A stretch of 60,794 nt of DNA from Kocuria sp. p3-SID1428 (lineage in GTDB: Bacteria > Actinomycetota > Actinomycetes > Actinomycetales > Micrococcaceae). Both the position numbers and the translations under genes were made by a program. The stretch spans positions 1 through 60,794 of the forward strand of contig NZ_JALXVH010000009.1 of NCBI RefSeq assembly GCF_025149945.1, given 5' to 3'. The notes below the pieces were generated by a model. The model was not told the DNA's origin. It was given only the letters and a program-made list of their open reading frames with translations, and did no database searches. Each line of letters starts with the position of its first letter. The first letter of the stretch is position 1. Of this stretch, positions 1-60,794 are shown one piece after another.

Positions 1-461
1 CGTCGTCATCGGTCGAGGCCCGACGACCGCGCCTGAACTCGGTGGTGTGGCGGATCCTGCCACAGCTCATCGCCCAGCCGGCGGTCACGGTCCCCTGGGT
101 CGGCGAGCGGGGGGTGTCTCGCAGGCTGCGGCGCAGCGGGCCATCGACCAGCCGGTGCAGGCCAGCCTCCTCACGCCCGTGAACTCCCACCGCCACAACC
201 GCGTCTCGATCGCGGCAGGGACCAATCAGGCCATGGACGGTGTCATGCCGGCGGCGCGCAGGCGGAGGGGCATCCGGGCCTGATGTTCCAGCGACACACC
301 CTTCTTTCGCACCTTTCCTTGCATCGGCTCGAATATCTGGTTGTGAACGCTCTGACAAGGGAAGAACCTGGGCAACATGCCTCCCGGATTCCCATAGCAG
401 ACGAAACCTGATCACCGTGGTATCGAACGTTGAGGGACCACGAGCGTCGCCCAAGACATGA
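1..461. other. Left edge, no gene assigned
   Basis: I found no reading frame here that I can recognise. Short open frames exist on both strands (for example an open minus-strand frame running off the left edge), but none shows a familiar domain or a convincing start. Since the next 1.5 kb is a set of phage gene scraps, this stretch is probably more decayed phage DNA, but that is inference from position only. Confidence 0.4.
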
Positions 462-944
462 CTGAACAAGTCGTCTGGCAGCGGCACCAACGTCGAGTGC
501 CCCACGGCAATCGTCAGCGGCAACACCGTGGACGATGCAGCGAGCAGCGGCATCAACTTCCATAACGAGGCCGACCGCCCGGGGCGGATCACGATCACTG
601 GCAATGTCGGGCGCCGCAGCGCCAGCCACGGCATCCAGGCTCGCACCGGAGGTCGCGGCGCGACCTACCCCACCGAGTCAATGATCATCACCAGCAACCG
701 GGTGGAGGACTCGGGCGGCAACGGCATCCAAGCCGGGTGGTGGCTGACCGCCGCCGGATGGGCCGCCTACGCGCTCGCGGTGATCTTCGTGTTCCCAGGC
801 TCGGTGATCTCGTGGGGGTCGTCGCTGATGCTCACCATGGTGGGCCTAACCCGGATCGTGACACTGACGCTGATCGAGCAGGACGCGTTGCGGCTGCGGG
901 ATCAGGTGCACACGGGGCAGGTGGAGGTGGTCTCCCATGAGTGA
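462..944 (+). pseudogene. Chimeric phage remnant: tail-spike beta-helix fragment joined in frame to a holin-like membrane segment
   Basis: The frame is open from just after a stop at 459-461. Its first half carries repeating parallel beta-helix rungs of the type IVSGNTVDD..GINF, RITITGNV....HGIQAR and MIITSNRVEDSGGNGIQA, as in phage tail spikes and pectate-lyase-fold enzymes. The rungs begin upstream of the first possible start (GTG at 528), so the N-terminal part of that gene is missing. Immediately after GNGIQA the sequence changes to a hydrophobic protein with two likely membrane spans (WWLTAAGWAAYALAVIFVF and a second near residues 90-110, counted from the GTG) and a polar tail, resembling a small phage holin or lysis-cassette protein. 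The end overlaps the next gene by 8 bp, as in a lysis cassette. The join is best explained by a deletion fusing two phage genes. Neither half is likely to work as it did originally. Confidence 0.6.
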
Positions 945-1359
945 GGAGTCGATCGTCACCCTGATCGGCATGATCCTCTCCGCTGGTGTGCTGGCCCCGG
1001 GCATCGGCTGGCTGAACCGCCGCCTCGGTGACGGCGAGGCCAAGCCTGCCCCGGTGACTACGGCCGACGCTGATGCTGTGCACGCCCACCAGTCCCAGCA
1101 GCTCGTCCTCGCCTCCCTCAACGCCATGGGCGCCGCCCTGGCATCCACGCAGGGGGACCTCGAGGACACCCGGGGTGATCTCGCGCAGGAGCAGGAGCGC
1201 ACCTCCTGCCTCGAGCGCACCGTGGAATCCCTGCGGCGATCCCAGGGGCAGGACGGCGCGCTGATCCGCACGCTCACGGCGTGGGCGCGGGATGTGCACA
1301 CGCGCTGGCCGGCGCTGCGCCTTACCCGGCGGGGCCGCACCCATGAGAGGAGTCACCGC
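937..1359 (+). CDS. Small phage lysis-cassette protein: one membrane span plus coiled coil (reads through into the next gene)
   Basis: The ATG at 937 starts a protein with an N-terminal hydrophobic span (about residues 5-25) followed by a charged coiled coil (around residues 50-100, with TQGDLEDTRGDLAQEQER). This layout is common for small membrane proteins beside holin and endolysin genes in actinophages. The frame has no stop before the endolysin start at 1360. An out-of-frame TGA at 1344-1346, next to the endolysin ribosome-binding site, suggests the original stop was lost through a small upstream indel. The open frame therefore continues through the amidase to 1998, and most of that tail is out-of-frame nonsense. 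No specific family is recognised. Confidence 0.45.
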
Positions 1360-1630
1360 ATGGTGATGCTCACCGGACTCGCGGACGGGCTGCGCAAGCA
1401 CGGCCTGACCGTGATCGAGATCGACGGGTGGAAGACCCGCGGCTGGGCCGGGCGTGGGTTCTACGGCACACCCAAGGGCGGGCTGCACCACCACACGGCC
1501 ACGACCAGCGCTCGCCGCTACAGCACCGGGTCGCCGACGCTGAACATGCTGATCAGCGGCCGCTCCGACCTCCCCGGCCCGTTGTGCAACCTCGCCTTCG
1601 GGCGCGGCGGCGCCGTGGCCTTGACCGCCT
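1360..1630 (+). pseudogene. N-terminal fragment of a phage N-acetylmuramoyl-L-alanine amidase (endolysin)
   Basis: AGGAG at about 1348-1352 precedes the ATG at 1360. The product begins MVMLTGLADGLRKHGLTVIE and continues to the zinc-ligand segment GGLHHHTATTS and then LPGPLCNLAFGRGGAV, the arrangement of PGRP/amidase_2-type endolysins of actinophages that cleave the amide between muramic acid and L-alanine. After about residue 88 the sequence stops resembling an amidase. The second half of the fold, with the remaining zinc ligand and the wall-binding domain, is absent. The open frame runs on to 1998, but its later residues (proline-, serine- and arginine-rich) are an out-of-frame reading of a different fragment. 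This is a truncated gene in a decayed prophage. Confidence 0.65.
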
Positions 1631-1847
1631 ACTCAAGCGCGACCCGGCCCGAGGCCCCCTGCCCCCGCAGGTCAACGCACTGGCCGACACCGGGGAGTAC
1701 GCCTCGAACCTCGCGCCCCCCGAGCAGATCCCCTCCGATGGCCTCGTCCTCGCTGAGGACCAGGCCATCACCGACGAACCCGCTCCCAGCTCCACAGACC
1801 TCGACGACCCGGTCGCCCGCCTGCGCTCGCAGGTCGGCGGGTCCTGA
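1625..1847 (+). pseudogene. C-terminal fragment of an unidentified protein
   Basis: In the frame one base away from the amidase scrap, the sequence reads as a natural-looking acidic protein tail (RLLKRDPARGPLPPQVNALA ... STDLDDPVARLRSQVGGS) ending at 1847. It has no start of its own, so I read it as the end of another gene joined to the amidase scrap by a deletion. A terminator-like hairpin follows at 1868-1891. The parent family is not recognised. Confidence 0.35.
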
Positions 1848-1867
1848 CCCCGGCACGAACACGGCCC

Positions 1868-1891
1868 CCCTCTCGCTGCTCAGCGGGAGGG
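1868..1891 (+). terminator. Hairpin after the phage fragments
   Basis: CCCTCTCGCTG pairs with CAGCGGGAGGG across a 2-base loop (11-bp stem with one G-T wobble). It lies 20 bp after the preceding stop. There is only a weak T-rich stretch afterwards. Confidence 0.35.
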
Positions 1892-1994
1892 AACCGTTTC
1901 GTCGTGTCCGGAGGCACAGAGCGGGCTCACTGGACGGCCGTGACTACGATGAACTTGCCCTTCCCCTGGTGCCCCCCGTCCCGAAGGCCCCCCA

Positions 1995-3705
1995 ATGAAC
2001 CTTGATCCCAGTCGCCTCGATCTCGCTGCTGCGGCGCGGCAAGCTGCCGGCAAGGCCTACGCGCGCCCAGTGGATCTGGCGCAGCGTCTGGAGACCCATC
2101 GTGCTGGCGTGCTGCGGTTGCCGCCGCATCCTGACTGGTCCGGTGACGTGCTGGACTGGGCGGCTGATCCGTTCAGCGATCGGAACTGGCAATTCCAGCA
2201 CCACACGTTGCGCTGGCTCGCGCCCGTGCTGTGGGCTGCGCTGGATGGGGACGAGCAGGCGCGCGCCGAGTGGCTGGCAACAGCCCAGTCCTGGTTCGAG
2301 GCCAATGTGCCCGCGTCGAAGGCGGCGTCGTCCTTCGCCTGGAAGGACATGGCAGACGGGAATCGGGCGATCAACCTGTCTCTTGGTGCCGCGCTGGTCG
2401 GCCAGGAGGATGCCTGGTTCGTGGAGCTGTTGGAGGCCCATCGGGATTGGCTGATGGACGAGTCCCACATCGTGGGCAAGAACCATGGCCTGCACCAGCA
2501 TGCGGGGCTGTTCGTGGTCGGAGCCGTCCTGCGTGATGGTGCCGCGATGGATACGGCGGTGGAGCGGATGACGGCGCAGTTCACCACGACGTTCGACGAG
2601 CAGGGGTGCAATGACGAGGGGTCGGCGGCGTACCACCAGATGAATCTGGCGTGGTGGTCGCAGGCTTGGGATCGTGTGGCGCTTGAGGGACGGCCTATCC
2701 CTGAGGCGGTGCGGGCCAGCATGGCCGCCGCTGAGGACGTCTTGGTGCACCTGGCTCAGCCTGATGGTCGGATTCCTCAGATCGGGGACTCTGCTCGCGG
2801 GCCTCTGCGCCCCGGGCATGGGCCGCTTGCCGAGTTCGTGGCGAGTCAGGGCAGGCGAGGCACCCGCCCGGAGGGCACGGTGCGGGTCCTCGACGGAGGG
2901 TACGTCCTGTCCCGTAGCGGGTGGGGCGAGTCTCGGCCGATCGCTGATGAGTCCCACATGGTGCTGCGTCACGGGCGAGACGTTCGGGCGCATGCGCACC
3001 ACGATTTGGGCAGCGTGCACCTCTACTCGCAGGGCACGCCGTGGCTGGTCGATGGGGGGGTTCCATAGCTATCAGCCGAAGGATCCCACCCGGAAGTACC
3101 TGCATTCGCGCGCGGCCCACAACGTGGCCGTGATCCCTGGCCTCGAGCACGACGACAGCGCCGATGTGCGACTGGAGCGCGCTGAGGTCACGGGCGAGGC
3201 GCACGACTTCGTTCTGGCGGACCTCGGCTATTCCGAGGTCTCTCTGCGCAGACGTGTGACGTATCTCGTCGAGCTCGACTGCTGGATCGTGTGGGACTCC
3301 GCGGACAGCCCCGAGCGTCGCTTGGTTCAGCAGTGGCAGGTCGAGCCGGGGGTCACCGTGCAGCTGCGAGATCGCGGGTTCAGGCTCCGGTCGTCGCGCA
3401 GCGCGCTGAACATGACGTGGCTCGGTGCCGCGCCGCGACTGCGTCGTCATCAGGCTGTCGAAGGCGATCAGCACGGGTGGATCGGGACCCGATGGAAGAC
3501 CTCGGTGCCGAGCAATCTCCTCACGGCAGAGGCCGTAGCTGGCCCTCGAGGTGCTGCGGTGCTGGTCGCCCCTGCTGGGCGGGAGCCTCTGGGGGTCGTG
3601 GACTCCTATGTCACGTCTCAGGGCGCCCTGACGGCAAGCCTCATCCGTGGCAGGCACGTCTGGGCCCTGAGCATCGACGAAGATGTCTCGGTCCGCGAGT
3701 CCTGA
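1995..3705 (+). pseudogene. Heparinase II/III-like (alginate-lyase-fold) protein, frameshifted in a G tract
   Basis: Starting at the ATG at 1995, the product is an (alpha/alpha)-toroid plus beta-sandwich protein of the heparinase II/III superfamily. Diagnostic stretches are NWQFQHHTLRW (near residue 63), NHGLHQHAGLFV, GCNDEGSAAYHQMNLAWW and HAHHDLGSVHLYSQGTPWLV. The frame breaks at 3054-3060, where GAT is followed by seven Gs. With six Gs the protein reads on as LVDGGFHSYQPKD to the stop at 3703-3705, giving about 570 residues. It is clearly a paralogue of the first third of the fusion protein encoded at 30448-35841, which has matching blocks (NWQFQHHALRW, GANDEGAVEYHRLNLAWW, YNYEPKDPFRRHLRSR). 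No signal peptide is visible, so the site of action would be the cytoplasm unless exported otherwise. Either a true one-base insertion or a homopolymer sequencing error is possible; the latter would make this an intact gene. Confidence 0.8.
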
Positions 3706-3720
3706 CCGGGCCTAGTCCAG

Positions 3721-4843
3721 CTAGGCCGCCGCCAGGGCGTCGGGGTCGTCGGCGAGGTGGCCGTAGCGGTCGCTGGTGGTCTTGATGGACTCGTGCCCCA
3801 GTCGTCGCTGGATCACGGTCAGCGGCACCTCGGCGGCGATCAGCCATGAGGCGTGCGTGTGCCGCCGGTCGTGGATCCTCGGCCGCGCCCGCAGCTGGTC
3901 GCCGAGCTCGTCCAGCGCTGGCCCCCGGGCACGGTGCAGCTCCTGGATGGACAGCCGCCCGCCGTGCACGGATGGGAAGACCAGGCCCCTGGGCCCGATC
4001 TCGTGGTGCTCGAGGTGCTCGGCCAGCCGCTGGGCGAGCCGGGACGGCAGAGTCACGGTGCGGCGGCCGCGCTGGGTCTTGGGCGCACCGACGACGAACC
4101 GCCCGTCGGCGGCCGGGTCGGTCTTCCATGCCTTCGACACCGACACCACTCCCCTGCCACCGCCATCCCCTGCGCCGGCGCTCGCGGCGTCGGGCAGGGT
4201 GAGGTCGGCGCCGCGCAGTGCGGTGGCCTCGCCGAAGCGCAGCCCGATGCCGGCCAGGAAATCGACCAGCGTGGCCGTGCATGGCGGCAGCGCCGCGGTC
4301 ATCTGCTCGAGCTCGGCACGGGTGAGGAACACGGGCTCGCGCACGACCTCGCCGCGGGGTGGCTGCACGCCCTTGGCGACGTTGCCGGGGATCAGGCCGT
4401 CGACCACAGCGGTGCTCAGCGCCGCGGAGAGCAGCGCCTGGATGTTCTTCTTGGTTCTTGGCCGCCCCGGCCATCCCGTTGAGCCAGGCGGCGACGTCGC
4501 GCCGCGTGAGGGTATCCACGGGCACGGCCCCGAGCACGGGCACGATGTGCCGGGCGGCCATGGCCCTGTAGCGGGCCCGGGTGTCGGGACCGATCGCCGT
4601 GAGCTGGTCGATGTGCGCGGTGAGCACCGCGTCCACGGTCGGCGAGCTCGGGCGCAGCCGTGAGGCGGCCTGGGCGGCCAGCGCGAAGCTGTTCCCGTTG
4701 GCGTTGAGGAAGTCCGACAGCTCTTCGGCGTCGCGGCGGGTGGCCAGCGTCCTGGTCGTCCGCTTGACCGTCTTGGGCTCGACCCACCGGACGACGAACG
4801 CGGTCGTGCCGTCCTTGCGCGGACGCTCTCTGACGAAGGCCAC
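3721..4843 (-). pseudogene. int: Tyrosine recombinase / phage integrase, frameshifted
   Basis: Read from the GTG at 4843, the N-terminal half (VAFVRERPRKDGTTAFVVRW, then a SAM-like core-binding domain ending near NGMAGAAK) lies in one frame. From 4452-4458 downwards the protein continues in another frame as TKKNIQALLSAALSTAVVDG through the catalytic domain. The catalytic residues are present: Arg in GIGLRFGEATAL, His-x-x-Arg in HDRRHTHASWLI, His in LGHESIKTT and the nucleophile Tyr in SDRYGHL. One extra A in the codons for AK(T)KKN explains the break. The gene sits directly beside tRNA-Leu with its start facing the tRNA 3' end, the usual arrangement for an element integrated in a tRNA gene. 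As written it would not give a working integrase. Confidence 0.85.
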
Positions 4844-4872
4844 GGCACCAGAACCTGGACGCCGTGCCAGTG

Positions 4873-4907
4873 AAAAAGCCCCTCGTGCCAACTGGCACGA
4901 GGGGCTT
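4873..4907 (-). terminator. Rho-independent terminator after tRNA-Leu
   Basis: A perfect 14-bp inverted repeat (AAGCCCCTCGTGCC / GGCACGAGGGGCTT) with a 4-base loop is followed, on the minus strand, by a run of Ts. It lies 26 bp beyond the 3' end of tRNA-Leu and upstream of the integrase start. Confidence 0.85.
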
Positions 4908-4932
4908 CCTGCCCTGACTAGGGCGAACACTG

Positions 4933-5018
4933 TGCGCGGAGGGGGACTTGAACCCCCACCCTCTAATACGAGGACTAGCACCTCAAGCTAGCGCGTCTGC
5001 CTATTCCGCCACCCGCGC
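4933..5018 (-). tRNA. tRNA-Leu (anticodon GAG)
   Basis: The reverse strand folds as an 86-nt class II tRNA. The acceptor stem is GCGCGGG / TCCGCGC with discriminator A. The anticodon stem is CTAGC / GCTAG around the loop TTGAGGT, giving anticodon GAG. There is a long variable arm and a T arm GGGGG TTCAAGT CCCCC. No CCA is encoded, as usual in actinobacteria. It is the likely attachment site of the element to the left, because the integrase lies next to its 3' end. Confidence 0.95.
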
Positions 5019-5070
5019 GGGTGACTCACGATCCTGCCGGGAACCGGCCGGTCGCTGAGCAACGCGGACT

Positions 5071-5099
5071 ACTTTAGCACAGCCTGGGGCTCTCCAGAG
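5071..5099 (-). promoter_or_regulatory. Possible tRNA-Leu promoter
   Basis: On the minus strand TAAAGT (5076-5071) fits a -10 element (TAnnnT), placing a start about 46 nt before the tRNA. The -35 region is weak (CTCTGG). This is a guess from motif and distance. Confidence 0.3.
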
Positions 5100-5106
5100 A
5101 CGCGAA

Positions 5107-5143
5107 CGGGCCGCCGGCTCCCCCGAGGGGAATCGGCGGCCCG
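5107..5143 (-). terminator. Hairpin terminator after glgA
   Basis: CGGGCCGCCG pairs perfectly with CGGCGGCCCG (10 bp) around a 17-base loop, starting 14 bp after the glgA stop. There is no T run, so it may be an intrinsic-like or stabilising hairpin. Confidence 0.5.
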
Positions 5144-5157
5144 CGAGCCGGAAGCGA

Positions 5158-6360
5158 TCAGTTCCGCTCGATCGCGGCCCGGTAGACCTCCAGGGTGCGC
5201 TCAGCGATGGCCTCCCAGGCGAAGTGCTCCTCGGCGCGCTTGCGCCCGGCGCGGCCCATCTCCCGCGCCCGCTCGGGATCGGAGAGGACGTCGGTCAGCG
5301 CGGCGGCGAAGTCCGAGACGAACTTCTCGGGATCCAGCGGGGTGCCGGAGCCGTCGTCGACCTGCTCGATCTCGACCAGGCGGCCGGTCTCGCCGTCCAC
5401 GACCACCTCGGGGATGCCGCCGGTGGCGGTGGCCACCACGGCGGAGCCGCAGGCCATGGCCTCGAGATTCACGATGCCCAGCGGCTCGTAGATCGACGGG
5501 CAGGCGAAGGCGGTGGCGTGGGAGAGGATCTGGATGACCTCCCGGCGCGGGAGCATCTTCTCGATCAGGACCACGCCGTCGCGGGTGGACTTGAGCTCGT
5601 CGATCAGCTGGTTGACCTCGGCACCGAGCTCGGGGGTGTCGGCGGCACCGGCGCACAGCACGAGCTGGACGGACGGATCGAGCTGCTTCATGGCACGCAG
5701 CAGGAAGGGCACGCCCTTCTGCCGGGTCACGCGCCCCACGAACGCCACGGACGGCCGGGACGGGTCGATCCCGTAGGTCTCCAGGACATCGGTGGACTCG
5801 TCGCGGTCCCACTGCTCGACGTCGATCCCGTTGTGGACGGTGTGCACCTTCTCGGGGTCGACCTCCGGGTAGGAGCGCAGGATGTCGCGACGCATGCCGT
5901 CCGACACGGCGATGATCGCGGAGGCGCCCATGTACGCGGTCTTCTCCACGAACGACGACAGCGCGTACCCGCCGGCCAGCTGCTCGGCCTTCCACGGGCG
6001 CAGCGGCTCGAGCGAGTGGGCGGAGACCACGTGCGGGATGCCGTGCATGAGCCCGGCCAGGTGCCCGGCGAAGTTGGCGTACCAGGTGTGGGAGTGGACC
6101 AGGTCGGCGCCGGCGATGTCGTCGACCATGGTCAGGTCCGTGCCCAGCGTCTCGAGCGCGGCATTGGCGCCCTCGAGGTCGGCGGGCACGGGGTAGGCCT
6201 TCACGGTCGCGCCGTGGAAGTCCGGCTCGCGAGGCTCGCCGAAGCAGCGGACGTTCAGGTCCACCAGCGGGGCCAGGACCCGGGACAGCTCGGCCACGTG
6301 GACGCCGGCGCCTCCGTAGATGGCGGGCGGGAACTCTTTGGAGATGATGTCGATGCGCAC
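5158..6360 (-). CDS. glgA: GT4-type glycogen synthase / maltose-1-phosphate synthase
   Basis: A 400-residue GT-B glycosyltransferase of the short actinobacterial GlgA/GlgM type. The N-terminal glucan/donor motif reads IISKEFPPAIYGGAGVHV, followed by VHSHTWYANFAGHLAG. The C-terminal half carries VAFVGRVTRQKGV and the nucleotide-sugar site CPSIYEPLGIVNLEAMACG. Enzymes of this family use ADP-glucose to extend alpha-1,4-glucan or, as shown for mycobacterial GlgM, to make maltose 1-phosphate. The sequence alone does not tell which. I place the start at the GTG at 6360 (VRIDIISKEF) because the 20 residues upstream of it are unrelated to the family. The divergent neighbour is glgC, which supplies ADP-glucose. 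Confidence 0.93.
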   Translation of the reverse strand: MRIDIISKEFPPAIYGGAGVHVAELSRVLAPLVDLNVRCFGEPREPDFHGATVKAYPVPADLEGANAALETLGTDLTMVDDIAGADLVHSHTWYANFAGHLAGLMHGIPHVVSAHSLEPLRPWKAEQLAGGYALSSFVEKTAYMGASAIIAVSDGMRRDILRSYPEVDPEKVHTVHNGIDVEQWDRDESTDVLETYGIDPSRPSVAFVGRVTRQKGVPFLLRAMKQLDPSVQLVLCAGAADTPELGAEVNQLIDELKSTRDGVVLIEKMLPRREVIQILSHATAFACPSIYEPLGIVNLEAMACGSAVVATATGGIPEVVVDGETGRLVEIEQVDDGSGTPLDPEKFVSDFAAALTDVLSDPERAREMGRAGRKRAEEHFAWEAIAERTLEVYRAAIERN

Positions 6361-6614
6361 GTGATCGACACTACAGTCCCCCGCCCGCACTGCCCATATG
6401 CGGACGCCGGATTCACCCACGTCGCACCGTCACGGAGACCTTCGCGCGTCCAGCCGTCGACCGACGCGAGAATGCGCGTGCAAATTGCGGCAAGGCGGCT
6501 TCCCATCGGCCCCGATTCAAGGTTGAGTAACCCCGGGTGCGCGGACGTGATCTGCGCCTCCTCTGGGGGCGGGGCCCCTGGGACGACGACGTCTTCCACA
6601 CGAGAGGTTCCATC
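6361..6614. promoter_or_regulatory. Divergent glgA-glgC intergenic region
   Basis: This 254-bp gap must hold the promoters of both glycogen genes. GAGAGG at 6602-6607 is a good ribosome-binding site for glgC, 7 bases before its ATG. I see no convincing -35/-10 pair or operator. Confidence 0.4.
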
Positions 6615-7850
6615 ATGGTGCGACCGAATGTCCTTGCCATCGTTCTGGCTGGCGGCGAGGGCAAGCGCCTGATGCCGCTGACGGAGGACCGGGCCAAGCC
6701 CGCGGTCCCGTTCGGCGGCTCGTACCGGCTGATCGACTTCGCGCTGTCCAACCTGGTGAACTCCGGCTATCTGCAGGTGGTCGTGCTCACCCAGTACAAG
6801 TCGCACTCCATGGACCGCCACCTCTCGGAGACCTGGCGCCTGTCCACCCTGCTGGGCAACTACATCGCCTCGGTCCCGGCCCAGCAGCGCTCCGGCAAGG
6901 ACTGGTTCCTGGGCTCGGCCAACGCGATCTTCCAGTCCATGAACCTGATCGACGACGCCCGCCCCGACTACGTGGTGGTCGTGGGCGCGGATCACGTCTA
7001 CCGCATGGACTTCTCCCAGATGCTCGACTTCCACATCGAGAAGGGCGCCAAGGCCACGGTGGCCGGCGTGCGGCAGCCGATGTCGCTCGTGCAGTCCTTC
7101 GGCGTGATCGAGACGGATCAGCAGGACTCCTCCCGCATCACCCAGTTCGTGGAGAAGCCCGAGACCACGCAGCCGCTGGCCGATGACCCGGGCCAGTTCC
7201 TGGCCTCCATGGGCAACTACATCTTCACCGCCGACGCCCTGGTGGAGGCCCTGCGCGAGGACGACCAGCGCGAGGACTCCAAGCACGACATGGGCGGCGA
7301 CATCATGCCGTACTTCGCCGATCGAGGAGAGGCCGCCGTCTATGACTTCACGTTCAACGACGTCCCCGGATCGACCGATCGCGACCGCCAGTACTGGCGC
7401 GATGTCGGCACCCTGGACTCCTACTACGACGCCCACATGGACCTGCTGCGGCCCATGCCGATCTTCAACCTCTACAACGAGCAGTGGCGGATCTTCACCC
7501 ACCAGGTCGTCGCACCGCCGGCCAAGCTGGTGCGCGGGCCGTACCACGAGGGCGGCGTGGCCACGGACTCGATCCTCTCTCCCGGCGTCATCGTGGCCGG
7601 CGGACGGGTGCAGGAGTCGATCCTCTCGCCGCGCGTGCAGGTGAGCAATCACGCCCGCGTGGCCGAGTCGGTGCTGATGCACAACGTCAAGGTCGAGGAC
7701 GACGCCGTCGTGGAGCGCTGCATCGTGGACAAGAACGTCGTGATCCCTCAGGGCGTGCGCGTGGGCGTGAACCTGCAGGAGGACCGCGAGCGCGGCCTCA
7801 CCGTCACGGAGTCCGGGATCACGGTGATCCCCAAGAACTTCACGTTCTGA
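6615..7850 (+). CDS. glgC: Glucose-1-phosphate adenylyltransferase (ADP-glucose pyrophosphorylase)
   Basis: A 411-residue protein that makes ADP-glucose from ATP and glucose 1-phosphate, the committed step of bacterial glycogen synthesis. The nucleotidyltransferase signature is at the N terminus ([20 protein letters not shown], then [19 protein letters not shown]). The catalytic Asp lies in [12 protein letters not shown], the glucose-1-phosphate site in FVEKPE, and [19 protein letters not shown] is typical. The C-terminal part is a left-handed beta-helix with hexapeptide-like repeats ([20 protein letters not shown]). The ATG at 6615 is chosen over upstream in-frame codons because of the ribosome-binding site and because homology starts at [14 protein letters not shown]. 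Confidence 0.97.
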
Positions 7851-7882
7851 TCCGCAGGACGGCCTGGCCCGGCCGCTGACGA

Positions 7883-7916
7883 CGAAGGCGCCGACCCCTC
7901 GGGGCCGGCGCCTTCG
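7883..7916. terminator. Bidirectional terminator between glgC and the transglutaminase operon
   Basis: CGAAGGCGCCGACCCC and GGGGCCGGCGCCTTCG form a 16-bp stem with one mismatch and a 2-base loop between two convergent genes. Confidence 0.7.
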
Positions 7917-7935
7917 CGCATCCGCGATGGATCCC

Positions 7936-8793
7936 TCAGGAGACCCGGGTGATCTCCACCGTGACCTCGAGGGACTCGGTGGACGAGCCGCCGGTGAGCA
8001 TGCCCTTCAGCGGGGGGACGTCGCGGTAGTCGCGGCCGTGGCCGACCTTGACGTGGCTGTCGTCCAGCGCCTTGTGGTTGGTGGGGTCATAGGCCCGCCA
8101 GTCGCCGTCCCACCATTCGAGCCAGGCGTGGGACTCCCCCGCCACGGTCTGCCCGATCCCGGCGTCCTCGTCCGGGTGGATGTAACCGGAGACGTAGCGT
8201 GCCGGGATCCCGAGCTCCCGCAGCAGCGCGATGGCCACGTGGGAGAGGTCCTGGCACACGCCCTTGGCGTCGCTCCACACGGCGTCGGCGTCGGTGTGCA
8301 CGCCGGTGACGCCCGATTCGTAGGCGACCCGTTCGGCGATCCGGCGCAGGATCTCCCGGGCTGCGGCATCGGGCGTCTCGGCGGTCTCGCGCACCTGCTC
8401 GGCCACGGCCTTGAGCTCCTCGCCGGCCGCGGTCAGCGAGGTCGGCGCGATGTACTCGGCCTGTGTATCCAGCAGGTGCGGGTCCCGCAGCTGCTCCCAG
8501 CCCACCTTCTCGACGTCGGTCTCCGCAGCCGCGGAGCGGTCCACGTCCACAGTGGCCGAGGAGCGCACCTCGAGCACAGTATGGCGATGCGGGATGTCGA
8601 AGTCCGCCACGCGCGTGCCGAAGTAGTCGACGTAGTTGTGGATCGACGCCGACGACGGCTTCACCGCCAGCTCTGCGGTGATCACGTGCTGCTCGTCGTC
8701 GCTGACCGGGGTCATCCGGGCCTCGTTGTGGGAGCGCGAGACGGTGCTTTCGTAGGTGTAGCGGGTGATGTGATCGATCTTGAGCCTGCTCAC
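7936..8793 (-). CDS. Transglutaminase-like protein with N-terminal beta domain (ATP-grasp/alpha-E cassette)
   Basis: A 285-residue protein. Residues 1-80 form the bacterial transglutaminase N-terminal beta region (LKIDHITRYTYESTVSRSHN). The C-terminal half is a transglutaminase/protease-like core with the Cys-His-Asp triad visible as KGVCQDLSHVA, GESHAWLEWW and YDPTNH. The GTG start at 8793 overlaps the stop of the alpha-E gene in GTGA, so the two are translationally coupled. In many bacteria this family travels with an alpha-E protein and a circularly permuted ATP-grasp protein. A joint role in making or cleaving a small peptide-like product has been predicted from comparative genomics, but I know of no settled substrate. 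It probably acts in the cytoplasm, as no signal peptide is seen. Confidence 0.85.
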   Translation of the reverse strand: MSRLKIDHITRYTYESTVSRSHNEARMTPVSDDEQHVITAELAVKPSSASIHNYVDYFGTRVADFDIPHRHTVLEVRSSATVDVDRSAAAETDVEKVGWEQLRDPHLLDTQAEYIAPTSLTAAGEELKAVAEQVRETAETPDAAAREILRRIAERVAYESGVTGVHTDADAVWSDAKGVCQDLSHVAIALLRELGIPARYVSGYIHPDEDAGIGQTVAGESHAWLEWWDGDWRAYDPTNHKALDDSHVKVGHGRDYRDVPPLKGMLTGGSSTESLEVTVEITRVS

Positions 8794-9722
8794 AGGACAC
8801 CTCCGAACCAGGACGCCTCCTGGGCGTGGATGAAGTACTTCTCGCTCACGGCCTGGGAGGCCCGGCTGATGGCGGACTGGACGCCGTTGAGCTGCCGCGG
8901 CAGGTCCCGCACGATGTCCTCGGCGCTGTCGTACTCGAGCTCCATGAGGGTTTTGCCGATGATGCGGCGGGCCTCGCTGGAGACACCCAGTCGCCCTCCC
9001 CCGGGATCGAGGTCCGAGAGCACCTTCTCGGCCCGGCGCAGCGAGTAGATGATCGTGCGCGGGAAGAGACGGTCGAGGACCAGGAAGCGGGTCGCCGACT
9101 CGTCGTTGAAGGAGCCGCCGCGCGAGCGCAGGAAGGCCTCATAGGCCCCCGCGCACTCGAGGATCTCGGCCCACGTGGCCTCCCCGGAGCCGCCGCGGGA
9201 GGAGGCCCGGGTCCACAGCAGGCGGGCGGTCATGTCTGCGCGCTCGAGCGTGACGCCCAGGGTCAGGAACTGCCAGGACTGGTCGTGGGCCATGGTCATA
9301 TCTGCCAGGCCGCGGGTCATGGAGATCCGCTCGGAAGTCCACTGGCACATGCGGAAGGTGCCCACGGTGTCCTTGCTGTGATCGGACAGCCCGTAGTTGG
9401 TGGCGTTGAGGGTCTGCCACATGGACGAGGAGACGATCTCGCGGGCGCGTCGTGCGTTCTCGCGCGCGGCTCCCACGGAGCCTGCGATCGAGGTGGTGGT
9501 CTGCGAGTTCCAGGCCAGTTCGAAGATCATCTCCTGCACGCCGGCATCCGCCTGGGGCTCCACCCCCATGATGGCCATGATCCTGCGGGCCTCCTGGCCC
9601 TGCTCGTGGACCGGCAGCTGGGTGATGCGCTCCAGGTGGACCTCGAGGATCCGGGCGACGCCGTCGGCGCGCTCCATGTAGCGACCGATCCAGAACAGCG
9701 ACTCTGCGATGCGGCTGAGCAT
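8790..9722 (-). CDS. Alpha-E domain protein (DUF403)
   Basis: A 310-residue, almost wholly helical protein beginning MLSRIAESLFWIGRYMERAD, the typical start of the alpha-E family, with later family stretches such as RFLVLDRLFPRTIIYSLRRA. No catalytic residues are known to me. It lies between the ATP-grasp gene (1-bp stop/start overlap at 9722) and the transglutaminase gene (4-bp overlap), so all three are almost certainly one transcript. The constant association suggests it works as a partner or scaffold of the other two; this is inference from gene order. Confidence 0.88.
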   Translation of the reverse strand: MLSRIAESLFWIGRYMERADGVARILEVHLERITQLPVHEQGQEARRIMAIMGVEPQADAGVQEMIFELAWNSQTTTSIAGSVGAARENARRAREIVSSSMWQTLNATNYGLSDHSKDTVGTFRMCQWTSERISMTRGLADMTMAHDQSWQFLTLGVTLERADMTARLLWTRASSRGGSGEATWAEILECAGAYEAFLRSRGGSFNDESATRFLVLDRLFPRTIIYSLRRAEKVLSDLDPGGGRLGVSSEARRIIGKTLMELEYDSAEDIVRDLPRQLNGVQSAISRASQAVSEKYFIHAQEASWFGGVL

Positions 9723-11338
9723 CAGCGCTTCCCCTCTCCCGTGGTGCGGACCGCCCCGGCCGGGGCCGCCTGCTGCTGCTGCTCCTGCTGGCGGCGCAGC
9801 GCGGAGTCGTCGAAGTCCCCGCCGTGGGCCGGTGCGGTGGCCTCCATGTCGGCCACGGTCTCCGTTGCCTCCGGATCGGCGGCCGGCTCCGGGCGGTGCT
9901 GACCGACCACCCAGGTGTCCTTGGAGCCGCCGCCCTGCGACGAGTTCACGATCAGCGATCCCTTCTGCATGGCCACGCGCGTGAGTCCGCCGGGCAGGAC
10001 GTACATGTCATCGCCGGAGTTCACGCAGAACGGGCGCAGGTCGACGTGGCGCGGCGAGAAGCCCTCGCCATCGAAGGTGGGCACAGTGGACAGCTGCAGC
10101 ACGGGCTGGGCGATCCAGCCGCGCGGGTCCTCGAGGATCTTGGCGCGCACGTCGTCGATCTCCTCAGCGCTGGCCAGAGGGCCGATCACGATGCCCTTGC
10201 CGCCGGAGCCGTCGACCGGCTTGACCACGAGCTCCTCCAGGTGCGCCAGGACGTACTCGCGCGCCTCGTCCTCCTCGAGCCGGTAGGTGTCCACGTTGGA
10301 CAGGATCGGCTCCTCGTCCAGGTAGTACCGGATGAGATCCGGGACGTAGGAGTAGACGAGCTTGTCATCGGCCACGCCGTTGCCGATCGCGTTGGCGATG
10401 GTGACGTTGCCGTGACGCGCCGCATTGACCAGCCCGGGGCAGCCCAGCACGGAGTCGGGGCGCAGCTGCAGCGGGTCGGTGAAGTCGTCGTCGATGCGCT
10501 TGTAGATCACGTCCACTCGCTGCTCGCCCTCGGTGGTGCGCATGAACACGCGGTCGCCGCGCACCACCAGGTCGCGGCCCTCCACGAGCTCCACGCCCAT
10601 CAGCCCGGCCAGCAGGGTGTGCTCGAAGTACGCCGAGTTGAACACGCCGGGGGTCAGCACGACCACGACGGCGTCCTCGCCGGGCTCCGGGGCCGTGCTC
10701 TGCAGCGCGTGCAGCAGCTGGCGGGGGTACGAGTCCACGCCCAGGATCGGGGTGGAGACGAAGGCCTCGGGCAGGCCCTTCATCATGGCGCGGCGGTTCT
10801 CGATCACGTAGGAGACGCCCGAGGGCACGCGCACGTTGTCCTCGAGGACCCGGAAGGTCCCGGCGTCGTCGCGCACCAGGTCGATGCCTGCCACGTGGAT
10901 GCGCACCCCGCCCACGGGCTGGAAGCCCCACACGCAGCGGTGGAAGTGCGACGACGAGGTGATCAGCGACCGCGGCACGATGCCATCGGCGATCACCCGC
11001 TGCTCTCCGTAGACGTCGTCCAGGAAGTGCTCGAGCGCCTTCACGCGCTGCTTGACGCCGCGCTCGACGACCTCCCATTCCTCCTGCGGGATGACCCGCG
11101 GGACGATGTCGAGCGGAAAGGGCCGCTCCTCGCCGGCGTAGTCGAAGGTCACGCCGCGATCCAGGAAGGATCGGGCCATGAGCTCATCGCGGCCGGTGAC
11201 GGAGGGCAGGTCGAGTCCGTCGAGGACCTCGTGGACCCGGTCGTACGACGGGCGCACGGCCTCAGGAGCGGAGAACATCTCGTCGTAGGCCGCCTGGCCC
11301 GACAGGTCCTCCGGATAGCCGCTGAACAGTCTCGTCAT
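9722..11338 (-). CDS. Circularly permuted ATP-grasp family protein (DUF404/DUF407)
   Basis: From the ATG at 11338 (MTRLFSGYPEDLSGQAAYDE) the product has 538 residues. It matches the circularly permuted ATP-grasp family: DIVPRVIPQEEWEVVERGVK near the N terminus, EDNVRVPSGVSYVIENR, YKRIDDDFTDPLQLRPDS, then KPVDGSGGKGIVIGP as the glycine-rich ATP loop and HVDLRPFCV towards the end. The last 50 residues are Gln- and Ala-rich and probably disordered. ATP-grasp enzymes ligate a carboxylate to an amine through an acyl phosphate; members of this clade are predicted amidoligases. It is the first gene of the three-gene operon. Earlier in-frame starts would add 47 Arg-rich residues foreign to the family. 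Confidence 0.88.
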   Translation of the reverse strand: MTRLFSGYPEDLSGQAAYDEMFSAPEAVRPSYDRVHEVLDGLDLPSVTGRDELMARSFLDRGVTFDYAGEERPFPLDIVPRVIPQEEWEVVERGVKQRVKALEHFLDDVYGEQRVIADGIVPRSLITSSSHFHRCVWGFQPVGGVRIHVAGIDLVRDDAGTFRVLEDNVRVPSGVSYVIENRRAMMKGLPEAFVSTPILGVDSYPRQLLHALQSTAPEPGEDAVVVVLTPGVFNSAYFEHTLLAGLMGVELVEGRDLVVRGDRVFMRTTEGEQRVDVIYKRIDDDFTDPLQLRPDSVLGCPGLVNAARHGNVTIANAIGNGVADDKLVYSYVPDLIRYYLDEEPILSNVDTYRLEEDEAREYVLAHLEELVVKPVDGSGGKGIVIGPLASAEEIDDVRAKILEDPRGWIAQPVLQLSTVPTFDGEGFSPRHVDLRPFCVNSGDDMYVLPGGLTRVAMQKGSLIVNSSQGGGSKDTWVVGQHRPEPAADPEATETVADMEATAPAHGGDFDDSALRRQQEQQQQAAPAGAVRTTGEGKR

Positions 11339-11478
11339 GTCGTGGCAGTCGCTTCCTCGTCTGCGCTGGAGCCGCGGGCGCGCCGCGGAGCCGGGCCGAT
11401 CGCCCGTAAGGAGTCTCACACATCCGGTGCCCGTCCGACGTCTGCCCCGCTGGATGACAGTCCGCGGCGCGGTGTCCA

Positions 11479-11484
11479 TAGGAT
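11479..11484 (+). promoter_or_regulatory. Candidate -10 element giving a leaderless pepN mRNA
   Basis: TAGGAT, a common actinobacterial -10 hexamer, ends seven bases before the GTG start of pepN, so transcription could begin on the start codon itself. The AGGA inside it could instead act as a ribosome-binding site; the sequence does not decide. A TTGACA-like ATGACA lies at 11453-11458, with a rather long 20-base spacer. Confidence 0.35.
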
Positions 11485-11490
11485 GGGTCC

Positions 11491-14106
11491 GTGCCGACTC
11501 CCAGCCTGACCCGAGAAGAAGCAGCCGACCGCACCCAGCGCGTGCGCCCGCACCGATGCGAGGTGGACCTCGATCTCACCGGCGCCCCGGACCCCGCGCG
11601 CAGCACCTACCCGGTGGAGGTGATCTGGAGCTTCTCCTTCGACCGCGGTGACGGGCCCGATGAGACCTTCCTGGACTTCACGGGGCAGGTCAGCGAGGTC
11701 GAGATCAACGGCCGCAGCCTCAGCACCGAGCAGATCGCCGCCGCGTTCTGCCAGGACCGCCTGCGCCTGCAGGGCCTGCAGGCCGAGAACCGGGTGCGCG
11801 TGCGCGGCGAGGCCCTCTACTCCCGCTCCGGGGAGGGCATGCACCGCTACACCGACCCGCAGGACGGCGAGGTCTACCTCTACACCCAGTACGAGCCGGC
11901 CGATGCCCACCGGGTGATGCCGTGCTTCGATCAGCCGGATCTGCGCGCCGAGTGGATCTTCCGGATCACGGCCCCGCGGCAGTGGGAGGTGCGCTCCAAC
12001 TCCACGGCGCTGCGCGCCTCTGCGGAGCCGGGCGGCGACTCCCCCGAGCAGGCGGCCGCGACTCACCACGAGTTCGCCCCCACGCTGCCCATCCCGGCGT
12101 ATCTGACCTCGGTGCTGGCCGGACCGTACGTGAGCGCCGAGTCGTCGTGGGAATCCTCCTCCGCGCAGCGGCCGCAGTCCCTGCCGCTGCACCTGTGGTG
12201 CCGGGCCTCGATGGCCGAGCACCTGGATGCCGAGGAGATCTTCACGATCACCCGCCAGGGCCTCGACTTCTTCACCGAGCTGTTCGACCTGCCCTACCCG
12301 TTCGAGACGTACGAGCAGGCCTTCGTGCCGGAGTACAACCTGGGCGCCATGGAGAACCCCGGGCTGGTGACCTTCACGGAGGACTACCTCTTCCCGGACG
12401 GCGCCAGCCGCCAGCAGCTTGCCGGGCGTGCGAACACGATCCTGCACGAGATGGCCCACATGTGGTTCGGCGACCTGGTGGCGATCCGCTGGTGGGAGGA
12501 CCTGTGGCTCAAGGAGTCCTTCGCCGAGTTCATGGGCGCCCACGCCTCGGTGTCGGCCACGCAGTTCACGGAGGCCTGGGCGGGCTTCGCCGTGCGCCGC
12601 AAGGCCTGGGCCTACCGCCAGGACGCCATGGCGACCACCCACCCGATCGTGGCCGATGTCCCGGATGTGGCCGCGGCCAAGCAGAACTTCGACGGCATCA
12701 CCTACGCCAAGGGCGCGGCCGCCCTCAAGCAGCTCGTGGCCTTCGTGGGCCTCGAGGATTTCACGCGGGCCTGCCGGGTCTACTTCCGCCGCCATGCCTT
12801 CGGCTCCGCGCGCCTGGAGGACTTCCTGGCCGTGCTGCAGGAGTCCTCCCAGCGCGACACCGCCTCCTGGGCCCGCGACTGGCTCACCACCACCGGGGCC
12901 ACAGTCCTGCGGCTGCAGACGCGCCGCGATCCCGACGGCACCCTGGTCTCGGCCTCCCTGACGCCCGAGGGCACCGTCCACGATCCCTCCTCCGAACGTG
13001 ATCACCAGCTCGCCGTCTCCGTGTGGGGCACGGACGCGCAGCCACAGCGCAGCCTCGAGCTGACCCTGTCCGGGCGCACCGCCCACGAGCTGCCGGAGCT
13101 GGCCGGGGCCGACGGCGTGGTGGTGGTCAACGACCGCGACCTGGACTACGCCGAGATCGTGGCCGATGAGCCCACCCGCGCGGATCAGCTGGCCCGGCTG
13201 TCGTCGATCCCGGATCCCATGGCCCGGGCTGTGGTGTGGTCCGCGCTGTGGACCGACGTCCGCCAGGCCCGCCTGGATGCGGAGGACTTCACCGCCGCGG
13301 TGATCGATCACCTCTTCGCGGAGACCGACGAGGCCGTGTTCACTACGGTGCTCGGCCAGGCCGAGGAGGCCCTCGAGTCGTATCTGCCGGCACGCCGCCG
13401 CCCGCAGATCCGCGGCAGGCTGCTGCGCCGGGTGATCGACGAGCTGCACGGCGCCGAGCACGGCTCGGATCGCCAGCGCAGCCTGGCCTCGTCCTTCGCC
13501 CGCCTCGGTCAGCGCGACGGCGCCGCCCACGGCCTGGCCCAGGACCTGCTCAGCGGCGAGGTCGTGCTGCCCGGCCTGCACCTGGGCCCGGCGCTGCGCT
13601 GGTCCCTGCTGACCGGGCTGGTGGCCACGAATCACGCCGTGGACAGTTCGATCATGCGCGAGGCGGAGCGCGATGCCTCCCGCGTCTCCCAGATCGGGCG
13701 GGCGCGCACGAACGCCGCACGCCCCACCTCACGCGCCAAGGATCTGGCGTGGGCCGAGATCCTGGGCCACGAGCTGACCAACGACCTGCTCACCGCCACG
13801 ATCGAGGGCTTCCAGCTCGGCTCCCCGGATCTGCTGGCGCCCTACCGGAAGCGCTACTTCGAGATCATCGACTCCGAGTGGTCGCAGCGCTCGATCGGCA
13901 TGGCCACCCGTCTGGTCCGCGGCCTCTTCCCCGCCGCCGCGGACCTGGCCCCGGGGGCTGATCCCGAGCAGGATCCGATCCTGCGCCGATCGCAGCAGTG
14001 GCTTCAGGAGCATCCGCAGGCCGATCCGGCCCTGCGCCGAGTCGTGATCGAGTGCCGCGATGAGCTCGCCCGGAGGCTGCGAGCGCAGGCGGCTGCCCGG
14101 CCCTGA
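11491..14106 (+). CDS. pepN: Aminopeptidase N (M1 family zinc metallopeptidase)
   Basis: An 871-residue cytoplasmic exopeptidase that removes N-terminal residues from peptides. The M1 signatures are all present: the substrate-binding GAMENPGLVTF near residue 285, the zinc site HEMAHMWFGDLV with the third ligand in LKESFAEFMGA, and a proton donor Tyr in FDGITYAKGAAALKQL. The C-terminal half is the helical ERAP1-like domain. Length and order match the actinobacterial PepN family. The start is the GTG at 11491 (PTPSLTREEAADRTQRVRP), which is where family sequences begin. It is transcribed divergently from the ATP-grasp operon with a 152-bp gap, and a strong hairpin follows it. Confidence 0.96.
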   Translation: MPTPSLTREEAADRTQRVRPHRCEVDLDLTGAPDPARSTYPVEVIWSFSFDRGDGPDETFLDFTGQVSEVEINGRSLSTEQIAAAFCQDRLRLQGLQAENRVRVRGEALYSRSGEGMHRYTDPQDGEVYLYTQYEPADAHRVMPCFDQPDLRAEWIFRITAPRQWEVRSNSTALRASAEPGGDSPEQAAATHHEFAPTLPIPAYLTSVLAGPYVSAESSWESSSAQRPQSLPLHLWCRASMAEHLDAEEIFTITRQGLDFFTELFDLPYPFETYEQAFVPEYNLGAMENPGLVTFTEDYLFPDGASRQQLAGRANTILHEMAHMWFGDLVAIRWWEDLWLKESFAEFMGAHASVSATQFTEAWAGFAVRRKAWAYRQDAMATTHPIVADVPDVAAAKQNFDGITYAKGAAALKQLVAFVGLEDFTRACRVYFRRHAFGSARLEDFLAVLQESSQRDTASWARDWLTTTGATVLRLQTRRDPDGTLVSASLTPEGTVHDPSSERDHQLAVSVWGTDAQPQRSLELTLSGRTAHELPELAGADGVVVVNDRDLDYAEIVADEPTRADQLARLSSIPDPMARAVVWSALWTDVRQARLDAEDFTAAVIDHLFAETDEAVFTTVLGQAEEALESYLPARRRPQIRGRLLRRVIDELHGAEHGSDRQRSLASSFARLGQRDGAAHGLAQDLLSGEVVLPGLHLGPALRWSLLTGLVATNHAVDSSIMREAERDASRVSQIGRARTNAARPTSRAKDLAWAEILGHELTNDLLTATIEGFQLGSPDLLAPYRKRYFEIIDSEWSQRSIGMATRLVRGLFPAAADLAPGADPEQDPILRRSQQWLQEHPQADPALRRVVIECRDELARRLRAQAAARP

Positions 14107-14155
14107 GCCCGCGCTGCCATGACGCCGCCTCCTATGGGGTCCACAATCCCCGGCT

Positions 14156-14189
14156 CCGGTGCCGCCTCGTGACAGACTGGCGGCACCGG
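14156..14189 (+). terminator. Terminator hairpin after pepN
   Basis: CCGGTGCCGCC and GGCGGCACCGG pair perfectly over 11 bp with a 12-base loop. No long T run follows. Confidence 0.5.
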
Positions 14190-14257
14190 GAGACCGATTG
14201 TCCCCGGCAGCAGTGGATGGCACCGCGCACAGCGTGCCCCAGAGGCAGAGGACGACG

Positions 14258-15613
14258 ATGGCCGATTACCCCCTGAACGATCGGGGATCTCTGCAGGTCG
14301 TGACCGAGAACTTCTACGACGCGGAGATCATCCGCGTCTTCGGCGACCTCCCCCTCGGCACCCCCCGCAGCTACGACGGCCCCGCCGTCCTGGTCCCCGA
14401 GCCGGATCATCCCGTGGACCCCACGACCATCACGGTGCGCATCGCCGGCCAGCGCGTGGGGCACCTGGCGCCGCAGGATGCCGAGCGCTACTGGCCGGCG
14501 ATCACCCGCGTGGTCGCCTCCGGCTACGACGCCGTGGCCGTCGCGCACCTGAAGGCGGCCCTGGTGGCCGCCGACGAGGCCACCGAGGTCGATGCCGACC
14601 TGCGCCTGGATCTCTCGGCGCCCGATCTGCTCTTCCCGCTGAACTCGGCCCCGCAGCGGGCCGCCGTGCTGCCGCAGGGCTCCTCGATCAAGGTGCTCGA
14701 GGAGTCGCAGCACGCCGATTACCTGCATTCCGTGCTGCCGCGCACCGGCGAGGGCCGGGTCATGCTGACCCTGGAGGTCAATCAGATCCGCACTCCTGCC
14801 GGGGAGCACGTGGACATCGTGGAGGTGCTGCATCAGCGCCAGGTCGTGGGGCGGCTGTCCACGCAGATGTCCGAGGTCTTCATCCCGGTGATCCGTCACG
14901 CCTTCGATCACGATCTGCTCACCGCGGCCTGGGGAACCATCCGCGGCACGTCCTACGAGGTCTCGCTGACCGTGCAGGCCGCCCGTCCGGACATGATCCC
15001 GGACGAGTGGTTCGAGCGACTGCCGCGCGAGTTCCTCCCGCTGGAGCCGGAGGCGGACAGCTACCGCGTCCCGGACGCCTACGTCCCCTCCGAGCTGGAG
15101 GCCTCCCGCCCGACGCGCTGGCGGCGTCGCACCGGTTCCGCCGGCACCGCGGAGACCGCGCGCACGGCCTTCCCCGGTCTGGCAGGCCGCGGGGAGCCGG
15201 ACGAGCCGCAGTCCCCGCAGCGCGGCTCCCGCATCGCCGGCTGGCGCTTGGCACGCGCCGGGCGCGCCGATGCTCGGAGCGCTCGCGCCGCAGGGTCAGG
15301 GCGCGAGGACCACAACCGCAGCGCTCGGCCCGACGGCACCTTCCTGGGCCTGCTGGCGATCACCGCCGCCCTGGTGGTGCTCGGGCTGATCTTCGTGGGC
15401 CGTGAGCCGCTGGTGACGGGCCTGTGCCTGATCGCCGCGCTGGCGGCCGGGCTGATGGCCTTCTACCTGCGCTCCGTCATGCCCGGGGCCCCGCGCCCCG
15501 AGCAGCAGGACAGCGGCGCGGAGCGCACCAGCACGGCCGCGGACACGCGCGATGACATCCCCGCCGCGGCGCCCGAGTCCGCCCGGCGCGACACCGCACC
15601 GCACGAGTCCTGA
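14258..15613 (+). CDS. HIRAN-like domain protein with C-terminal membrane hairpin, function unknown
   Basis: A 451-residue protein from the ATG at 14258, with AGAGGA 6-11 bases before it. Residues 10-110 (LQVVTENFYDAEIIRVFGD ... ITVRIAGQRVGHLAPQDAER) resemble the HIRAN fold found in DNA-repair helicases and in some stand-alone bacterial proteins. A second related half may follow at 150-260 (VLHQRQVVGRLSTQMSEVF). After an Arg- and Ala-rich linker, two hydrophobic segments at about 365-415 form a membrane hairpin, and the last 35 residues are polar and Ser/Thr-rich. Such an architecture would put the HIRAN-like part on the cytoplasmic side. It lies 11 bp ahead of the UbiB-like gene, so the two probably share a transcript. 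The HIRAN assignment is by eye; the biological role is unknown. Confidence 0.65.
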   Translation: MADYPLNDRGSLQVVTENFYDAEIIRVFGDLPLGTPRSYDGPAVLVPEPDHPVDPTTITVRIAGQRVGHLAPQDAERYWPAITRVVASGYDAVAVAHLKAALVAADEATEVDADLRLDLSAPDLLFPLNSAPQRAAVLPQGSSIKVLEESQHADYLHSVLPRTGEGRVMLTLEVNQIRTPAGEHVDIVEVLHQRQVVGRLSTQMSEVFIPVIRHAFDHDLLTAAWGTIRGTSYEVSLTVQAARPDMIPDEWFERLPREFLPLEPEADSYRVPDAYVPSELEASRPTRWRRRTGSAGTAETARTAFPGLAGRGEPDEPQSPQRGSRIAGWRLARAGRADARSARAAGSGREDHNRSARPDGTFLGLLAITAALVVLGLIFVGREPLVTGLCLIAALAAGLMAFYLRSVMPGAPRPEQQDSGAERTSTAADTRDDIPAAAPESARRDTAPHES

Positions 15614-15624
15614 TCCTCCCCGGA

Positions 15625-17316
15625 ATGCTCTCGCGGCGCGAACGGCTCTTCCAGATCCTGGAGGTCCTCTCCCAGCACGGCTTCGGCTTCGTGCTGGCGG
15701 GGCTCAAGCCCGAGTGGCGCGCCCCGCTGGAGCGCGTGCGCCTGGTGGACCCAGAGAAGGTGCGACCGCAGCCCGTCCACCTGCGTCTGGCGCTCGAGGA
15801 GCTCGGGCCCACGTTCGTGAAGCTCGGCCAGCTGGCCTCCACGCGCCCGGACCTGCTGCCGCAGGAGTACGCCCGCGAGCTGGCCCGGCTGCAGGACTCG
15901 TCCCCGCCGATCCCGCCGGATCGCATCCGCGAGCTGCTCGAGCAGGAGCCGGACACCGCCGCCGAGGAGATCCTGCGCCACATCGACCCCGTCCCGCTGG
16001 CCACCGGCTCGATCGGGCAGGCGCACACCGCGGTCTACGACGGCATGGACGTCGTCGTGAAGATCCGTCGCCCAGGGATCGTGGACACCGTCAACCGCGA
16101 CCTGGAGGTGCTGCGCGAGCTCGCCGTGCTGATCACGCGCTACTGGCCGGGCGTGGGCGATCAGGACCTGACCGGGCTGGTGGATCAGTTCGCCGCCTCC
16201 ATGCGCGATGAGCTCGACTACCTGGCCGAGGCTCGCAGCACGGAGCGGATGCGCGAGCTGTTCGCGGGGCATCCGTCGCTGATCGTGCCCGCTGTGGTGT
16301 GGCAGGCGACCTCCTCAAGGGTGCTGACCACCGAGCGGATGTCGGGGATGAAGATCACGGATCACGCGGCGCTGGAGGCCGCGGGGGTGGACCGCCACCA
16401 GCTGGCCGTGACGGCCACGCAGATCCTGTGCCAGATGATCTTCGACCACGGCTTCTTCCACGCCGATCCGCACCCGGGGAACCTGTTCATCCACTCCGAC
16501 GGCTCGATCGCCATGATCGACTTCGGCATGGTCGGCAGCCTCTCGGAGGAGTTCCGCGATGCCCTGGTGACCATGCTCGTGGGCGTCTCCCAGGGCAATG
16601 CCCGACGCGCCACCACCGGACTGCTCAAGCTCACCGACCGCGCCCCGGAGAACCTGGACCGCGCCGCCCTGGACCGCGACGTCGAATCCATGATCCGCAG
16701 CTACGCCGACCGGCCGCTGGCCGAGGTGCGGATGGCGGCGCTGCTGTCCGATCTGGTGGCCTGCCTGCGCCGCCATCGGCTGCGCCTGCCGCGGGATTCG
16801 GCGCTGTTCCTGCGCATGGTGATCACCGCCGAGTCCATCGGCAAAGGCCTGGACCCGGATTTCGACCTGATCTCCGTGATCCGCCCGTTCGCCCGCCAGT
16901 TCGTGCTGCGCCGCGTCTCGCCCGAGGCTCTGCTGCAGCGGGTGCGCGGGCTGGTGGAAGAGGCCGTCCAGCTGGGCCAGGACTCCCCCGACGTCATCAG
17001 GCGGGTCATGTCCGTGCTGGAGAACGGCGGCTTCGACGTCCACCTGCGCGCCGATGAGCTCGAGCCGCTGCTCAACCGCGGCGAGCGCATCGGCCACCAG
17101 GTGATCGCCGGTGCGGTGATCGCGGCCACGATCAACGGCATGTCCCACGTGGTGGCCTCGGAGCCGCAGCGCTACAGCCGCTTCCATGTCCCGCTGATGA
17201 TCGGCGGGACCGGCACGGTCGGCGTGCTCTCGGCGTACCTGGCGGCCTCCACGGCCACTCCCAGGGTGCGCCGGATCGTCTCCTCGCTGCGCGAGCGCAG
17301 ACGACGCACCCGGTGA
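15625..17316 (+). CDS. ABC1/UbiB/AarF family atypical kinase
   Basis: A 563-residue member of the ABC1 (UbiB/ADCK) atypical kinase family. It contains the invariant KxGQ-type motif (LGPTFVKLGQLASTRPDLLP), the Ala/Ser-rich nucleotide loop LATGSIGQAHTAV, the ion-pair Lys in VVVKIRRPGI, and the catalytic and metal-binding stretch HADPHPGNLFIHSDGSIAMIDFG. A C-terminal hydrophobic segment (GGTGTVGVLSAYLAA) anchors it in the membrane. Family members support quinone synthesis or lipid homeostasis. In actinobacteria, which use menaquinone, the exact role is unclear. The start at 15625 lies 11 bp after the upstream stop, implying co-transcription. Confidence 0.9.
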   Translation: MLSRRERLFQILEVLSQHGFGFVLAGLKPEWRAPLERVRLVDPEKVRPQPVHLRLALEELGPTFVKLGQLASTRPDLLPQEYARELARLQDSSPPIPPDRIRELLEQEPDTAAEEILRHIDPVPLATGSIGQAHTAVYDGMDVVVKIRRPGIVDTVNRDLEVLRELAVLITRYWPGVGDQDLTGLVDQFAASMRDELDYLAEARSTERMRELFAGHPSLIVPAVVWQATSSRVLTTERMSGMKITDHAALEAAGVDRHQLAVTATQILCQMIFDHGFFHADPHPGNLFIHSDGSIAMIDFGMVGSLSEEFRDALVTMLVGVSQGNARRATTGLLKLTDRAPENLDRAALDRDVESMIRSYADRPLAEVRMAALLSDLVACLRRHRLRLPRDSALFLRMVITAESIGKGLDPDFDLISVIRPFARQFVLRRVSPEALLQRVRGLVEEAVQLGQDSPDVIRRVMSVLENGGFDVHLRADELEPLLNRGERIGHQVIAGAVIAATINGMSHVVASEPQRYSRFHVPLMIGGTGTVGVLSAYLAASTATPRVRRIVSSLRERRRRTR

Positions 17317-17632
17317 GTCCTGCAGCCTTGCACGGTGTCCGTGTCTGCCTGCGCCCGTCTGTGCTGGTGTGTGCTCAGAGGCCCGGCTGACATGCGATGG
17401 ATCCACGCAGGCAGGCGCGAAACACAGAGCCTCTTTCGCACGATATGGACTTCCGGGAGGACTCCGGTGCTGACCGGCCAGTAACGTCGATACCGCCGTG
17501 CATCGGCTGGCGTGATCCCTGGCGTGATCCGCTGTGCCGATGCCGGGTCGTCTTCACCGCGCCAACCGCCGGTTGAAGCGCCCCCCCGCACCTTTGCGGC
17601 TCTCACCTGATGCACAAGATGAGGTCTCTGCC
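17317..17632. other. 316-bp non-coding gap
   Basis: No gene, tRNA or strong hairpin is seen. A short direct repeat GGCGTGATCC occurs twice near 17509-17530. GAGG at about 17620 serves as the ribosome-binding site for the next gene. The gap probably holds that gene's promoter, but I cannot point to it. Confidence 0.4.
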
Positions 17633-18445
17633 ATGCCTGACGTCAAGTCCGCACCCATGCTCGTCTCGGAGTTCACCGGCCTGGAGGCCCGACGCTGCGG
17701 TCAGCCTCTTGAGCTCAGCGCTCAGCAGCGTGAGCGGGTCCGTCGCGGCTTCGAGGTCCTGGTGCGCGAGGGGCTGGCCTTCGACGGCGTGGCCGTCGAA
17801 GGCGTCGAGCCCGTGCGCGTGCGCCTGACGGTCAGCGGACCCGGCGACTGCGCCTTGGTGGCCTCCCTGCATGACGCCAGGCCGCTGCATCGTCGGCTGC
17901 TCTCGCCGCGCAGCTTCGAGGAGATCTCCGAGCTGGCGCAGAAGCTGCACGAGGCCGTGGCGACCGTGCTCTCCGGCGTGCAGATGCTGCCGATCATCCT
18001 CGCCGCCCGGTCCGTGGTGCTGGGAGCCGTGGCCGATGAGCTGGATCTGGTCCCCATGGTCACGGACGGGCGCTACGTGATGCGAGTACCGCACAACATC
18101 TTCGTCATCCTGCGCTCCTCGCCCCAGGCTCAGGCCGCGGCCGAGGATCTCAAGCACCTCTTCGAGCAGGACGACTCCACGATCACCTTCGTGCGCGGCA
18201 AGGGCACCACCCAGGGCGAGGGCGCCACGGTCATGGAGCTGCCCGCACACCTGTGGGAGCGCCTCGCTGAGGCGCAGCCGGCCTCGATCTTCGAGTCCGT
18301 CCAGCAGGTCGAGGATCCGCTGGAGTCACTGGTCACGCGCATTCCGCGCGAGGACCTGTCGCGGACGGCCCCCAGCGACGTGGGACCTCAGGAGCGCGGC
18401 CGGCGCACCGATGAGCGGATACCGCCGCCGGGCCACCTGCTCTGA
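17633..18445 (+). CDS. Hypothetical soluble protein, 270 residues
   Basis: The product from the ATG at 17633 (MPDVKSAPMLVSEFTGLEAR) has 270 residues, no signal peptide and no membrane span. It is a mixed alpha/beta, mildly acidic protein with the regular codon use of its neighbours, so it is a real gene. The central part (LVASLHDARPLHRRLLSPRS, then a long helix SELAQKLHEAVATVLSGVQM) does not match any family I know. The C-terminal 50 residues are polar and Arg-rich. It converges on another unknown gene with only 13 bp between them. The two share a loose layout (an N-terminal helical part, a beta-rich middle, a conserved-looking Arg/Asp-rich end), but I cannot show homology by eye. Confidence 0.7.
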   Translation: MPDVKSAPMLVSEFTGLEARRCGQPLELSAQQRERVRRGFEVLVREGLAFDGVAVEGVEPVRVRLTVSGPGDCALVASLHDARPLHRRLLSPRSFEEISELAQKLHEAVATVLSGVQMLPIILAARSVVLGAVADELDLVPMVTDGRYVMRVPHNIFVILRSSPQAQAAAEDLKHLFEQDDSTITFVRGKGTTQGEGATVMELPAHLWERLAEAQPASIFESVQQVEDPLESLVTRIPREDLSRTAPSDVGPQERGRRTDERIPPPGHLL

Positions 18446-18458
18446 GCACGCAGCCGCC

Positions 18459-19187
18459 TCAGGCCGCGCCCGGCTCGGCTTCGCTCGCGCCACCGGGCTC
18501 GGGGTCCGGATCCGTGCCGATCCTGTCGAGCGGTCGCTGCGGCTGCGCTCCGTGCACGAACTCCAGGACGCGATCGGTGGCGATCACCATGTGATGGATC
18601 TGGCTGCGCAGATCCTCCGCGCCGCGGGACAGGCTGACGCCCCCTACGCCCTCGCGGGTCAGGACAGCGAGGAACTCGCGCATCTGCGCATCGAAGCAGC
18701 CGTGCTGCAGCGCGTAGTCGACCTCCGGCAAGACGCGCAGACGCCGACCGTCCTGGTCGTCGGTGAGGTCCACGTGATCGCAGCGCACCTCCCGCAGCGT
18801 CTGCGGCGCGGCCAGTACGAACCCGTAGGCGCGCACGAACTCCACGAGCCCGTGGACGCTCAGGCGCAGCGCGTGCTCCGCGCTGCGGGCCGGCTCCGCG
18901 ATGTCCGGACCCAGCAGCACCGGCTGGTCCCTGGCGCGCAGATGGCCGTCGGCGACCACCTCGGCCTCGAAGACGACAGCACCCGGGCTCGGCTCGTGGA
19001 AGCTCAGGCTCAGCGCCTCCTCCGGGAAGCGCTCCGGCGGCCGATGGCGGGCGTAGAAGGCCCGGCCCATGGCCAGCAGCGCCATGTAGGCGCGGCGCAG
19101 CACGTCCCGGTCGATCTCGATCGGTCGCCCGGTCGAGTCCTCGACCCTCATCACCATGTCGATCGATGCCCTGTTCAGCGGCGTCAT
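18459..19187 (-). CDS. Hypothetical soluble protein, 242 residues
   Basis: Starting MTPLNRASIDMVMRVEDSTG, this 242-residue protein has no signal sequence, no membrane span and no motif I recognise. It contains a helical N-terminal stretch (RRAYMALLAMGRAFYARH), a beta-rich middle and an acidic C-terminal tail rich in Pro, Glu and Ala. It lies 207 bp downstream of the histidine kinase gene on the same strand and converges with the unknown gene at 17633. Codon use is typical of the region. No function can be assigned. Confidence 0.7.
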   Translation of the reverse strand: MTPLNRASIDMVMRVEDSTGRPIEIDRDVLRRAYMALLAMGRAFYARHRPPERFPEEALSLSFHEPSPGAVVFEAEVVADGHLRARDQPVLLGPDIAEPARSAEHALRLSVHGLVEFVRAYGFVLAAPQTLREVRCDHVDLTDDQDGRRLRVLPEVDYALQHGCFDAQMREFLAVLTREGVGGVSLSRGAEDLRSQIHHMVIATDRVLEFVHGAQPQRPLDRIGTDPDPEPGGASEAEPGAA

Positions 19188-19394
19188 CTCCCCGGCCTCT
19201 CATCGATGGTCCTCGCGGGCACCTGCTGCGCTCTCCCGAAGGAGAGCCCTTCAGCGGTGCTGCCACGTGGACTGCGTGGATGCAGACTGTCATCCAGGTC
19301 ACGGTTCCGCGCGAAAGTCGCAGTCATGTGCAGCTGAACTCTGGCCCCGCTGTCTGCGGCGCCGCGCTGCTGTCGCAGGGGAAGCGGTGTCGCC

Positions 19395-20726
19395 TCAGGC
19401 ACGATGATCGGCATCCTGCAGCGGGATGCGGGCCACCAGCTCCCAGGTGTCGAGCTGGCGCCCGAAGCTCAGCTCGCCGCCGAAGATGTCCACGCGCTCG
19501 CTCAGGCCCACCAGGCCGAGACCGCCCTCCAGGAAGATCTCCTGGGGCAGGCGCACGCTGCGGCTGCGGGCATCGCGGACCAGATTGCGCACCCGGACCA
19601 CGGCGATCGAACGCCCCTGCGGGGTGGTCTCCAGGCGGGCGCTGAGGCTCACGGGGGCACTCGGGACGCCATGGCGCACGACGTTGGCGGTGCCCTCGCG
19701 CAGCACGCGCTGGCACAGCGAGCGCACGCTCGTGGCGATCTCCTCCCAGCCCTCGCCGTGCTCGAGCTCCACCCGCTCGAACCCGGCGTCCTCGAGCAGC
19801 TGCCGACATCTGGCCAGGGCGGTGTCCATGGTGTCGGTCGGCGCGGAGGGACGCTGGGCTCCGTCGGGATCCGTGCGCAGCGCCTGGTGCTGAGGGGCGA
19901 TGCCGTCCTCGAGGGCGGTGGTCTCCCCCGCCTCCTCCTGCAGGGCCGAGACCATGCGGCGCAGATCCTCGATCGTGCCGGAGGCGCCGTCGGCGATGTC
20001 CTGCAGAGCCCTGCGCTGGACCTGCTGGTCGCCGGAGAGCAGCCCGGCGTTGGCCCGCAGGGCCGTGGCCGTGACGTCGTGGGCCACGAGGTCGTGCAGC
20101 TCGCGGGCCAGGTCGCGTCGCTCTGCCGAGCGCACCCCGACCATCTCGGTCTCCAGCTGCGCGACTCGCAGCTGGGTCAGCCGTGCCCGGCAGCGGAAGA
20201 AGCGGATGCTCCAGCCCAGGGCGGAGGCGGCGAAGATCATGAAGGCCAGCAGGAAGGCCTCCATGCGCACCGGCGCGCTGTCGCCCAGGCCCACGAGGGA
20301 CAGGGCCGCCATGAGCTGGGCGAGCATCAGCAGCATGCCCACGCCCCAGCGGTTCCACATGCACAGGGTGACGCAGCAGATGATCGCGGTGGGCACCAGC
20401 GCGAACGGGTCCTGGCTGAGCAGCACCACGGCATAGGCCACGGTCAGCGCCACGACGCACAGCCCGCGGCTGATCCAGATGCACAGCAGCGGCAGGAAGG
20501 TGACGACCAGGGAGAAGGACAGCGGCTGCCCGCTGATCCAGGCCTGCCCCATGAAGCTGCTGAGAACCTGAAAGGCCAGGAAGACCAGGACGATCAGCAG
20601 CATGGCCGCACGGAAGAGCACCGGCGGGGCCAGCACCTCCGAGACCGCCAGCTCGGGCCAGCGCCCGTCCACCGCGGCCGTGAAGCGCCGCCAGAAGCGC
20701 GGTGGCCCGAGCAGGTCCGATCTCAT
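19395..20726 (-). CDS. Two-component sensor histidine kinase (NarL-type partner)
   Basis: A 443-residue membrane kinase from the ATG at 20726 (MRSDLLGPPRFWRRF). The N-terminal 200 residues hold five or six hydrophobic spans with little extracellular sequence. A HisKA_3 dimerisation domain then carries the phospho-acceptor His in RRDLARELHDLVAHDVTA. A HATPase domain follows with the N-box-like REGTANVVRHG and the G-box LGLVGLSERVDIFGGELSFG. An Ala-, Thr- and Pro-rich linker lies between the two. The divergent gene 261 bp away encodes its likely cognate LuxR-type regulator. The sensing signal is unknown; kinases of this layout often respond to membrane or wall stress, and the adjoining glycopolymer locus makes that attractive but unproven. 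Confidence 0.92.
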   Translation of the reverse strand: MRSDLLGPPRFWRRFTAAVDGRWPELAVSEVLAPPVLFRAAMLLIVLVFLAFQVLSSFMGQAWISGQPLSFSLVVTFLPLLCIWISRGLCVVALTVAYAVVLLSQDPFALVPTAIICCVTLCMWNRWGVGMLLMLAQLMAALSLVGLGDSAPVRMEAFLLAFMIFAASALGWSIRFFRCRARLTQLRVAQLETEMVGVRSAERRDLARELHDLVAHDVTATALRANAGLLSGDQQVQRRALQDIADGASGTIEDLRRMVSALQEEAGETTALEDGIAPQHQALRTDPDGAQRPSAPTDTMDTALARCRQLLEDAGFERVELEHGEGWEEIATSVRSLCQRVLREGTANVVRHGVPSAPVSLSARLETTPQGRSIAVVRVRNLVRDARSRSVRLPQEIFLEGGLGLVGLSERVDIFGGELSFGRQLDTWELVARIPLQDADHRA

Positions 20727-20987
20727 GGTCCGGGCACCGCCGTCACCAGGATCACTGCCGCAGACCTCCCCAAGAGCCCATGACCAGGCCCGACGCTTCC
20801 GATGCTGCCGAGAGGATATTATCCGGCGGTCAGCAGGTGGCCCTAGAGCGCATGGACTTGTCAACATTTGTGCCTGTTCGGCCCCCGCCAGTCACAGCAT
20901 CCGCGTCGCTACGATGATCGGCGACCTTCGGCCGGCTGATGTCCTGGATCCAGGGCATCCGCCGCTGAGCAGACAGGGAGGGCAGCG
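20727..20987. promoter_or_regulatory. Divergent promoter region of the two-component system
   Basis: The 261-bp gap includes the palindrome GGATATTATCC at 20814-20824, the most AT-rich spot nearby, which could be part of a promoter or an operator. A TACGAT -10-like hexamer near 20910 fits a plus-strand start for the regulator. GGGAGGG lies 6 bases before the regulator ATG. Confidence 0.35.
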
Positions 20988-21671
20988 ATGACCACGGAGC
21001 AGTCGCCGGAGCAGGCCTCCGTCGAGCCGCTGAGCGTTCTGATCGCCGATGACGAGGCGGTCGTGCGCGAGACCATCTCCATCTACGTCGACAGCGCCCC
21101 GGACATGAAGGTCGTGGGCACCGCCGCCGACGGCCGCGCCGCCGTGCAGATGGCCGAGACCCTGCGCCCGGACATCATCCTGATGGACATCCAGATGCCG
21201 CGCGTGGACGGCGTGGAGGCCCTGGCCGAGGTGCTGCGCCTGCTGCCGCGCACCCACGTGGTCATGATCACCACCTTCACCTCCCGGGAGGCCGTCGTGC
21301 CCGCCCTGCGCGCCGGTGCCCTGGGCTACGTCCTGAAGTCCGATCCGCCCGAGCGGCTGCTCTCCGCCGTGCGCGAGGCCGTGGCCGGGCGCCCCCAGCT
21401 CTCCCCTGAGGCCCTCGATGCCGTCGTGGGACACCTGCGCGAGTCGGACAACCGGGCCAGCCTGCCCGCCTCCGTCACCCTGACCGCCCGCGAGTCCGAG
21501 GTTCTCCACCACCTGGCACAGGGACACAGCAACCGGGAGATCGCCGAGCTGATGAGCGTGTCCGAGAAGTCCGTGAAGCTGCACGTGACGAACATGGTCT
21601 CCAAATTCCAGGTCCGCGACCGCCTGCAGCTCGTGATCACCGCCCACAAAGCCGGGCTCATCCAGCTGTGA
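20988..21671 (+). CDS. Response regulator, NarL/LuxR family
   Basis: A 227-residue regulator with an N-terminal receiver domain (acidic pair in VLIADDEAVV, phosphorylated Asp in IILMDIQMPRVDG, Thr in VVMITTFTS, Lys in GYVLKSDPPE). A C-terminal LuxR helix-turn-helix follows (LTARESEVLHHLAQGHSNRE, then KLHVTNMVSKF). It is transcribed divergently from the histidine kinase at 19395-20726, which is its probable partner. The strong Shine-Dalgarno sequence supports the ATG at 20988. The wall-polymer gene wecB starts 117 bp downstream on the same strand, so regulation of the polymer locus by this system is plausible but untested. Confidence 0.95.
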   Translation: MTTEQSPEQASVEPLSVLIADDEAVVRETISIYVDSAPDMKVVGTAADGRAAVQMAETLRPDIILMDIQMPRVDGVEALAEVLRLLPRTHVVMITTFTSREAVVPALRAGALGYVLKSDPPERLLSAVREAVAGRPQLSPEALDAVVGHLRESDNRASLPASVTLTARESEVLHHLAQGHSNREIAELMSVSEKSVKLHVTNMVSKFQVRDRLQLVITAHKAGLIQL

Positions 21672-21788
21672 TCCGCACGCATCCGGGCACGACGCGCCCC
21701 ACCGACGCCCGCCGCCACCCCGGAACGGGGGCAGCCCTATGAGACCCTGGTGACGAACCCCATTCGCTGTTGAGTGAAAGAGTCGCCG

Positions 21789-22946
21789 ATGCCGCTGACC
21801 GTCATGCCGATCTACGGAACCCGCCCGGAGGCCATCAAGATGGCCCCGATCGTGAAGGCCCTGCAGGACTCCGACGAGTTCGAATGCGTGGTCACCGTGA
21901 CCGGCCAGCACCGCGAGATGCTCGACCAGGTCAATGAGATCTTCGACATCACCCCGGACCACGACCTCAACATCATCCGCCCCCGCCAGACCCTCAACGG
22001 CGTGCTCACCCGCACCGTCGAAGGCCTCGACGCCATCTTCGAGAACAACGCCCCCGACGCCGTCGTCGTCCAGGGCGACACCACCACCTCCACCGCCGGT
22101 GCGATCGCCGCGTTCTACCGCGGCATCCCCGTGATCCACGCCGAGGCCGGTCTGCGCTCCTTCGACCTGTTCTCCCCCTTCCCGGAGGAGGCCAACCGCA
22201 AGATGACCTCCCAGATCACCTCCCTGCACCTGGCACCCACCGACATCTCCCGCAGGAACCTGATGGCCGAGTCCATCAACGGCGAGGACATCGTCGTCAC
22301 CGGCAACACCGTGATCGACGCCCTGCACCACACCGTGGCCCGCCAGCTGCCCTTCACCGACCCGGCCCTGGAGGACCTGGCCGCCTCCGGACGCCGCGTC
22401 CTGCTGGTCACCACCCACCGCCGCGAGAACCAGGGCGATGCCATGCGCGGTGTGGGCCGCGCCCTGGCCCGCATCGCCGCCGACGAGCCCGAGCTGACCA
22501 TCGTGCTGCCGGCCCACCGCAACCCCGTGGTGCGCGAGGCCGTGCTTCCGGCCCTGGAGGGCCTGGACAACGTCCTGGTCACCGAGCCGCTGGCCTACGG
22601 CGAGTTCACCCGCATGCTCGCCGTAGCCGACGTGGTCCTCACCGACTCCGGCGGAGTCCAGGAGGAGGCCCCCTCCCTCGGCAAGCCCGTGCTCGTGATG
22701 CGCGAGAACACCGAACGCCCCGAAGCCGTCACCGCCGGCACCGTCAAGCTCATCGGCACCGACGAGGAGCGCATCGTCGAAGAAGTCACCACCCTGCTGC
22801 ACAACGAGGCGATCTACACCTCCATGGCCAACGCCGTGAACCCCTACGGCGACGGCCGCGCCGCCGAACGCACCGTAGCCGCCATCGCCCACATGTTCGG
22901 CCTAGGCCAGCGCCTCCCCGACTTCAACCCGGAGACGCAGGCCTGA
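21789..22946 (+). CDS. wecB: UDP-N-acetylglucosamine 2-epimerase (non-hydrolysing)
   Basis: A 385-residue GT-B-fold epimerase converting UDP-GlcNAc to UDP-ManNAc in the cytoplasm. The family signatures are present: YGTRPEAIKMAPIVKAL at the N terminus, VTGQHREMLDQV, VQGDTTTS, HAEAGLRSFD, FPEEANRKM, TTHRRENQG, and the UDP site DSGGVQEEAPSLGKPVL followed by RENTERPEA. The first in-frame start is the GTG at 21774; the ATG at 21789 aligns better with the family start. Its product is the substrate of the two WecC dehydrogenases encoded at 38153 and 51221, so the three genes together make UDP-ManNAcA. The hydrolase gene follows after 17 bp. Confidence 0.96.
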   Translation: MPLTVMPIYGTRPEAIKMAPIVKALQDSDEFECVVTVTGQHREMLDQVNEIFDITPDHDLNIIRPRQTLNGVLTRTVEGLDAIFENNAPDAVVVQGDTTTSTAGAIAAFYRGIPVIHAEAGLRSFDLFSPFPEEANRKMTSQITSLHLAPTDISRRNLMAESINGEDIVVTGNTVIDALHHTVARQLPFTDPALEDLAASGRRVLLVTTHRRENQGDAMRGVGRALARIAADEPELTIVLPAHRNPVVREAVLPALEGLDNVLVTEPLAYGEFTRMLAVADVVLTDSGGVQEEAPSLGKPVLVMRENTERPEAVTAGTVKLIGTDEERIVEEVTTLLHNEAIYTSMANAVNPYGDGRAAERTVAAIAHMFGLGQRLPDFNPETQA

Positions 22947-22963
22947 GTTCCGAGAACTGCCGC

Positions 22964-24286
22964 ATGGAACACGACCCGGAGGCGGTCGCACGGGAGTATC
23001 CGAGCCTCGAGCACTTCGCCGCCGCGCTGGACTCGGAAGTCTTCCCTGTCGACACGCAGGTGAGACTCACCATCCGGCGCGGTGAACGTGCCGCGCTGCC
23101 GCTGCTGGTGGTGCGCCGCCCGGAGGCCGAGCGCGTCACCATCCTGTTCAACGGGGCGGTCGATCTCGAGCGCACCGGCGGCGAGCCGGTCTTCCAGCGC
23201 TCCAGCTGGTGGCGCTCGATCCCGTCGCATCAGATCTATGTCTGCGATCCCGGGACCGCGGGCGAGGATGCGCTGTCGCTGAACTGGGGGCAGGAGTCGC
23301 TGGCCCACGACGCCCTGCCGGACATCGGCTCCGCCGTCCGGGCTCTGTGCAGCGCCCTGGGAGTGCACGACTCCCGCCGACGGACCTACTTCGGCTCGTC
23401 GGCGGGAGGGTTCCTGGCCCTCATGGCAGCAGCCCAGGACGAGGATCCGCACGTAGTCGTCAACAACGCCCAGTTCGACTGGACGCGATGGATGGTGGGC
23501 GGGGTGAAGGCCATCTGCGCCCGACGGTTCCCAGGCAGTTCACCAGCCTCCCTTCGCCGCGCCATCCCGTGGCGGACGAGTGCGCTGCGACGGCTGTCGC
23601 GGCGCGGCCAGCCTCTGAACGTCGACTACTGGGTGAACACCGCTTCCCCTCATGACCTCAAGGTCGACCTGCCCCAGGCCATGAGCTTCCTGCGCAGCGA
23701 ACGGGCACTCGCCGAGCGGTTCAGAATCCACCGCTACAGCGACCCCGTGGCCCTGCACAATCCGCTGGGACGCGAGGAGACCCTGTCCTTGCTCTCCGGG
23801 CAGCCCGAGCTGCCGCCGCAGGACGCACACACCGAGACGGCCGGGCTCCATCCGGCACCTGGAGATCCTCGGATCAGATACGCGCCGGCCGCCTCCGAGG
23901 CCGCCTATGCATACCCGCTGACCGGCGGGAGCCCCTGCCAACCTTCCGTGCGCCTTCGGCCGGACCTCGGGCCGCGTGGAGCCCTCCTGCTCGCCGAACT
24001 GATCAGCGAGACCGGCGAACGACGCCCCGTGCCCGGCTGGTCCTGGTCGAAGGGGAAGCGTCGCAGCTTCCAGTACCTATCCGGTGAGCATCCGGTGCGC
24101 GATGGCTGGGTGGAGCTGCCCGAGGTGAGCACCGAAGCCACCGATATCGGCATCGTGCTGAGCCTGTGCCCCTGGACCACTCAGGAGAAGGACCCTCGCC
24201 GACTGGTCGAGGCTCTGGGCCTGAGGTCGCAGGACCAACTCCGGAGCGATGTGGTGACCGAGACGAGCTTCCGCGAGCTGCAGTGA
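22964..24286 (+). CDS. GxSAGG alpha/beta-hydrolase-like protein (copy 1), probable polymer-tailoring enzyme
   Basis: A 440-residue soluble protein. An alpha/beta-hydrolase-like core contains the nucleophile motif TYFGSSAGGFLALMAA (about residues 140-155), followed by VVNNAQFDWTRWM. A candidate His is in ALHNPLGREETLSLL, near residue 268. The last 140 residues form a separate beta-rich region. The same core motifs (G-[GS]-S-A-G-G and N-[PA]-Q-x-D) recur in three other genes in this window (24507, 29580, 41782), each beside polymer genes. The fold suggests an esterase or O-acyltransferase; the accessory-Sec protein Asp2, an acetyltransferase of similar fold, is one possible relative, but that link is a guess. 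It lies 17 bp after wecB and is probably co-transcribed. Confidence 0.7.
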   Translation: MEHDPEAVAREYPSLEHFAAALDSEVFPVDTQVRLTIRRGERAALPLLVVRRPEAERVTILFNGAVDLERTGGEPVFQRSSWWRSIPSHQIYVCDPGTAGEDALSLNWGQESLAHDALPDIGSAVRALCSALGVHDSRRRTYFGSSAGGFLALMAAAQDEDPHVVVNNAQFDWTRWMVGGVKAICARRFPGSSPASLRRAIPWRTSALRRLSRRGQPLNVDYWVNTASPHDLKVDLPQAMSFLRSERALAERFRIHRYSDPVALHNPLGREETLSLLSGQPELPPQDAHTETAGLHPAPGDPRIRYAPAASEAAYAYPLTGGSPCQPSVRLRPDLGPRGALLLAELISETGERRPVPGWSWSKGKRRSFQYLSGEHPVRDGWVELPEVSTEATDIGIVLSLCPWTTQEKDPRRLVEALGLRSQDQLRSDVVTETSFRELQ

Positions 24287-24506
24287 CCGGGGCCGTCAGC
24301 GCCGACACCCGACGTCGCACCATCGATATGGGGACATCTGTGTGAGAATCTCCTGAAAGTTTCCACATTTCGGCGAGGGGAACCAGGAGCGATGCCGCTG
24401 TCTGCCAAGTCGGCCTTGGGCACCTGCCCGGAGGGCGAACCGCCGGTATAAGTCGAACGCAGCGCAGTGGTGTTTCCTCCGTCGCCCCGGACCCCAAGGA
24501 CGCCCC

Positions 24507-25158
24507 TTGAGCTATCTCGTCACAGAGGAACACGCGCCTCGGCTGAGGCTCGACGAGCTGTCGACACTGCCACCCACCACAATCCCCTCCGACGAGCCGT
24601 ATCGGTTAGATGTGCACCTGGGAGACGTGGATCTCCCCCTCCTCGTGGTGCGGCGCGAGGGAGCAGAACGGCTCGTGGTGCTCAGCAATGGCTCCGTGAA
24701 CCTGCAGCGCTCGGCACACGTCGACCCGTCAACGGCTGTACTACGGCTCATCCGCCGGCGGCTTCGCTGCACTGCTGGAACTGGCCTACGACAGACAGGC
24801 CCGCGCCGTGGTGAACAACCCGCAGCTCGACTGGACCCGCTGGCACCCGCATCAGGTGAAGCCCGTTCTGGAATCTCGATTCCCAGGAAAATCCGCCAAG
24901 CAGGTGCGGGAGCGCATGCCGAAGCGGGCGATCTGCCTGCAGAATCTCGCCGACAGGGGCACGCGAGCCCGAGTTGACTACTGGGTCAACATGGCTTCAG
25001 CGCACGATCGAGACATCCAGCTTCCCGTGACACAGAAATTCCTTCGCGAGAATCCCGAGATCGGCGCACATTTCGCCTCGCATATGTATTGCGACGAAGA
25101 GCAAGGGCACAACCCAATGTCAAAGGCGAACACCCTATCCTTAGTGAATGGAGATTGA
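24507..25158 (+). pseudogene. GxSAGG hydrolase-like gene (copy 2) with an internal deletion and frameshift
   Basis: A TTG start at 24507 with AAGGA before it gives a paralogue of the 22964 protein: PLLVVRREGAERLVVLSNGS matches PLLVVRRPEAERVTILFNGA. After LQRSAHVDPS the reading frame must change, and the sequence resumes at 24738 as RLYYGSSAGGFAALLELAYD, VVNNPQLDWTRW and YWVNMASAHD, down to GHNPMSKANTLSLVNGD. Compared with copy 1, roughly 55-65 codons before the nucleophile motif are missing, and so is the whole C-terminal beta region. The nucleophile and candidate His codons survive but in the wrong frame relative to the start. Codon GC is lower than in copy 1. A 220-bp gap upstream contains no gene. 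Confidence 0.75.
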
Positions 25159-25159
25159 C

Positions 25160-25699
25160 ATGCCAGCGCATTCTCCATACAGAGGTCGACCAGAATCCGC
25201 ACTCTGGAAGACGGCAGTCTCAGGGCGACACCCAGAGCACCTGAAGGAGGTCGTCGAGACTGCGCCTCAGATCACGACCAGCACCAAAATCATGACTGCC
25301 GGGAGCTGCTTCGCACAGCACATTGCGACAAGACTTAAAAGCTCGGGATTCACCGTGCTGGATCACGAGCCAGCACCAGCAGGAACCAGCAGAGAGTGGC
25401 AGCTACAGCACGGCTTTGGCACATATTCCGCTCGATATGGGAATATCTATTTCGTGCGCCAGTTGCTACAGCTCCTGCAGGAGGCAGAAGGTGTCTTTAC
25501 GCCCCAGGATTGGATCTGGAAGAGCGGTAGTAGATACTACGATGCTCTGCGACCATCCGTTGAAACCGCCGGACACCCCACTGCAGATAGCGTGCGGCAG
25601 CACCGTGCAGAGCATCTTTCCGCTGTACGCAGATTGGTACGCGATGCCGATCTGTTCGTGTTCACGCTTGGGACTGCCGCACGGAGAGGTGACATCTGA
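25160..25699 (+). pseudogene. GSCFA-domain protein, C-terminally truncated by IS3
   Basis: The ATG at 25160 with GGAG at 25150-25153 starts a protein with the name-giving motif TAGSCFAQHIATRL near residue 44. It continues as NIYFVRQLLQLLQEAEG and RDADLFVFTLG, all typical of the GSCFA family, an SGNH-like group often found in polysaccharide loci. Family proteins run to about 300 residues or more. Here the native sequence stops at FTLG (25670), where the left inverted repeat of an IS3 element begins, and the frame ends ten codons inside the element. The remainder is not found beyond the insertion sequences, so downstream DNA was lost. The predicted role is polymer (de)acylation or modification; GC content is clearly lower than in wecB. 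Confidence 0.8.
25670..25694 (+). repeat. IS3 left terminal inverted repeat
   Basis: Begins GGGACTGCCGCACG and ends AGGTGACA; matches the reverse complement of 26694-26718 at 23 of 25 positions. Confidence 0.85.
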
Positions 25700-25738
25700 T
25701 CTGGCTTGCCCGTTGGGCGGCCTGGAAGGATGTGCATC

Positions 25739-26011
25739 ATGTCCGCTACCTACCCCCAGGAGTTCCGTGAAGACGTCGTGCGAGTGGCCCGGCCCCGTGA
25801 GGACGGCATCACGATCGCGCAGATCGCGAAGGACTTCGGAGTCCACGAGATGACGCTGCACAAAGGGATCCGCCAAGCCGACATCGACGACGGCAACCGC
25901 CCCGGCAGGACCCGGGAGGAATCGACCGATCTGCGCGAGGCCCGCAAGCAGATCCGGCTGCTCCAGCAGGAGAACGAGGTCCTCGGCCGTGCCGCGGCCT
26001 ACCTGTCCTAG
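25739..26011 (+). CDS. IS3-family transposase OrfA (helix-turn-helix)
   Basis: A 90-residue protein from the ATG at 25739 (MSATYPQEFREDVVRVARPR). It carries the IS3 OrfA helix-turn-helix (TIAQIAKDFGVHEMTLHKGI) and a C-terminal leucine-zipper-like stretch (KQIRLLQQENEVLGRAAAYL). It ends at TAG in the codons following YLS, where relatives usually read on as SQANLPGK, so one base change (CAG to TAG) may have shortened it. OrfA binds the inverted repeats and is normally joined to OrfB by programmed frameshifting. With OrfB broken here it could at most act as a DNA-binding protein. Confidence 0.85.
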   Translation: MSATYPQEFREDVVRVARPREDGITIAQIAKDFGVHEMTLHKGIRQADIDDGNRPGRTREESTDLREARKQIRLLQQENEVLGRAAAYLS

Positions 26012-26043
26012 GCGAACCTGCCGGGAAAAGGTTCTACCCGCTC

Positions 26044-26684
26044 GTGAGTGAGTTCGCCGCTGACGGCATCCCCGTCGCGGTGTCCCTGCGGGTCCTGAAG
26101 CTCTCCCGCCAGCCCTACTACCGCTGGCGCCACCAGCAGGTCACCCAGGCTGAGCTGACTGAGGCCTACCGCGCCAATGCGTTACTGGACGCCCACGTCG
26201 ACGACCCCGAGTATGGCTACCGGTTCCTGGCCGGCGAAGTGATGTGCGAGCGGACGGCATGGAGCATCTGCCGGGACAACCAGTGGTGGTCCGTGTTCGG
26301 GAAGAATCGCGGCAAGAACGGAAAGCGTCCCGGGCCGCCGCTTCCCTCCGCGGTGACGTCGCTGGCTGCATCGTGCATTCGGACCGAGGATCCCAGTTCC
26401 GGTCACGCAAATTCGTGCAGACGTTGAACCGTCATCACCTCATCGGGTCGATGGGGAAAGTCGGTGCCGCTGGGGACAACGCCGCGATAAAGTCCTTCTT
26501 CGCCCTGCTGCAGAAGAACGTCCTGGACCGGAAGCGGTGGCGGACCCGCGACGATCTCCGGATCGCGATCGTTACCTGGATCGAACGCAAGTATCACCGC
26601 CGCCGTCGACAGGCCCGCCTGGGTCGATTGACCCCCATCGAATACGAGACCATCATGAACCCCGCCGTGAGCCTCGCGGCCTGA
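26044..26684 (+). pseudogene. IS3-family transposase OrfB with central deletion
   Basis: The frame from the GTG at 26044 gives the normal OrfB start (GIPVAVSLRVLKLSRQPYYR, DPEYGYRFLAGEV) down to GKNGKRPGPP near 26338. The sequence then jumps to RGDVAGCIVHSDRGSQFRSR in the next frame and ends normally with RLTPIEYETIMNPA at 26684. Roughly 70 codons are missing, including the first catalytic Asp of the DDE triad (the WLTDIT region). The second Asp (HSDRGSQF) remains, but the two parts are in different frames. The transposase is therefore dead. Confidence 0.85.
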
Positions 26685-26693
26685 CACCCCAAC

Positions 26694-26718
26694 TGTCACC
26701 TATTCGTGCGGCAGTCCC
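26694..26718 (-). repeat. IS3 right terminal inverted repeat
   Basis: Inverse partner of 25670-25694, starting 9 bp after the transposase stop. The IS110 remnant follows at once. Confidence 0.85.
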
Positions 26719-27633
26719 GCGGGCCTGGATCGCGCCGTGGATTGGGCCTCTCGTCTCATGGGCGGAGACCTGGCCGCTCTCTGGGTGATCGAAGGCGTCG
26801 CTACATATGGCACGCGGCTCTCACGAATCGTGACAGATGCAGGCTACGAGGTGGCAGAAGCGCCTCGTGTGGGTGCCAGGGGGCATCGCCGCGTAGGCAA
26901 GTCAGACTTCCTCGATGCACACCGCATCGGCGCTGCAGTCCTGCCGCTCGAGAACGACCGACTGCACCGCCCCCGTTCCGATGACGAGGTGCGTCCTGCC
27001 TTGCGCGTACTGACGACCGCGAGGGAGCAGATGAGTACTGAGCACACTGCAAACATCAACGCTCTCACGGCCCTGCTGCGCACCGCAGAGCTCGGGCTCG
27101 ACGCCCGAAAGCCTCTGACCAGTGCTCAGAACAACGAAGTTCTCGCGCTATCGACTGCACGAGCCGAGGCGCGCCGGCTAGCCAAGCGCGTTCGTGCGCT
27201 CGATGCCGAGCTCGCAGAGAACCGCTCCCACCTTGAAGAAGCCCTGCGCCAGAGCAAAGCAAGTTCGCTACTGGAGTTGGCCGGCGTCGGGCCAGTGACC
27301 GCTGCAGTCGCCTAGTCAGCGTGGTCACACCGCGGGCGCTTGCGCGACGAAGCCGCCTTCGCAGCAATAGCGGGAGTCAGCCCGATCCCCGCATCATCGG
27401 GCAACACGACTCGTCACCGGCTCAATCGCGGTGGAGACCGACGGCTCAATCGCGCGCTCCACATCGCCACCGTCACCCGAATGGTTCACGATCCTGAGAC
27501 ACGCGCCTACGTCGACAGGAGGCGGGCTGAGGGGCGCACGACAAAAGAGATCCGACATTGCCTGAAGCGCTACCTCGCCCGCCGGATCTACCGCACCCTC
27601 GAAGCCCTCCAGCGGCCGACCGCGCTGGCTTGA
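26719..27633 (+). pseudogene. IS110-family transposase remnant
   Basis: Directly after the IS3 right end, an open frame joins an IS110-type transposase in its middle (DLAALWVIEGVATYGTRLSR, VGKSDFLDAHRIGAAVLPLE). The N-terminal portion with the first DEDD residues is missing. The frame continues to GVGPVTAAVA, meets TAG at 27313-27315, then resumes in the same frame with SHRGRLRDEAAFAAIAGVSP and SSGNTTRHRLNRGGDRRLNR (the transposase_20 region), ending with LKRYLARRIYRTLEALQRP at 27633. So it is both 5'-truncated and interrupted by a nonsense codon. IS110 elements lack long inverted repeats, so the right end is uncertain; it is probably within the next 100 bp. Confidence 0.85.
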
Positions 27634-27762
27634 CAGACATAGAAGAGTCCATCGCCCGCATACCGCCTGTGGTGATCAGCCCCCGGCCTCACGCACGCCG
27701 AAGCGCGTCAACAACATCATGCCCTCCTACACCTAATTCCAGTTAATGTCATTTCAAACGTA

Positions 27763-29529
27763 TCAAAATGCTTCCTCGAAGGCCTCCAAGGCCCTTCTTG
27801 TATCGTCGATCTGAGCATTGAGGTCGTCAACGTACTCTTCAAACGTCAATTCCCATAGAACCCGATGCATAAGCACCTCTTCGCGCTTTCCTGCAAGGCC
27901 ATCAGATACCCTGCTCAATGCGTCGGATATTGCACATGAGTCAAATGAACTAATTTCGCCCGCTTGCGCTCGGATCAGGCCCTGGATAGCGTGCCAGTTC
28001 TCAAGCTCCCATATGAACGGAACTTTCCGGGATGTGCGCCCACCCTTGTAGAAGGGGATGTCCAGCCACTGCGGCATGCTCGCAGCAATCAATTCCTTCT
28101 GACTTGTCCCATCGGGCACGGGGGAGCCAATCCTCTGCACACCCAGAGCGATAAGGGCCGCACTATAGTAGGGGGTCAATGTGTGAGGGGTGGCGTATGG
28201 AGTCGACCAGTTCGGCATTCGGTCCCAGGCATAGATCAGGTCCAGGACCTGATGCGCTGTGGACAGGCCCAGGTCTCTGGCCGCTTCTCCCCACTCAGCA
28301 AGAAGTTGCTGTACGTGCTCTCTCGCCAACCTCGATGTGCCACCAGAGCTACGCCCTATTGAATTCATACGATCCAGACCTGCGTCGATCTCCTGGCCTG
28401 TCAAACGCCTTGCCCAGCTGTCCAGGAGATTCCCGCCATTACTGACTTCTCCCCCGAGGCCATTGAATCGCGCTGCCTTCGCAAGCCTGAAGCCATTGAA
28501 CCCACCTGCATTGAAACCAGTAGGTGCAAGATAACGCCCCTCCCACGCGCAGTGCTGCGAGACCAGATTGGAGCTCATCACCTCCACTGGTCGCGGTCCC
28601 GGCTGTTTTCCCTCAACCTGATGTTCCAAAGGACCGTGCACCCGCGATATAAGCTCGCGGGCAACTCTAGCTTCCTCTGGATCCGTATCGATCGTCCTCA
28701 ACCGTGAAATGGAACCGCTCGCGATCCCGACAGCCGCGATAGCACGCGAGTCCTTTCCACCCGACAGATCTGCCGTCGCCCGCAGGGGCCAACGTCTAGC
28801 GACATCTATGTAGCGACCCATTTCCGCTGCCATCGTATGGGGACCCGGCAGTTCTCGAGAGCGAGCATTATAGAACCATTCACGGAAATCGTTCAGATCC
28901 TTGCTCTCCACCCGGCCTTCGGCTGCGTGCCAGGCTCTAAGTCGGGTGCCTGGCGGCACCTGACGTCCACTTCCCAATTGCGTCTCACCGCGCAAGGCCC
29001 ACCCCAAAGCCGCCATGCTCGACCAGGCAACTTCATTCTTACGAGCCGTCTCGGTCATGAATATGTGAGCCATGCCTGCGCGGGTCGTCCAAACTTCTCC
29101 GCCCGCTAGACTGAACCGAAAAATTCGCGCCAGTCCGTATACGTCATTGGCAATGCTCAAGCTTCCCTCTCGCCAACTTAGAACGGCAAATGGGCAACCT
29201 AGATCCTCTGCTGCAAGCTCCCCGGCAAGCACTTGTCGGCCCAGTTTGAAAGCATCCACCTCATTATCTGGTCCACCAGCGACCCCGGGGACGCCGATCC
29301 ACATCACAGCTTCGTCACCGCGACGGGCGAAGAACTCCCAATGAATGTCCCTCTCAGTCGTGCTCCAATAGACTATGCCGCTGCGCTCGTCACCGATCCA
29401 GTGACGATCGACCGGACATCTGTAGATGCTGGACAAATGGCGTTCAACTGCATCGAGACGTATGCGAAGCTCTTCGACCGACTGAGGGCTCTTCAGCACG
29501 TAGCCCATCGCAGCCATCGATGACGACAT
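27763..29529 (-). CDS. Asparagine-synthetase-like protein (copy A), lacks the glutaminase cysteine
   Basis: A 588-residue protein. Residues 1-200 resemble a degenerate class II glutamine amidotransferase domain, and the rest is an asparagine-synthetase ATP-pyrophosphatase domain with the PP-loop ATADLSGGKDSRAIAAVG near residue 245 and GGFNGFRLAKAARFNGLGGE. AGGAGA lies 7 bases before the ATG at 29529. No Cys follows the initiator Met (MSSSMAAMGYVL), so glutamine hydrolysis is unlikely; beta-lactam synthetase and lasso-peptide cyclases are known relatives without that Cys that adenylate a carboxylate for other amide chemistry. The hydrolase gene is 50 bp upstream (after correcting its frame), suggesting one operon. 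In O-antigen loci AsnB-like proteins amidate uronic acids, which would fit ManNAcA here. GC content is well below that of the window. Confidence 0.8.
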   Translation of the reverse strand: MSSSMAAMGYVLKSPQSVEELRIRLDAVERHLSSIYRCPVDRHWIGDERSGIVYWSTTERDIHWEFFARRGDEAVMWIGVPGVAGGPDNEVDAFKLGRQVLAGELAAEDLGCPFAVLSWREGSLSIANDVYGLARIFRFSLAGGEVWTTRAGMAHIFMTETARKNEVAWSSMAALGWALRGETQLGSGRQVPPGTRLRAWHAAEGRVESKDLNDFREWFYNARSRELPGPHTMAAEMGRYIDVARRWPLRATADLSGGKDSRAIAAVGIASGSISRLRTIDTDPEEARVARELISRVHGPLEHQVEGKQPGPRPVEVMSSNLVSQHCAWEGRYLAPTGFNAGGFNGFRLAKAARFNGLGGEVSNGGNLLDSWARRLTGQEIDAGLDRMNSIGRSSGGTSRLAREHVQQLLAEWGEAARDLGLSTAHQVLDLIYAWDRMPNWSTPYATPHTLTPYYSAALIALGVQRIGSPVPDGTSQKELIAASMPQWLDIPFYKGGRTSRKVPFIWELENWHAIQGLIRAQAGEISSFDSCAISDALSRVSDGLAGKREEVLMHRVLWELTFEEYVDDLNAQIDDTRRALEAFEEAF

Positions 29530-29579
29530 TTCATGTCTCCTGTCTTCCGGTGCCCTGAAACAGATTCATCTGAATTCGT

Positions 29580-30460
29580 TTAGAGAAGTTGATAGCCGAG
29601 CTCTGCCCAGCGAGGACTACTCCAATCCTCCTGCACTGAGACATTGAGGACGGCAGTGATCACGTCAGCGGGCGGGGGCTTGTGCCCCTCCCCCCCCAAT
29701 CATCTAGCAGACAGCGCATATGACCAGTACTTTCGAGCGCCTGTTTCAGCGGACGAAAGTGCGCATCAATATGATCCGCGTCACCAATGTTCTGCAGGAT
29801 GACGACCCGGTTGGACACCCCGATACCACGCTTCTTTACATAGGCAGAGGCGACGTCCGTCACAGCGGGGATGCAGACAAGAGCTTCGTCTAATACCGGA
29901 GCGGCATTGGGCCAGCGTGCACGCTGCCGCTGCTGGACGAGCGGCCTGTTGTAGTAGCGCAAGTCGGTCTGCGGATTGGCCGCGATCGAAACCACATCAT
30001 CCATCTCAAGCCCCACCACGAGTGACGCGCATCCGCCGGCCGATCCACCGTAGAGCAGCGTCGGTGTTCGATGCCCCAGCCACTCGCGATACTTCTGAAT
30101 AACCTTGCGGATCACCGAATCGAGCCTCTGCGTTTCCCAGCCCGTGTACCACGCAAGAAATATCTCTGGGGTGAGAGTTACCGCAGGGCCTGCGAAATTA
30201 ATCGTATTCATGCTCACATTGCGGCTCACGGCGAATCCGGTGAAGCGCGGCGCGAGCGAATCATTCGGAACTGCTGCCGTGAAGAACACGCCTAGCGCGG
30301 ATTCCCCCTTATCAAGATACCGGAAGTCCAGCGGTGGTCGGTTCAGCGCGATCCGCACGTAGCCAGTCGGCGGCGCGGGCGCAACAAGAAACTCTTCCAC
30401 ATCCGAGAACTCGTGATCTGGTGCGAACTCCTGGTCGATTTGAACCATCAGGCGTCCCAT
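29580..30460 (-). pseudogene. GxSAGG hydrolase-like protein (copy 3), frameshifted in a G8 tract
   Basis: From the ATG at 30460 (MGRLMVQIDQEFAPDHEF) the protein carries the family nucleophile motif LLYGGSAGGCASLVVGLEM, the NPQTD motif (AANPQTDLRYY) and a His-rich stretch DADHIDAHFRPL. As written it ends at 29660 (266 residues, ...WGGRGTSPRPLT). However, eight Gs at 29690-29697 (minus strand) precede this tail. With nine Gs the frame reads EGHKPPPADVITAVLNV... and stops at 29580-29582. That tail matches the end of copy 4 (GHAPPSAAAIRGILTRLL), so the real gene is about 293 residues and the current sequence loses the conserved GH-x-P histidine. The start overlaps the end of the upstream fusion gene by 13 bp. 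Confidence 0.78.
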
Positions 30461-33400
30461 TCTGCGAGGGCGGCTTCGAATTCGAATACCGTCACATTTT
30501 CAACTGAGCCCCGGAATGGCATCCCATACTCCAAGGACCAGGCGGCTTCGAGTTCACGATCCCGCCGCGACCGTACTCCCCGGATCGTGCCCTCACGCTG
30601 GTCGCGCCTGATCAGGAGGTCCTCTTCGCCACCGCCTGCCGTCTCACGGTTCAGACGCAGTGCTGCCTCCCATTGGGGGCTCCCGAGCACCAGTCCGCCC
30701 TCCGCCTCATGCAGTGAGAGGCCGCCATCCAGAAGGAACCAGGTGTGGAGCTTATGCTCATCTTCGTCAGCCATGATTACCGTGTCTCGGACCTCGAGCC
30801 GGCGACCGGGCGTGTAGTTCACCTCGCGACGGGCCGTCCATCCGTTCTGCGGCACTTCGGTTTGGATGGTGAAAGAACCGTCCTCGTGAGCGATCATATC
30901 CTGCAGGCCGCTCCCGTAAGGCGTTCTGCGCCTGTCCTGCATGTCGCCATCGACGCTCAGCGTGGAGTGAGCCGCGCAGGATTCCATATACTGGCGTATC
31001 GGGTCCGCGTAATAGAATCCCTTCCGACGCAGCTCGGAGTCCTGCGGGAGCAGTTCGCCATATCGGTAGCGCCCACCATCGACAAGGATCTCCTGCCCGT
31101 TCTCCATCCAGACCAGAGACTGATCATCACATTGCTTATGTGTCCGGGAATGAAAACCAGCAGTCATCGCCAGATACGAGGCCTTGGACAGAGCGTCGGC
31201 ATCGCCGCCCTTCAACGGCCGGACGAACGCGTAGCCGCTATCAGGGAGCATCAGTGCATCGTGTGCGGGAGCAGTCCCCTGCCGGCCCCTGGTGAGAACC
31301 CAGTTCGTATTGGGCGAGATCGCGCTGCGACCACCCCGCATATCTCGTTCAGGAGAGTCGCCCATCTGCAGGATCTTGCCGCTGGGCAGCACCATCCAGC
31401 CCAGGACGTCGGCAGCCCTGCGAACCCGGGCCAGCACCTCGGGGTCGTCGATCGCATGGACAGCGATTGCACCTTCGAATGAGCTGAGGAGCATTCGATG
31501 GTAGTCGGGAGAATGCTCGACGTGACCGCCATCCGTGTTGAACTGGGTTTCTGCCATCAGCCGCAGACGGCCAGTCCCCTGGTGGCGAAGTGCTTCCATG
31601 CCCTCCAGGCCCGGAAGTCCTCGAGCCAGCACTACCTGACTGACTGCGCTGTAGTAGCCGTGGTTGTTCCGAGGATTGAACGACCAGCCCTCCCAGTGAG
31701 CATCCCTCTGCTTCAGAGCAAGTCGGATGAGCGAGGTGAAAGCCTCATCGCTCACGGCGGAAGACTGCGCAGCGCCGCGAATCAGACCCTGAAGGGTGGT
31801 GGACCGATAGGCCAGGGCCATGTCATACCAGGCCATCGATTCTGAATCGATGTGGTTGAATGCGTCACCCCAGCGCAGCGCCCTGTGGACGGCCCACTCC
31901 ATATAGTGATCAGAACCGGTCAGATTCCAGGCGCCGAGGACCGGGACCATGAACTCCCAGCTATGCATATGCATCTGCCATGTCCTGTCCTGGTCGGCGA
32001 TGGCCGACCAGTCGTAGTCGGCATCGATGACCTCGCGATCGAATCCGTGACCGCCCCACCCCTCAGACATCACGGCCTCGGCCGACTTCACCTGGTCATT
32101 CTGGCCTGCCTGCCCATGAACATACAGAAAGTGCAGCGCCTCGTCCCGCGAGAGCTTCTTCAGCTCGGCGCGCAGCTGCGCGCACTCAATGAAATGGACC
32201 GTGCCGACGGGGTCGAAGAAGCGCACTCCAAGGCTTCGATAGGGCGCGTCGTAGCGATCGGCGATGGAGCGCCAGGACCGCTCCGCACGGACCCAGGCAG
32301 CGCCCTTCTCCGACATCTCCGCTCGTGCCTGCGGATCCTCGAGCAGACGGCTCAGCAGCTGTGCCAGATCATTGGGATCCTCTGCTCGGAAGGTCGCGGC
32401 CGCGCCGGACTGCCCGGCGATCTCCCGCAGGGCGTCGACGTCCGAGACCACCACGGCTCGCCCGGTGGAGAACGCCTCGAACGGCTTGAGCGGCGTCACC
32501 AGGCGGCAGACCGCCCGGTTCTTCCGCGGCACCACGAAGAGGTCGATGATGCTGTAGTAGTCGAGAACCTCCTCGTGGGGGATGCGACCGGTGAAGCAGC
32601 ACTTCGCGGCGATGCCCAGGTTCTTGGCCTGCTCCTGCAGCGCCTTGCGGACGGGTCCGTCTCCGACGAGCAGAAGGCGTGCGTCCACGCCCTGGTGCAT
32701 CATCTGGGCGAAGGCCTCGACGAGCGTGTCGATGCCCTCGTACTCCACCACGGAGGTGATGTAGCCGATGACAGGGACCTCCCTCGGGATGTCCAGTCTG
32801 TCCTTCAGCTCCAGGTCCGGCTCCACGACGGGGAAATCGGAGGGCAGCACGCCGTTGGGCGTCACGGAGATGCGCTCCGGGTCCTCACCGCGGTCGATGA
32901 TGTGCTCGCGCATGACCTCGGCCAGCGTCGTCACGTGGTCGCTGCTGGCTCGGGCCTGGTTCTCGCGCTCATGCCGCAGCGTGTAGGCATCGGGGTATCC
33001 GTAGCGCTGGTAGTCGGCCTCCAGGGGACGGCCGACGGAGGTCTCGACGCGGGAGAGCCAGGACTCCTCCCAGAAGCCGCGGCTCTCGTAGATCAGAGGC
33101 AGCCCATACGCGTCGGCCACGGGCCTGGCGATCAGCTGGTTGATGTAGTCCGAGTGGCAGTGCAGCAGCGACGGCCGCACCTCCTCCACCACAGCGCGCA
33201 GGGCATCGGTGTTCGCCTGCAGCCACGTGGCCCAGGTCTCGGTGCCTCTGGCCGGCCCCTCCGGCAGGTGATAGGTCACCCCGTCCTGGACGACGGGCGA
33301 TTCGCCGAGGGCATCGACGGAGGCGCCGGCCTGACGCATCACATGGACGTCATAGCCCTTCTCGGACTGCGCCTGAGCCAGGTAATGGGTCCGCAGCGTG

Positions 33401-35841
33401 TAGCCCGTCTGCGTCTCGGGAAGGGCCTTCCCCACGACGTGAAGGATGCGACCGGTCTCCGCGACGAAGGAGCCCTCCGCGGGGGCCGCGCACTCCGTGA
33501 CGAGCTCGCCGCTGAGCATGGCCAGCTCCGAGGCTCGGACCTCCACGGCCCGCCGGTCGCTGTCCTTGCCCGAGGCGACGGCGATGCCTCGCAGCATCTC
33601 CAGGCTGTGCGCGTAGTAGCCGCGCTGGTAGAGGGCCCGCGACAGCTTGCGCCGCTGGCCGAGGTTCATGACCAGCCCCGGGTCCCCCGACGTCCACAGC
33701 TCGTAGAGGAACATCGGATCGTCGATGTACGCGACCACATCCTTGAGCGTCAGGCTTCCGAGAACCGTCTCGCGAGGCATCCCCTGGGGAAGATGCGGGA
33801 GGACCTTGCCGATGCGCTGCCTCTGCTCGGTCACAGCCGTGTCCAGGGCCTTGGACGTCGTGGACAGTTGCTTCTCCAGTGCCTCCACACGCTTGGCCAG
33901 ACCAGCGGCGGGCTCCGTCGACACGTCGGCCGCCGGCGGCTGCTGGGCTCGCGCGGATGCGCGCGCCACCCGATCCTCGAGATCCGCGAAGCGCTGACGG
34001 ATCCACCGGTCGTTCCGACCGGAGACCACAGCGGGGCTGACGGCTCCCTGGCCGAGCAGTGCGGTCCGCTGCTCGTCCTCCGAGATCACGACCTGGTCCT
34101 CGGAGATCGTGATGCTCCAGACCCGTCCGAATCGAAGGATCCTCATCCAGGCGGACTTGGGGGTGGCTCGGCTGGACACCACGCTCCAGGTGTCCTTGGT
34201 CGACTCCCCGAACACCGCCGTGAAGACACCGGAGCGCGCCGACTTGGCGACCTCCGCGACGCCGCCGGGCTCCTTCTTGCCCCACGCGCGGGAGACCCAG
34301 CCGCGCGGAGAGCTGTCGTCGGCGTACCTGACCACCGGACGCTCTCCGTTGCCGAGCCAGGCGAGGCTCAGGCTGCTGTCGCCGTCCTGCAGCTCGACGG
34401 CGCTGTCGCGCAGGCGGGCGCGCACACCCGGGTTGAGCTGCCACAGCTGCCTGGCCGTGACCTGCTTGTCGGCGTCGAAGTGATCGATGACGATTCCGAG
34501 GTCCAGGCCCGGCAGGTAGACCAGGCGCCGACGCAGAGCCACGCCCTCGTAGTTCCGATCGACGACGGCATAGTCGTGGGCGTGGTCGGAGACCTCGGCG
34601 CGCTCCAGACGAACATGTCCGGCAGGGGCGTACTCGCGATCGTTGACGACCACCAGGTTGTGCGCCTGCCGGGAACGGAGATGCCTCCGGAACGGGTCCT
34701 TCGGCTCGTAGTTGTACGACCCCGGGTCCGTGATCCAGTCGCGTCCGCCCGAGAAGAACGTGATGCCGCCCCGGTCCTCGTGCTGGTGCGACCTGATCTG
34801 CGGGCCGTAGCGGAGGCTGTAGGAGGTCTCCTCCGCGTAGCTGCGCCCCTCGCCGCCCCAGCCGGATCGGCCCAGGATGAAGCCGTTGGGCGCGACGACG
34901 GTCGTCGACGAAGGCGGCTCGCCCTCGTCGCCGAGAGTGGCGACGTAGTCGATCTCCGGTCGGCCTGAGGCCTCGACCCTCTTCAGATGCGTGTCGCCGA
35001 TCGTCATCATGAAGCCGTCGGGCCTGGTCGCGTGCGCCAGGAAGTCAGCCGCACGGGTCAGCGTCTGGTGCACTTGCCGCGGCACTTTGACGCCTTCCAT
35101 CGCCACCCGGTCCCACGCTGAGGTCCACCACGCGAGATTGAGCCGGTGATACTCCACGGCGCCTTCGTCATTCGCCCCGTTCTCGTCGAAGGAGCCGTCG
35201 AACAGCTCCGCCAGACGCCGTACAGCAAGGTCCTGCCACTGCCCCCGACGAAGGAAGCTGGCCAGCACGAAGAGGCCCAGATCCTGGTGCAGAGCGTGGT
35301 TCCCCTCGGAGAGGTGCTCCGGATCGGCCAACCAGGTGCCATGCGTCTCGAGAGCGGCCAGCAGCGCCCTCTGCTCGTCCGGGGTCTCGGCGAGAGGCCA
35401 TCCGAAGACCATCTCCTGGGCGCGCAGACCATCCGCCATGTCAACCCACGAGAACTTGGACGCCGGGGCCTCCGGCGGATTCTGCTCGATCCATGACATG
35501 ACCGTGGCCATCCAGAAGTCACGGGCCTGCCTGTCGCCATCCATAGCCAGATGACGTGCTGGCGAGATCCATCGCAGAGCATGGTGCTGGAACTGCCAGT
35601 TGCGGGAGGAGAACGGATCGGCTGTCCAGTCGGTCAGGTCGTGGGCGACCCATTCAGGGTGCGGGGAGACGCGCATTCGTCCATCGATGAGCTTCCGTCC
35701 ACGCTCCCCGTAGTCGTCCTGCCGGATGAATCCGACTCCGAGGCACTGTCTGCTGCTGACTCCGCTATCGATGCCAAGTTCGTCGTCCGACATCGCCGAA
35801 ATTCCGTCGCGGTCCTGGGTGGAGCCGTCTGAGGTGGACAT
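30448..35841 (-). CDS. Three-part fusion: heparinase II/III-like - GT4 glycosyltransferase - heparinase II/III-like
   Basis: A 1797-residue protein from the ATG at 35841, preceded by GAAAGG. Residues 1-610 are a heparinase II/III-type toroid plus beta-sandwich (FQHHALRW, GANDEGAVEYHRLNLAWW, RSHQHEDRGGITFFSGG). Residues about 645-690 form a coiled coil (RVEALEKQLSTTSKALDTAV). Residues about 795-1205 are a GT4 glycosyltransferase (HVVGKALPETQTGYTLRTHY, GYITSVVEYEGIDTLVEAF, LVTPLKPFEAFSTGRAVVVS). From about 1215 to the end is a second alginate-lyase/heparinase-like unit (NNHGYYSAVSQVVLARGLPG, HSRTHKQCDDQSLVWMENGQ, EILVDGGRYRYGE). No signal peptide is present, so it should act in the cytoplasm on the growing polymer or lipid-linked units. 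The lyase folds could work as uronate epimerases or lyases, or as non-catalytic glycan-binding domains. The first unit is a paralogue of the gene at 1995. The gene lies 61 bp after the GT4 gene at 35903. Confidence 0.88.
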   Translation of the reverse strand: MSTSDGSTQDRDGISAMSDDELGIDSGVSSRQCLGVGFIRQDDYGERGRKLIDGRMRVSPHPEWVAHDLTDWTADPFSSRNWQFQHHALRWISPARHLAMDGDRQARDFWMATVMSWIEQNPPEAPASKFSWVDMADGLRAQEMVFGWPLAETPDEQRALLAALETHGTWLADPEHLSEGNHALHQDLGLFVLASFLRRGQWQDLAVRRLAELFDGSFDENGANDEGAVEYHRLNLAWWTSAWDRVAMEGVKVPRQVHQTLTRAADFLAHATRPDGFMMTIGDTHLKRVEASGRPEIDYVATLGDEGEPPSSTTVVAPNGFILGRSGWGGEGRSYAEETSYSLRYGPQIRSHQHEDRGGITFFSGGRDWITDPGSYNYEPKDPFRRHLRSRQAHNLVVVNDREYAPAGHVRLERAEVSDHAHDYAVVDRNYEGVALRRRLVYLPGLDLGIVIDHFDADKQVTARQLWQLNPGVRARLRDSAVELQDGDSSLSLAWLGNGERPVVRYADDSSPRGWVSRAWGKKEPGGVAEVAKSARSGVFTAVFGESTKDTWSVVSSRATPKSAWMRILRFGRVWSITISEDQVVISEDEQRTALLGQGAVSPAVVSGRNDRWIRQRFADLEDRVARASARAQQPPAADVSTEPAAGLAKRVEALEKQLSTTSKALDTAVTEQRQRIGKVLPHLPQGMPRETVLGSLTLKDVVAYIDDPMFLYELWTSGDPGLVMNLGQRRKLSRALYQRGYYAHSLEMLRGIAVASGKDSDRRAVEVRASELAMLSGELVTECAAPAEGSFVAETGRILHVVGKALPETQTGYTLRTHYLAQAQSEKGYDVHVMRQAGASVDALGESPVVQDGVTYHLPEGPARGTETWATWLQANTDALRAVVEEVRPSLLHCHSDYINQLIARPVADAYGLPLIYESRGFWEESWLSRVETSVGRPLEADYQRYGYPDAYTLRHERENQARASSDHVTTLAEVMREHIIDRGEDPERISVTPNGVLPSDFPVVEPDLELKDRLDIPREVPVIGYITSVVEYEGIDTLVEAFAQMMHQGVDARLLLVGDGPVRKALQEQAKNLGIAAKCCFTGRIPHEEVLDYYSIIDLFVVPRKNRAVCRLVTPLKPFEAFSTGRAVVVSDVDALREIAGQSGAAATFRAEDPNDLAQLLSRLLEDPQARAEMSEKGAAWVRAERSWRSIADRYDAPYRSLGVRFFDPVGTVHFIECAQLRAELKKLSRDEALHFLYVHGQAGQNDQVKSAEAVMSEGWGGHGFDREVIDADYDWSAIADQDRTWQMHMHSWEFMVPVLGAWNLTGSDHYMEWAVHRALRWGDAFNHIDSESMAWYDMALAYRSTTLQGLIRGAAQSSAVSDEAFTSLIRLALKQRDAHWEGWSFNPRNNHGYYSAVSQVVLARGLPGLEGMEALRHQGTGRLRLMAETQFNTDGGHVEHSPDYHRMLLSSFEGAIAVHAIDDPEVLARVRRAADVLGWMVLPSGKILQMGDSPERDMRGGRSAISPNTNWVLTRGRQGTAPAHDALMLPDSGYAFVRPLKGGDADALSKASYLAMTAGFHSRTHKQCDDQSLVWMENGQEILVDGGRYRYGELLPQDSELRRKGFYYADPIRQYMESCAAHSTLSVDGDMQDRRRTPYGSGLQDMIAHEDGSFTIQTEVPQNGWTARREVNYTPGRRLEVRDTVIMADEDEHKLHTWFLLDGGLSLHEAEGGLVLGSPQWEAALRLNRETAGGGEEDLLIRRDQREGTIRGVRSRRDRELEAAWSLEYGMPFRGSVENVTVFEFEAALAEWDA

Positions 35842-35902
35842 AGGTTGGCCTTTCGCGGACAGGATTAGGTGCTGGATGTGCTGAGAGGTCGGGGCCGCTG
35901 TG

Positions 35903-38104
35903 TCAGAGATGCGGGTGGCGCGAGGCGCCGAGCTCCATGTAGATCTCCGAGACTCGCTCGGCCATGTCATTCCACTGGCGATGCTCTCGCACCCAGGTGA
36001 GGCCATTGCTGGAGAGCTGCTGGCGCAGCTCAGGCCGTTCGACGAGCTCGGCCAGCTTGGACGTCAGGTCGTCCACGTCGCCCTTGCGGTGCAGCAGCCC
36101 CGTGACGTTCGGCTGCACGATCTCGGCCAGGGCCGCCACGTCGGAGGCGACGATCGCCTTGCCCATGGCCAGAGCCTCGAAGGGCTTGAGCGGGGAGACC
36201 ATCTCGCACACCGGCAGCGGCAGCCGCGGGAACGGGGCGATGTCCACGAGCGAGTAGTAGCGCTCCACGTCCTCGTGGGGCACCCGGCCGAGGAAGCGCA
36301 CGACGTCGCTCAGCTCGCGCTCCTCGACCTCGGAGCGGAAGCGCTCCAGCTCGGCGCCGTCCCCCACGATCACGACCGCGAAGTCGTTGCGCTGGGATCG
36401 CATCCGCTCGGCGGCCTCGATCAGCAGCCCGAGCCCCTCGTAATCCAGAACGGAGCCGATGTAGCCGATCACTGTTCTGTCTTGGAAGCCGAGCCGCGCC
36501 TCCAGCTCGGCATCGCGAGGCTGCGGGGTGAAGCGCTCTGCATCGACCGCATTGGGAACCACCGTGATCTTGTCCCCGTCCACTCCACGCTTGATGAGCT
36601 CGTCCTTCAGAGCCTGCGTGATGGCCAGGACGTGAGTCGCGTTGGCGGCCGCATCGGCCTCCATGCGCGCCATGAACCGGTACATCCCGCCCTTCGCCCA
36701 TTCGAAGTCCCTTGAACCGCGCGTGACCTCCCAGAGCCCGCGAACCTCGTAGATCGACGGAATGCCGAGCCTGTTGGCCGTGGACACCGTGGCCAGGCCA
36801 TTCCAATGGTTCGAGGCGCCGTGCAGGATCTGCGGCCTGTCCTCCATAGCCTTGGCCTCCAGCGCAGAGACGTAGCGCTTGATGTACTCCGTGATGGGGC
36901 TCTTCTTCTCGATCCCCGGCGTGGTGCTCAGCCGGTGGTACGGGACGCCGTCCACCAGGTTGGACGGGGCGATTTCCCCGAGCTTGTCCATCTTGGGCAT
37001 GTCGTAGGGGTAGCCCAGCCGGGTGACGCCCTGGACATCCCAGCCCTGGCCGCGCAGCCCGGAGAGCAGGCCGTGGGTGCGCGTGCTGTAGCCGGCCGAG
37101 TGGAAGGGCAGGGAGTTGTGCAGCATGTAGAGCACGCGATCGGGGATCGGCTCGTACGCAGCCTCCTTGCGCCGACGCGGAAAGGGGAACCCCTTCTCTG
37201 CCAGCTGGTACTTCGTGGGAGCTATCGAGATGGCCAGCCGCTCGCTCTGCTCCTTCCCCCACGCATCCGAGGGCTCCAGTCGCGTGTATTCCGCGAGCAG
37301 TCGCTGGGCCCCTTCTGTCCGATTGGCGCGCAGATCACGACGGATAGCCTGCCGCAGGCTCCAGCGAGGCACCGCCCGATCCGGCAGCTGGCGCATCAGC
37401 TCGATGGCCCGCGTACGCCGTCCGTGCTGCAGGCAGAACAGCAGCCGCGCCAGGATCCACTCGTCGTCCGCCAGCCACGCCGGCTTCTCACGGGTGGTGG
37501 CATCCTCATCGCGATGATGATGAAGATCGACCACGGCCCGAGTCACCCGATCCGGACTCGCGCCCAGGATCTCCAGGGCATCAGAACGTCGAACCGGCAC
37601 GAAGAGATCGAGGGCGCGACGATGCTGATCGGGGCGCTCGGGCAGCACGGCGATCAGCTCATCCATCGCCTCAGACACCGACGACAGCCGGTCGGTGTCC
37701 TCTCCTGCGGCGACCACCAGCATCTCCACCGCATCCAGGTTGGCCGGATTCACCGCCACGCTGTTCTTGAAGGCCTCGAAGGAGGCGTCGAAGGCCTTCA
37801 GCTCCATCAGGCGCATGGCGAACAGGAACCACGCCGAGCTGTCCTGCGGGTCCTGCAGGGTCAGCTTCCGAAGCTGGTCAGCGGCCTGGTACGCATCGTC
37901 GGCAGCCCGAGCCGCGGCTGAGGCCTCACGAAGACGCCGACCGACCTCCTCCGTCCGTTCCTCCGCGCGCCGGGGGTCCTCCCCCACGGACTCGGTCTCC
38001 GGGATGGCCCGGCATTCGTAGCCGCGGGGGGCGAGTCGCTGCGCGGCCTCTCCCCTGGCGTGCCAGAGACGACGGCGGAGTTCCTGGACGGTGACGAAGG
38101 GCAT
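35903..38104 (-). CDS. GT4 glycosyltransferase with N-terminal TPR-like region
   Basis: A 733-residue cytoplasmic or membrane-peripheral enzyme. The first 310 residues are helical, with TPR-like repeats (SAWFLFAMRLMELKAFDASF, EAFKNSVAVNPANLDAVEML). From about residue 321 a GT-B glycosyltransferase of family 4 follows: LYMLHNSLPFHSAGYSTRTH, IYEVRGLWEVTRG, VPNAVDAERF, IGYIGSVLDYEGLGLLIEA and MVSPLKPFEALAMGKAIVAS. The TPR part probably binds partner proteins of the polymer machinery. The glycosyltransferase half is closely related to those at 56368, 30448 and 47023, all with an S/T-G-Y/W motif near a THxL stretch. Sugar specificity cannot be read from the sequence. It is followed after 48 bp by the upstream wecC copy and precedes the fusion gene by 61 bp. 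Confidence 0.88.
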   Translation of the reverse strand: MPFVTVQELRRRLWHARGEAAQRLAPRGYECRAIPETESVGEDPRRAEERTEEVGRRLREASAAARAADDAYQAADQLRKLTLQDPQDSSAWFLFAMRLMELKAFDASFEAFKNSVAVNPANLDAVEMLVVAAGEDTDRLSSVSEAMDELIAVLPERPDQHRRALDLFVPVRRSDALEILGASPDRVTRAVVDLHHHRDEDATTREKPAWLADDEWILARLLFCLQHGRRTRAIELMRQLPDRAVPRWSLRQAIRRDLRANRTEGAQRLLAEYTRLEPSDAWGKEQSERLAISIAPTKYQLAEKGFPFPRRRKEAAYEPIPDRVLYMLHNSLPFHSAGYSTRTHGLLSGLRGQGWDVQGVTRLGYPYDMPKMDKLGEIAPSNLVDGVPYHRLSTTPGIEKKSPITEYIKRYVSALEAKAMEDRPQILHGASNHWNGLATVSTANRLGIPSIYEVRGLWEVTRGSRDFEWAKGGMYRFMARMEADAAANATHVLAITQALKDELIKRGVDGDKITVVPNAVDAERFTPQPRDAELEARLGFQDRTVIGYIGSVLDYEGLGLLIEAAERMRSQRNDFAVVIVGDGAELERFRSEVEERELSDVVRFLGRVPHEDVERYYSLVDIAPFPRLPLPVCEMVSPLKPFEALAMGKAIVASDVAALAEIVQPNVTGLLHRKGDVDDLTSKLAELVERPELRQQLSSNGLTWVREHRQWNDMAERVSEIYMELGASRHPHL

Positions 38105-38152
38105 GCGGTCTCCTCTGCGGGGGCAGTCAGCGATGTGTTCGGTTCTCGGTGC

Positions 38153-39415
38153 TCAGCGCCAGAGGCCCTTGGTATCCACCACAGCCTTACCCACCAGAGC
38201 AGTCGCAGCCACCGACTTGAACTCATCGTGATCCACCAGCACCAGCACCACATCAGCACGCTCGATCGCATCCGCAGTCTCCGCCAGCTCCACATTCACC
38301 AACCCAGCCAAAGCCTTCGGCAGCTCAGACACATTCGGCTCCACCGCCAACACCGAGGCCCCCGGCAGCGCCTCCGCCAGATCCCGGGTGATGTTCAACG
38401 CCGGCGACTCCCGCAGATCATCAATATTCGCCTTGAACGCCAACCCCAGCGCCGCCACCACAGGCCTCTGGCGACCAGCCAGCGCCTCACGCACCTGGCC
38501 GATCACCCACTTCGGCTTCCCATCATTGACCTCACGCGCCGTGCGGATCAGATTCGAGTTCTCCCGATCCGAGGACACGATGAACCACGGATCCACCGCA
38601 ATGCAGTGCCCACCCACACCCGGACCGGGCTGCAGAATATTCACCCGCGGATGGTGATTCGCCAGCTCGATGAGCTCCCACACATCGATGCCCAGCTTGT
38701 CCGAGATCAGCGACAGCTCATTCGCGAAAGCGATATTCACATCACGGAACGAGTTCTCCGTCAGCTTCGCCATCTCCGCAGTCACATCATCCGTGACCAG
38801 CAGCTCACCCTCACAGAACGTGGCATACACAGCCTTGCCCCGGGCGGCCGCCTCCGGAGTCATGCCCCCGATGATCCGATCATTCGTGACCAGCTCCTCC
38901 ATCGCCTTGCCCGGCAGGATCCGCTCCGGGCAGTACGCCAGATGGATCAGCTTCTTCTCACCCTTCTCCGCCTCGGCCGGATCCACCGTCAGATCCGGAC
39001 GAGCCTCGGTGAGCACACGACCCAGCAGACGCGTGGTCTGCGGCGGCGACGTCGACTCCAGAATCACCAGCTCATCACCCTCAAGCAGCGGAGCGATGCT
39101 GCGCCCAGCCGCCTCGATATACGAGGTATCCCCCACGTAGTCATCCTTGAACGGCGTCGGCACCGCGATCACAAACGCATCACCATGCTGCATCTGCGTC
39201 GAAGCCGTCAGCTGACCAGACTCCACCGCACGACGCAGCTCCTCCTCCAGACCCGGCTCCACGATCGTGACCTCACCACGAGCCACCCGCTCCACCACCG
39301 ACTCATTGACATCCACACCCTTGACCCGCACACCGCTGTTCGCCAGCGTCACCGCAGTCGGCAAGCCGATATACCCCAGCCCCACGAACACGACGGTCTG
39401 ATTGGTCTCAGTCAT
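38153..39415 (-). CDS. wecC: UDP-N-acetyl-D-mannosamine dehydrogenase, copy 1
   Basis: A 420-residue NAD-dependent enzyme oxidising UDP-ManNAc twice to UDP-ManNAcA. The Rossmann motif is VVFVGLGYIGLPTAVTLANS. The catalytic Lys region is AKLTENSFRDVNIAFANE, the catalytic Cys lies in GVGGHCIAVDPWF, and the C-terminal UDP-binding domain holds LGLAFKANIDDLRESPALN. The ribosome-binding site AGGACGAG precedes the ATG at 39415. I count 14 amino-acid differences from the copy at 51221, and the DNA similarity extends 24 bp upstream of the start. With wecB (21789) it forms the ManNAcA precursor pathway found in teichuronic acids and enterobacterial common antigen. Confidence 0.95.
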   Translation of the reverse strand: MTETNQTVVFVGLGYIGLPTAVTLANSGVRVKGVDVNESVVERVARGEVTIVEPGLEEELRRAVESGQLTASTQMQHGDAFVIAVPTPFKDDYVGDTSYIEAAGRSIAPLLEGDELVILESTSPPQTTRLLGRVLTEARPDLTVDPAEAEKGEKKLIHLAYCPERILPGKAMEELVTNDRIIGGMTPEAAARGKAVYATFCEGELLVTDDVTAEMAKLTENSFRDVNIAFANELSLISDKLGIDVWELIELANHHPRVNILQPGPGVGGHCIAVDPWFIVSSDRENSNLIRTAREVNDGKPKWVIGQVREALAGRQRPVVAALGLAFKANIDDLRESPALNITRDLAEALPGASVLAVEPNVSELPKALAGLVNVELAETADAIERADVVLVLVDHDEFKSVAATALVGKAVVDTKGLWR

Positions 39416-39439
39416 AACTACTCGTCCTTGATCTCCGCC
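38153..39439 (-). repeat. 1.29-kb direct repeat (wecC copy 1)
   Basis: Nearly identical in DNA and in the same orientation as 51221-52507. Similarity begins at the wecC stop codon and ends after ATCTCCGCC upstream of its ribosome-binding site. Confidence 0.9.
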
Positions 39440-39735
39440 GACCTCAGGACCGCGCCGACTCCCGTCGGCTTCCTCAGGCTGTGGGCTGTTCTGGTGTTCG
39501 AATCAGCAGTCATCCTATGCATAACAGGGGTCATGTCCCCGAAACTGCGCACGTCATCGTTCGGTCATCTTCTCTGCGCCGCGTAAGGATCAGTCACGCG
39601 TCCGGGGCCCGCCACGCCGGAGATGTTGCGGCAGACTGCACGATCCGACGTATTCGCAGCCTCGTCCTGCGGGTGAAGACCTGAGACCATCGTTCAGCAC
39701 ACCGTCGCACTCCTGCCGGAAGGTCCCACTAGCCC
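39416..39735. other. Divergent intergenic region between wecC copy 1 and the asparagine-synthetase-like gene
   Basis: A 320-bp gap holding the end of the direct repeat (to 39439), a candidate minus-strand promoter (39512-39539) and, near 39713-39722, CCGGAAGG, a possible ribosome-binding site for the gene at 39736. No small gene is convincing. Confidence 0.45.
39512..39539 (-). promoter_or_regulatory. Candidate promoter for wecC copy 1
   Basis: On the minus strand GGGACA (39539-39534) and TAGGAT (39517-39512) are 16 bases apart, giving a start about 90 nt before the wecC ATG. The -35 element overlaps a near palindrome, GGGGTCATGTCCCC, which could be an operator. Confidence 0.3.
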
Positions 39736-41694
39736 ATGCCGATCGAGCGCCCCTACCCCCGAGGCTTCCTGCTGCACGAGACGAGCAGGCAGGTGGACAT
39801 CCCCGCAGGCTGGACAAAGACCCCCCTGCACCCTTCCGGCTGGACGCTGTCCCACGATCCGGAGCTGGCGCTCGATCTCCGGGAGGCCGACGACGGCTCC
39901 TCGGCGGTGCTGGTCCTCGGCATGTGCCTGTACGCCGGTGACGACGAGAAGGAGATCGCACCGGCCGCCCGCCTGGCTGAGGCATGGCGTCACTCCACGA
40001 CCGCCCTGTTGGACGAGCTCGACATGCTCGGCGGGCGATTCGCCGTGCTCACCGTCGAGCCGGATCAAGTGGTGATCCGGCAGGATGCCATGGGCGTGCG
40101 CACCGTGTACTTCTCCCCCGTGACTCGACTCGTGGGAAGCCATGCGAATCTCCTGCAGGAGATCACGCTGCTCGAAGAGCGCACCGCGCACGGCGGACGT
40201 TCTGCCGTGCTGGTCACGTGGTCGAGAACCCCGTATCTCGGAATGGATGCGCTGCTCCCGAATCACGAGCTGCGCCTGCCGGAGTGGTCCGTCCACCGGT
40301 TCTACCCGCGAGAGGCCAACCGGTACGCGCACATGAGCCTCGCCGAGCGGCTGCAGCTCTTCCGGAGCCGCTGGAACAGGGAACAGGATGATCTTCGGGC
40401 CCAGGACGCCGAACTGGTGATGTCCCTGACCGGCGGTGCAGACAGCAGGACCGGGCTCGCCCTGAGCTGGAAGCATCGTGAGGACATCACGATGTTCACC
40501 TACACAGCCAGCACACAAGGCGGCGGACGGTACCGGAAGAGCCTCGCGAAGGATCGGGTGATCGTCAACAGCCTGCTGGAGATCATGCCTGAGGCCAGAC
40601 ACCAGTACTTCTACCTCGACGACACCACTACGGAACTGACCGAGACGCAGCAGGAACTGGTGCGTCGGAACACCATCGGCCGCCACGGCGCATGGCTGCT
40701 CCCGCACTATCTGCGAGAGTTCTCCAGTGGGCGGCACATCCACCTGCGAGGTGCCGGTTATGAAGTGGGACGAGCCTACTGGGACGTCCGAGCGGAAACG
40801 GACAACCTGACGTCTCTGCGCTCACTGTTCCTCGCCAGGACGAAGAAGGCCTCGTCACAGGAACCGCAGACGGAAGCGCTGGCGTACTTCGACGAAGGCA
40901 TCCGACGCTGGGAGTACGACGGCGACCTCCATGGCTATCACCTCCGCGATCTCTACTACTGGGAGATGCGCATGGGCCGCTGGAGTGCGGAAATCATGAA
41001 TGAGACAGATATCGCCTTCGAGACGTGCATCATGATCAACTCCAGATCGCTTCTGGAGATCGCCCTGTCGTTCCCTGTGGAAGACCGTCGCTCCGGGTTC
41101 TTCTTCGCCGAGCTGATCAACGACTCCTACCCCCTGCTGAATTTCTTCGGGAAGAATGATCTGCGCAATCTGTACGAGATCACCCGGGATCAGCAGCGCA
41201 AGGAGCAGGCTTCCGCGAAGACCGAGGAAGTGTCACTCACGCCCGAGGTCCTCATCGTCACGTCGGAGGAGATGACAACGATCCCCGCCCACGAGAACCT
41301 CCTGCAGCTGCCGCAGAAGGACTTCGCCCCCGGGACGGCGGCACTGCGCAGCTTCTCCCCGGCCAGAGTCGATGGAGAGCTGCGCTTCACGGTCACCTCG
41401 AGATACGCCAATCCGAGGTCGGGCGGCTACTGGCACTGCCAGATCTGGGTGAACGACCGCTTGCATGTCAGCTGGCCGGCGGGAACCTCCGATTCACCCG
41501 TTCATGTCACCGTCACCGACCTGCGCGCCGGCGACATCGTCTCGATCGGCAATGCGGCGCTCGTCGATCGCCGCAGCACGACATCCTGGTCGAAGGCCAG
41601 CCGCGCCTGGATCGAGGACGTGGTGTTCGAGCCGCGGGCACCGATCGGTGAGGCCTGTGTGGGAATAGATGCCCCTCGAGCCACCAGGCCGTGA
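39736..41694 (+). CDS. Asparagine-synthetase-like protein (copy B) with a C-terminal beta domain
   Basis: A 652-residue protein, the only plus-strand gene of the right-hand locus. An N-terminal region of about 190 residues resembles a class II amidotransferase fold (FAVLTVEPDQVVIRQDAMGV). The synthetase domain has the PP-loop variant MSLTGGADSRTGLALSW near residue 230, with Thr in place of the usual first Ser, and continues to about residue 480. The last 150 residues are beta-rich (RFTVTSRYANPRSGGYWHCQ) and could bind carbohydrate. The N terminus MPIERPYPRG has no Cys, so a glutaminase reaction is unlikely. Amidation of ManNAcA carboxylates, or an amide ligation like that of beta-lactam synthetase, are the two most plausible chemistries. 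It converges on hydrolase copy 4, with a strong hairpin between. Confidence 0.8.
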   Translation: MPIERPYPRGFLLHETSRQVDIPAGWTKTPLHPSGWTLSHDPELALDLREADDGSSAVLVLGMCLYAGDDEKEIAPAARLAEAWRHSTTALLDELDMLGGRFAVLTVEPDQVVIRQDAMGVRTVYFSPVTRLVGSHANLLQEITLLEERTAHGGRSAVLVTWSRTPYLGMDALLPNHELRLPEWSVHRFYPREANRYAHMSLAERLQLFRSRWNREQDDLRAQDAELVMSLTGGADSRTGLALSWKHREDITMFTYTASTQGGGRYRKSLAKDRVIVNSLLEIMPEARHQYFYLDDTTTELTETQQELVRRNTIGRHGAWLLPHYLREFSSGRHIHLRGAGYEVGRAYWDVRAETDNLTSLRSLFLARTKKASSQEPQTEALAYFDEGIRRWEYDGDLHGYHLRDLYYWEMRMGRWSAEIMNETDIAFETCIMINSRSLLEIALSFPVEDRRSGFFFAELINDSYPLLNFFGKNDLRNLYEITRDQQRKEQASAKTEEVSLTPEVLIVTSEEMTTIPAHENLLQLPQKDFAPGTAALRSFSPARVDGELRFTVTSRYANPRSGGYWHCQIWVNDRLHVSWPAGTSDSPVHVTVTDLRAGDIVSIGNAALVDRRSTTSWSKASRAWIEDVVFEPRAPIGEACVGIDAPRATRP

Positions 41695-41739
41695 GAGGCC
41701 CTGTCCCTCGGCGACGGGGTCGCCGAGGGACAGGGCCTC
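41695..41739. terminator. Bidirectional terminator with a 21-bp perfect stem
   Basis: The 21-base arm starting GAGGCCCTGTCC pairs perfectly with its partner ending GGACAGGGCCTC around a GGG loop. It starts at the base after the stop codon of the asparagine-synthetase-like gene and lies 43 bp beyond the convergent hydrolase stop. Confidence 0.85.
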
Positions 41740-41781
41740 AGTGAAGGAGTCGCTGAGCCGAACGCGGGTGGCGCCTGAGCC

Positions 41782-43065
41782 TCACCTGCTCAGGCGCAGC
41801 GTCCTGCGCAGCAGCACCTTGCCGAATCCATCGCTGAGCACCACATCGGCATGATCCGCACCCTCCAGGGAGGGAATCACCCAATCCCCGGGGATCTCGG
41901 TGGGCGTCGACCGGCTCAGCTGCTTGTCCTGCGCATCCCGGACCACGGCTGACCAGCGCATCCGACCGAACCCCGACGGAAGCCGCTTGGACTCCGCCAC
42001 GATCCTGCGACCCGTGACGCGCCAGCTGAGCAGCCCGGAGAGCAGCTCGGCCTGGGCCTCGAAGGACTCGGGGCGCTCGGCGACGGCTCGCCCGTCGAAG
42101 GTCGGGGCCTCATCCAGCTGCTCCACCCGCTCCAGAACTGTCGCGTCGTCGGAGGCCAGGAGCCTTGTCAGGATCCCGCGGATCGCTGCTGCCGACGGCG
42201 GGGCATGCCCGATGCCCGTCTCTGCCTGCCAGATGACCTGATTCTCACCGCGAGTCCACAGGCCCGCAGAGTGCCGCCGGTAGCCGTGCTGGCGCAGGTA
42301 CGGCACACAGTGGCCCTTCAGATGGGAATCGGTGATGCTCTGCAGGTACAGCAGACGGCGCGGCGACTGCGCGGGGATCGTCTCGCGCACCAGGTCCACG
42401 CACCTGTGCTGATCGCGGGCTTCCTTCCGAAACAGGGACTTCCAGTACTTGCCGCCCAATCGGCCTGCCAGCTGAGGGAAGGCGATCTGCCCGTACCGGC
42501 GTGCATACAGCGGCATATAGCTGGCGATATCCGTCTGCGGATTCCAGACGAAGGCCGAGCAGAAGCGCCCGAGACGGTGAGCCGTCTGGAGAGCGCCGAA
42601 TCCGCCGGCAGATCCGCCGATCAGCCACAGGTCGCCGTCCAGCCGAACCGCCAGCGGCCGCAGCAGCTCCTCCACGGCTCGCTGCACGTCCTGGAAGACC
42701 GATCCCGCGTACCAGGCGATATTGAGATCCCCACGCAAGGCGAGGGTCGGGTCCGAGATCGCGATCAGCGGCACCCCCAGCTGGGGCCCCAAGGAGCGTC
42801 CGGAGACGAAGGGAGGCTTGCGCGCCTTGCGCTTGCCGACCGCTCCCGAGAAGACGACCAGGACCGCACCGGAAAGCTGCTCGAACGGCTGTCCGATGGT
42901 CAGCAGCTCGAGCGGGGCGCCATGGGCCCGTTCGATGACGTGGTAGCCGTCGCCGTGCTCCGAAGAGGCATGGAATGCCTCGAGGTCCGCCCAGCGGTGC
43001 ACCGCCTCGGAGCCGTAGGCGGACTCCTGGCGCTGCGGTGCGGACGTCTGCTCCGCCTCGCTCAT
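41782..43065 (-). CDS. GxSAGG alpha/beta-hydrolase-like protein (copy 4)
   Basis: A 427-residue soluble protein with an intact set of family motifs: nucleophile LWLIGGSAGGFGALQTAHRL near residue 155, FVWNPQTDIASYMPLY, and the candidate catalytic His in AETGIGHAPPSAAAIRG near residue 284. The final 110 residues form a beta-rich region (SGFGRMRWSAVVRDAQDKQL), as in copy 1. The start overlaps the end of the 1214-residue glycosyltransferase gene by 4 bp, so it is the last gene of the long minus-strand operon and must serve the same polymer. A 9-bp hairpin spans its stop codon. Esterase or acyltransferase activity on the glycan is inferred from the fold only. Confidence 0.75.
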   Translation of the reverse strand: MSEAEQTSAPQRQESAYGSEAVHRWADLEAFHASSEHGDGYHVIERAHGAPLELLTIGQPFEQLSGAVLVVFSGAVGKRKARKPPFVSGRSLGPQLGVPLIAISDPTLALRGDLNIAWYAGSVFQDVQRAVEELLRPLAVRLDGDLWLIGGSAGGFGALQTAHRLGRFCSAFVWNPQTDIASYMPLYARRYGQIAFPQLAGRLGGKYWKSLFRKEARDQHRCVDLVRETIPAQSPRRLLYLQSITDSHLKGHCVPYLRQHGYRRHSAGLWTRGENQVIWQAETGIGHAPPSAAAIRGILTRLLASDDATVLERVEQLDEAPTFDGRAVAERPESFEAQAELLSGLLSWRVTGRRIVAESKRLPSGFGRMRWSAVVRDAQDKQLSRSTPTEIPGDWVIPSLEGADHADVVLSDGFGKVLLRRTLRLSR

Positions 43066-46000
43066 CGCTGGTCCTCCTCCCGGCCGCGCTCCGTCGTGGT
43101 CTCTGCCGCATGCTCCCCCGCGTCCACTTGGGCCCCGCCGCCGTCGTCGAAGCTCAGCAGGTCCTCGACAGAGCCGACGTGATGCGTCGCGAAGGTGCGG
43201 GTGATCCGGCCGCCGGCTTCGAGCGACTCCTCTTCTGCCTGCACGGCAATCAGTCCCGGTCGAGCAGCAGCCGTCGCCTCGACCGTCTCAGGACCAGAGG
43301 CCCGCGCCTGCCACGAGGCGAGCTCTTGCAGACCAGAACGGCCAGGCTGGCGCAGCACCAGTGCGGTGCTGCCCGTCACGGGCTCCAGGGTCTCCACGTC
43401 CAGCAGCTCGATGCCGTCCTGGCCGACGACAGCCGTGTAGGACCGCGACAATGCCACGGGCACCACGCTCGCCTCGGGCGCCAGGTCCAGCGCCGAGGCT
43501 GCGGCCTCCACCATGGTGTTCACGTGCCAGGGCAGGACCAGCTCGTCCTGTCCGATCACCATACGGACCACCCGGTCGTAGGCCTCCAGGTTGAAGCTGT
43601 CGTGCGCGGTGCGGAAGAGAGCATCGGGGTCGGCCTCGGCAGCCGCGTCGAATTCGGCAACCCGGAAGCGCAGCGCTCCATCCCGGCCGCTTCGCAGCCC
43701 CTCCAGGGCGCTGTCGACCGCGCGTCTGGACTCCGCGCTGTCCGACGGGACATGGACGGTGATCACCACCTCCGTCTCAGCCGGGACCGTCAGCGCGTTC
43801 AGAGCCGCCAGGGAGAGCTCGATCCGCGAGGAGTGCTGCGCCGAAGGGCCCTCGGTCGAATCGAGGATGGTGTCGATCAGCACCAGGGTGCGCGGCTGTG
43901 CCGGCTCCTCCTCCCAGAAGCCCGCCGGCGGCGTCGTGATCCTCGCGAACCGGTCCGATCCCCGGGCGCGCGTCGGCAGCGGCTCCGTCGATTCGGTCTC
44001 TGCGGGATCCGCAGGAGCCGAAAGCTCAGCATCGCCGGCGGGCTGAACCATGCGCAGATCGCCGTCCGGTGCCTGCGGATCGACCGGCTCCAGCTCGATG
44101 CCGTAGACGGCGGCGAGCTCATGGATCAGCGGAGTCGCCTCCGCCCGATGCTCGGCGCTGACGAAATTGTTGAACTTGTGCAGCAGCCACTTCTCGAAGA
44201 AGGGACGGGCCCTGCGCTCCCGGTAGACCTCGAGCAGATCGTTGTCCTGCAGCCAGCGCATGCGTGCAGCCTCGAGGGGCACGTACTTGCGGAAGAAGCC
44301 CGGTGTGACCGTGTTGACCATGGAGTTGGCCACCGCTCCGTAGTACACGTGGATGGGCTTGCGCAGCGTGGCGATCCTGCGCGCCGCGTGCAGCATCTCC
44401 TGGAAAGCCAGCGAGTCCTGGCCCAAAGCGCCGACAGGCTGCTCGATGCCGGTCGAGCGCAGCCACGCCGTATCCGCCACGAGGGCCTGGATGCTCATGG
44501 GCTGGAAGTTGATGGCGGCGATCGCCCCTTCCGGCACGATCTTGCCGCCGTCGTCGTCCTTGACCAGGACAGTGTCCAGCAGCTTGGCATTGCCCACGCG
44601 ACGGGACTTGTTCGAGAACTTGATCATGTCGCCGATGGCGAAGTCCAGATCCGAGGCCTTCACCATTTCCAGCAGCCGGGCGTATCCGTCGTTGACGGCC
44701 TCGTTATCCGGGTCCAGGTACGTGATGTAGGGCGCCGAGGCCAGCTCCAGACCCTGATTGCGGGGACGCGAGGCGCTTCCCGACCCGCCCTTCGGGTTGG
44801 AATGCGTGCGGACCTGCGGGAATCGTCGGGCGAGGTCCCTGATCACCTGAGGGGTGACACCATCGGTCGAGCCGTCATCGATCAGCAGGATCTCCATGTG
44901 ATCGAAGATGGACGAGCGCTGCAGCGAGCGGAAGCACTTGTCCTCGAGGTGGCGCCCGTTGTTGTAGACCGGCACCACGACCGTGAGCTCCGGGGCCGCG
45001 TGCTCCCCCGCCGGCGATGCGGCAGAGCGCACGGCAGCCGGCTGGACGTCCACGCCGAACGGGTCCGCGCCGTAGCCCGAGCCGTCGATGCTCCCGGTCT
45101 CGAGCCAGCGGCTCGTGACCTCGGAAGCTTGCCACAGGGCGCTGCGGAAGGGATCGTCCGCGTGGGAGATGGGCTCGTGATCGCCCTTCGAGACGACCTC
45201 CCCGGCCGCCTCCCAACCGTTCTTGGCCACGAAGTCCACGTCCGCATAGGCGAAGGCGCTGAGCTGGGAGCGGGCGTAGTCGTGGTGGTACAGGTAGTCC
45301 TCCCGGACCGGCAGCACGACGGTGTGCTCGAGCTGACCGGCCGCTCGGGCCGATCGAAGCTGCTGCGTGGACAGGACATCCACCTCGATCGACTGCTCCG
45401 CCGCGATCCGCTCGACCTTCGGCGTCACCTCGTCGGCCACCATCAGCGCCCGACCGTGCGCGGGCACGCTCGGCAGCCCCACGGTCTCCAGCATCTCGGC
45501 CATCCGCTGATGCGACGTGTGCTCGTAGAAGGCCCGGTGCACGCCCTGCGACTGCAGGCGGTACAGCTCATCACCCTGCAGCTGCTCCAGCATGGCCCGC
45601 GTCTCGAAGGCGGAGTCCGCGATCAGGATGTTCGGGAAGAGGTTGTTCAGCGCCATGTTGTAGTTGGAGATCACGGCCGCACCCATGGCCTGCAGCTCCA
45701 CAGCGCGGTTCGCGAACATGGTGTTCGAGCCGACGACCGAATTCAGGTTGATCTGCACATCCACCAGCCGCTGGATGCGCATCAGATCAGCGTGCGGGAC
45801 TCCGGGGCCCACCTGGTCCAAGTACTCCAGCGGGTAGAAGTACTTGGAATCGCCGAGGGTGGAATTGCGGTCCATGATGAGCAGGTCGCGCTCGGCGTTG
45901 AGGACCCCGTCGAAGATCTTCCGCGCGGCGGCCTTGCGCTGCGGGTACTTGTGATCCAGCCAGGAGCCTGCGAAGAGCACCTCCCGACGACGATGCCGCC

Positions 46001-46706
46001 GGGAGCCCACGGGATTGTGCACCAGAGGATTGACCCCGAAGGTCAGGGCTCGGATCGCCTTCGCGTCGGGGCAGTCCCTCCGATAGTCCGGGACGACCTC
46101 TTCGGCAGAGGTGAAGATGTAGTCCGCTTCCCTGGCCAACGGCAGGAAGCGAGCGTAATTGGGCGGATCCTCCTTGGAGTAGAAGGCGATCGGGACACCG
46201 GCCTCGCGGAAGGCGGGGAGTACCTCCGAGCGCACGTGGCCGTTCGACGCCGTGGTGCCCAGCCACTCGTTGTCGAGTCCCCGCCACGTCGAGGCGACGA
46301 TCAGCAGATCCGACTCCCGGGCGACCTCACGGAAGTTGTCCTTGCGCAGATAGGTGATATGCGCCGAGTCGCGCAGCGAGTCGTAGAGGAACTCGTCCGC
46401 GATCATGGCGATGCGCACCGGATGAGGCGTCAAAGACCTTGATCCCAGGTTCTGCGGCAGCTCAGCAGCCAGCTGCTGCAGCTCCTGGACGCGCTCGGTG
46501 CGCAGCACGTCAGCCATCAGGGCGGCCATCGCCTCAGGGTCGCTGATGGGCTCCAGACGGTCCCACCGCCCATCGCGGACCGCGCGGGCGAAGAAGGGCG
46601 ACTGGAACCACCTGCGGTAGCCCTGGGCCTTGTCCCGCGTCTCCTCGAGCTCCTCGAGGCGCCGATCGATCGCCTCCCGACGCAGCCTCACCTGCTCCAG
46701 GTTCAT
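43062..46706 (-). CDS. Large bifunctional glycosyltransferase: CgeB-like plus GT2
   Basis: A 1214-residue protein. A short N-terminal coiled coil (residues 1-30) leads to a CgeB/DUF3880-like GT-B region at about 90-410 (AFYSKEDPPNYARFLPLARE, GSWLDHKYPQRKAAARKIFD, INLNSVVGSNTMFANRAVEL). A GT-A family 2 domain follows at about 570-830 (LTVVVPVYNNGRHLEDKCFR, LLIDDGSTDG, YLDPDNEAVNDGY with the D-x-D-like metal site). The C-terminal 350 residues are alpha/beta and acidic, with no recognised domain. Two catalytic domains in one chain suggest it adds the two sugars of a repeating unit. It overlaps its neighbours on both sides by 4 bp (46703-46706 and 43062-43065). Confidence 0.88.
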   Translation of the reverse strand: MNLEQVRLRREAIDRRLEELEETRDKAQGYRRWFQSPFFARAVRDGRWDRLEPISDPEAMAALMADVLRTERVQELQQLAAELPQNLGSRSLTPHPVRIAMIADEFLYDSLRDSAHITYLRKDNFREVARESDLLIVASTWRGLDNEWLGTTASNGHVRSEVLPAFREAGVPIAFYSKEDPPNYARFLPLAREADYIFTSAEEVVPDYRRDCPDAKAIRALTFGVNPLVHNPVGSRRHRRREVLFAGSWLDHKYPQRKAAARKIFDGVLNAERDLLIMDRNSTLGDSKYFYPLEYLDQVGPGVPHADLMRIQRLVDVQINLNSVVGSNTMFANRAVELQAMGAAVISNYNMALNNLFPNILIADSAFETRAMLEQLQGDELYRLQSQGVHRAFYEHTSHQRMAEMLETVGLPSVPAHGRALMVADEVTPKVERIAAEQSIEVDVLSTQQLRSARAAGQLEHTVVLPVREDYLYHHDYARSQLSAFAYADVDFVAKNGWEAAGEVVSKGDHEPISHADDPFRSALWQASEVTSRWLETGSIDGSGYGADPFGVDVQPAAVRSAASPAGEHAAPELTVVVPVYNNGRHLEDKCFRSLQRSSIFDHMEILLIDDGSTDGVTPQVIRDLARRFPQVRTHSNPKGGSGSASRPRNQGLELASAPYITYLDPDNEAVNDGYARLLEMVKASDLDFAIGDMIKFSNKSRRVGNAKLLDTVLVKDDDGGKIVPEGAIAAINFQPMSIQALVADTAWLRSTGIEQPVGALGQDSLAFQEMLHAARRIATLRKPIHVYYGAVANSMVNTVTPGFFRKYVPLEAARMRWLQDNDLLEVYRERRARPFFEKWLLHKFNNFVSAEHRAEATPLIHELAAVYGIELEPVDPQAPDGDLRMVQPAGDAELSAPADPAETESTEPLPTRARGSDRFARITTPPAGFWEEEPAQPRTLVLIDTILDSTEGPSAQHSSRIELSLAALNALTVPAETEVVITVHVPSDSAESRRAVDSALEGLRSGRDGALRFRVAEFDAAAEADPDALFRTAHDSFNLEAYDRVVRMVIGQDELVLPWHVNTMVEAAASALDLAPEASVVPVALSRSYTAVVGQDGIELLDVETLEPVTGSTALVLRQPGRSGLQELASWQARASGPETVEATAAARPGLIAVQAEEESLEAGGRITRTFATHHVGSVEDLLSFDDGGGAQVDAGEHAAETTTERGREEDQR

Positions 46707-47026
46707 GCCCTGCCACCCTTCAGAATCTTCTTGCGCGCCAGCCAGTACGTGCTCTTCAGCTTCTTGCCTCCGGCCCAGTAGGCCCTCTGCGCCACCCCAC
46801 CAGGGGAGCTGCGCAGCGCCTGAAGGTTCTGGTTCTGCCGCTCGAGCTTCGCCAGCCTGCGGTCGCGCTGCTCGAGGTTGTCGAAGAAGATCAGCTCCTT
46901 GCGATAGCTGGCAGCCAGCTCCTTGGAGAGCTTCTCGATCTCACGGGCCTGGCTGGCCAGCAGCCTCTGCAGGGCGCGGACGTCCTGCTCGTCCTGCCCC
47001 GCTGCCCCGTTGTCGGTCTGCGTCAT
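46703..47026 (-). CDS. Small coiled-coil protein between two giant glycosyltransferase genes
   Basis: A 107-residue protein. A long coiled coil spans residues 15-70 (RALQRLLASQAREIEKLSKE, LEQRDRRLAKLERQNQNLQA), and a basic, aromatic C terminus follows (RAYWAGGKKLKSTYWLARKK). It has no signal peptide. Its start and stop overlap the adjacent glycosyltransferase genes by 4 bp each, so its amount is coupled to theirs. The basic-aromatic tail could lie on the membrane surface, and the coil could pair with the N-terminal coil of the 1214-residue enzyme. A scaffold or chain-length role is a guess; no family is recognised. Confidence 0.75.
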   Translation of the reverse strand: MTQTDNGAAGQDEQDVRALQRLLASQAREIEKLSKELAASYRKELIFFDNLEQRDRRLAKLERQNQNLQALRSSPGGVAQRAYWAGGKKLKSTYWLARKKILKGGRA

Positions 47027-50000
47027 CGCGCGCGCACCTCTCCTTTTCTCAGAGTCCTGTCGAGTGCCCCGTGGACTAGCGGCTCATCCATCGTCCTGAT
47101 CACGAATTCGCCAGCGCGGCAGACGAGTGCTTCTCGCTGCTGATCGTCCGCCTGCAGAGCGCTGATGCGCTCCGTCATCTCCGCCAGGCCGCCGACCAGC
47201 CACTCCCGCGGATAAATCAGGTCGGCCCCAGGCCATGCCAGTGACACGGGCGCCGCACCCGATGCGGCTCCATCGGGAAGCGTCAGGTGAAAGGATTCTA
47301 GATCGCTCACCGACAGCGCGTATCCCACGCCCTGGAACCACTGCGGGATGTCGTCGCCGTGCGGGTCGAAGACCACGCTGCGCCGGCCCGTGTCCTGGTG
47401 GAGCTGGTCGATACGACGGAAGCAGGCCTGGTACCAGGCCATCTCCGTCTTCCGGCGCTTCATCCAGGCGTACTCCTCCGGGCGCTTGCCCTTCACCCGC
47501 AGGCACCAGCGCGGATCCTCCCGGGCCAGGGACTCGATCACCGACACGGCCCGGTCCAGGCGCTTGATCTGGGGGACCATGCCCACCAGTCCCACAGTGA
47601 AGCGAGCCTCCTCGGTCTTGGGAAGCCGCAGCTCAGAAGTGTGGACTATATTCGGGATCACCCGGGTCTTCTCCCGGGGGATTCCATGGCTGCGCACAGC
47701 GGCATCCCGGATCAGCTCCCCCACGAAGACGAACTCGTGCACGGCCTCGTGGCGGATCCGACGCAGATGGGGAAGGAACAGCTCCTGCTTGTGGATCCGG
47801 ATCACCAGCCGCTGGTCGGGCCGGACGTGGTGCGAGTACCAGACCGCGTTGCCGAGGCCCCATTCGCAGAACACCGAGGCGGCTCGCTCCAGCAGCTGAG
47901 CAGAGCGCTGCTCGTCGTGTCCTTCATGCCCGGACCATTCGTCCAGCAGCACCTCGACGCCCTGCGCCTCGAGGTGCGCGATCCAGGAGCCGGCGAATTT
48001 GAAGTCGTGTCCGGCGATGAGCACCGGTCCCTGTCGAGGCTGGAGCTCCAGCGTGCGCTGCGGCTGCTCCGTCCGCTTCGTCTCCTCGCTGAGCTGCTCG
48101 GGTGCGGGAAGCTCCAGGGTGAGGCACTGTGCCTCCCACGCTGCACCCGCTCCTCCACCGCGGCAGCGGCGCATGGTGCCGGTGACGTCCTCGGAGAGCC
48201 GGCCTGCACGGGCCAGGGGCCGTCCGTCGGCCTGGGTGGAGGCCTGCGTGCGGGAGCCGACGGCGTCCCACCGGCCCCACATCGTGGCCCAAAGCATGTC
48301 CTCGGCCCAGGTGCGTCCGGCATCCGGGGGCAGCTGTCCCCACCAGACGAGATCCGCTGGCAGCGGCTCACCGGGTTCCAGCACGGTCATGCCTGCGGCC
48401 TCGGCTCGTCGACGCAGCCCCTCATCGCCCTCCGCGAGGCGCACCGCCGTCGGCAGCGCGGACTGAGCGAGCACCCGCTCGGCGCTGCAGCTGTCCAGAT
48501 TGCAGGCCCACGCCGGCAGCCGCAGACCCTGCACCGGGACACCGGCCGTTCTGGCAAGCAGCACCAGCGCGCAGTGCACCGTATGACTGCGCAGGACCGT
48601 GCGCAGCTGCAGCCACGCCTCCTGCAGACGGATCCGGGGGTCGTGAACCCACGCGTGCACATGGGCTCCCCACCGGAGCCGGTCATCCGTGGACGGGATC
48701 CGATCGTCGAAGGTCTCCTGGATCCCGCGGGAGCGCGACGAGATCACCACTCGCCCTGCCGCGGCCCCCTCCACGACGCTGCGGCAGAAGGCGCTCGGCG
48801 AGTCGGTCGACGGCTCCAGGTGGAGGCTGGCGATGCCGTCGACGCCGGAGGCTGCGCGCAGGAGCCGTCCATCGGCTGCGCGTTCGGCGGTGCTCAGCAG
48901 GGACTCGAACCTCGGGCTGTGCTCGGCGAGAACAGCGCTGGAGCACACCACCGCGTCCTCGTGCCGAGAGCGCCCGGGCAGCGGGTTGTCCACGGCCGGA
49001 TCTGCGAAGATCGGCATGGCTGATCCCGTGACGGCCACGCCCTCCTGGGCACCGTGCGCCCGTCGCAGGTGCTCGCCGATCCTGTCGGCATCGATCGTCA
49101 GCACATGATCGAAGGGCAGGTCGCTGCCACCGGAACCGTCCGAGTCCCACAGCACGGAAGGGACTCCGGCATCCCGACAGGTCGCCAGCAGGTCGGCCAG
49201 GGACCCGCCCTGCGCAGTCATCGCCGCGGAATCCACCAGCACCAGGTCGAGCTGCTGCTCGCGCACCTGGGTCTGCCAGCGCTCACGGTCCAGGTCCACC
49301 GCCGCGACCGCCTCCTGAAGGGCATCGGGCTGCTCGGCGAGGAACCCGATCCGCAGCGCGGACAGCTCCCTACCCGGCTGCGCCGCAGTGCGATAAGACT
49401 CCTGCGCTGCACGGTGGGCCTCGAGGACCCTGCCGGCGAGATCCGGCCACTGCCGCTCATCGACGACCCACAGCCGAGCGGCGCGCCCCATGGCGGTGCG
49501 CAGCTCCGCGTCCTTGATCAACCGGTGCAGGGCGTTGGCCAAGGACCTGGCGTCGCCGGGCTCGAACAGCAGGCCGCGCTCCTGCTGCTCCCCCGCCAGA
49601 GCCCGGTGGGCCGGGATGTCGGAGAGAACCGTCGGCTTGGAGGCCGCATAGGCCTCGAGCGGCTTGAGCCACGAGACAGCCGCCGAGTCAGGCACCGAGA
49701 CCCGAGGGGAGACGACGATATCCGCGCAGGACAGGAACCGCGGGACATCTTCCGGCTCCAGACGGCCCAGCAACCGCATGCGCGAGGCGAAGGCGTAGCG
49801 CTGCACCCCGGCGCGCAGCCGTTCGTGGGCGGCGCCGTCGCCGGCCAGCGCGATCTGGAACTGGGCCTTCCGGCCGCGCAGGATGTTCGCAGCCTGCAGC
49901 AGAAGCTCCAGGCCCTCGTGCTCGGCGAAGGTGCCCGCGAAGCCGATCACCGGGACCTTCGCGCTCAGAAGGTGCTGCCTGGCGAAGCCCGTGTCCCGAG

Positions 50001-51120
50001 TCAGGGGCAGCAGTGCTGCGGCATCCACGCCCTCGGGCAGCAGAGTGATCCGCTCCTGGGCAATGCCCCGCCGGAGCAGCTCGTCCCGGATCTGCGGTGA
50101 GATCGCCAGGACAGCATCTGCCTGCGAGGCCACGAAGACCTCCATGCGGATCTCCCACGCACAGCGCTCGGTCTCCTCCCACCCTGGGCGTCGAGCGGCG
50201 TCGTCGATCTCCCACAGGCCGCGGACCTCGTGCACGAACGGCAGTCCGAGCCGGCGGGCGGCGATCAGCGAGGGAAGGGCGGTGCGGAAGTTCGAGGCCG
50301 CGTGGATCAGCGACGGTCGCTGCAGCCGGGCCTCACGCACGAAGGCATCCGCCGCCACCTGCACGTAGTCGTCCACGCGCATGCTCTGCAGGTCGCCCTC
50401 CGGACGATGGACGCAGTCAATGCCGTCGATGGAGGTGACAAGGCGGCGAGGACTCGGTGCCCCGCCTGCGCTCACCGCGCAGTCCCAGGGGTAACCTCCG
50501 CGGGCCATCACGAAGACCTCGCCGCCCGATTCCCTGAGTCCGGAGACGAGGCCGCGGGTGTGCGCGCCCCAGCCGCTGGTGTCGTAGACCGGGGTGGTCG
50601 GTGCGCAGTACATGATCCGGCCGCGCTCCGGAAGATAGGCGGGGCCCTGGGACCGGACCGGCACGATGCGCGCCAGGCCGTCCTCGAGCGTGGCCGCACC
50701 CCAGATGTGCTGGGCCAGCTGCTGCGCCTCCGACGGCATCCGAGCGACCAGTTCCGCGTGGCGCACCAGCAGCGGCAGGCATTCCTCGAGCGCGCCGTGG
50801 TCGTGCCATAGAGATCTCAGGCAGGCGGCCAGCGCCTCCGGTTCGGGGTTCTCCGCGAGCCGGGCGAGAAGCTGCTCTGAGGTGGCGGGGTCGTCTCCCT
50901 CTGAGGATTCCGCGCTCCGCCCGGCATCGCGGTGAGAGAGCCGCGCCACCCGGTGTCCGGCCCGTCCATGCGAGTCCGGTTTCGAAGCTGTGAGCTCGAG
51001 CTCGTGGAGCCTGCGCTGCTGCCCGGCCAGGGCCTCGAAGGCCGCGTCCGGTGCACGTCGGATCTCGGCCGTGAGCAGCTCCCGGAGGAGGGACTGCGAA
51101 CGGCGTTCGTCGTCGTGCAT
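47023..51120 (-). CDS. Giant multidomain glycosyltransferase (GT4 plus a second C-terminal GT-like domain)
   Basis: A 1365-residue protein. Residues 1-150 are helical. Residues about 167-565 form a GT4 domain (IMYCAPTTPVYDTSGWGAHT, FVHEVRGLWEIDDAA, VIGFAGTFAEHEGLELLLQA, KPLEAYAASKPTVLSD). Residues about 580-900 look like a Rossmann-like, CgeB-type region (LRIGFLAEQPDALQEAVAAV, LDLVLVDSAAMTAQGGS). From about 1030 to the end is another GT-B-like domain (VLIAGHDFKFAGSWIAHLEA, RVIPNIVHTSELRLP, GLVGMVPQIKRLDRAVSVIE, ALSVSDLESFHLTLPDG). It has no membrane span and is probably peripheral at the membrane. The start at 51120 lies 100 bp after wecC copy 2 and its stop overlaps the coiled-coil gene. Specificity is unknown. 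Confidence 0.87.
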   Translation of the reverse strand: MHDDERRSQSLLRELLTAEIRRAPDAAFEALAGQQRRLHELELTASKPDSHGRAGHRVARLSHRDAGRSAESSEGDDPATSEQLLARLAENPEPEALAACLRSLWHDHGALEECLPLLVRHAELVARMPSEAQQLAQHIWGAATLEDGLARIVPVRSQGPAYLPERGRIMYCAPTTPVYDTSGWGAHTRGLVSGLRESGGEVFVMARGGYPWDCAVSAGGAPSPRRLVTSIDGIDCVHRPEGDLQSMRVDDYVQVAADAFVREARLQRPSLIHAASNFRTALPSLIAARRLGLPFVHEVRGLWEIDDAARRPGWEETERCAWEIRMEVFVASQADAVLAISPQIRDELLRRGIAQERITLLPEGVDAAALLPLTRDTGFARQHLLSAKVPVIGFAGTFAEHEGLELLLQAANILRGRKAQFQIALAGDGAAHERLRAGVQRYAFASRMRLLGRLEPEDVPRFLSCADIVVSPRVSVPDSAAVSWLKPLEAYAASKPTVLSDIPAHRALAGEQQERGLLFEPGDARSLANALHRLIKDAELRTAMGRAARLWVVDERQWPDLAGRVLEAHRAAQESYRTAAQPGRELSALRIGFLAEQPDALQEAVAAVDLDRERWQTQVREQQLDLVLVDSAAMTAQGGSLADLLATCRDAGVPSVLWDSDGSGGSDLPFDHVLTIDADRIGEHLRRAHGAQEGVAVTGSAMPIFADPAVDNPLPGRSRHEDAVVCSSAVLAEHSPRFESLLSTAERAADGRLLRAASGVDGIASLHLEPSTDSPSAFCRSVVEGAAAGRVVISSRSRGIQETFDDRIPSTDDRLRWGAHVHAWVHDPRIRLQEAWLQLRTVLRSHTVHCALVLLARTAGVPVQGLRLPAWACNLDSCSAERVLAQSALPTAVRLAEGDEGLRRRAEAAGMTVLEPGEPLPADLVWWGQLPPDAGRTWAEDMLWATMWGRWDAVGSRTQASTQADGRPLARAGRLSEDVTGTMRRCRGGGAGAAWEAQCLTLELPAPEQLSEETKRTEQPQRTLELQPRQGPVLIAGHDFKFAGSWIAHLEAQGVEVLLDEWSGHEGHDEQRSAQLLERAASVFCEWGLGNAVWYSHHVRPDQRLVIRIHKQELFLPHLRRIRHEAVHEFVFVGELIRDAAVRSHGIPREKTRVIPNIVHTSELRLPKTEEARFTVGLVGMVPQIKRLDRAVSVIESLAREDPRWCLRVKGKRPEEYAWMKRRKTEMAWYQACFRRIDQLHQDTGRRSVVFDPHGDDIPQWFQGVGYALSVSDLESFHLTLPDGAASGAAPVSLAWPGADLIYPREWLVGGLAEMTERISALQADDQQREALVCRAGEFVIRTMDEPLVHGALDRTLRKGEVRAR

Positions 51121-51181
51121 TCTGTGGTCCTGTCCGAGTGAGGGGGATCGAGAGGACGCGAGAACCCGGTGACGCGCGGGT

Positions 51182-51214
51182 CCGACGGCCTGCCCTCATA
51201 AGGCAGGCCGTCGG
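51182..51214 (-). terminator. Hairpin after wecC copy 2
   Basis: CCGACGGCCTGCC pairs perfectly with GGCAGGCCGTCGG (13 bp) around a 7-base loop, 7 bp after the wecC stop. There is no T run, so it may attenuate rather than end transcription into the next glycosyltransferase gene. Confidence 0.6.
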
Positions 51215-51220
51215 AGCGGA

Positions 51221-52483
51221 TCAGCGCCAGAGGCCCTTGGTATCCACCACAGCCTTACCCTTCAGCGCCGCAGCAGGAACACCCTTGAACTCATCATGAT
51301 CCACCAGCACCAGCACCACATCAGCACGCTCAATCGCATCCGCAGTCTCCGCCAGCTCCACATTCACCAACCCAGCCAAAGCCTTCGGCAGCTCCGACAC
51401 ATTCGGCTCCACCGCCAACACCGTGGCCCCCGGCAGCGCCTCAGCCAGATCCCGGGTGATGTTCAACGCCGGCGACTCCCGCAGATCATCAATATTCGCC
51501 TTGAACGCCAACCCCAGCGCCGCCACCACAGGCCTCTGGCGACCAGCCAGCGCCTCACGCACCTTGCCGATCACCCACCGCGGCTTCCCATCATTGACCT
51601 CACGCGCCGTGCGAATCAGATTCGAGTTCTCCCGATCCGAAGACACGATGAACCACGGATCCACCGCAATGCAGTGCCCACCCACACCCGGACCGGGCTG
51701 CAGAATATTCACCCGCGGATGATGATTCGCCAGCTCGATCAGCTCCCACACATCGATCCCCAGCTTGTCCGAGATCAACGACAGCTCATTCGCAAACGCG
51801 ATATTCACATCACGGAACGAGTTCTCCGTCAGCTTCGCCATCTCCGCCGTCACATCATCCGTGACCAGCAGCTCACCCTCACAGAACGTGGCATACACAG
51901 CCTTGCCCCGGGCGGCCGCCTCCGGAGTCATGCCCCCGATGATCCGATCATTCGTGACCAGCTCGTCCATCGCACGCCCAGGCAGGATCCGCTCCGGGCA
52001 ATACGCCAGATGAATCAGCTTCTTACCACCCTGGGCCGCCTCCGCCGGATCCACCGTCAGATCCGGCCGAGCCTCCGTGAGCACACGACCCAGCAGACGC
52101 GTGGTCTGCGGCGGCGAGGTCGACTCCAGGATCACCAGCTCATCACCCTCGAGCAGCGGAGCGATGCTGCGCCCAGCCGCCTCGATATACGAGGTATCCC
52201 CCACATAGTCATCCTTGAACGGCGTGGGCACCGCGATCACGAACGCATCACCATGCTGCATCTGCGTCGAAGCCGTCAGCTGACCGGAGTCCACCGCACG
52301 CTTGAGCTCCTCCTCCAGACCCGGCTCCACGATCGTGACCTCACCACGAGCCACCCGCTCCACCACGGACTCATTGACGTCCACGCCCTTGACCCGCACA
52401 CCGCTGTTCGCCAGCGTCACCGCAGTCGGCAAGCCGATATACCCCAGCCCCACGAACACGACGGTCTGGTTGGTCTCAGTCAT
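51221..52483 (-). CDS. wecC: UDP-N-acetyl-D-mannosamine dehydrogenase, copy 2
   Basis: Same 420-residue enzyme as the copy at 38153, with every catalytic element conserved (GLGYIGLP, GGHCIAVDPWF, LAFKANIDDLRESP). The 14 differences are scattered single residues, with clusters at AAQGGKK versus EKGEKK and near the C terminus (KGVPAAALKG versus KSVAATALVG), so both copies are probably active. The start is the ATG at 52483; in-frame codons further up lie outside the duplicated sequence. In this copy wecC sits inside the run of minus-strand genes from the LCP gene to hydrolase copy 4. The DNA duplication makes it one arm of a large direct repeat. Confidence 0.95.
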   Translation of the reverse strand: MTETNQTVVFVGLGYIGLPTAVTLANSGVRVKGVDVNESVVERVARGEVTIVEPGLEEELKRAVDSGQLTASTQMQHGDAFVIAVPTPFKDDYVGDTSYIEAAGRSIAPLLEGDELVILESTSPPQTTRLLGRVLTEARPDLTVDPAEAAQGGKKLIHLAYCPERILPGRAMDELVTNDRIIGGMTPEAAARGKAVYATFCEGELLVTDDVTAEMAKLTENSFRDVNIAFANELSLISDKLGIDVWELIELANHHPRVNILQPGPGVGGHCIAVDPWFIVSSDRENSNLIRTAREVNDGKPRWVIGKVREALAGRQRPVVAALGLAFKANIDDLRESPALNITRDLAEALPGATVLAVEPNVSELPKALAGLVNVELAETADAIERADVVLVLVDHDEFKGVPAAALKGKAVVDTKGLWR

Positions 52484-52507
52484 AACTACTCGTCCTTGAT
52501 CTCCGCC
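51221..52507 (-). repeat. 1.29-kb direct repeat (wecC copy 2)
   Basis: Partner of 38153-39439. The shared block begins TCAGCGCCAG at the stop codon and ends at ATCTCCGCC, 24 bp upstream of the start codon. Confidence 0.9.
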
Positions 52508-52583
52508 TCTTCGACGAAGCGGTGGTCGTCCACTGAATCTCGTGGTGCTGCGGCCCCGATCTGCAGGCCCGGGCATCCCCACA

Positions 52584-54536
52584 TCATAGGCTCAGGTGAG
52601 CGGTGTCCGAGCCGAAGAACACGACGTCGCCCGTGGAGATCACGTGCTGGTCCGTCACGTTCCAGGTGTGCCCGTGACCGCCGCGGAACTGCCGGAAGTT
52701 GAAGCGGTCGGTGGCATAGACGCGCCCTCCGCCGTCCACGACGTCCTGCAGGAATCCGGTGTCCTCGCCGGTCGTCCGGTCACGGAAGGGGTGAGCCAGG
52801 AAGACCTGTCGGGGCGCCATGAGGGTGGGCCCCAGCACGAAGTCTGTCCAGCGGTGCTCCCGCTCGCCGAAGCGCAGCAGCGTGGTGTCGTAGGACTGGA
52901 CATAGAGGTAACTGGCCTGCTTGCCCACCACATCCGCCTGGGTCACCCGCAGCATGGCCAGCTGATCGGCCAGGTACTCGGGGCCGTACCAGTCGTCGTC
53001 GTCCATTTTGGCGATCACCTCTCCGGAGGAGGCCTCCACGCCTGCGTTCAGGCAGGTGCCCAGCGTCCACTCGCTCGGAGCCTGCACGATCACGACGTCC
53101 TGGAGCCCCCGCTGCTGCGCGAGCTCCTGGACGCGGAACGCGGCCGGGTCGAAGCCATGACAGACCACCACGAGCTGCGGGTCCACCCCGCGCTGTGCGG
53201 CCACCGAGTCCATGGCCTGGCCCAAATTCTGCGGGCGGTTCGTGGACAGCAGCACCGAGACGGACGGGGTCGACGGCAGCCAGGAGCCGTCCTGACGCGG
53301 AAGCGCCAGGTCCAGCACAGCAGCCACACGGTGCGTGTACGTGTGATCCGCCCACACGCGGCGCTGAGCCTTGCGCACGGTGCGATCCCGCAGCTGCTTG
53401 GAGCGCACCAGCGCCCGGATAACATCGGCCGCCTGCTCGCGCGTGGCGACCACGGGCAGCTCCTCCTGCGGGAAGTACTCCCCCACGGCCGCCGAGGGCG
53501 TGGAGACCACGGCGGTGCCGCGCGAGAAGATCTCGAAGACGCGACGGGCGCACATGGACGGCGAGTCGACTACCGAGTTCACGTTGAGGAAGACCTTGTA
53601 GGACTGATAGGCCGTCAGCATCTGGGCGTAGTCCAGGGAGCCCGCCACGCGCCCGTCCAGCGGCGCGGGGAACTGATAGCGCTCGTCGTCGCCCAGGTAA
53701 CGGGAGAAGATCTCCAGACCCATGCGCATCTTGGGCGAGACGTCCATGGCCCCGCCCAGCAGCAGGTCCATCTGCTCGCGGCGCTGCGGGAACTTGTGCG
53801 CGAAATACATGCCGCCGAAGGCGACCTCCCGGGAGTCGAAGCCCCGGTCTCGGCGCACCGGCGAGTGCACGGCCGGCTGCGCGGCGAAGGCCAGGACCCC
53901 CACCCGGTCGTGGCCCAGGTCGCGGCGGTAGTGCTCGATCCGGTTGGAGTCGCTGGTCAGGACGACGTCGAAGAGCCCTGCGCACTCCAGGAAGTCGTCG
54001 TAGTGCGGCGGATCCTCCTTGTTCCAGAACACGGTGGGGATCCCTCTCCGCCGGAACTCGGCGACCATCTCGCGGAAGGGCTCCTTCACGCCCGAAGCGC
54101 CGGTGAGCTGATACTGCCATTCGTCCTGATTGCCGTGCCAGGCGGATTCCACGAACAGCAGATCCGGCTGGTGCTGCTCGAGCTGCTCCCGCCATCCGGC
54201 CCGCGTCAGCGGCACCTGATTCCACTCGCAGTCGAACGCCCGGGAGGAGAAGTCGTCCAGGATCGTGGCCGCCGTGACATCGCCGAACGGGCGGTTCCAC
54301 TGCTCCGGCCAAGGGCTCGGGGGGAAGCTGAGCCGGCCGTCGCTCAGGCGGATTGCCCCCGTGCTCCCACCCGGGAGACGACGGCGGCGCAGGCTCTTGC
54401 GGGCCTGCTGCATGCCGCCTCGGCGCAGGTGCCACGCCAGGAGGCGCAGCCGCCGGGCGGACTCCGCCAGCGAGGCGGCGGAGACTGATCTCTGGGGGGA
54501 CTTGCTCACGGACAAGGCGGGGGTCCTCTCACTCAC
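52584..54536 (-). CDS. Bifunctional glycosyltransferase: CgeB-like plus GT2
   Basis: About 650 residues from the GTG at 54536, which has GGAGG three bases upstream (short spacing; the GTG at 54509 is an alternative). An Arg-rich helical N terminus leads to a CgeB/DUF3880-like region (LLFVESAWHGNQDEWQYQL, VFWNKEDPPHYDDFLECAGL, GGMYFAHKFPQRREQMDLLL). A GT-A family 2 domain starts at about residue 425 (SVSVLLSTNRPQNLGQAMDS) with the metal-binding acidic run AKMDDDDWYGPEYLADQ. The domain order is that of the 1214-residue enzyme at 43062, of which this is a shorter paralogue. It lies 43 bp after the TagH-like gene and 100 bp before wecC copy 2. Confidence 0.88.
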   Translation of the reverse strand: MSERTPALSVSKSPQRSVSAASLAESARRLRLLAWHLRRGGMQQARKSLRRRRLPGGSTGAIRLSDGRLSFPPSPWPEQWNRPFGDVTAATILDDFSSRAFDCEWNQVPLTRAGWREQLEQHQPDLLFVESAWHGNQDEWQYQLTGASGVKEPFREMVAEFRRRGIPTVFWNKEDPPHYDDFLECAGLFDVVLTSDSNRIEHYRRDLGHDRVGVLAFAAQPAVHSPVRRDRGFDSREVAFGGMYFAHKFPQRREQMDLLLGGAMDVSPKMRMGLEIFSRYLGDDERYQFPAPLDGRVAGSLDYAQMLTAYQSYKVFLNVNSVVDSPSMCARRVFEIFSRGTAVVSTPSAAVGEYFPQEELPVVATREQAADVIRALVRSKQLRDRTVRKAQRRVWADHTYTHRVAAVLDLALPRQDGSWLPSTPSVSVLLSTNRPQNLGQAMDSVAAQRGVDPQLVVVCHGFDPAAFRVQELAQQRGLQDVVIVQAPSEWTLGTCLNAGVEASSGEVIAKMDDDDWYGPEYLADQLAMLRVTQADVVGKQASYLYVQSYDTTLLRFGEREHRWTDFVLGPTLMAPRQVFLAHPFRDRTTGEDTGFLQDVVDGGGRVYATDRFNFRQFRGGHGHTWNVTDQHVISTGDVVFFGSDTAHLSL

Positions 54537-54579
54537 ATGCCTCCGGGGGCGGGGCACGACCGGGGCGGGGCAGGCAGTA

Positions 54580-55485
54580 TCAGGTGGAGCGCACCAGCTG
54601 CAGGGGTGCCAGCTGCTCCTTGGCGTCATCACGGAACTTCTGGGCGCTGTTCAGATTCCCGTCCGCCAGCTTCTTCATGTAGCTCTCGTAGTCCTTCAGG
54701 ACCTCCGGCACGGGACCGTCGGCGATGACCTCTCCGGCGTCGATCCAGACCAGGCGCGTGCACAGGTTGCGGATCTCCGACATGGAGTGGGAGACGAACA
54801 GCACGCAACCGGCGTTGTCGCGGATCTCGGTCATGCGCGCCTTGCCGCGGGCCTGGAACTGGGCGTCGCCGGTGCCCAGCGCCTCGTCGAGGATCAGCAC
54901 CTCCGGGTTGGTGGCCGTGGCCACAGCGAAGCGCAGGCGCGCGGCCATGCCCGAGGAGTAGGCCTTCATGGGCCAATGCAGGGCCTTGCCCAGTGCTGCC
55001 ACATCCACGAGCTCGTCCATGACCTCGTCCACCTGCTGCGGGGTCATCCCCTGTGCCAGGCAGCCGAGCCGGATGTTGCGCTCCCCCGACAGGGCGGGCA
55101 CCAGGGAGACGCTCACGCCGAGCTTCGACGGACGGTCGATGGCCCAGACCCGTCCGGAGGTGGGGTTCATCTGCCCGGCCACGATGTTCATCAGCGTGGA
55201 CTTGCCGGAGCCGTTGCGACCCACGAAGCCCACGAACTCGCCCTGCTCGATCAGCAGGTTCACGTGCGTGAGCGCCTGGTTGTCGACCTGCGGCGGGCGA
55301 CCCAGAGCGCGCCTGGCAAGGCGGGTGGGAAGAGGGAGCTTCTGCTCATCCTCCCCGCCGGTGCTGGTCACCCGGTAGACCATGGTGACGTCGTCGACCA
55401 CGACGGCGGGATCGCGCACGACCCCGCCCCGTGCCGAGGCGCCCGCGGGCACCTCGACGGCGGCCTCATCGCTTCTCATCGGCAT
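54580..55485 (-). CDS. tagH: ABC exporter ATP-binding subunit (TagH/Wzt type)
   Basis: A 301-residue ATPase that powers transfer of the lipid-linked polymer across the membrane. Walker A is FVGRNGSGKSTLMNIVAG, the signature is AYSSGMAARLRFAVA (the YSSGM form typical of polysaccharide exporters), Walker B is PEVLILDEALGTGD, and the switch His is in LFVSHSMSEIRNL. The N-terminal 45 residues are a short family-typical extension. It overlaps the permease gene by 20 bp, so the two are coupled. It lacks the C-terminal carbohydrate-binding domain of Wzt proteins, which fits a TagH-like role. Confidence 0.93.
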   Translation of the reverse strand: MPMRSDEAAVEVPAGASARGGVVRDPAVVVDDVTMVYRVTSTGGEDEQKLPLPTRLARRALGRPPQVDNQALTHVNLLIEQGEFVGFVGRNGSGKSTLMNIVAGQMNPTSGRVWAIDRPSKLGVSVSLVPALSGERNIRLGCLAQGMTPQQVDEVMDELVDVAALGKALHWPMKAYSSGMAARLRFAVATATNPEVLILDEALGTGDAQFQARGKARMTEIRDNAGCVLFVSHSMSEIRNLCTRLVWIDAGEVIADGPVPEVLKDYESYMKKLADGNLNSAQKFRDDAKEQLAPLQLVRST

Positions 55486-56371
55486 AGCTCTCCTCGTTCC
55501 ACCAGAACACCAGCAGGCCGACCACCAGGGCGAGTACTGCCCACCCGATCAGGATGAGCCACGAATTCAGCGACGGCGCGGTCTCGTACAGCACGGCATC
55601 GCGGGTCATGTCCAGCACCTGGTACAGCGGGTTGAGATGGAACAGCGCCAGGATCCGCGGATCGTCCGTGAACCGCGACGGGTCGTAGAACAGACCCGAG
55701 GCGTAGAGCCACAGTCGCGTGCCCAGCGAGATCAGGTTCGCCACGTCCGGGATGCGGTGCACGAGCGGGGCGAAGAGCATGCCCGCACCCCAGTTGAACG
55801 CGGTCTGCAGCGCGAAGATGGGGATCACCAGCAGCCACAGCGGCGTGATCGCCTCCGACGGCGGGGCCAGCATGATGAACAGGAACATGGCCACCAGCAC
55901 GTACAGCTGGCTCAGGGCCTCGCGGACCACCACGCCCAGTGGCAGCGCGGCACGCGGGAACGAGAAGCCGCGGATGAGGTTCTTGCCCCCGGAGATGCTC
56001 TTAGCGCCAGCGGTGAAGGACCGCGCCGTGTAGAGGAACATCATCAGGCCGATGATCAGGTAGCCCAGGAAGTTCTCGATCCCGCGACTGGTGCCCAGCA
56101 GCAGTCCGAAGATCAGGTAGAAGGTGAACCCCAGCAGCATCGGATTGAGGATCAGCCAGATCTTGCCCAGGAACGTGTGCTCCTGGCTCACCGACAGCCT
56201 CACCCGGGCGTCGTAGAGCACGAAGTGCCGGGCTCCCCACAGCTCGCGCAGGTACCTGCCCAGCGGAGGCCGCACGCCGACGGCTTCCAGGCCGGAGGGG
56301 TCGTACTGCACGCGCCGCTGCCGCGGCTCAGCTGGCGAGTCCACGAAGAGGTCGTCAGTCACCCCTCTCAT
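55466..56371 (-). CDS. tagG: ABC exporter permease (TagG/Wzm type)
   Basis: A 301-residue integral membrane protein of the ABC-2 family with six predicted spans after a 60-residue cytoplasmic N terminus. Examples are FLGKIWLILNPMLLGFTFYL, FLGYLIIGLMMFLYTARSFT and the last span LILIGWAVLALVVGLLVFWW. The region NLIRGFSFPRAALPLG is characteristic of polysaccharide and teichoic acid exporters. It pairs with the ATPase encoded immediately downstream and would flip the undecaprenyl-linked glycopolymer out of the cell. Its start overlaps the stop of the glycosyltransferase gene at 56368 (ATGA). Confidence 0.93.
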   Translation of the reverse strand: MRGVTDDLFVDSPAEPRQRRVQYDPSGLEAVGVRPPLGRYLRELWGARHFVLYDARVRLSVSQEHTFLGKIWLILNPMLLGFTFYLIFGLLLGTSRGIENFLGYLIIGLMMFLYTARSFTAGAKSISGGKNLIRGFSFPRAALPLGVVVREALSQLYVLVAMFLFIMLAPPSEAITPLWLLVIPIFALQTAFNWGAGMLFAPLVHRIPDVANLISLGTRLWLYASGLFYDPSRFTDDPRILALFHLNPLYQVLDMTRDAVLYETAPSLNSWLILIGWAVLALVVGLLVFWWNEESYADEKR

Positions 56372-58209
56372 CCCGCCTCCTTCGTCCGTCTCGTCTGGTG
56401 TCCATGGGCCGTGAGCTCGTCGTAGCGCGCCAGCGTGCTGGCAGCCACGGCCTCCCAGGTGCGTTCGCGCAGCACAGCCTCGCGACCGGCCCGACCGAGT
56501 CTAGATCCCGTACCCGGTTCGGCCCACAGCCGCCGCACCGCCTCGGCCAGGGATTCCGGATCCTCCGCAGGCACGAGCACCCCTGTGACGCCGTCATCCA
56601 CGAGCTCGGCCAGCGCGGGCAGATCCGAGGCGATCACGGGCACGGCGCTGGCCGAGGCCTCGGCCAGCTTCAGCGGCGTGACCGAGCGGGTGACCTCGCG
56701 GTCCTGGCGGGGCACCACGAAGACATCGAGGGCCCGCTGCCAGGCCCGGGCCGCGGCGCGATCCACTCGTCCGGGGAAGACCACCCGATCCGCCGCGCCC
56801 AGCTCGCGGGCCAGCGACTCGAGCCCGGGTCGGGCTGCGCCGTCGCCGACGATCACCGCGGTGATCTGCTCAGGCAGCAGCGCCACCGCACGGACCAGCT
56901 CATCCAGGCCCTCGTAGTCCACGACCGAGGAGACGGTGCCGACCAGGTACTGGCCCTGCGCAATCCCCAGGGCCTCCAGGCCCAGCCGGGCCCGGGCCTG
57001 CTCGACCGGCTCCGGCTCGGCGGCATGATCGGCGCCCACCGCGTTGGGGCACAGGCGCACGCGGGAGGCGGGCACCCGGCCCTCGGTGACCTCCTCGACG
57101 CGCTGCGCCATGGCCGCGCCCAGGGTCGCGACGTCGTCGGCGGAGATCATGGCCTCCGCCTCGCGCTGCTGGAAGCACGTGTAGCGCTCCGAGACCCCGG
57201 AGACCGGCGGGCGGCGCGAGGCCCACGTGTCCGCGAGCTGACCGCGCACCTCGTAGACCCACGGGATGCCCAGGGTCTCGGCGACCTCACGGACCACCAT
57301 GGCGTTCACGTAGTGCGTGGTGGTGTGCAGCACCGCGGGGCGCACTCGCAGGCACAGGGCGAGCAGCTGCTCGGCCTGCAGCTGCAGGCGCCCGGAAGCC
57401 GTGCGCGGCAGGCTCGCCGGGCTGATGCGGTGGTAGTGCACGCCGTCGATCACCTCGAGGTCGCGCGCCCCGAGCCGGCCCACCTGCGCCGGATAGCCCG
57501 GTCGGGTCTGGGCGTGGACGCTCCATCCCGCAGCCGCCTGGGCACTGAGCAGGGCGTGGGAGCGCACTGCGTACCCGCTGGCGGTGTGCGGCAGGGAGTT
57601 CGTGAGCACGTGCACGACCGTTCGCGGCTGCGGCCGGTACGGCTGCGACAGCTCCGGCAGGCTCGGCGACCTTCCGTGCAGCTGGGCCCGCTCATCAGCC
57701 AGGCGCAGCAGCTGCTCCCGTTCCCCGCGCGTGGCGGCCCCGCGCAGCCAGTCCCGCTGCAGCGGTTCCAGGGCCTGGCCCAGGGCTCCGAGCTGGGTGT
57801 CGCGCCGAGCCAGCGTGCCCGCCAGCCCGCGCGGTGCCTCCTGCCCGGGAATCGCGGCAGTCAGCCGGAAGGCGTCATCGGGGCGATCCGAGGCGATGGC
57901 GATCTCTGCCAGCCGGCGCAGCACGGCCGGAGAGGTCTGCTCCTGCAGCTGCGCGCGGTCGAAGGCCTGCCCGAGCGCCTCCTGCTCCCCCACCAGGCTC
58001 AGCCCCAGTGCGCCGACCGACGGCAGGGCCGAGCCCAGGGAGACCAGCGCCCGTCCCGCCCGGGCAGTCACGGCGCTGGGCAGGCGTCGGGAGACCTGCA
58101 GAGCGAACACCGCAGGGTCACCGCCCAGGTGCTCCCACGCGGTGCGGGCAAGCAGGCTGACGTGGCGCAGGCGCGGATCCAGGGCAGGGTCGCGATCGCG
58201 GCGGCTCAT
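56368..58209 (-). CDS. GT4 glycosyltransferase with helical N-terminal region
   Basis: A 613-residue protein from the ATG at 58209, whose ATGA overlaps the stop of the next upstream gene. The first 190 residues are helical and Ala-, Leu- and Arg-rich. From about residue 197 a family 4 GT-B enzyme follows: VVHVLTNSLPHTASGYAVRS, WVYEVRGQLADTW, CPNAVGADH, GTVSSVVDYEGLDELVRAVA and SVTPLKLAEASASAVPVIAS. It resembles the glycosyltransferase halves at 35903, 30448 and 47023, so these enzymes look like an expanded paralogous set in one locus. Donor and acceptor are unknown. Confidence 0.88.
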   Translation of the reverse strand: MSRRDRDPALDPRLRHVSLLARTAWEHLGGDPAVFALQVSRRLPSAVTARAGRALVSLGSALPSVGALGLSLVGEQEALGQAFDRAQLQEQTSPAVLRRLAEIAIASDRPDDAFRLTAAIPGQEAPRGLAGTLARRDTQLGALGQALEPLQRDWLRGAATRGEREQLLRLADERAQLHGRSPSLPELSQPYRPQPRTVVHVLTNSLPHTASGYAVRSHALLSAQAAAGWSVHAQTRPGYPAQVGRLGARDLEVIDGVHYHRISPASLPRTASGRLQLQAEQLLALCLRVRPAVLHTTTHYVNAMVVREVAETLGIPWVYEVRGQLADTWASRRPPVSGVSERYTCFQQREAEAMISADDVATLGAAMAQRVEEVTEGRVPASRVRLCPNAVGADHAAEPEPVEQARARLGLEALGIAQGQYLVGTVSSVVDYEGLDELVRAVALLPEQITAVIVGDGAARPGLESLARELGAADRVVFPGRVDRAAARAWQRALDVFVVPRQDREVTRSVTPLKLAEASASAVPVIASDLPALAELVDDGVTGVLVPAEDPESLAEAVRRLWAEPGTGSRLGRAGREAVLRERTWEAVAASTLARYDELTAHGHQTRRTKEAG

Positions 58210-59423
58210 CGGCGCTTGCTCCTGTCCTCGAGGACCTCCCGCAGGATGGTGTCGTAGCGCTCGGCCAGATCCGCGTAGTCGGCATTGGCGGCCACCCACG
58301 CGCGGCCGCCGCCGGCCGTCCTCAGCCGGGACCGATCCGCGATCAGGCCGCGCCACAGCTGCGCGATCTCCTGCGCGCTGGAGCCCACCACATCGCCCAC
58401 GCCGGCCTCCTGGAGGATCCGAGCGGCCTCGCCTCGCACCACGGCGGTGAGATGACGACCCACGGCCATGACCTCGTACGTCTTGGACGGGACGGTGGCC
58501 TCGAACGACTTCCAGTCATCGCGCAGGGAGACCACCAGCGAATCGGCCTGCCGGTACTGCTCGAAGACCCTGTCCCGGTAGACCGGGTCCAGGAACCGCA
58601 CCGGAGCCCCCAGGGAGGCGGCGATGCGCTGCAGCTCGGGCTTCTGCGAGCCCTGCCCCACCAGCGTCAGCCGCATCTGCGGGCCGACCAGTGCAGCGGC
58701 CTCGATGAGCCGCTCAAGGCGCTGGCTCTCCCCGTGGTTGCCCAGATACAGCACCTCGAGGCGGTCGCGCAGAAGCGGCGGCGGATCCAGCACGGGAGTC
58801 TGCTCCAGGCGCACGCCGTTGCGCACCGTGCGCACCCGGTCAACGCCGCGGACCCGCAGCGTCTCGGCGAATCCCTCGGTCACGGTCACGACGACGTCCG
58901 CCCGATCCTGGATCGTGGCCACAGCCCAGTTGATGACCCGCTGAACCCGACCCTGCAGGACCCCGGCCTCGGTCGCGAGGTTCGGCCAGGCGTCGCGCAT
59001 CTCCACGACCAGCGGCTTGCGCCTGAGCCGAGCCGCGAACCATCCGCTGGCCAGCAGCGGCAGCGACGGTGCGGTGACGATCACCACCGAATGCCCGCGC
59101 ACCGCCAGGGTGCGCAGGGCGCTTCCCCCGGCTGTGACCAGCTGATCCACCAGCTTGGGCAGGCGGGCGTCGCGAGCGGTGAGGTACGGGACCCGCACGA
59201 TCGCCTCGCCCACCGGCCCCGGCTGCCCACGGCCCAAGCGGCCGCGGGCGGAGCGATCGGCATCCGGGCCGAAGCCGTAGTGGGCCACCGGGGCCACGAC
59301 CGTCACCAGCCAGCCCCGGCCCAGCAGGTGCGGGATCAGGGACTGCCAGCGGCGCTGCGGCGGCGAGTGCTCCGGCCAGTACGAGTGGGCGAGCAGCAGC
59401 GCGTTGGAGCGCGCTGGAGTCAC
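58206..59423 (-). CDS. GT4 glycosyltransferase (WbuB-like)
   Basis: A 405-residue single-domain glycosyltransferase of family 4, beginning LLLAHSYWPEHSPPQRRWQS. An N-terminal Rossmann half holds VEMRDAWPNLATEAGVL. The C-terminal half carries VLYLGNHGESQRLERLIEAA and SKTYEVMAVGRHLTAVV, close to WbuB-type enzymes that often add an early sugar to the lipid carrier. Both ends overlap neighbours by 4 bp (LCP gene upstream, glycosyltransferase downstream). The sugar cannot be deduced. Confidence 0.9.
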   Translation of the reverse strand: MTPARSNALLLAHSYWPEHSPPQRRWQSLIPHLLGRGWLVTVVAPVAHYGFGPDADRSARGRLGRGQPGPVGEAIVRVPYLTARDARLPKLVDQLVTAGGSALRTLAVRGHSVVIVTAPSLPLLASGWFAARLRRKPLVVEMRDAWPNLATEAGVLQGRVQRVINWAVATIQDRADVVVTVTEGFAETLRVRGVDRVRTVRNGVRLEQTPVLDPPPLLRDRLEVLYLGNHGESQRLERLIEAAALVGPQMRLTLVGQGSQKPELQRIAASLGAPVRFLDPVYRDRVFEQYRQADSLVVSLRDDWKSFEATVPSKTYEVMAVGRHLTAVVRGEAARILQEAGVGDVVGSSAQEIAQLWRGLIADRSRLRTAGGGRAWVAANADYADLAERYDTILREVLEDRSKRR

Positions 59424-60490
59424 AGGCCGCTCCCGTCGTCCGCGGCCAGCTGCTGGTAGTGCTCATCCAGCGTGCCCTCGTCGATGGCCTCGCCGATCTC
59501 CTCCATGGCCTCCTCATCGGGGAGCACGATCGACTGCCCGTCGGCGGAGGACCCGATGCCGTTGGTCGGCACCGTGAACATATGGATGTCCGAGCGGGAG
59601 ACCCCCACCATCTTGGGCACCAGCCCGCGGATGTAGCCGGAGTCCAGTCCGTCGGAGACCGTGAGGTACGGCGAGATCGTGCTCACGATGTCGGAGATCT
59701 TTCCGGGATTGGCCAGGACCTCCGGCTCCAGGAAACGATCGAGCAGCGCCTGGATGAACGCGCGCTGATTCTGCACGCGGGTGTAGTCGCCGTCCGCGAA
59801 GGAGTGGCGCTCACGGGCGAACGTCAGGGCGGTCTCGCCGTCCATCGTGGTGGGACCGGCCTCGTAGACGTCGCCGTTCTCGGTGGTGAACGACTCCGGG
59901 ACGTCCACAGTCACTCCGCCCAGGGCATCGACCAGGCCCTCGAAGCCCTCGAAGTCCACGGTCATGACCTCGTCGATCCGGGTATCGAAGTGCCCCTCGA
60001 GCGTCTCGACCATCAGCGGCATGCCGCCGTTCTGGAAGGCCGCGTTGATCTTGGCCTCGCCCACACCGGGGATGTCGACCCAGGTGTCGCGCATGACGGA
60101 CATGACGTAGATCTCGCCGCCGTCCTCCGGGATGTGCATCAGCATGATCGAATCGGCGCGCTCGCCCTCGCGGCCGAGCTCGCCGCCGCCCTCGGGCCGC
60201 TTGTCCGAGCCGAGCAGCAGGATCGTGGTGCCCTCCGTGTCCTCCGGACGATCGGCCTCGTCCGGGAAGGCCTCCGTGGAGGGCATGGAGGTCACGTTGT
60301 CGTCGTAGGAGCGCGAGAGCCCGTTGATGTACAGGGCGATGACCGCGATGACCCCGACCACGAGCACCAGGAAGGCGATCAGGAACGCGATCAGGACCTT
60401 GCGACCGCGCCTGCGACGACGAGGCCGCCCCTCGGCCTCCGGCTCACGGCCCTGGCCGTCGAACAGGTCGTCGTGGATCTCGTTGCTCAT
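59420..60490 (-). CDS. LytR-CpsA-Psr (LCP) family glycopolymer-peptidoglycan ligase
   Basis: A 356-residue protein with a short basic cytoplasmic tail (RPRRRRRGRK), one membrane span at about residues 33-53 (LIAFLIAFLVLVVGVIAVIA) and an extracellular LCP domain. Characteristic motifs are TTILLLGSDKRP, RADSIMLMHIPE, YVMSVMRDTWVDIPG, INAAFQNGG, FEGFEGLVDALGGV, ALTFARERHSF and YTRVQNQRAFIQALL. The conserved Arg and Asp residues bind the pyrophosphate of the lipid-linked polymer. LCP enzymes transfer teichoic or teichuronic-type polymers from undecaprenyl pyrophosphate to peptidoglycan. As the first gene of the minus-strand run, its placement supports a wall-attached polymer as the product. Confidence 0.94.
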   Translation of the reverse strand: MSNEIHDDLFDGQGREPEAEGRPRRRRRGRKVLIAFLIAFLVLVVGVIAVIALYINGLSRSYDDNVTSMPSTEAFPDEADRPEDTEGTTILLLGSDKRPEGGGELGREGERADSIMLMHIPEDGGEIYVMSVMRDTWVDIPGVGEAKINAAFQNGGMPLMVETLEGHFDTRIDEVMTVDFEGFEGLVDALGGVTVDVPESFTTENGDVYEAGPTTMDGETALTFARERHSFADGDYTRVQNQRAFIQALLDRFLEPEVLANPGKISDIVSTISPYLTVSDGLDSGYIRGLVPKMVGVSRSDIHMFTVPTNGIGSSADGQSIVLPDEEAMEEIGEAIDEGTLDEHYQQLAADDGSGL

Positions 60491-60794
60491 ACTGGGGGGC
60501 CTCCGGGCTGGCAGCAGGACGGGGCACCAGCCTGGGCCGCCGAAGGAGCGGTCAGACGCAGATCCCGTGCCGTGCCGAGCGAGTCGTTCAAGGGTGGGGC
60601 TGGGGTCGACACATCATACGGCTCGAACGCTCAGAGGATCGGCAGATCCGCCCGTGAGCCCCGAACGTGGCGAGGCTCCGTCGGACAGTGCTGATCGGAG
60701 ACTGCCAGTGATTCCTCCGAGCATCCTGCGCCGGGGACAGGCGTGTCGGAGCATGCGGGAAGGGGCCCCCCCCCCCCGGGGGGGGCCGGGGCGC
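60491..60794. other. Non-coding right edge
   Basis: This 304-bp stretch upstream of the LCP gene probably holds the promoter of the minus-strand operon. I see no clear -35/-10 pair and no gene. It ends with 12 Cs (60766-60777) followed directly by 8 Gs, a self-complementary run more likely to be an assembly or sequencing artefact than biology. Confidence 0.45.

What the first reader, a model, noticed from the sequence alone, without database searches (positions are those of the whole stretch)
30448..35841. Lyase-fold / glycosyltransferase / lyase-fold fusion protein in a wall-polymer locus
Sequence shows two heparinase II/III-type units flanking one GT4 domain in a single 1797-residue chain without a signal peptide. 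Uronic-acid lyases are normally secreted and degradative, so two such folds attached to a cytoplasmic glycosyltransferase in a ManNAcA locus is unexpected. The same toroid fold is used by dermatan-sulfate epimerase, so the flanking units could epimerise uronic acids during polymerisation, bind the growing chain, or cut it to set chain length. I know of no described enzyme of this architecture.
Basis: partly seen in the sequence, partly recalled or inferred. Interest (0 to 1): 0.85.

Follow-up and report, generated by a model that had tools for sequence, protein, structure and literature searches.

The report
Wall-polymer glycosyltransferase with two lyase-fold modules
Some bacteria of the genus Kocuria make one giant protein in which a sugar-adding enzyme carries, at either end, a module shaped like enzymes that normally break acidic polysaccharides, and the bacteria appear to swap these modules like cassettes, which suggests that the modules remodel the cell-wall polymer while it is being built.

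Summary
Confirmed and extended. One uninterrupted minus-strand gene (1797 aa) encodes lyase fold (U1), linker, GT4, lyase fold (U2). AlphaFold2 models of both flanks are alpha-toroid plus beta-sandwich; the best solved match of each is PL12 heparinase III, and the PL12 Asn/Tyr/His triad is kept in both. Thirty protein clusters share the architecture (the 8 with an organism name are Kocuria), so it is no assembly error. Outside Kocuria the pieces occur as GT4-U2 fusions and, in one locus, as three separate neighbouring genes. The window also holds a UDP-GlcNAc 2-epimerase, two UDP-ManNAc dehydrogenases, an ABC exporter and an LCP ligase. Across the family, heparinase-fold proteins track with UDP-ManNAc dehydrogenase (45 of 53 genomes with the fold, 103 of 242 without). 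New here: U1 and U2 are exchanged independently around a near-constant GT4 (for example 95/100/49% and 56/95/100% identity), giving all four combinations of two U1 and two U2 clusters. Best reading: a cytoplasmic synthase whose lyase-fold modules act on the nascent ManNAcA polymer before export, most likely by C5 epimerisation. That reaction is inferred; cutting/capping or binding are not excluded. The papers searched did not list this architecture.

The parts
30448..35841 (-). The gene: 1797 aa, U1 - linker - GT4 - U2
   Evidence: Single open frame, Pfam domains, 30 full-length relatives, start site
34072..35772 (-). U1 (residues 24-590): N-terminal PL12-like toroid plus beta-sandwich; triad equivalents N181, Y231, H352
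   Evidence: AF2 plus Foldseek/VIA; PDB alignment; residues kept in 31 of 31 three-part proteins and 39 of 39 rows of A4
33457..34044 (-). Linker (residues 600-795): two long helices, then short helices; low-confidence joints
   Evidence: AF2 secondary structure and pLDDT; sequence
32224..33453 (-). GT4 glycosyltransferase (residues 797-1206), closest NCBIfam model TIGR04063 (below its cut-off)
   Evidence: Pfam, NCBIfam 296 bits against cut-off 442
30451..32169 (-). U2 (residues 1225-1797): C-terminal PL12-like toroid plus beta-sandwich; triad equivalents N1393, Y1447, H1568; GC3 falls to about 0.7-0.8 from residue ~1200
   Evidence: AF2 plus Foldseek/VIA; PL12 alignment; residues kept in 31 of 31 three-part proteins; N 51/51, Y 50/51, H 51/51 in A5; GC3
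35903..38104 (-). GT733: GT4 glycosyltransferase directly upstream, same cassette
   Evidence: Pfam; same neighbour in L036 and L026
38153..39415 (-). UDP-ManNAc dehydrogenase, copy B
   Evidence: NF008286 560.9 bits, cut-off 459
29660..30460 (-). u266: unknown 266 aa protein overlapping the stop of the gene by 13 bases; conserved neighbour
   Evidence: homologues after the three-part gene in L036 and L026
51221..52582 (-). UDP-ManNAc dehydrogenase, copy A (cassette A, followed by GT1365 and GT1214)
   Evidence: NF008286 556.3 bits
43062..51120 (-). Large glycosyltransferases GT1365 (47023-51120) and GT1214 (43062-46706) of cassette A
   Evidence: Pfam; relatives in Kocuria loci
54580..56371 (-). 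ABC exporter: ATPase 54580-55485, permease 55466-56371
   Evidence: Pfam ABC_tran, ABC2_membrane
52584..54632 (-). GTcgeB: glycosyltransferase next to the exporter
   Evidence: Pfam; frequent neighbour of UDP-ManNAc dehydrogenase
59420..60490 (-). LytR-CpsA-Psr wall-polymer ligase
   Evidence: Pfam LytR_cpsA_psr E 6e-41
21774..22946 (+). UDP-GlcNAc 2-epimerase (expected to supply UDP-ManNAc); same window, outside the minus-strand cluster
   Evidence: Pfam Epimerase_2 E 1.1e-114

Best explanation
It is a cytoplasmic polymer-assembling protein: a GT4 glycosyltransferase carrying two uronate-active modules of the PL12 (heparinase III) fold. It acts on a ManNAcA-containing wall polymer (teichuronic-acid-like) at the inner face of the membrane, before the ABC transporter exports it and the LCP enzyme attaches it to the wall. 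Shown: domain order, predicted folds, kept catalytic residues, no export signal, locus content, statistical tie of the fold to UDP-ManNAc dehydrogenase, and independent exchange of U1 and U2 around a near-constant GT4. Inferred: the modules abstract the C5 proton of ManNAcA (or another uronate) in the nascent chain, most likely giving the C5 epimer (L-GulNAcA-type) by lyase-like chemistry as in dermatan sulfate epimerase; each module has its own target residue or context, and module exchange changes the polymer's chemotype.
Confidence: 0.45

Rival explanations
1. The modules are true lyases that set chain length: they cut the growing ManNAcA chain in the cytoplasm. Beta-elimination at a 4-linked uronate leaves an unsaturated, O4-less non-reducing end that cannot be extended, so one cut both trims and caps the chain for export.
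For: Closest folds and triads are those of PL12 lyases. In M. luteus polymer the ManNAcA is 4-linked (PMC3005890 abstract), so elimination is possible. Recalled, not tested: chains exported by ABC transporters are often ended by a cap (WbdD type). A SAM-methyltransferase/heparinase fusion exists (P0126).
Against: Two different cutting modules in one chain are hard to explain by trimming alone; the modules are optional among dehydrogenase loci, while chain-end control should be general; swapping between deep types fits specificity better than trimming.
Confidence: 0.25
2. The modules are non-catalytic clamps: lyase folds retained for gripping the acidic chain to make the GT4 processive.
For: Fusion to a glycosyltransferase; substrate-binding clefts of the fold (established knowledge).
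Against: Asn, Tyr and His of the triad are kept in 31 of 31 three-part proteins in both modules, in 39 of 39 rows of A4 (U1) and in 51, 50 and 51 of 51 rows of A5 (U2), which a pure binder would not need.
Confidence: 0.12
3. The modules clear misassembled or unexported polymer inside the cell (quality control), as proposed for lyases of other capsule makers.
For: Lyase fold; the idea is mentioned for capsule lyases in PMC6037467.
Against: Deletion of the Vibrio heparinase-like gene abolished capsule rather than leaving it intact; fixed fusion to a GT4 and module exchange are not expected of a scavenger.
Confidence: 0.1
4. Assembly or annotation artefact that joins separate genes.
For: In another genome the parts are separate genes (L112).
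Against: Thirty full-length clusters including named isolates, two other genomes, no stop inside the frame.
Confidence: 0.01

Closest known systems
PL12 heparinase III / HepC (4MMH, 5JMD)
   Same: Toroid plus beta-sandwich fold over nearly the whole module; Asn240/Tyr294/His424 equivalents kept
   Different: About 16-18% identity in the structural alignments; far below the NCBIfam HepC cut-off (49.8 of 600 bits); no signal peptide; fused to a GT4 in a biosynthetic locus
Dermatan sulfate epimerase 1 (6HZN)
   Different: Weaker match than PL12; eukaryotic enzyme; no glycosyltransferase attached
GT4 glycosyltransferases of exopolysaccharide loci (TIGR04063 stp3)
   Same: Middle domain over its whole length
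   Different: Below the family cut-off; flanked by lyase folds; a PEP-CTERM/exosortase setting was not looked for
Vibrio vulnificus VV0358
   Same: Heparinase II/III-like protein required for capsule (PMC6037467, passages)
   Different: Gram-negative capsule; no glycosyltransferase part mentioned in the passages seen; sequence not compared here
Micrococcus luteus teichuronic acid synthetase
   Same: Makes a ManNAcA wall polymer at the membrane from two glycosyltransferase activities in one complex (PMC3005890 abstract)
   Different: The abstract describes only glycosyltransferases; no lyase-fold part mentioned there

Membership tests
PL12 polysaccharide lyase (heparinase III) | (alpha/alpha) toroid plus antiparallel beta-sandwich | tested here: met
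   Predicted models, both modules
PL12 polysaccharide lyase (heparinase III) | Catalytic Asn/Tyr/His triad | tested here: met
   U2 N1393/Y1447/H1568 align with 4MMH chain residues 216/270/400, which I read as N240/Y294/H424 (offset 24, counted by hand; residue names from PMC12088678); U1 N181/Y231/H352 by alignment to 4FNV and 5JMD; counts
PL12 polysaccharide lyase (heparinase III) | Sequence score over the curated HepC cut-off | tested here: not met
   NF045572 49.8 bits of 600; NF045573 39.2 of 700
PL12 polysaccharide lyase (heparinase III) | Secreted or periplasmic location | tested here: not met
   No signal-like N-terminus by hydropathy in the gene or in 30 of 30 full-length relatives; no dedicated signal-peptide predictor was on hand
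PL12 polysaccharide lyase (heparinase III) | Beta-elimination of heparan sulfate | not testable with these tools
   needs enzyme assay
Dermatan-sulfate-epimerase-like C5 epimerase | Shared fold | tested here: met
Dermatan-sulfate-epimerase-like C5 epimerase | His205/His450 acid-base pair of the epimerase | not tested
   The epimerase sequence was not aligned residue by residue
Dermatan-sulfate-epimerase-like C5 epimerase | C5 epimerisation of a polymer uronate | not testable with these tools
   needs NMR or deuterium exchange
GT4 glycosyltransferase | Both GT4 halves over Pfam cut-offs | tested here: met
   PF00534 96 bits (26.4), PF13579 60.1 (29.7)
ABC-exported, LCP-attached ManNAcA wall polymer locus | UDP-ManNAcA supply genes, ABC exporter, LCP ligase in one region | tested here: met
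ABC-exported, LCP-attached ManNAcA wall polymer locus | ManNAcA present in the polymer | not testable with these tools
   needs polymer chemistry

The most novel reading that the evidence does not exclude
A cassette-swapped polymer synthase: a constant GT4 core flanked by two exchangeable, catalytically live lyase-fold modules that rewrite (epimerise) or cap the uronic acids of the nascent wall polymer in the cytoplasm, so that recombining U1 types with U2 types generates surface chemotypes, in the manner of the swapped recognition domains of type I restriction specificity subunits (recalled analogy), here applied to glycan chemistry.
Probability: 0.35. Interest if true: 0.9.

Novelty: new variant of a known kind. 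Interest (0 to 1): 0.76.

Why it matters
Proteins of this fold are named after degradative lyases (heparinase II/III). Here the fold is built into a glycosyltransferase, tied to UDP-ManNAc dehydrogenase across a family, kept with its catalytic residues, and swapped between strains. If the modules modify the nascent chain, 'heparinase II/III family' annotations in Gram-positive glycan loci may name biosynthetic, perhaps epimerising, enzymes, and Kocuria offers natural module chimeras to test what each module does to the polymer. A chain-capping lyase would be a new way to end a polysaccharide (as far as I know).

Tried and rejected
Assembly error or joined genes: rejected. Loss of the catalytic His in U2: by eye I first took Q1570 (HKQCDD; most relatives have HKHCDD) for a lost catalytic His; the PL12 alignment shows that the catalytic His is H1568 and that PL12 itself has Gln two residues later (HAQPD), so nothing is lost. 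A requirement of the fold for every ManNAcA locus: rejected, 7 of 19 Kocuria genomes with the dehydrogenase have no PF07940 hit and no U1/U2 hit in the stretches fetched (L062 is cut by its contig end). 'Always two heparinase units per locus': not general; several loci show one. The profile of U1 (A2) found no PDB entry by sequence, although single-sequence phmmer and fold comparison did. The window's own whole genome is not held. Class-level PF07940 search: 145 of 394 genomes, too mixed for a conclusion on architecture. Paper searches that listed nothing on this architecture: no paper; 2; 3; 20 of 55 shown; 5; some searches asked related questions; no bioRxiv held; I saw listings only, apart from the four papers cited (passages of three, outline with abstract of one).
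Full report
OBSERVATION. The gene lies on the minus strand, 30448-35841, 1797 aa, one open frame. A longer in-frame start exists (36006), but at 35841 GAAAGG stands 7 bases before the ATG and the start lies past the stop of the preceding gene. Pfam finds Hepar_II_III_N and _C in two stretches each, around a GT4. I call the flanks U1 (residues 24-590) and U2 (1225-1797); a linker (600-795) precedes the GT4 (797-1206).

THE FAMILY. Of 51 proteins found by the whole-length search (7994 candidates scored, more existed), 30 (P0002-P0031) are full-length with the same order, 51-92% identical; the 8 whose listed names bear an organism are all Kocuria (one of them, P0012, is flagged UNVERIFIED_CONTAM by its source). 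P0032 is U1-linker-GT4 only; P0033 and P0035 (K. turfanensis) are linker-GT4-U2; P0036-P0048 are GT4-U2 (Brevibacterium, Brachybacterium and Glutamicibacter among the named); P0034 is GT4-GT4-U2. A search with U2 adds GT4-U2 in Sanguibacter keddieii (P0108), a half GT4 with U2 (P0091), a SAM-methyltransferase-U2 (P0126), and stand-alone relatives in Pseudomonas and Caulobacter.

SEPARATE GENES ELSEWHERE. In L117 and L135 a U1-type gene lies in a GTcgeB-dehydrogenase cassette (in L117 right after a GT733 relative, as in the window). Of 14 order-level loci that I fetched out of the 27 of 396 genomes matched, 9 hold GT4-U2 (L100-L108), 3 a partial or degenerate GT4 with U2 (L109-L111), 2 a U2 without GT4 in the frame (L112, L113). 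The Kocuria chain thus looks like a fusion of three co-located gene products.

LOCUS. The window holds a UDP-GlcNAc 2-epimerase, two UDP-ManNAc dehydrogenases, ABC exporter, LCP and several glycosyltransferases. In the 12 Kocuria PF07940 loci that I fetched two cassettes recur. A: dehydrogenase-GT1365-GT1214-stand-alone U1-type heparinase; in 9 of 12 a U1-type gene follows GT1214 (directly in 8; in L030 another heparinase-fold gene lies between; L032 shows no GT1365; in some loci the dehydrogenase is beyond the stretch fetched). B: dehydrogenase-GT733-three-part gene-u266, in 2 of 12 (L026, L036; L026 also has a stand-alone U1-type gene). L028 shows neither. The window has both cassettes, with A lacking its heparinase.

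STATISTICAL TIE. I tallied the overlap by hand from the two tables, taking both draws to be the same genomes: 45 of 53 against 103 of 242, Fisher p 1.5e-8; over the cut-off 44 of 48 against 104 of 247, p 6e-11. The 8 with the fold and no dehydrogenase hit are G055, G064, G079, G087, G122, G134, G239, G250. In Kocuria, 12 of 27 have PF07940, 19 of 27 the dehydrogenase at 70% or more, all 12 among the 19, p 0.003; the stretches of the other 7 show no U1 or U2 hit. Of 24 non-Kocuria PF07940 loci (24 of 42 such genomes, taken mostly from the top of the table), 16 have the dehydrogenase at 50% or more in the 20 kb stretch; the misses are L116, L119, L121, L126, L132, L133, L134, L136. L119 and L121 still hold a GT1365 relative, the dehydrogenase of L119's genome is cut by the edge of the stretch (G218:C1:199018-200259), and L116 gave no heparinase ORF with my profiles. 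Chance from one gene per 3.4 Mb would be about 0.6%. Genomes are related, so these p values overstate independence.

TOPOLOGY. No signal or membrane segment by hydropathy in the gene or in 30 of 30 full-length relatives; of the 16 proteins P0033-P0048, 11 begin with a strongly hydrophobic stretch, which in most looks by eye like two adjacent membrane helices followed by coiled coil, placing GT4 and U2 in the cytoplasm. ABC-exported polymers are made there (established knowledge), so the modules can meet the nascent chain.

MODULE EXCHANGE. Identity per segment among the 31 three-part proteins: P0002/P0005 U1 99, GT4 99, U2 47; P0004/P0013 56, 95, 100; P0009/P0022 57, 83, 100; window/P0005 95, 100, 49; window/P0007 56, 93, 95. 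Clustered at 65% identity there are 6 U1 and 8 U2 clusters but one GT4 cluster; U1 clusters 1 and 4 occur with U2 clusters 2 and 8 in all four combinations (1/2: 2, 1/8: 4, 4/2: 6, 4/8: 2 proteins). Other clusters are mostly seen in one or two combinations. The drop lies at residues 1200-1220 and, less sharply, at 660-800. In the window GC3 falls from about 0.9 to 0.7-0.8 from residue ~1200. Caveat: many of these proteins come from metagenome contigs; among those in these four combinations, the named ones alone (P0005, P0010, P0012) give two combinations, though P0013 and P0022 are clusters of 12 sequences. No nucleotide-level recombination test was made.

MECHANISM. Kept catalytic residues, cytoplasmic location and fusion to a GT argue for chemistry on the growing chain. 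PL12-type residues abstract the C5 proton of a uronate; elimination gives a cut, re-protonation gives the C5 epimer. Because the modules are optional, come in two kinds per chain and are swapped, I favour residue-specific modification (epimerisation of ManNAcA) over trimming; neither sequence nor fold can decide. Precedents: a heparinase-like protein needed for capsule in V. vulnificus (PMC6037467, passages); dermatan sulfate epimerase (PMC3717172, passages).

NOVELTY. Searches for heparinase with teichuronic acid, with glycosyltransferase/ABC/capsule, and related terms listed no paper on this architecture. Each part is known; the combination, the tie to ManNAcA loci and the module exchange appear undescribed in what I could search.

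Noticed in passing
window 43062-52582 and 35903-39415: Two dehydrogenase-glycosyltransferase cassettes stand in one cluster; cassette A lacks the stand-alone U1-type heparinase that follows GT1214 in 9 of 12 fetched Kocuria loci.
   Followed up: partly
window 30451-32240: GC3 of the U2 part is about 0.7-0.8 against about 0.9 for the GT4 part of the same gene, matching the swap junction.
   Followed up: partly
L026, L033, L034, L035, L112, L117: Six U1-type ORFs scanned are 960-1088 aa, with some 400 C-terminal residues that have no Pfam match.
   Followed up: no
P0126: SAM-dependent methyltransferase fused to a U2-type heparinase fold (1180 aa): another biosynthetic-type fusion.
   Followed up: no
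L100-L104, L106, L107: A further, distant heparinase-fold ORF of about 960-1520 aa lies beside the GT4-U2 gene; two were scanned, one below and one just above the Pfam cut-off.
   Followed up: no
window 27763-29529: 588 aa protein of low GC3 (0.59), no Pfam hit, weak match to a macrolactam cyclase model; a 40% relative lies between the U2 and GT4 genes in L109.
   Followed up: no
window 39736-41694 and 22964-24286: Plus-strand 652 aa protein without a Pfam family over cut-off, and a 440 aa protein with a prolyl-oligopeptidase match; both have relatives in a number of the Kocuria loci.
   Followed up: no
   Followed up: no
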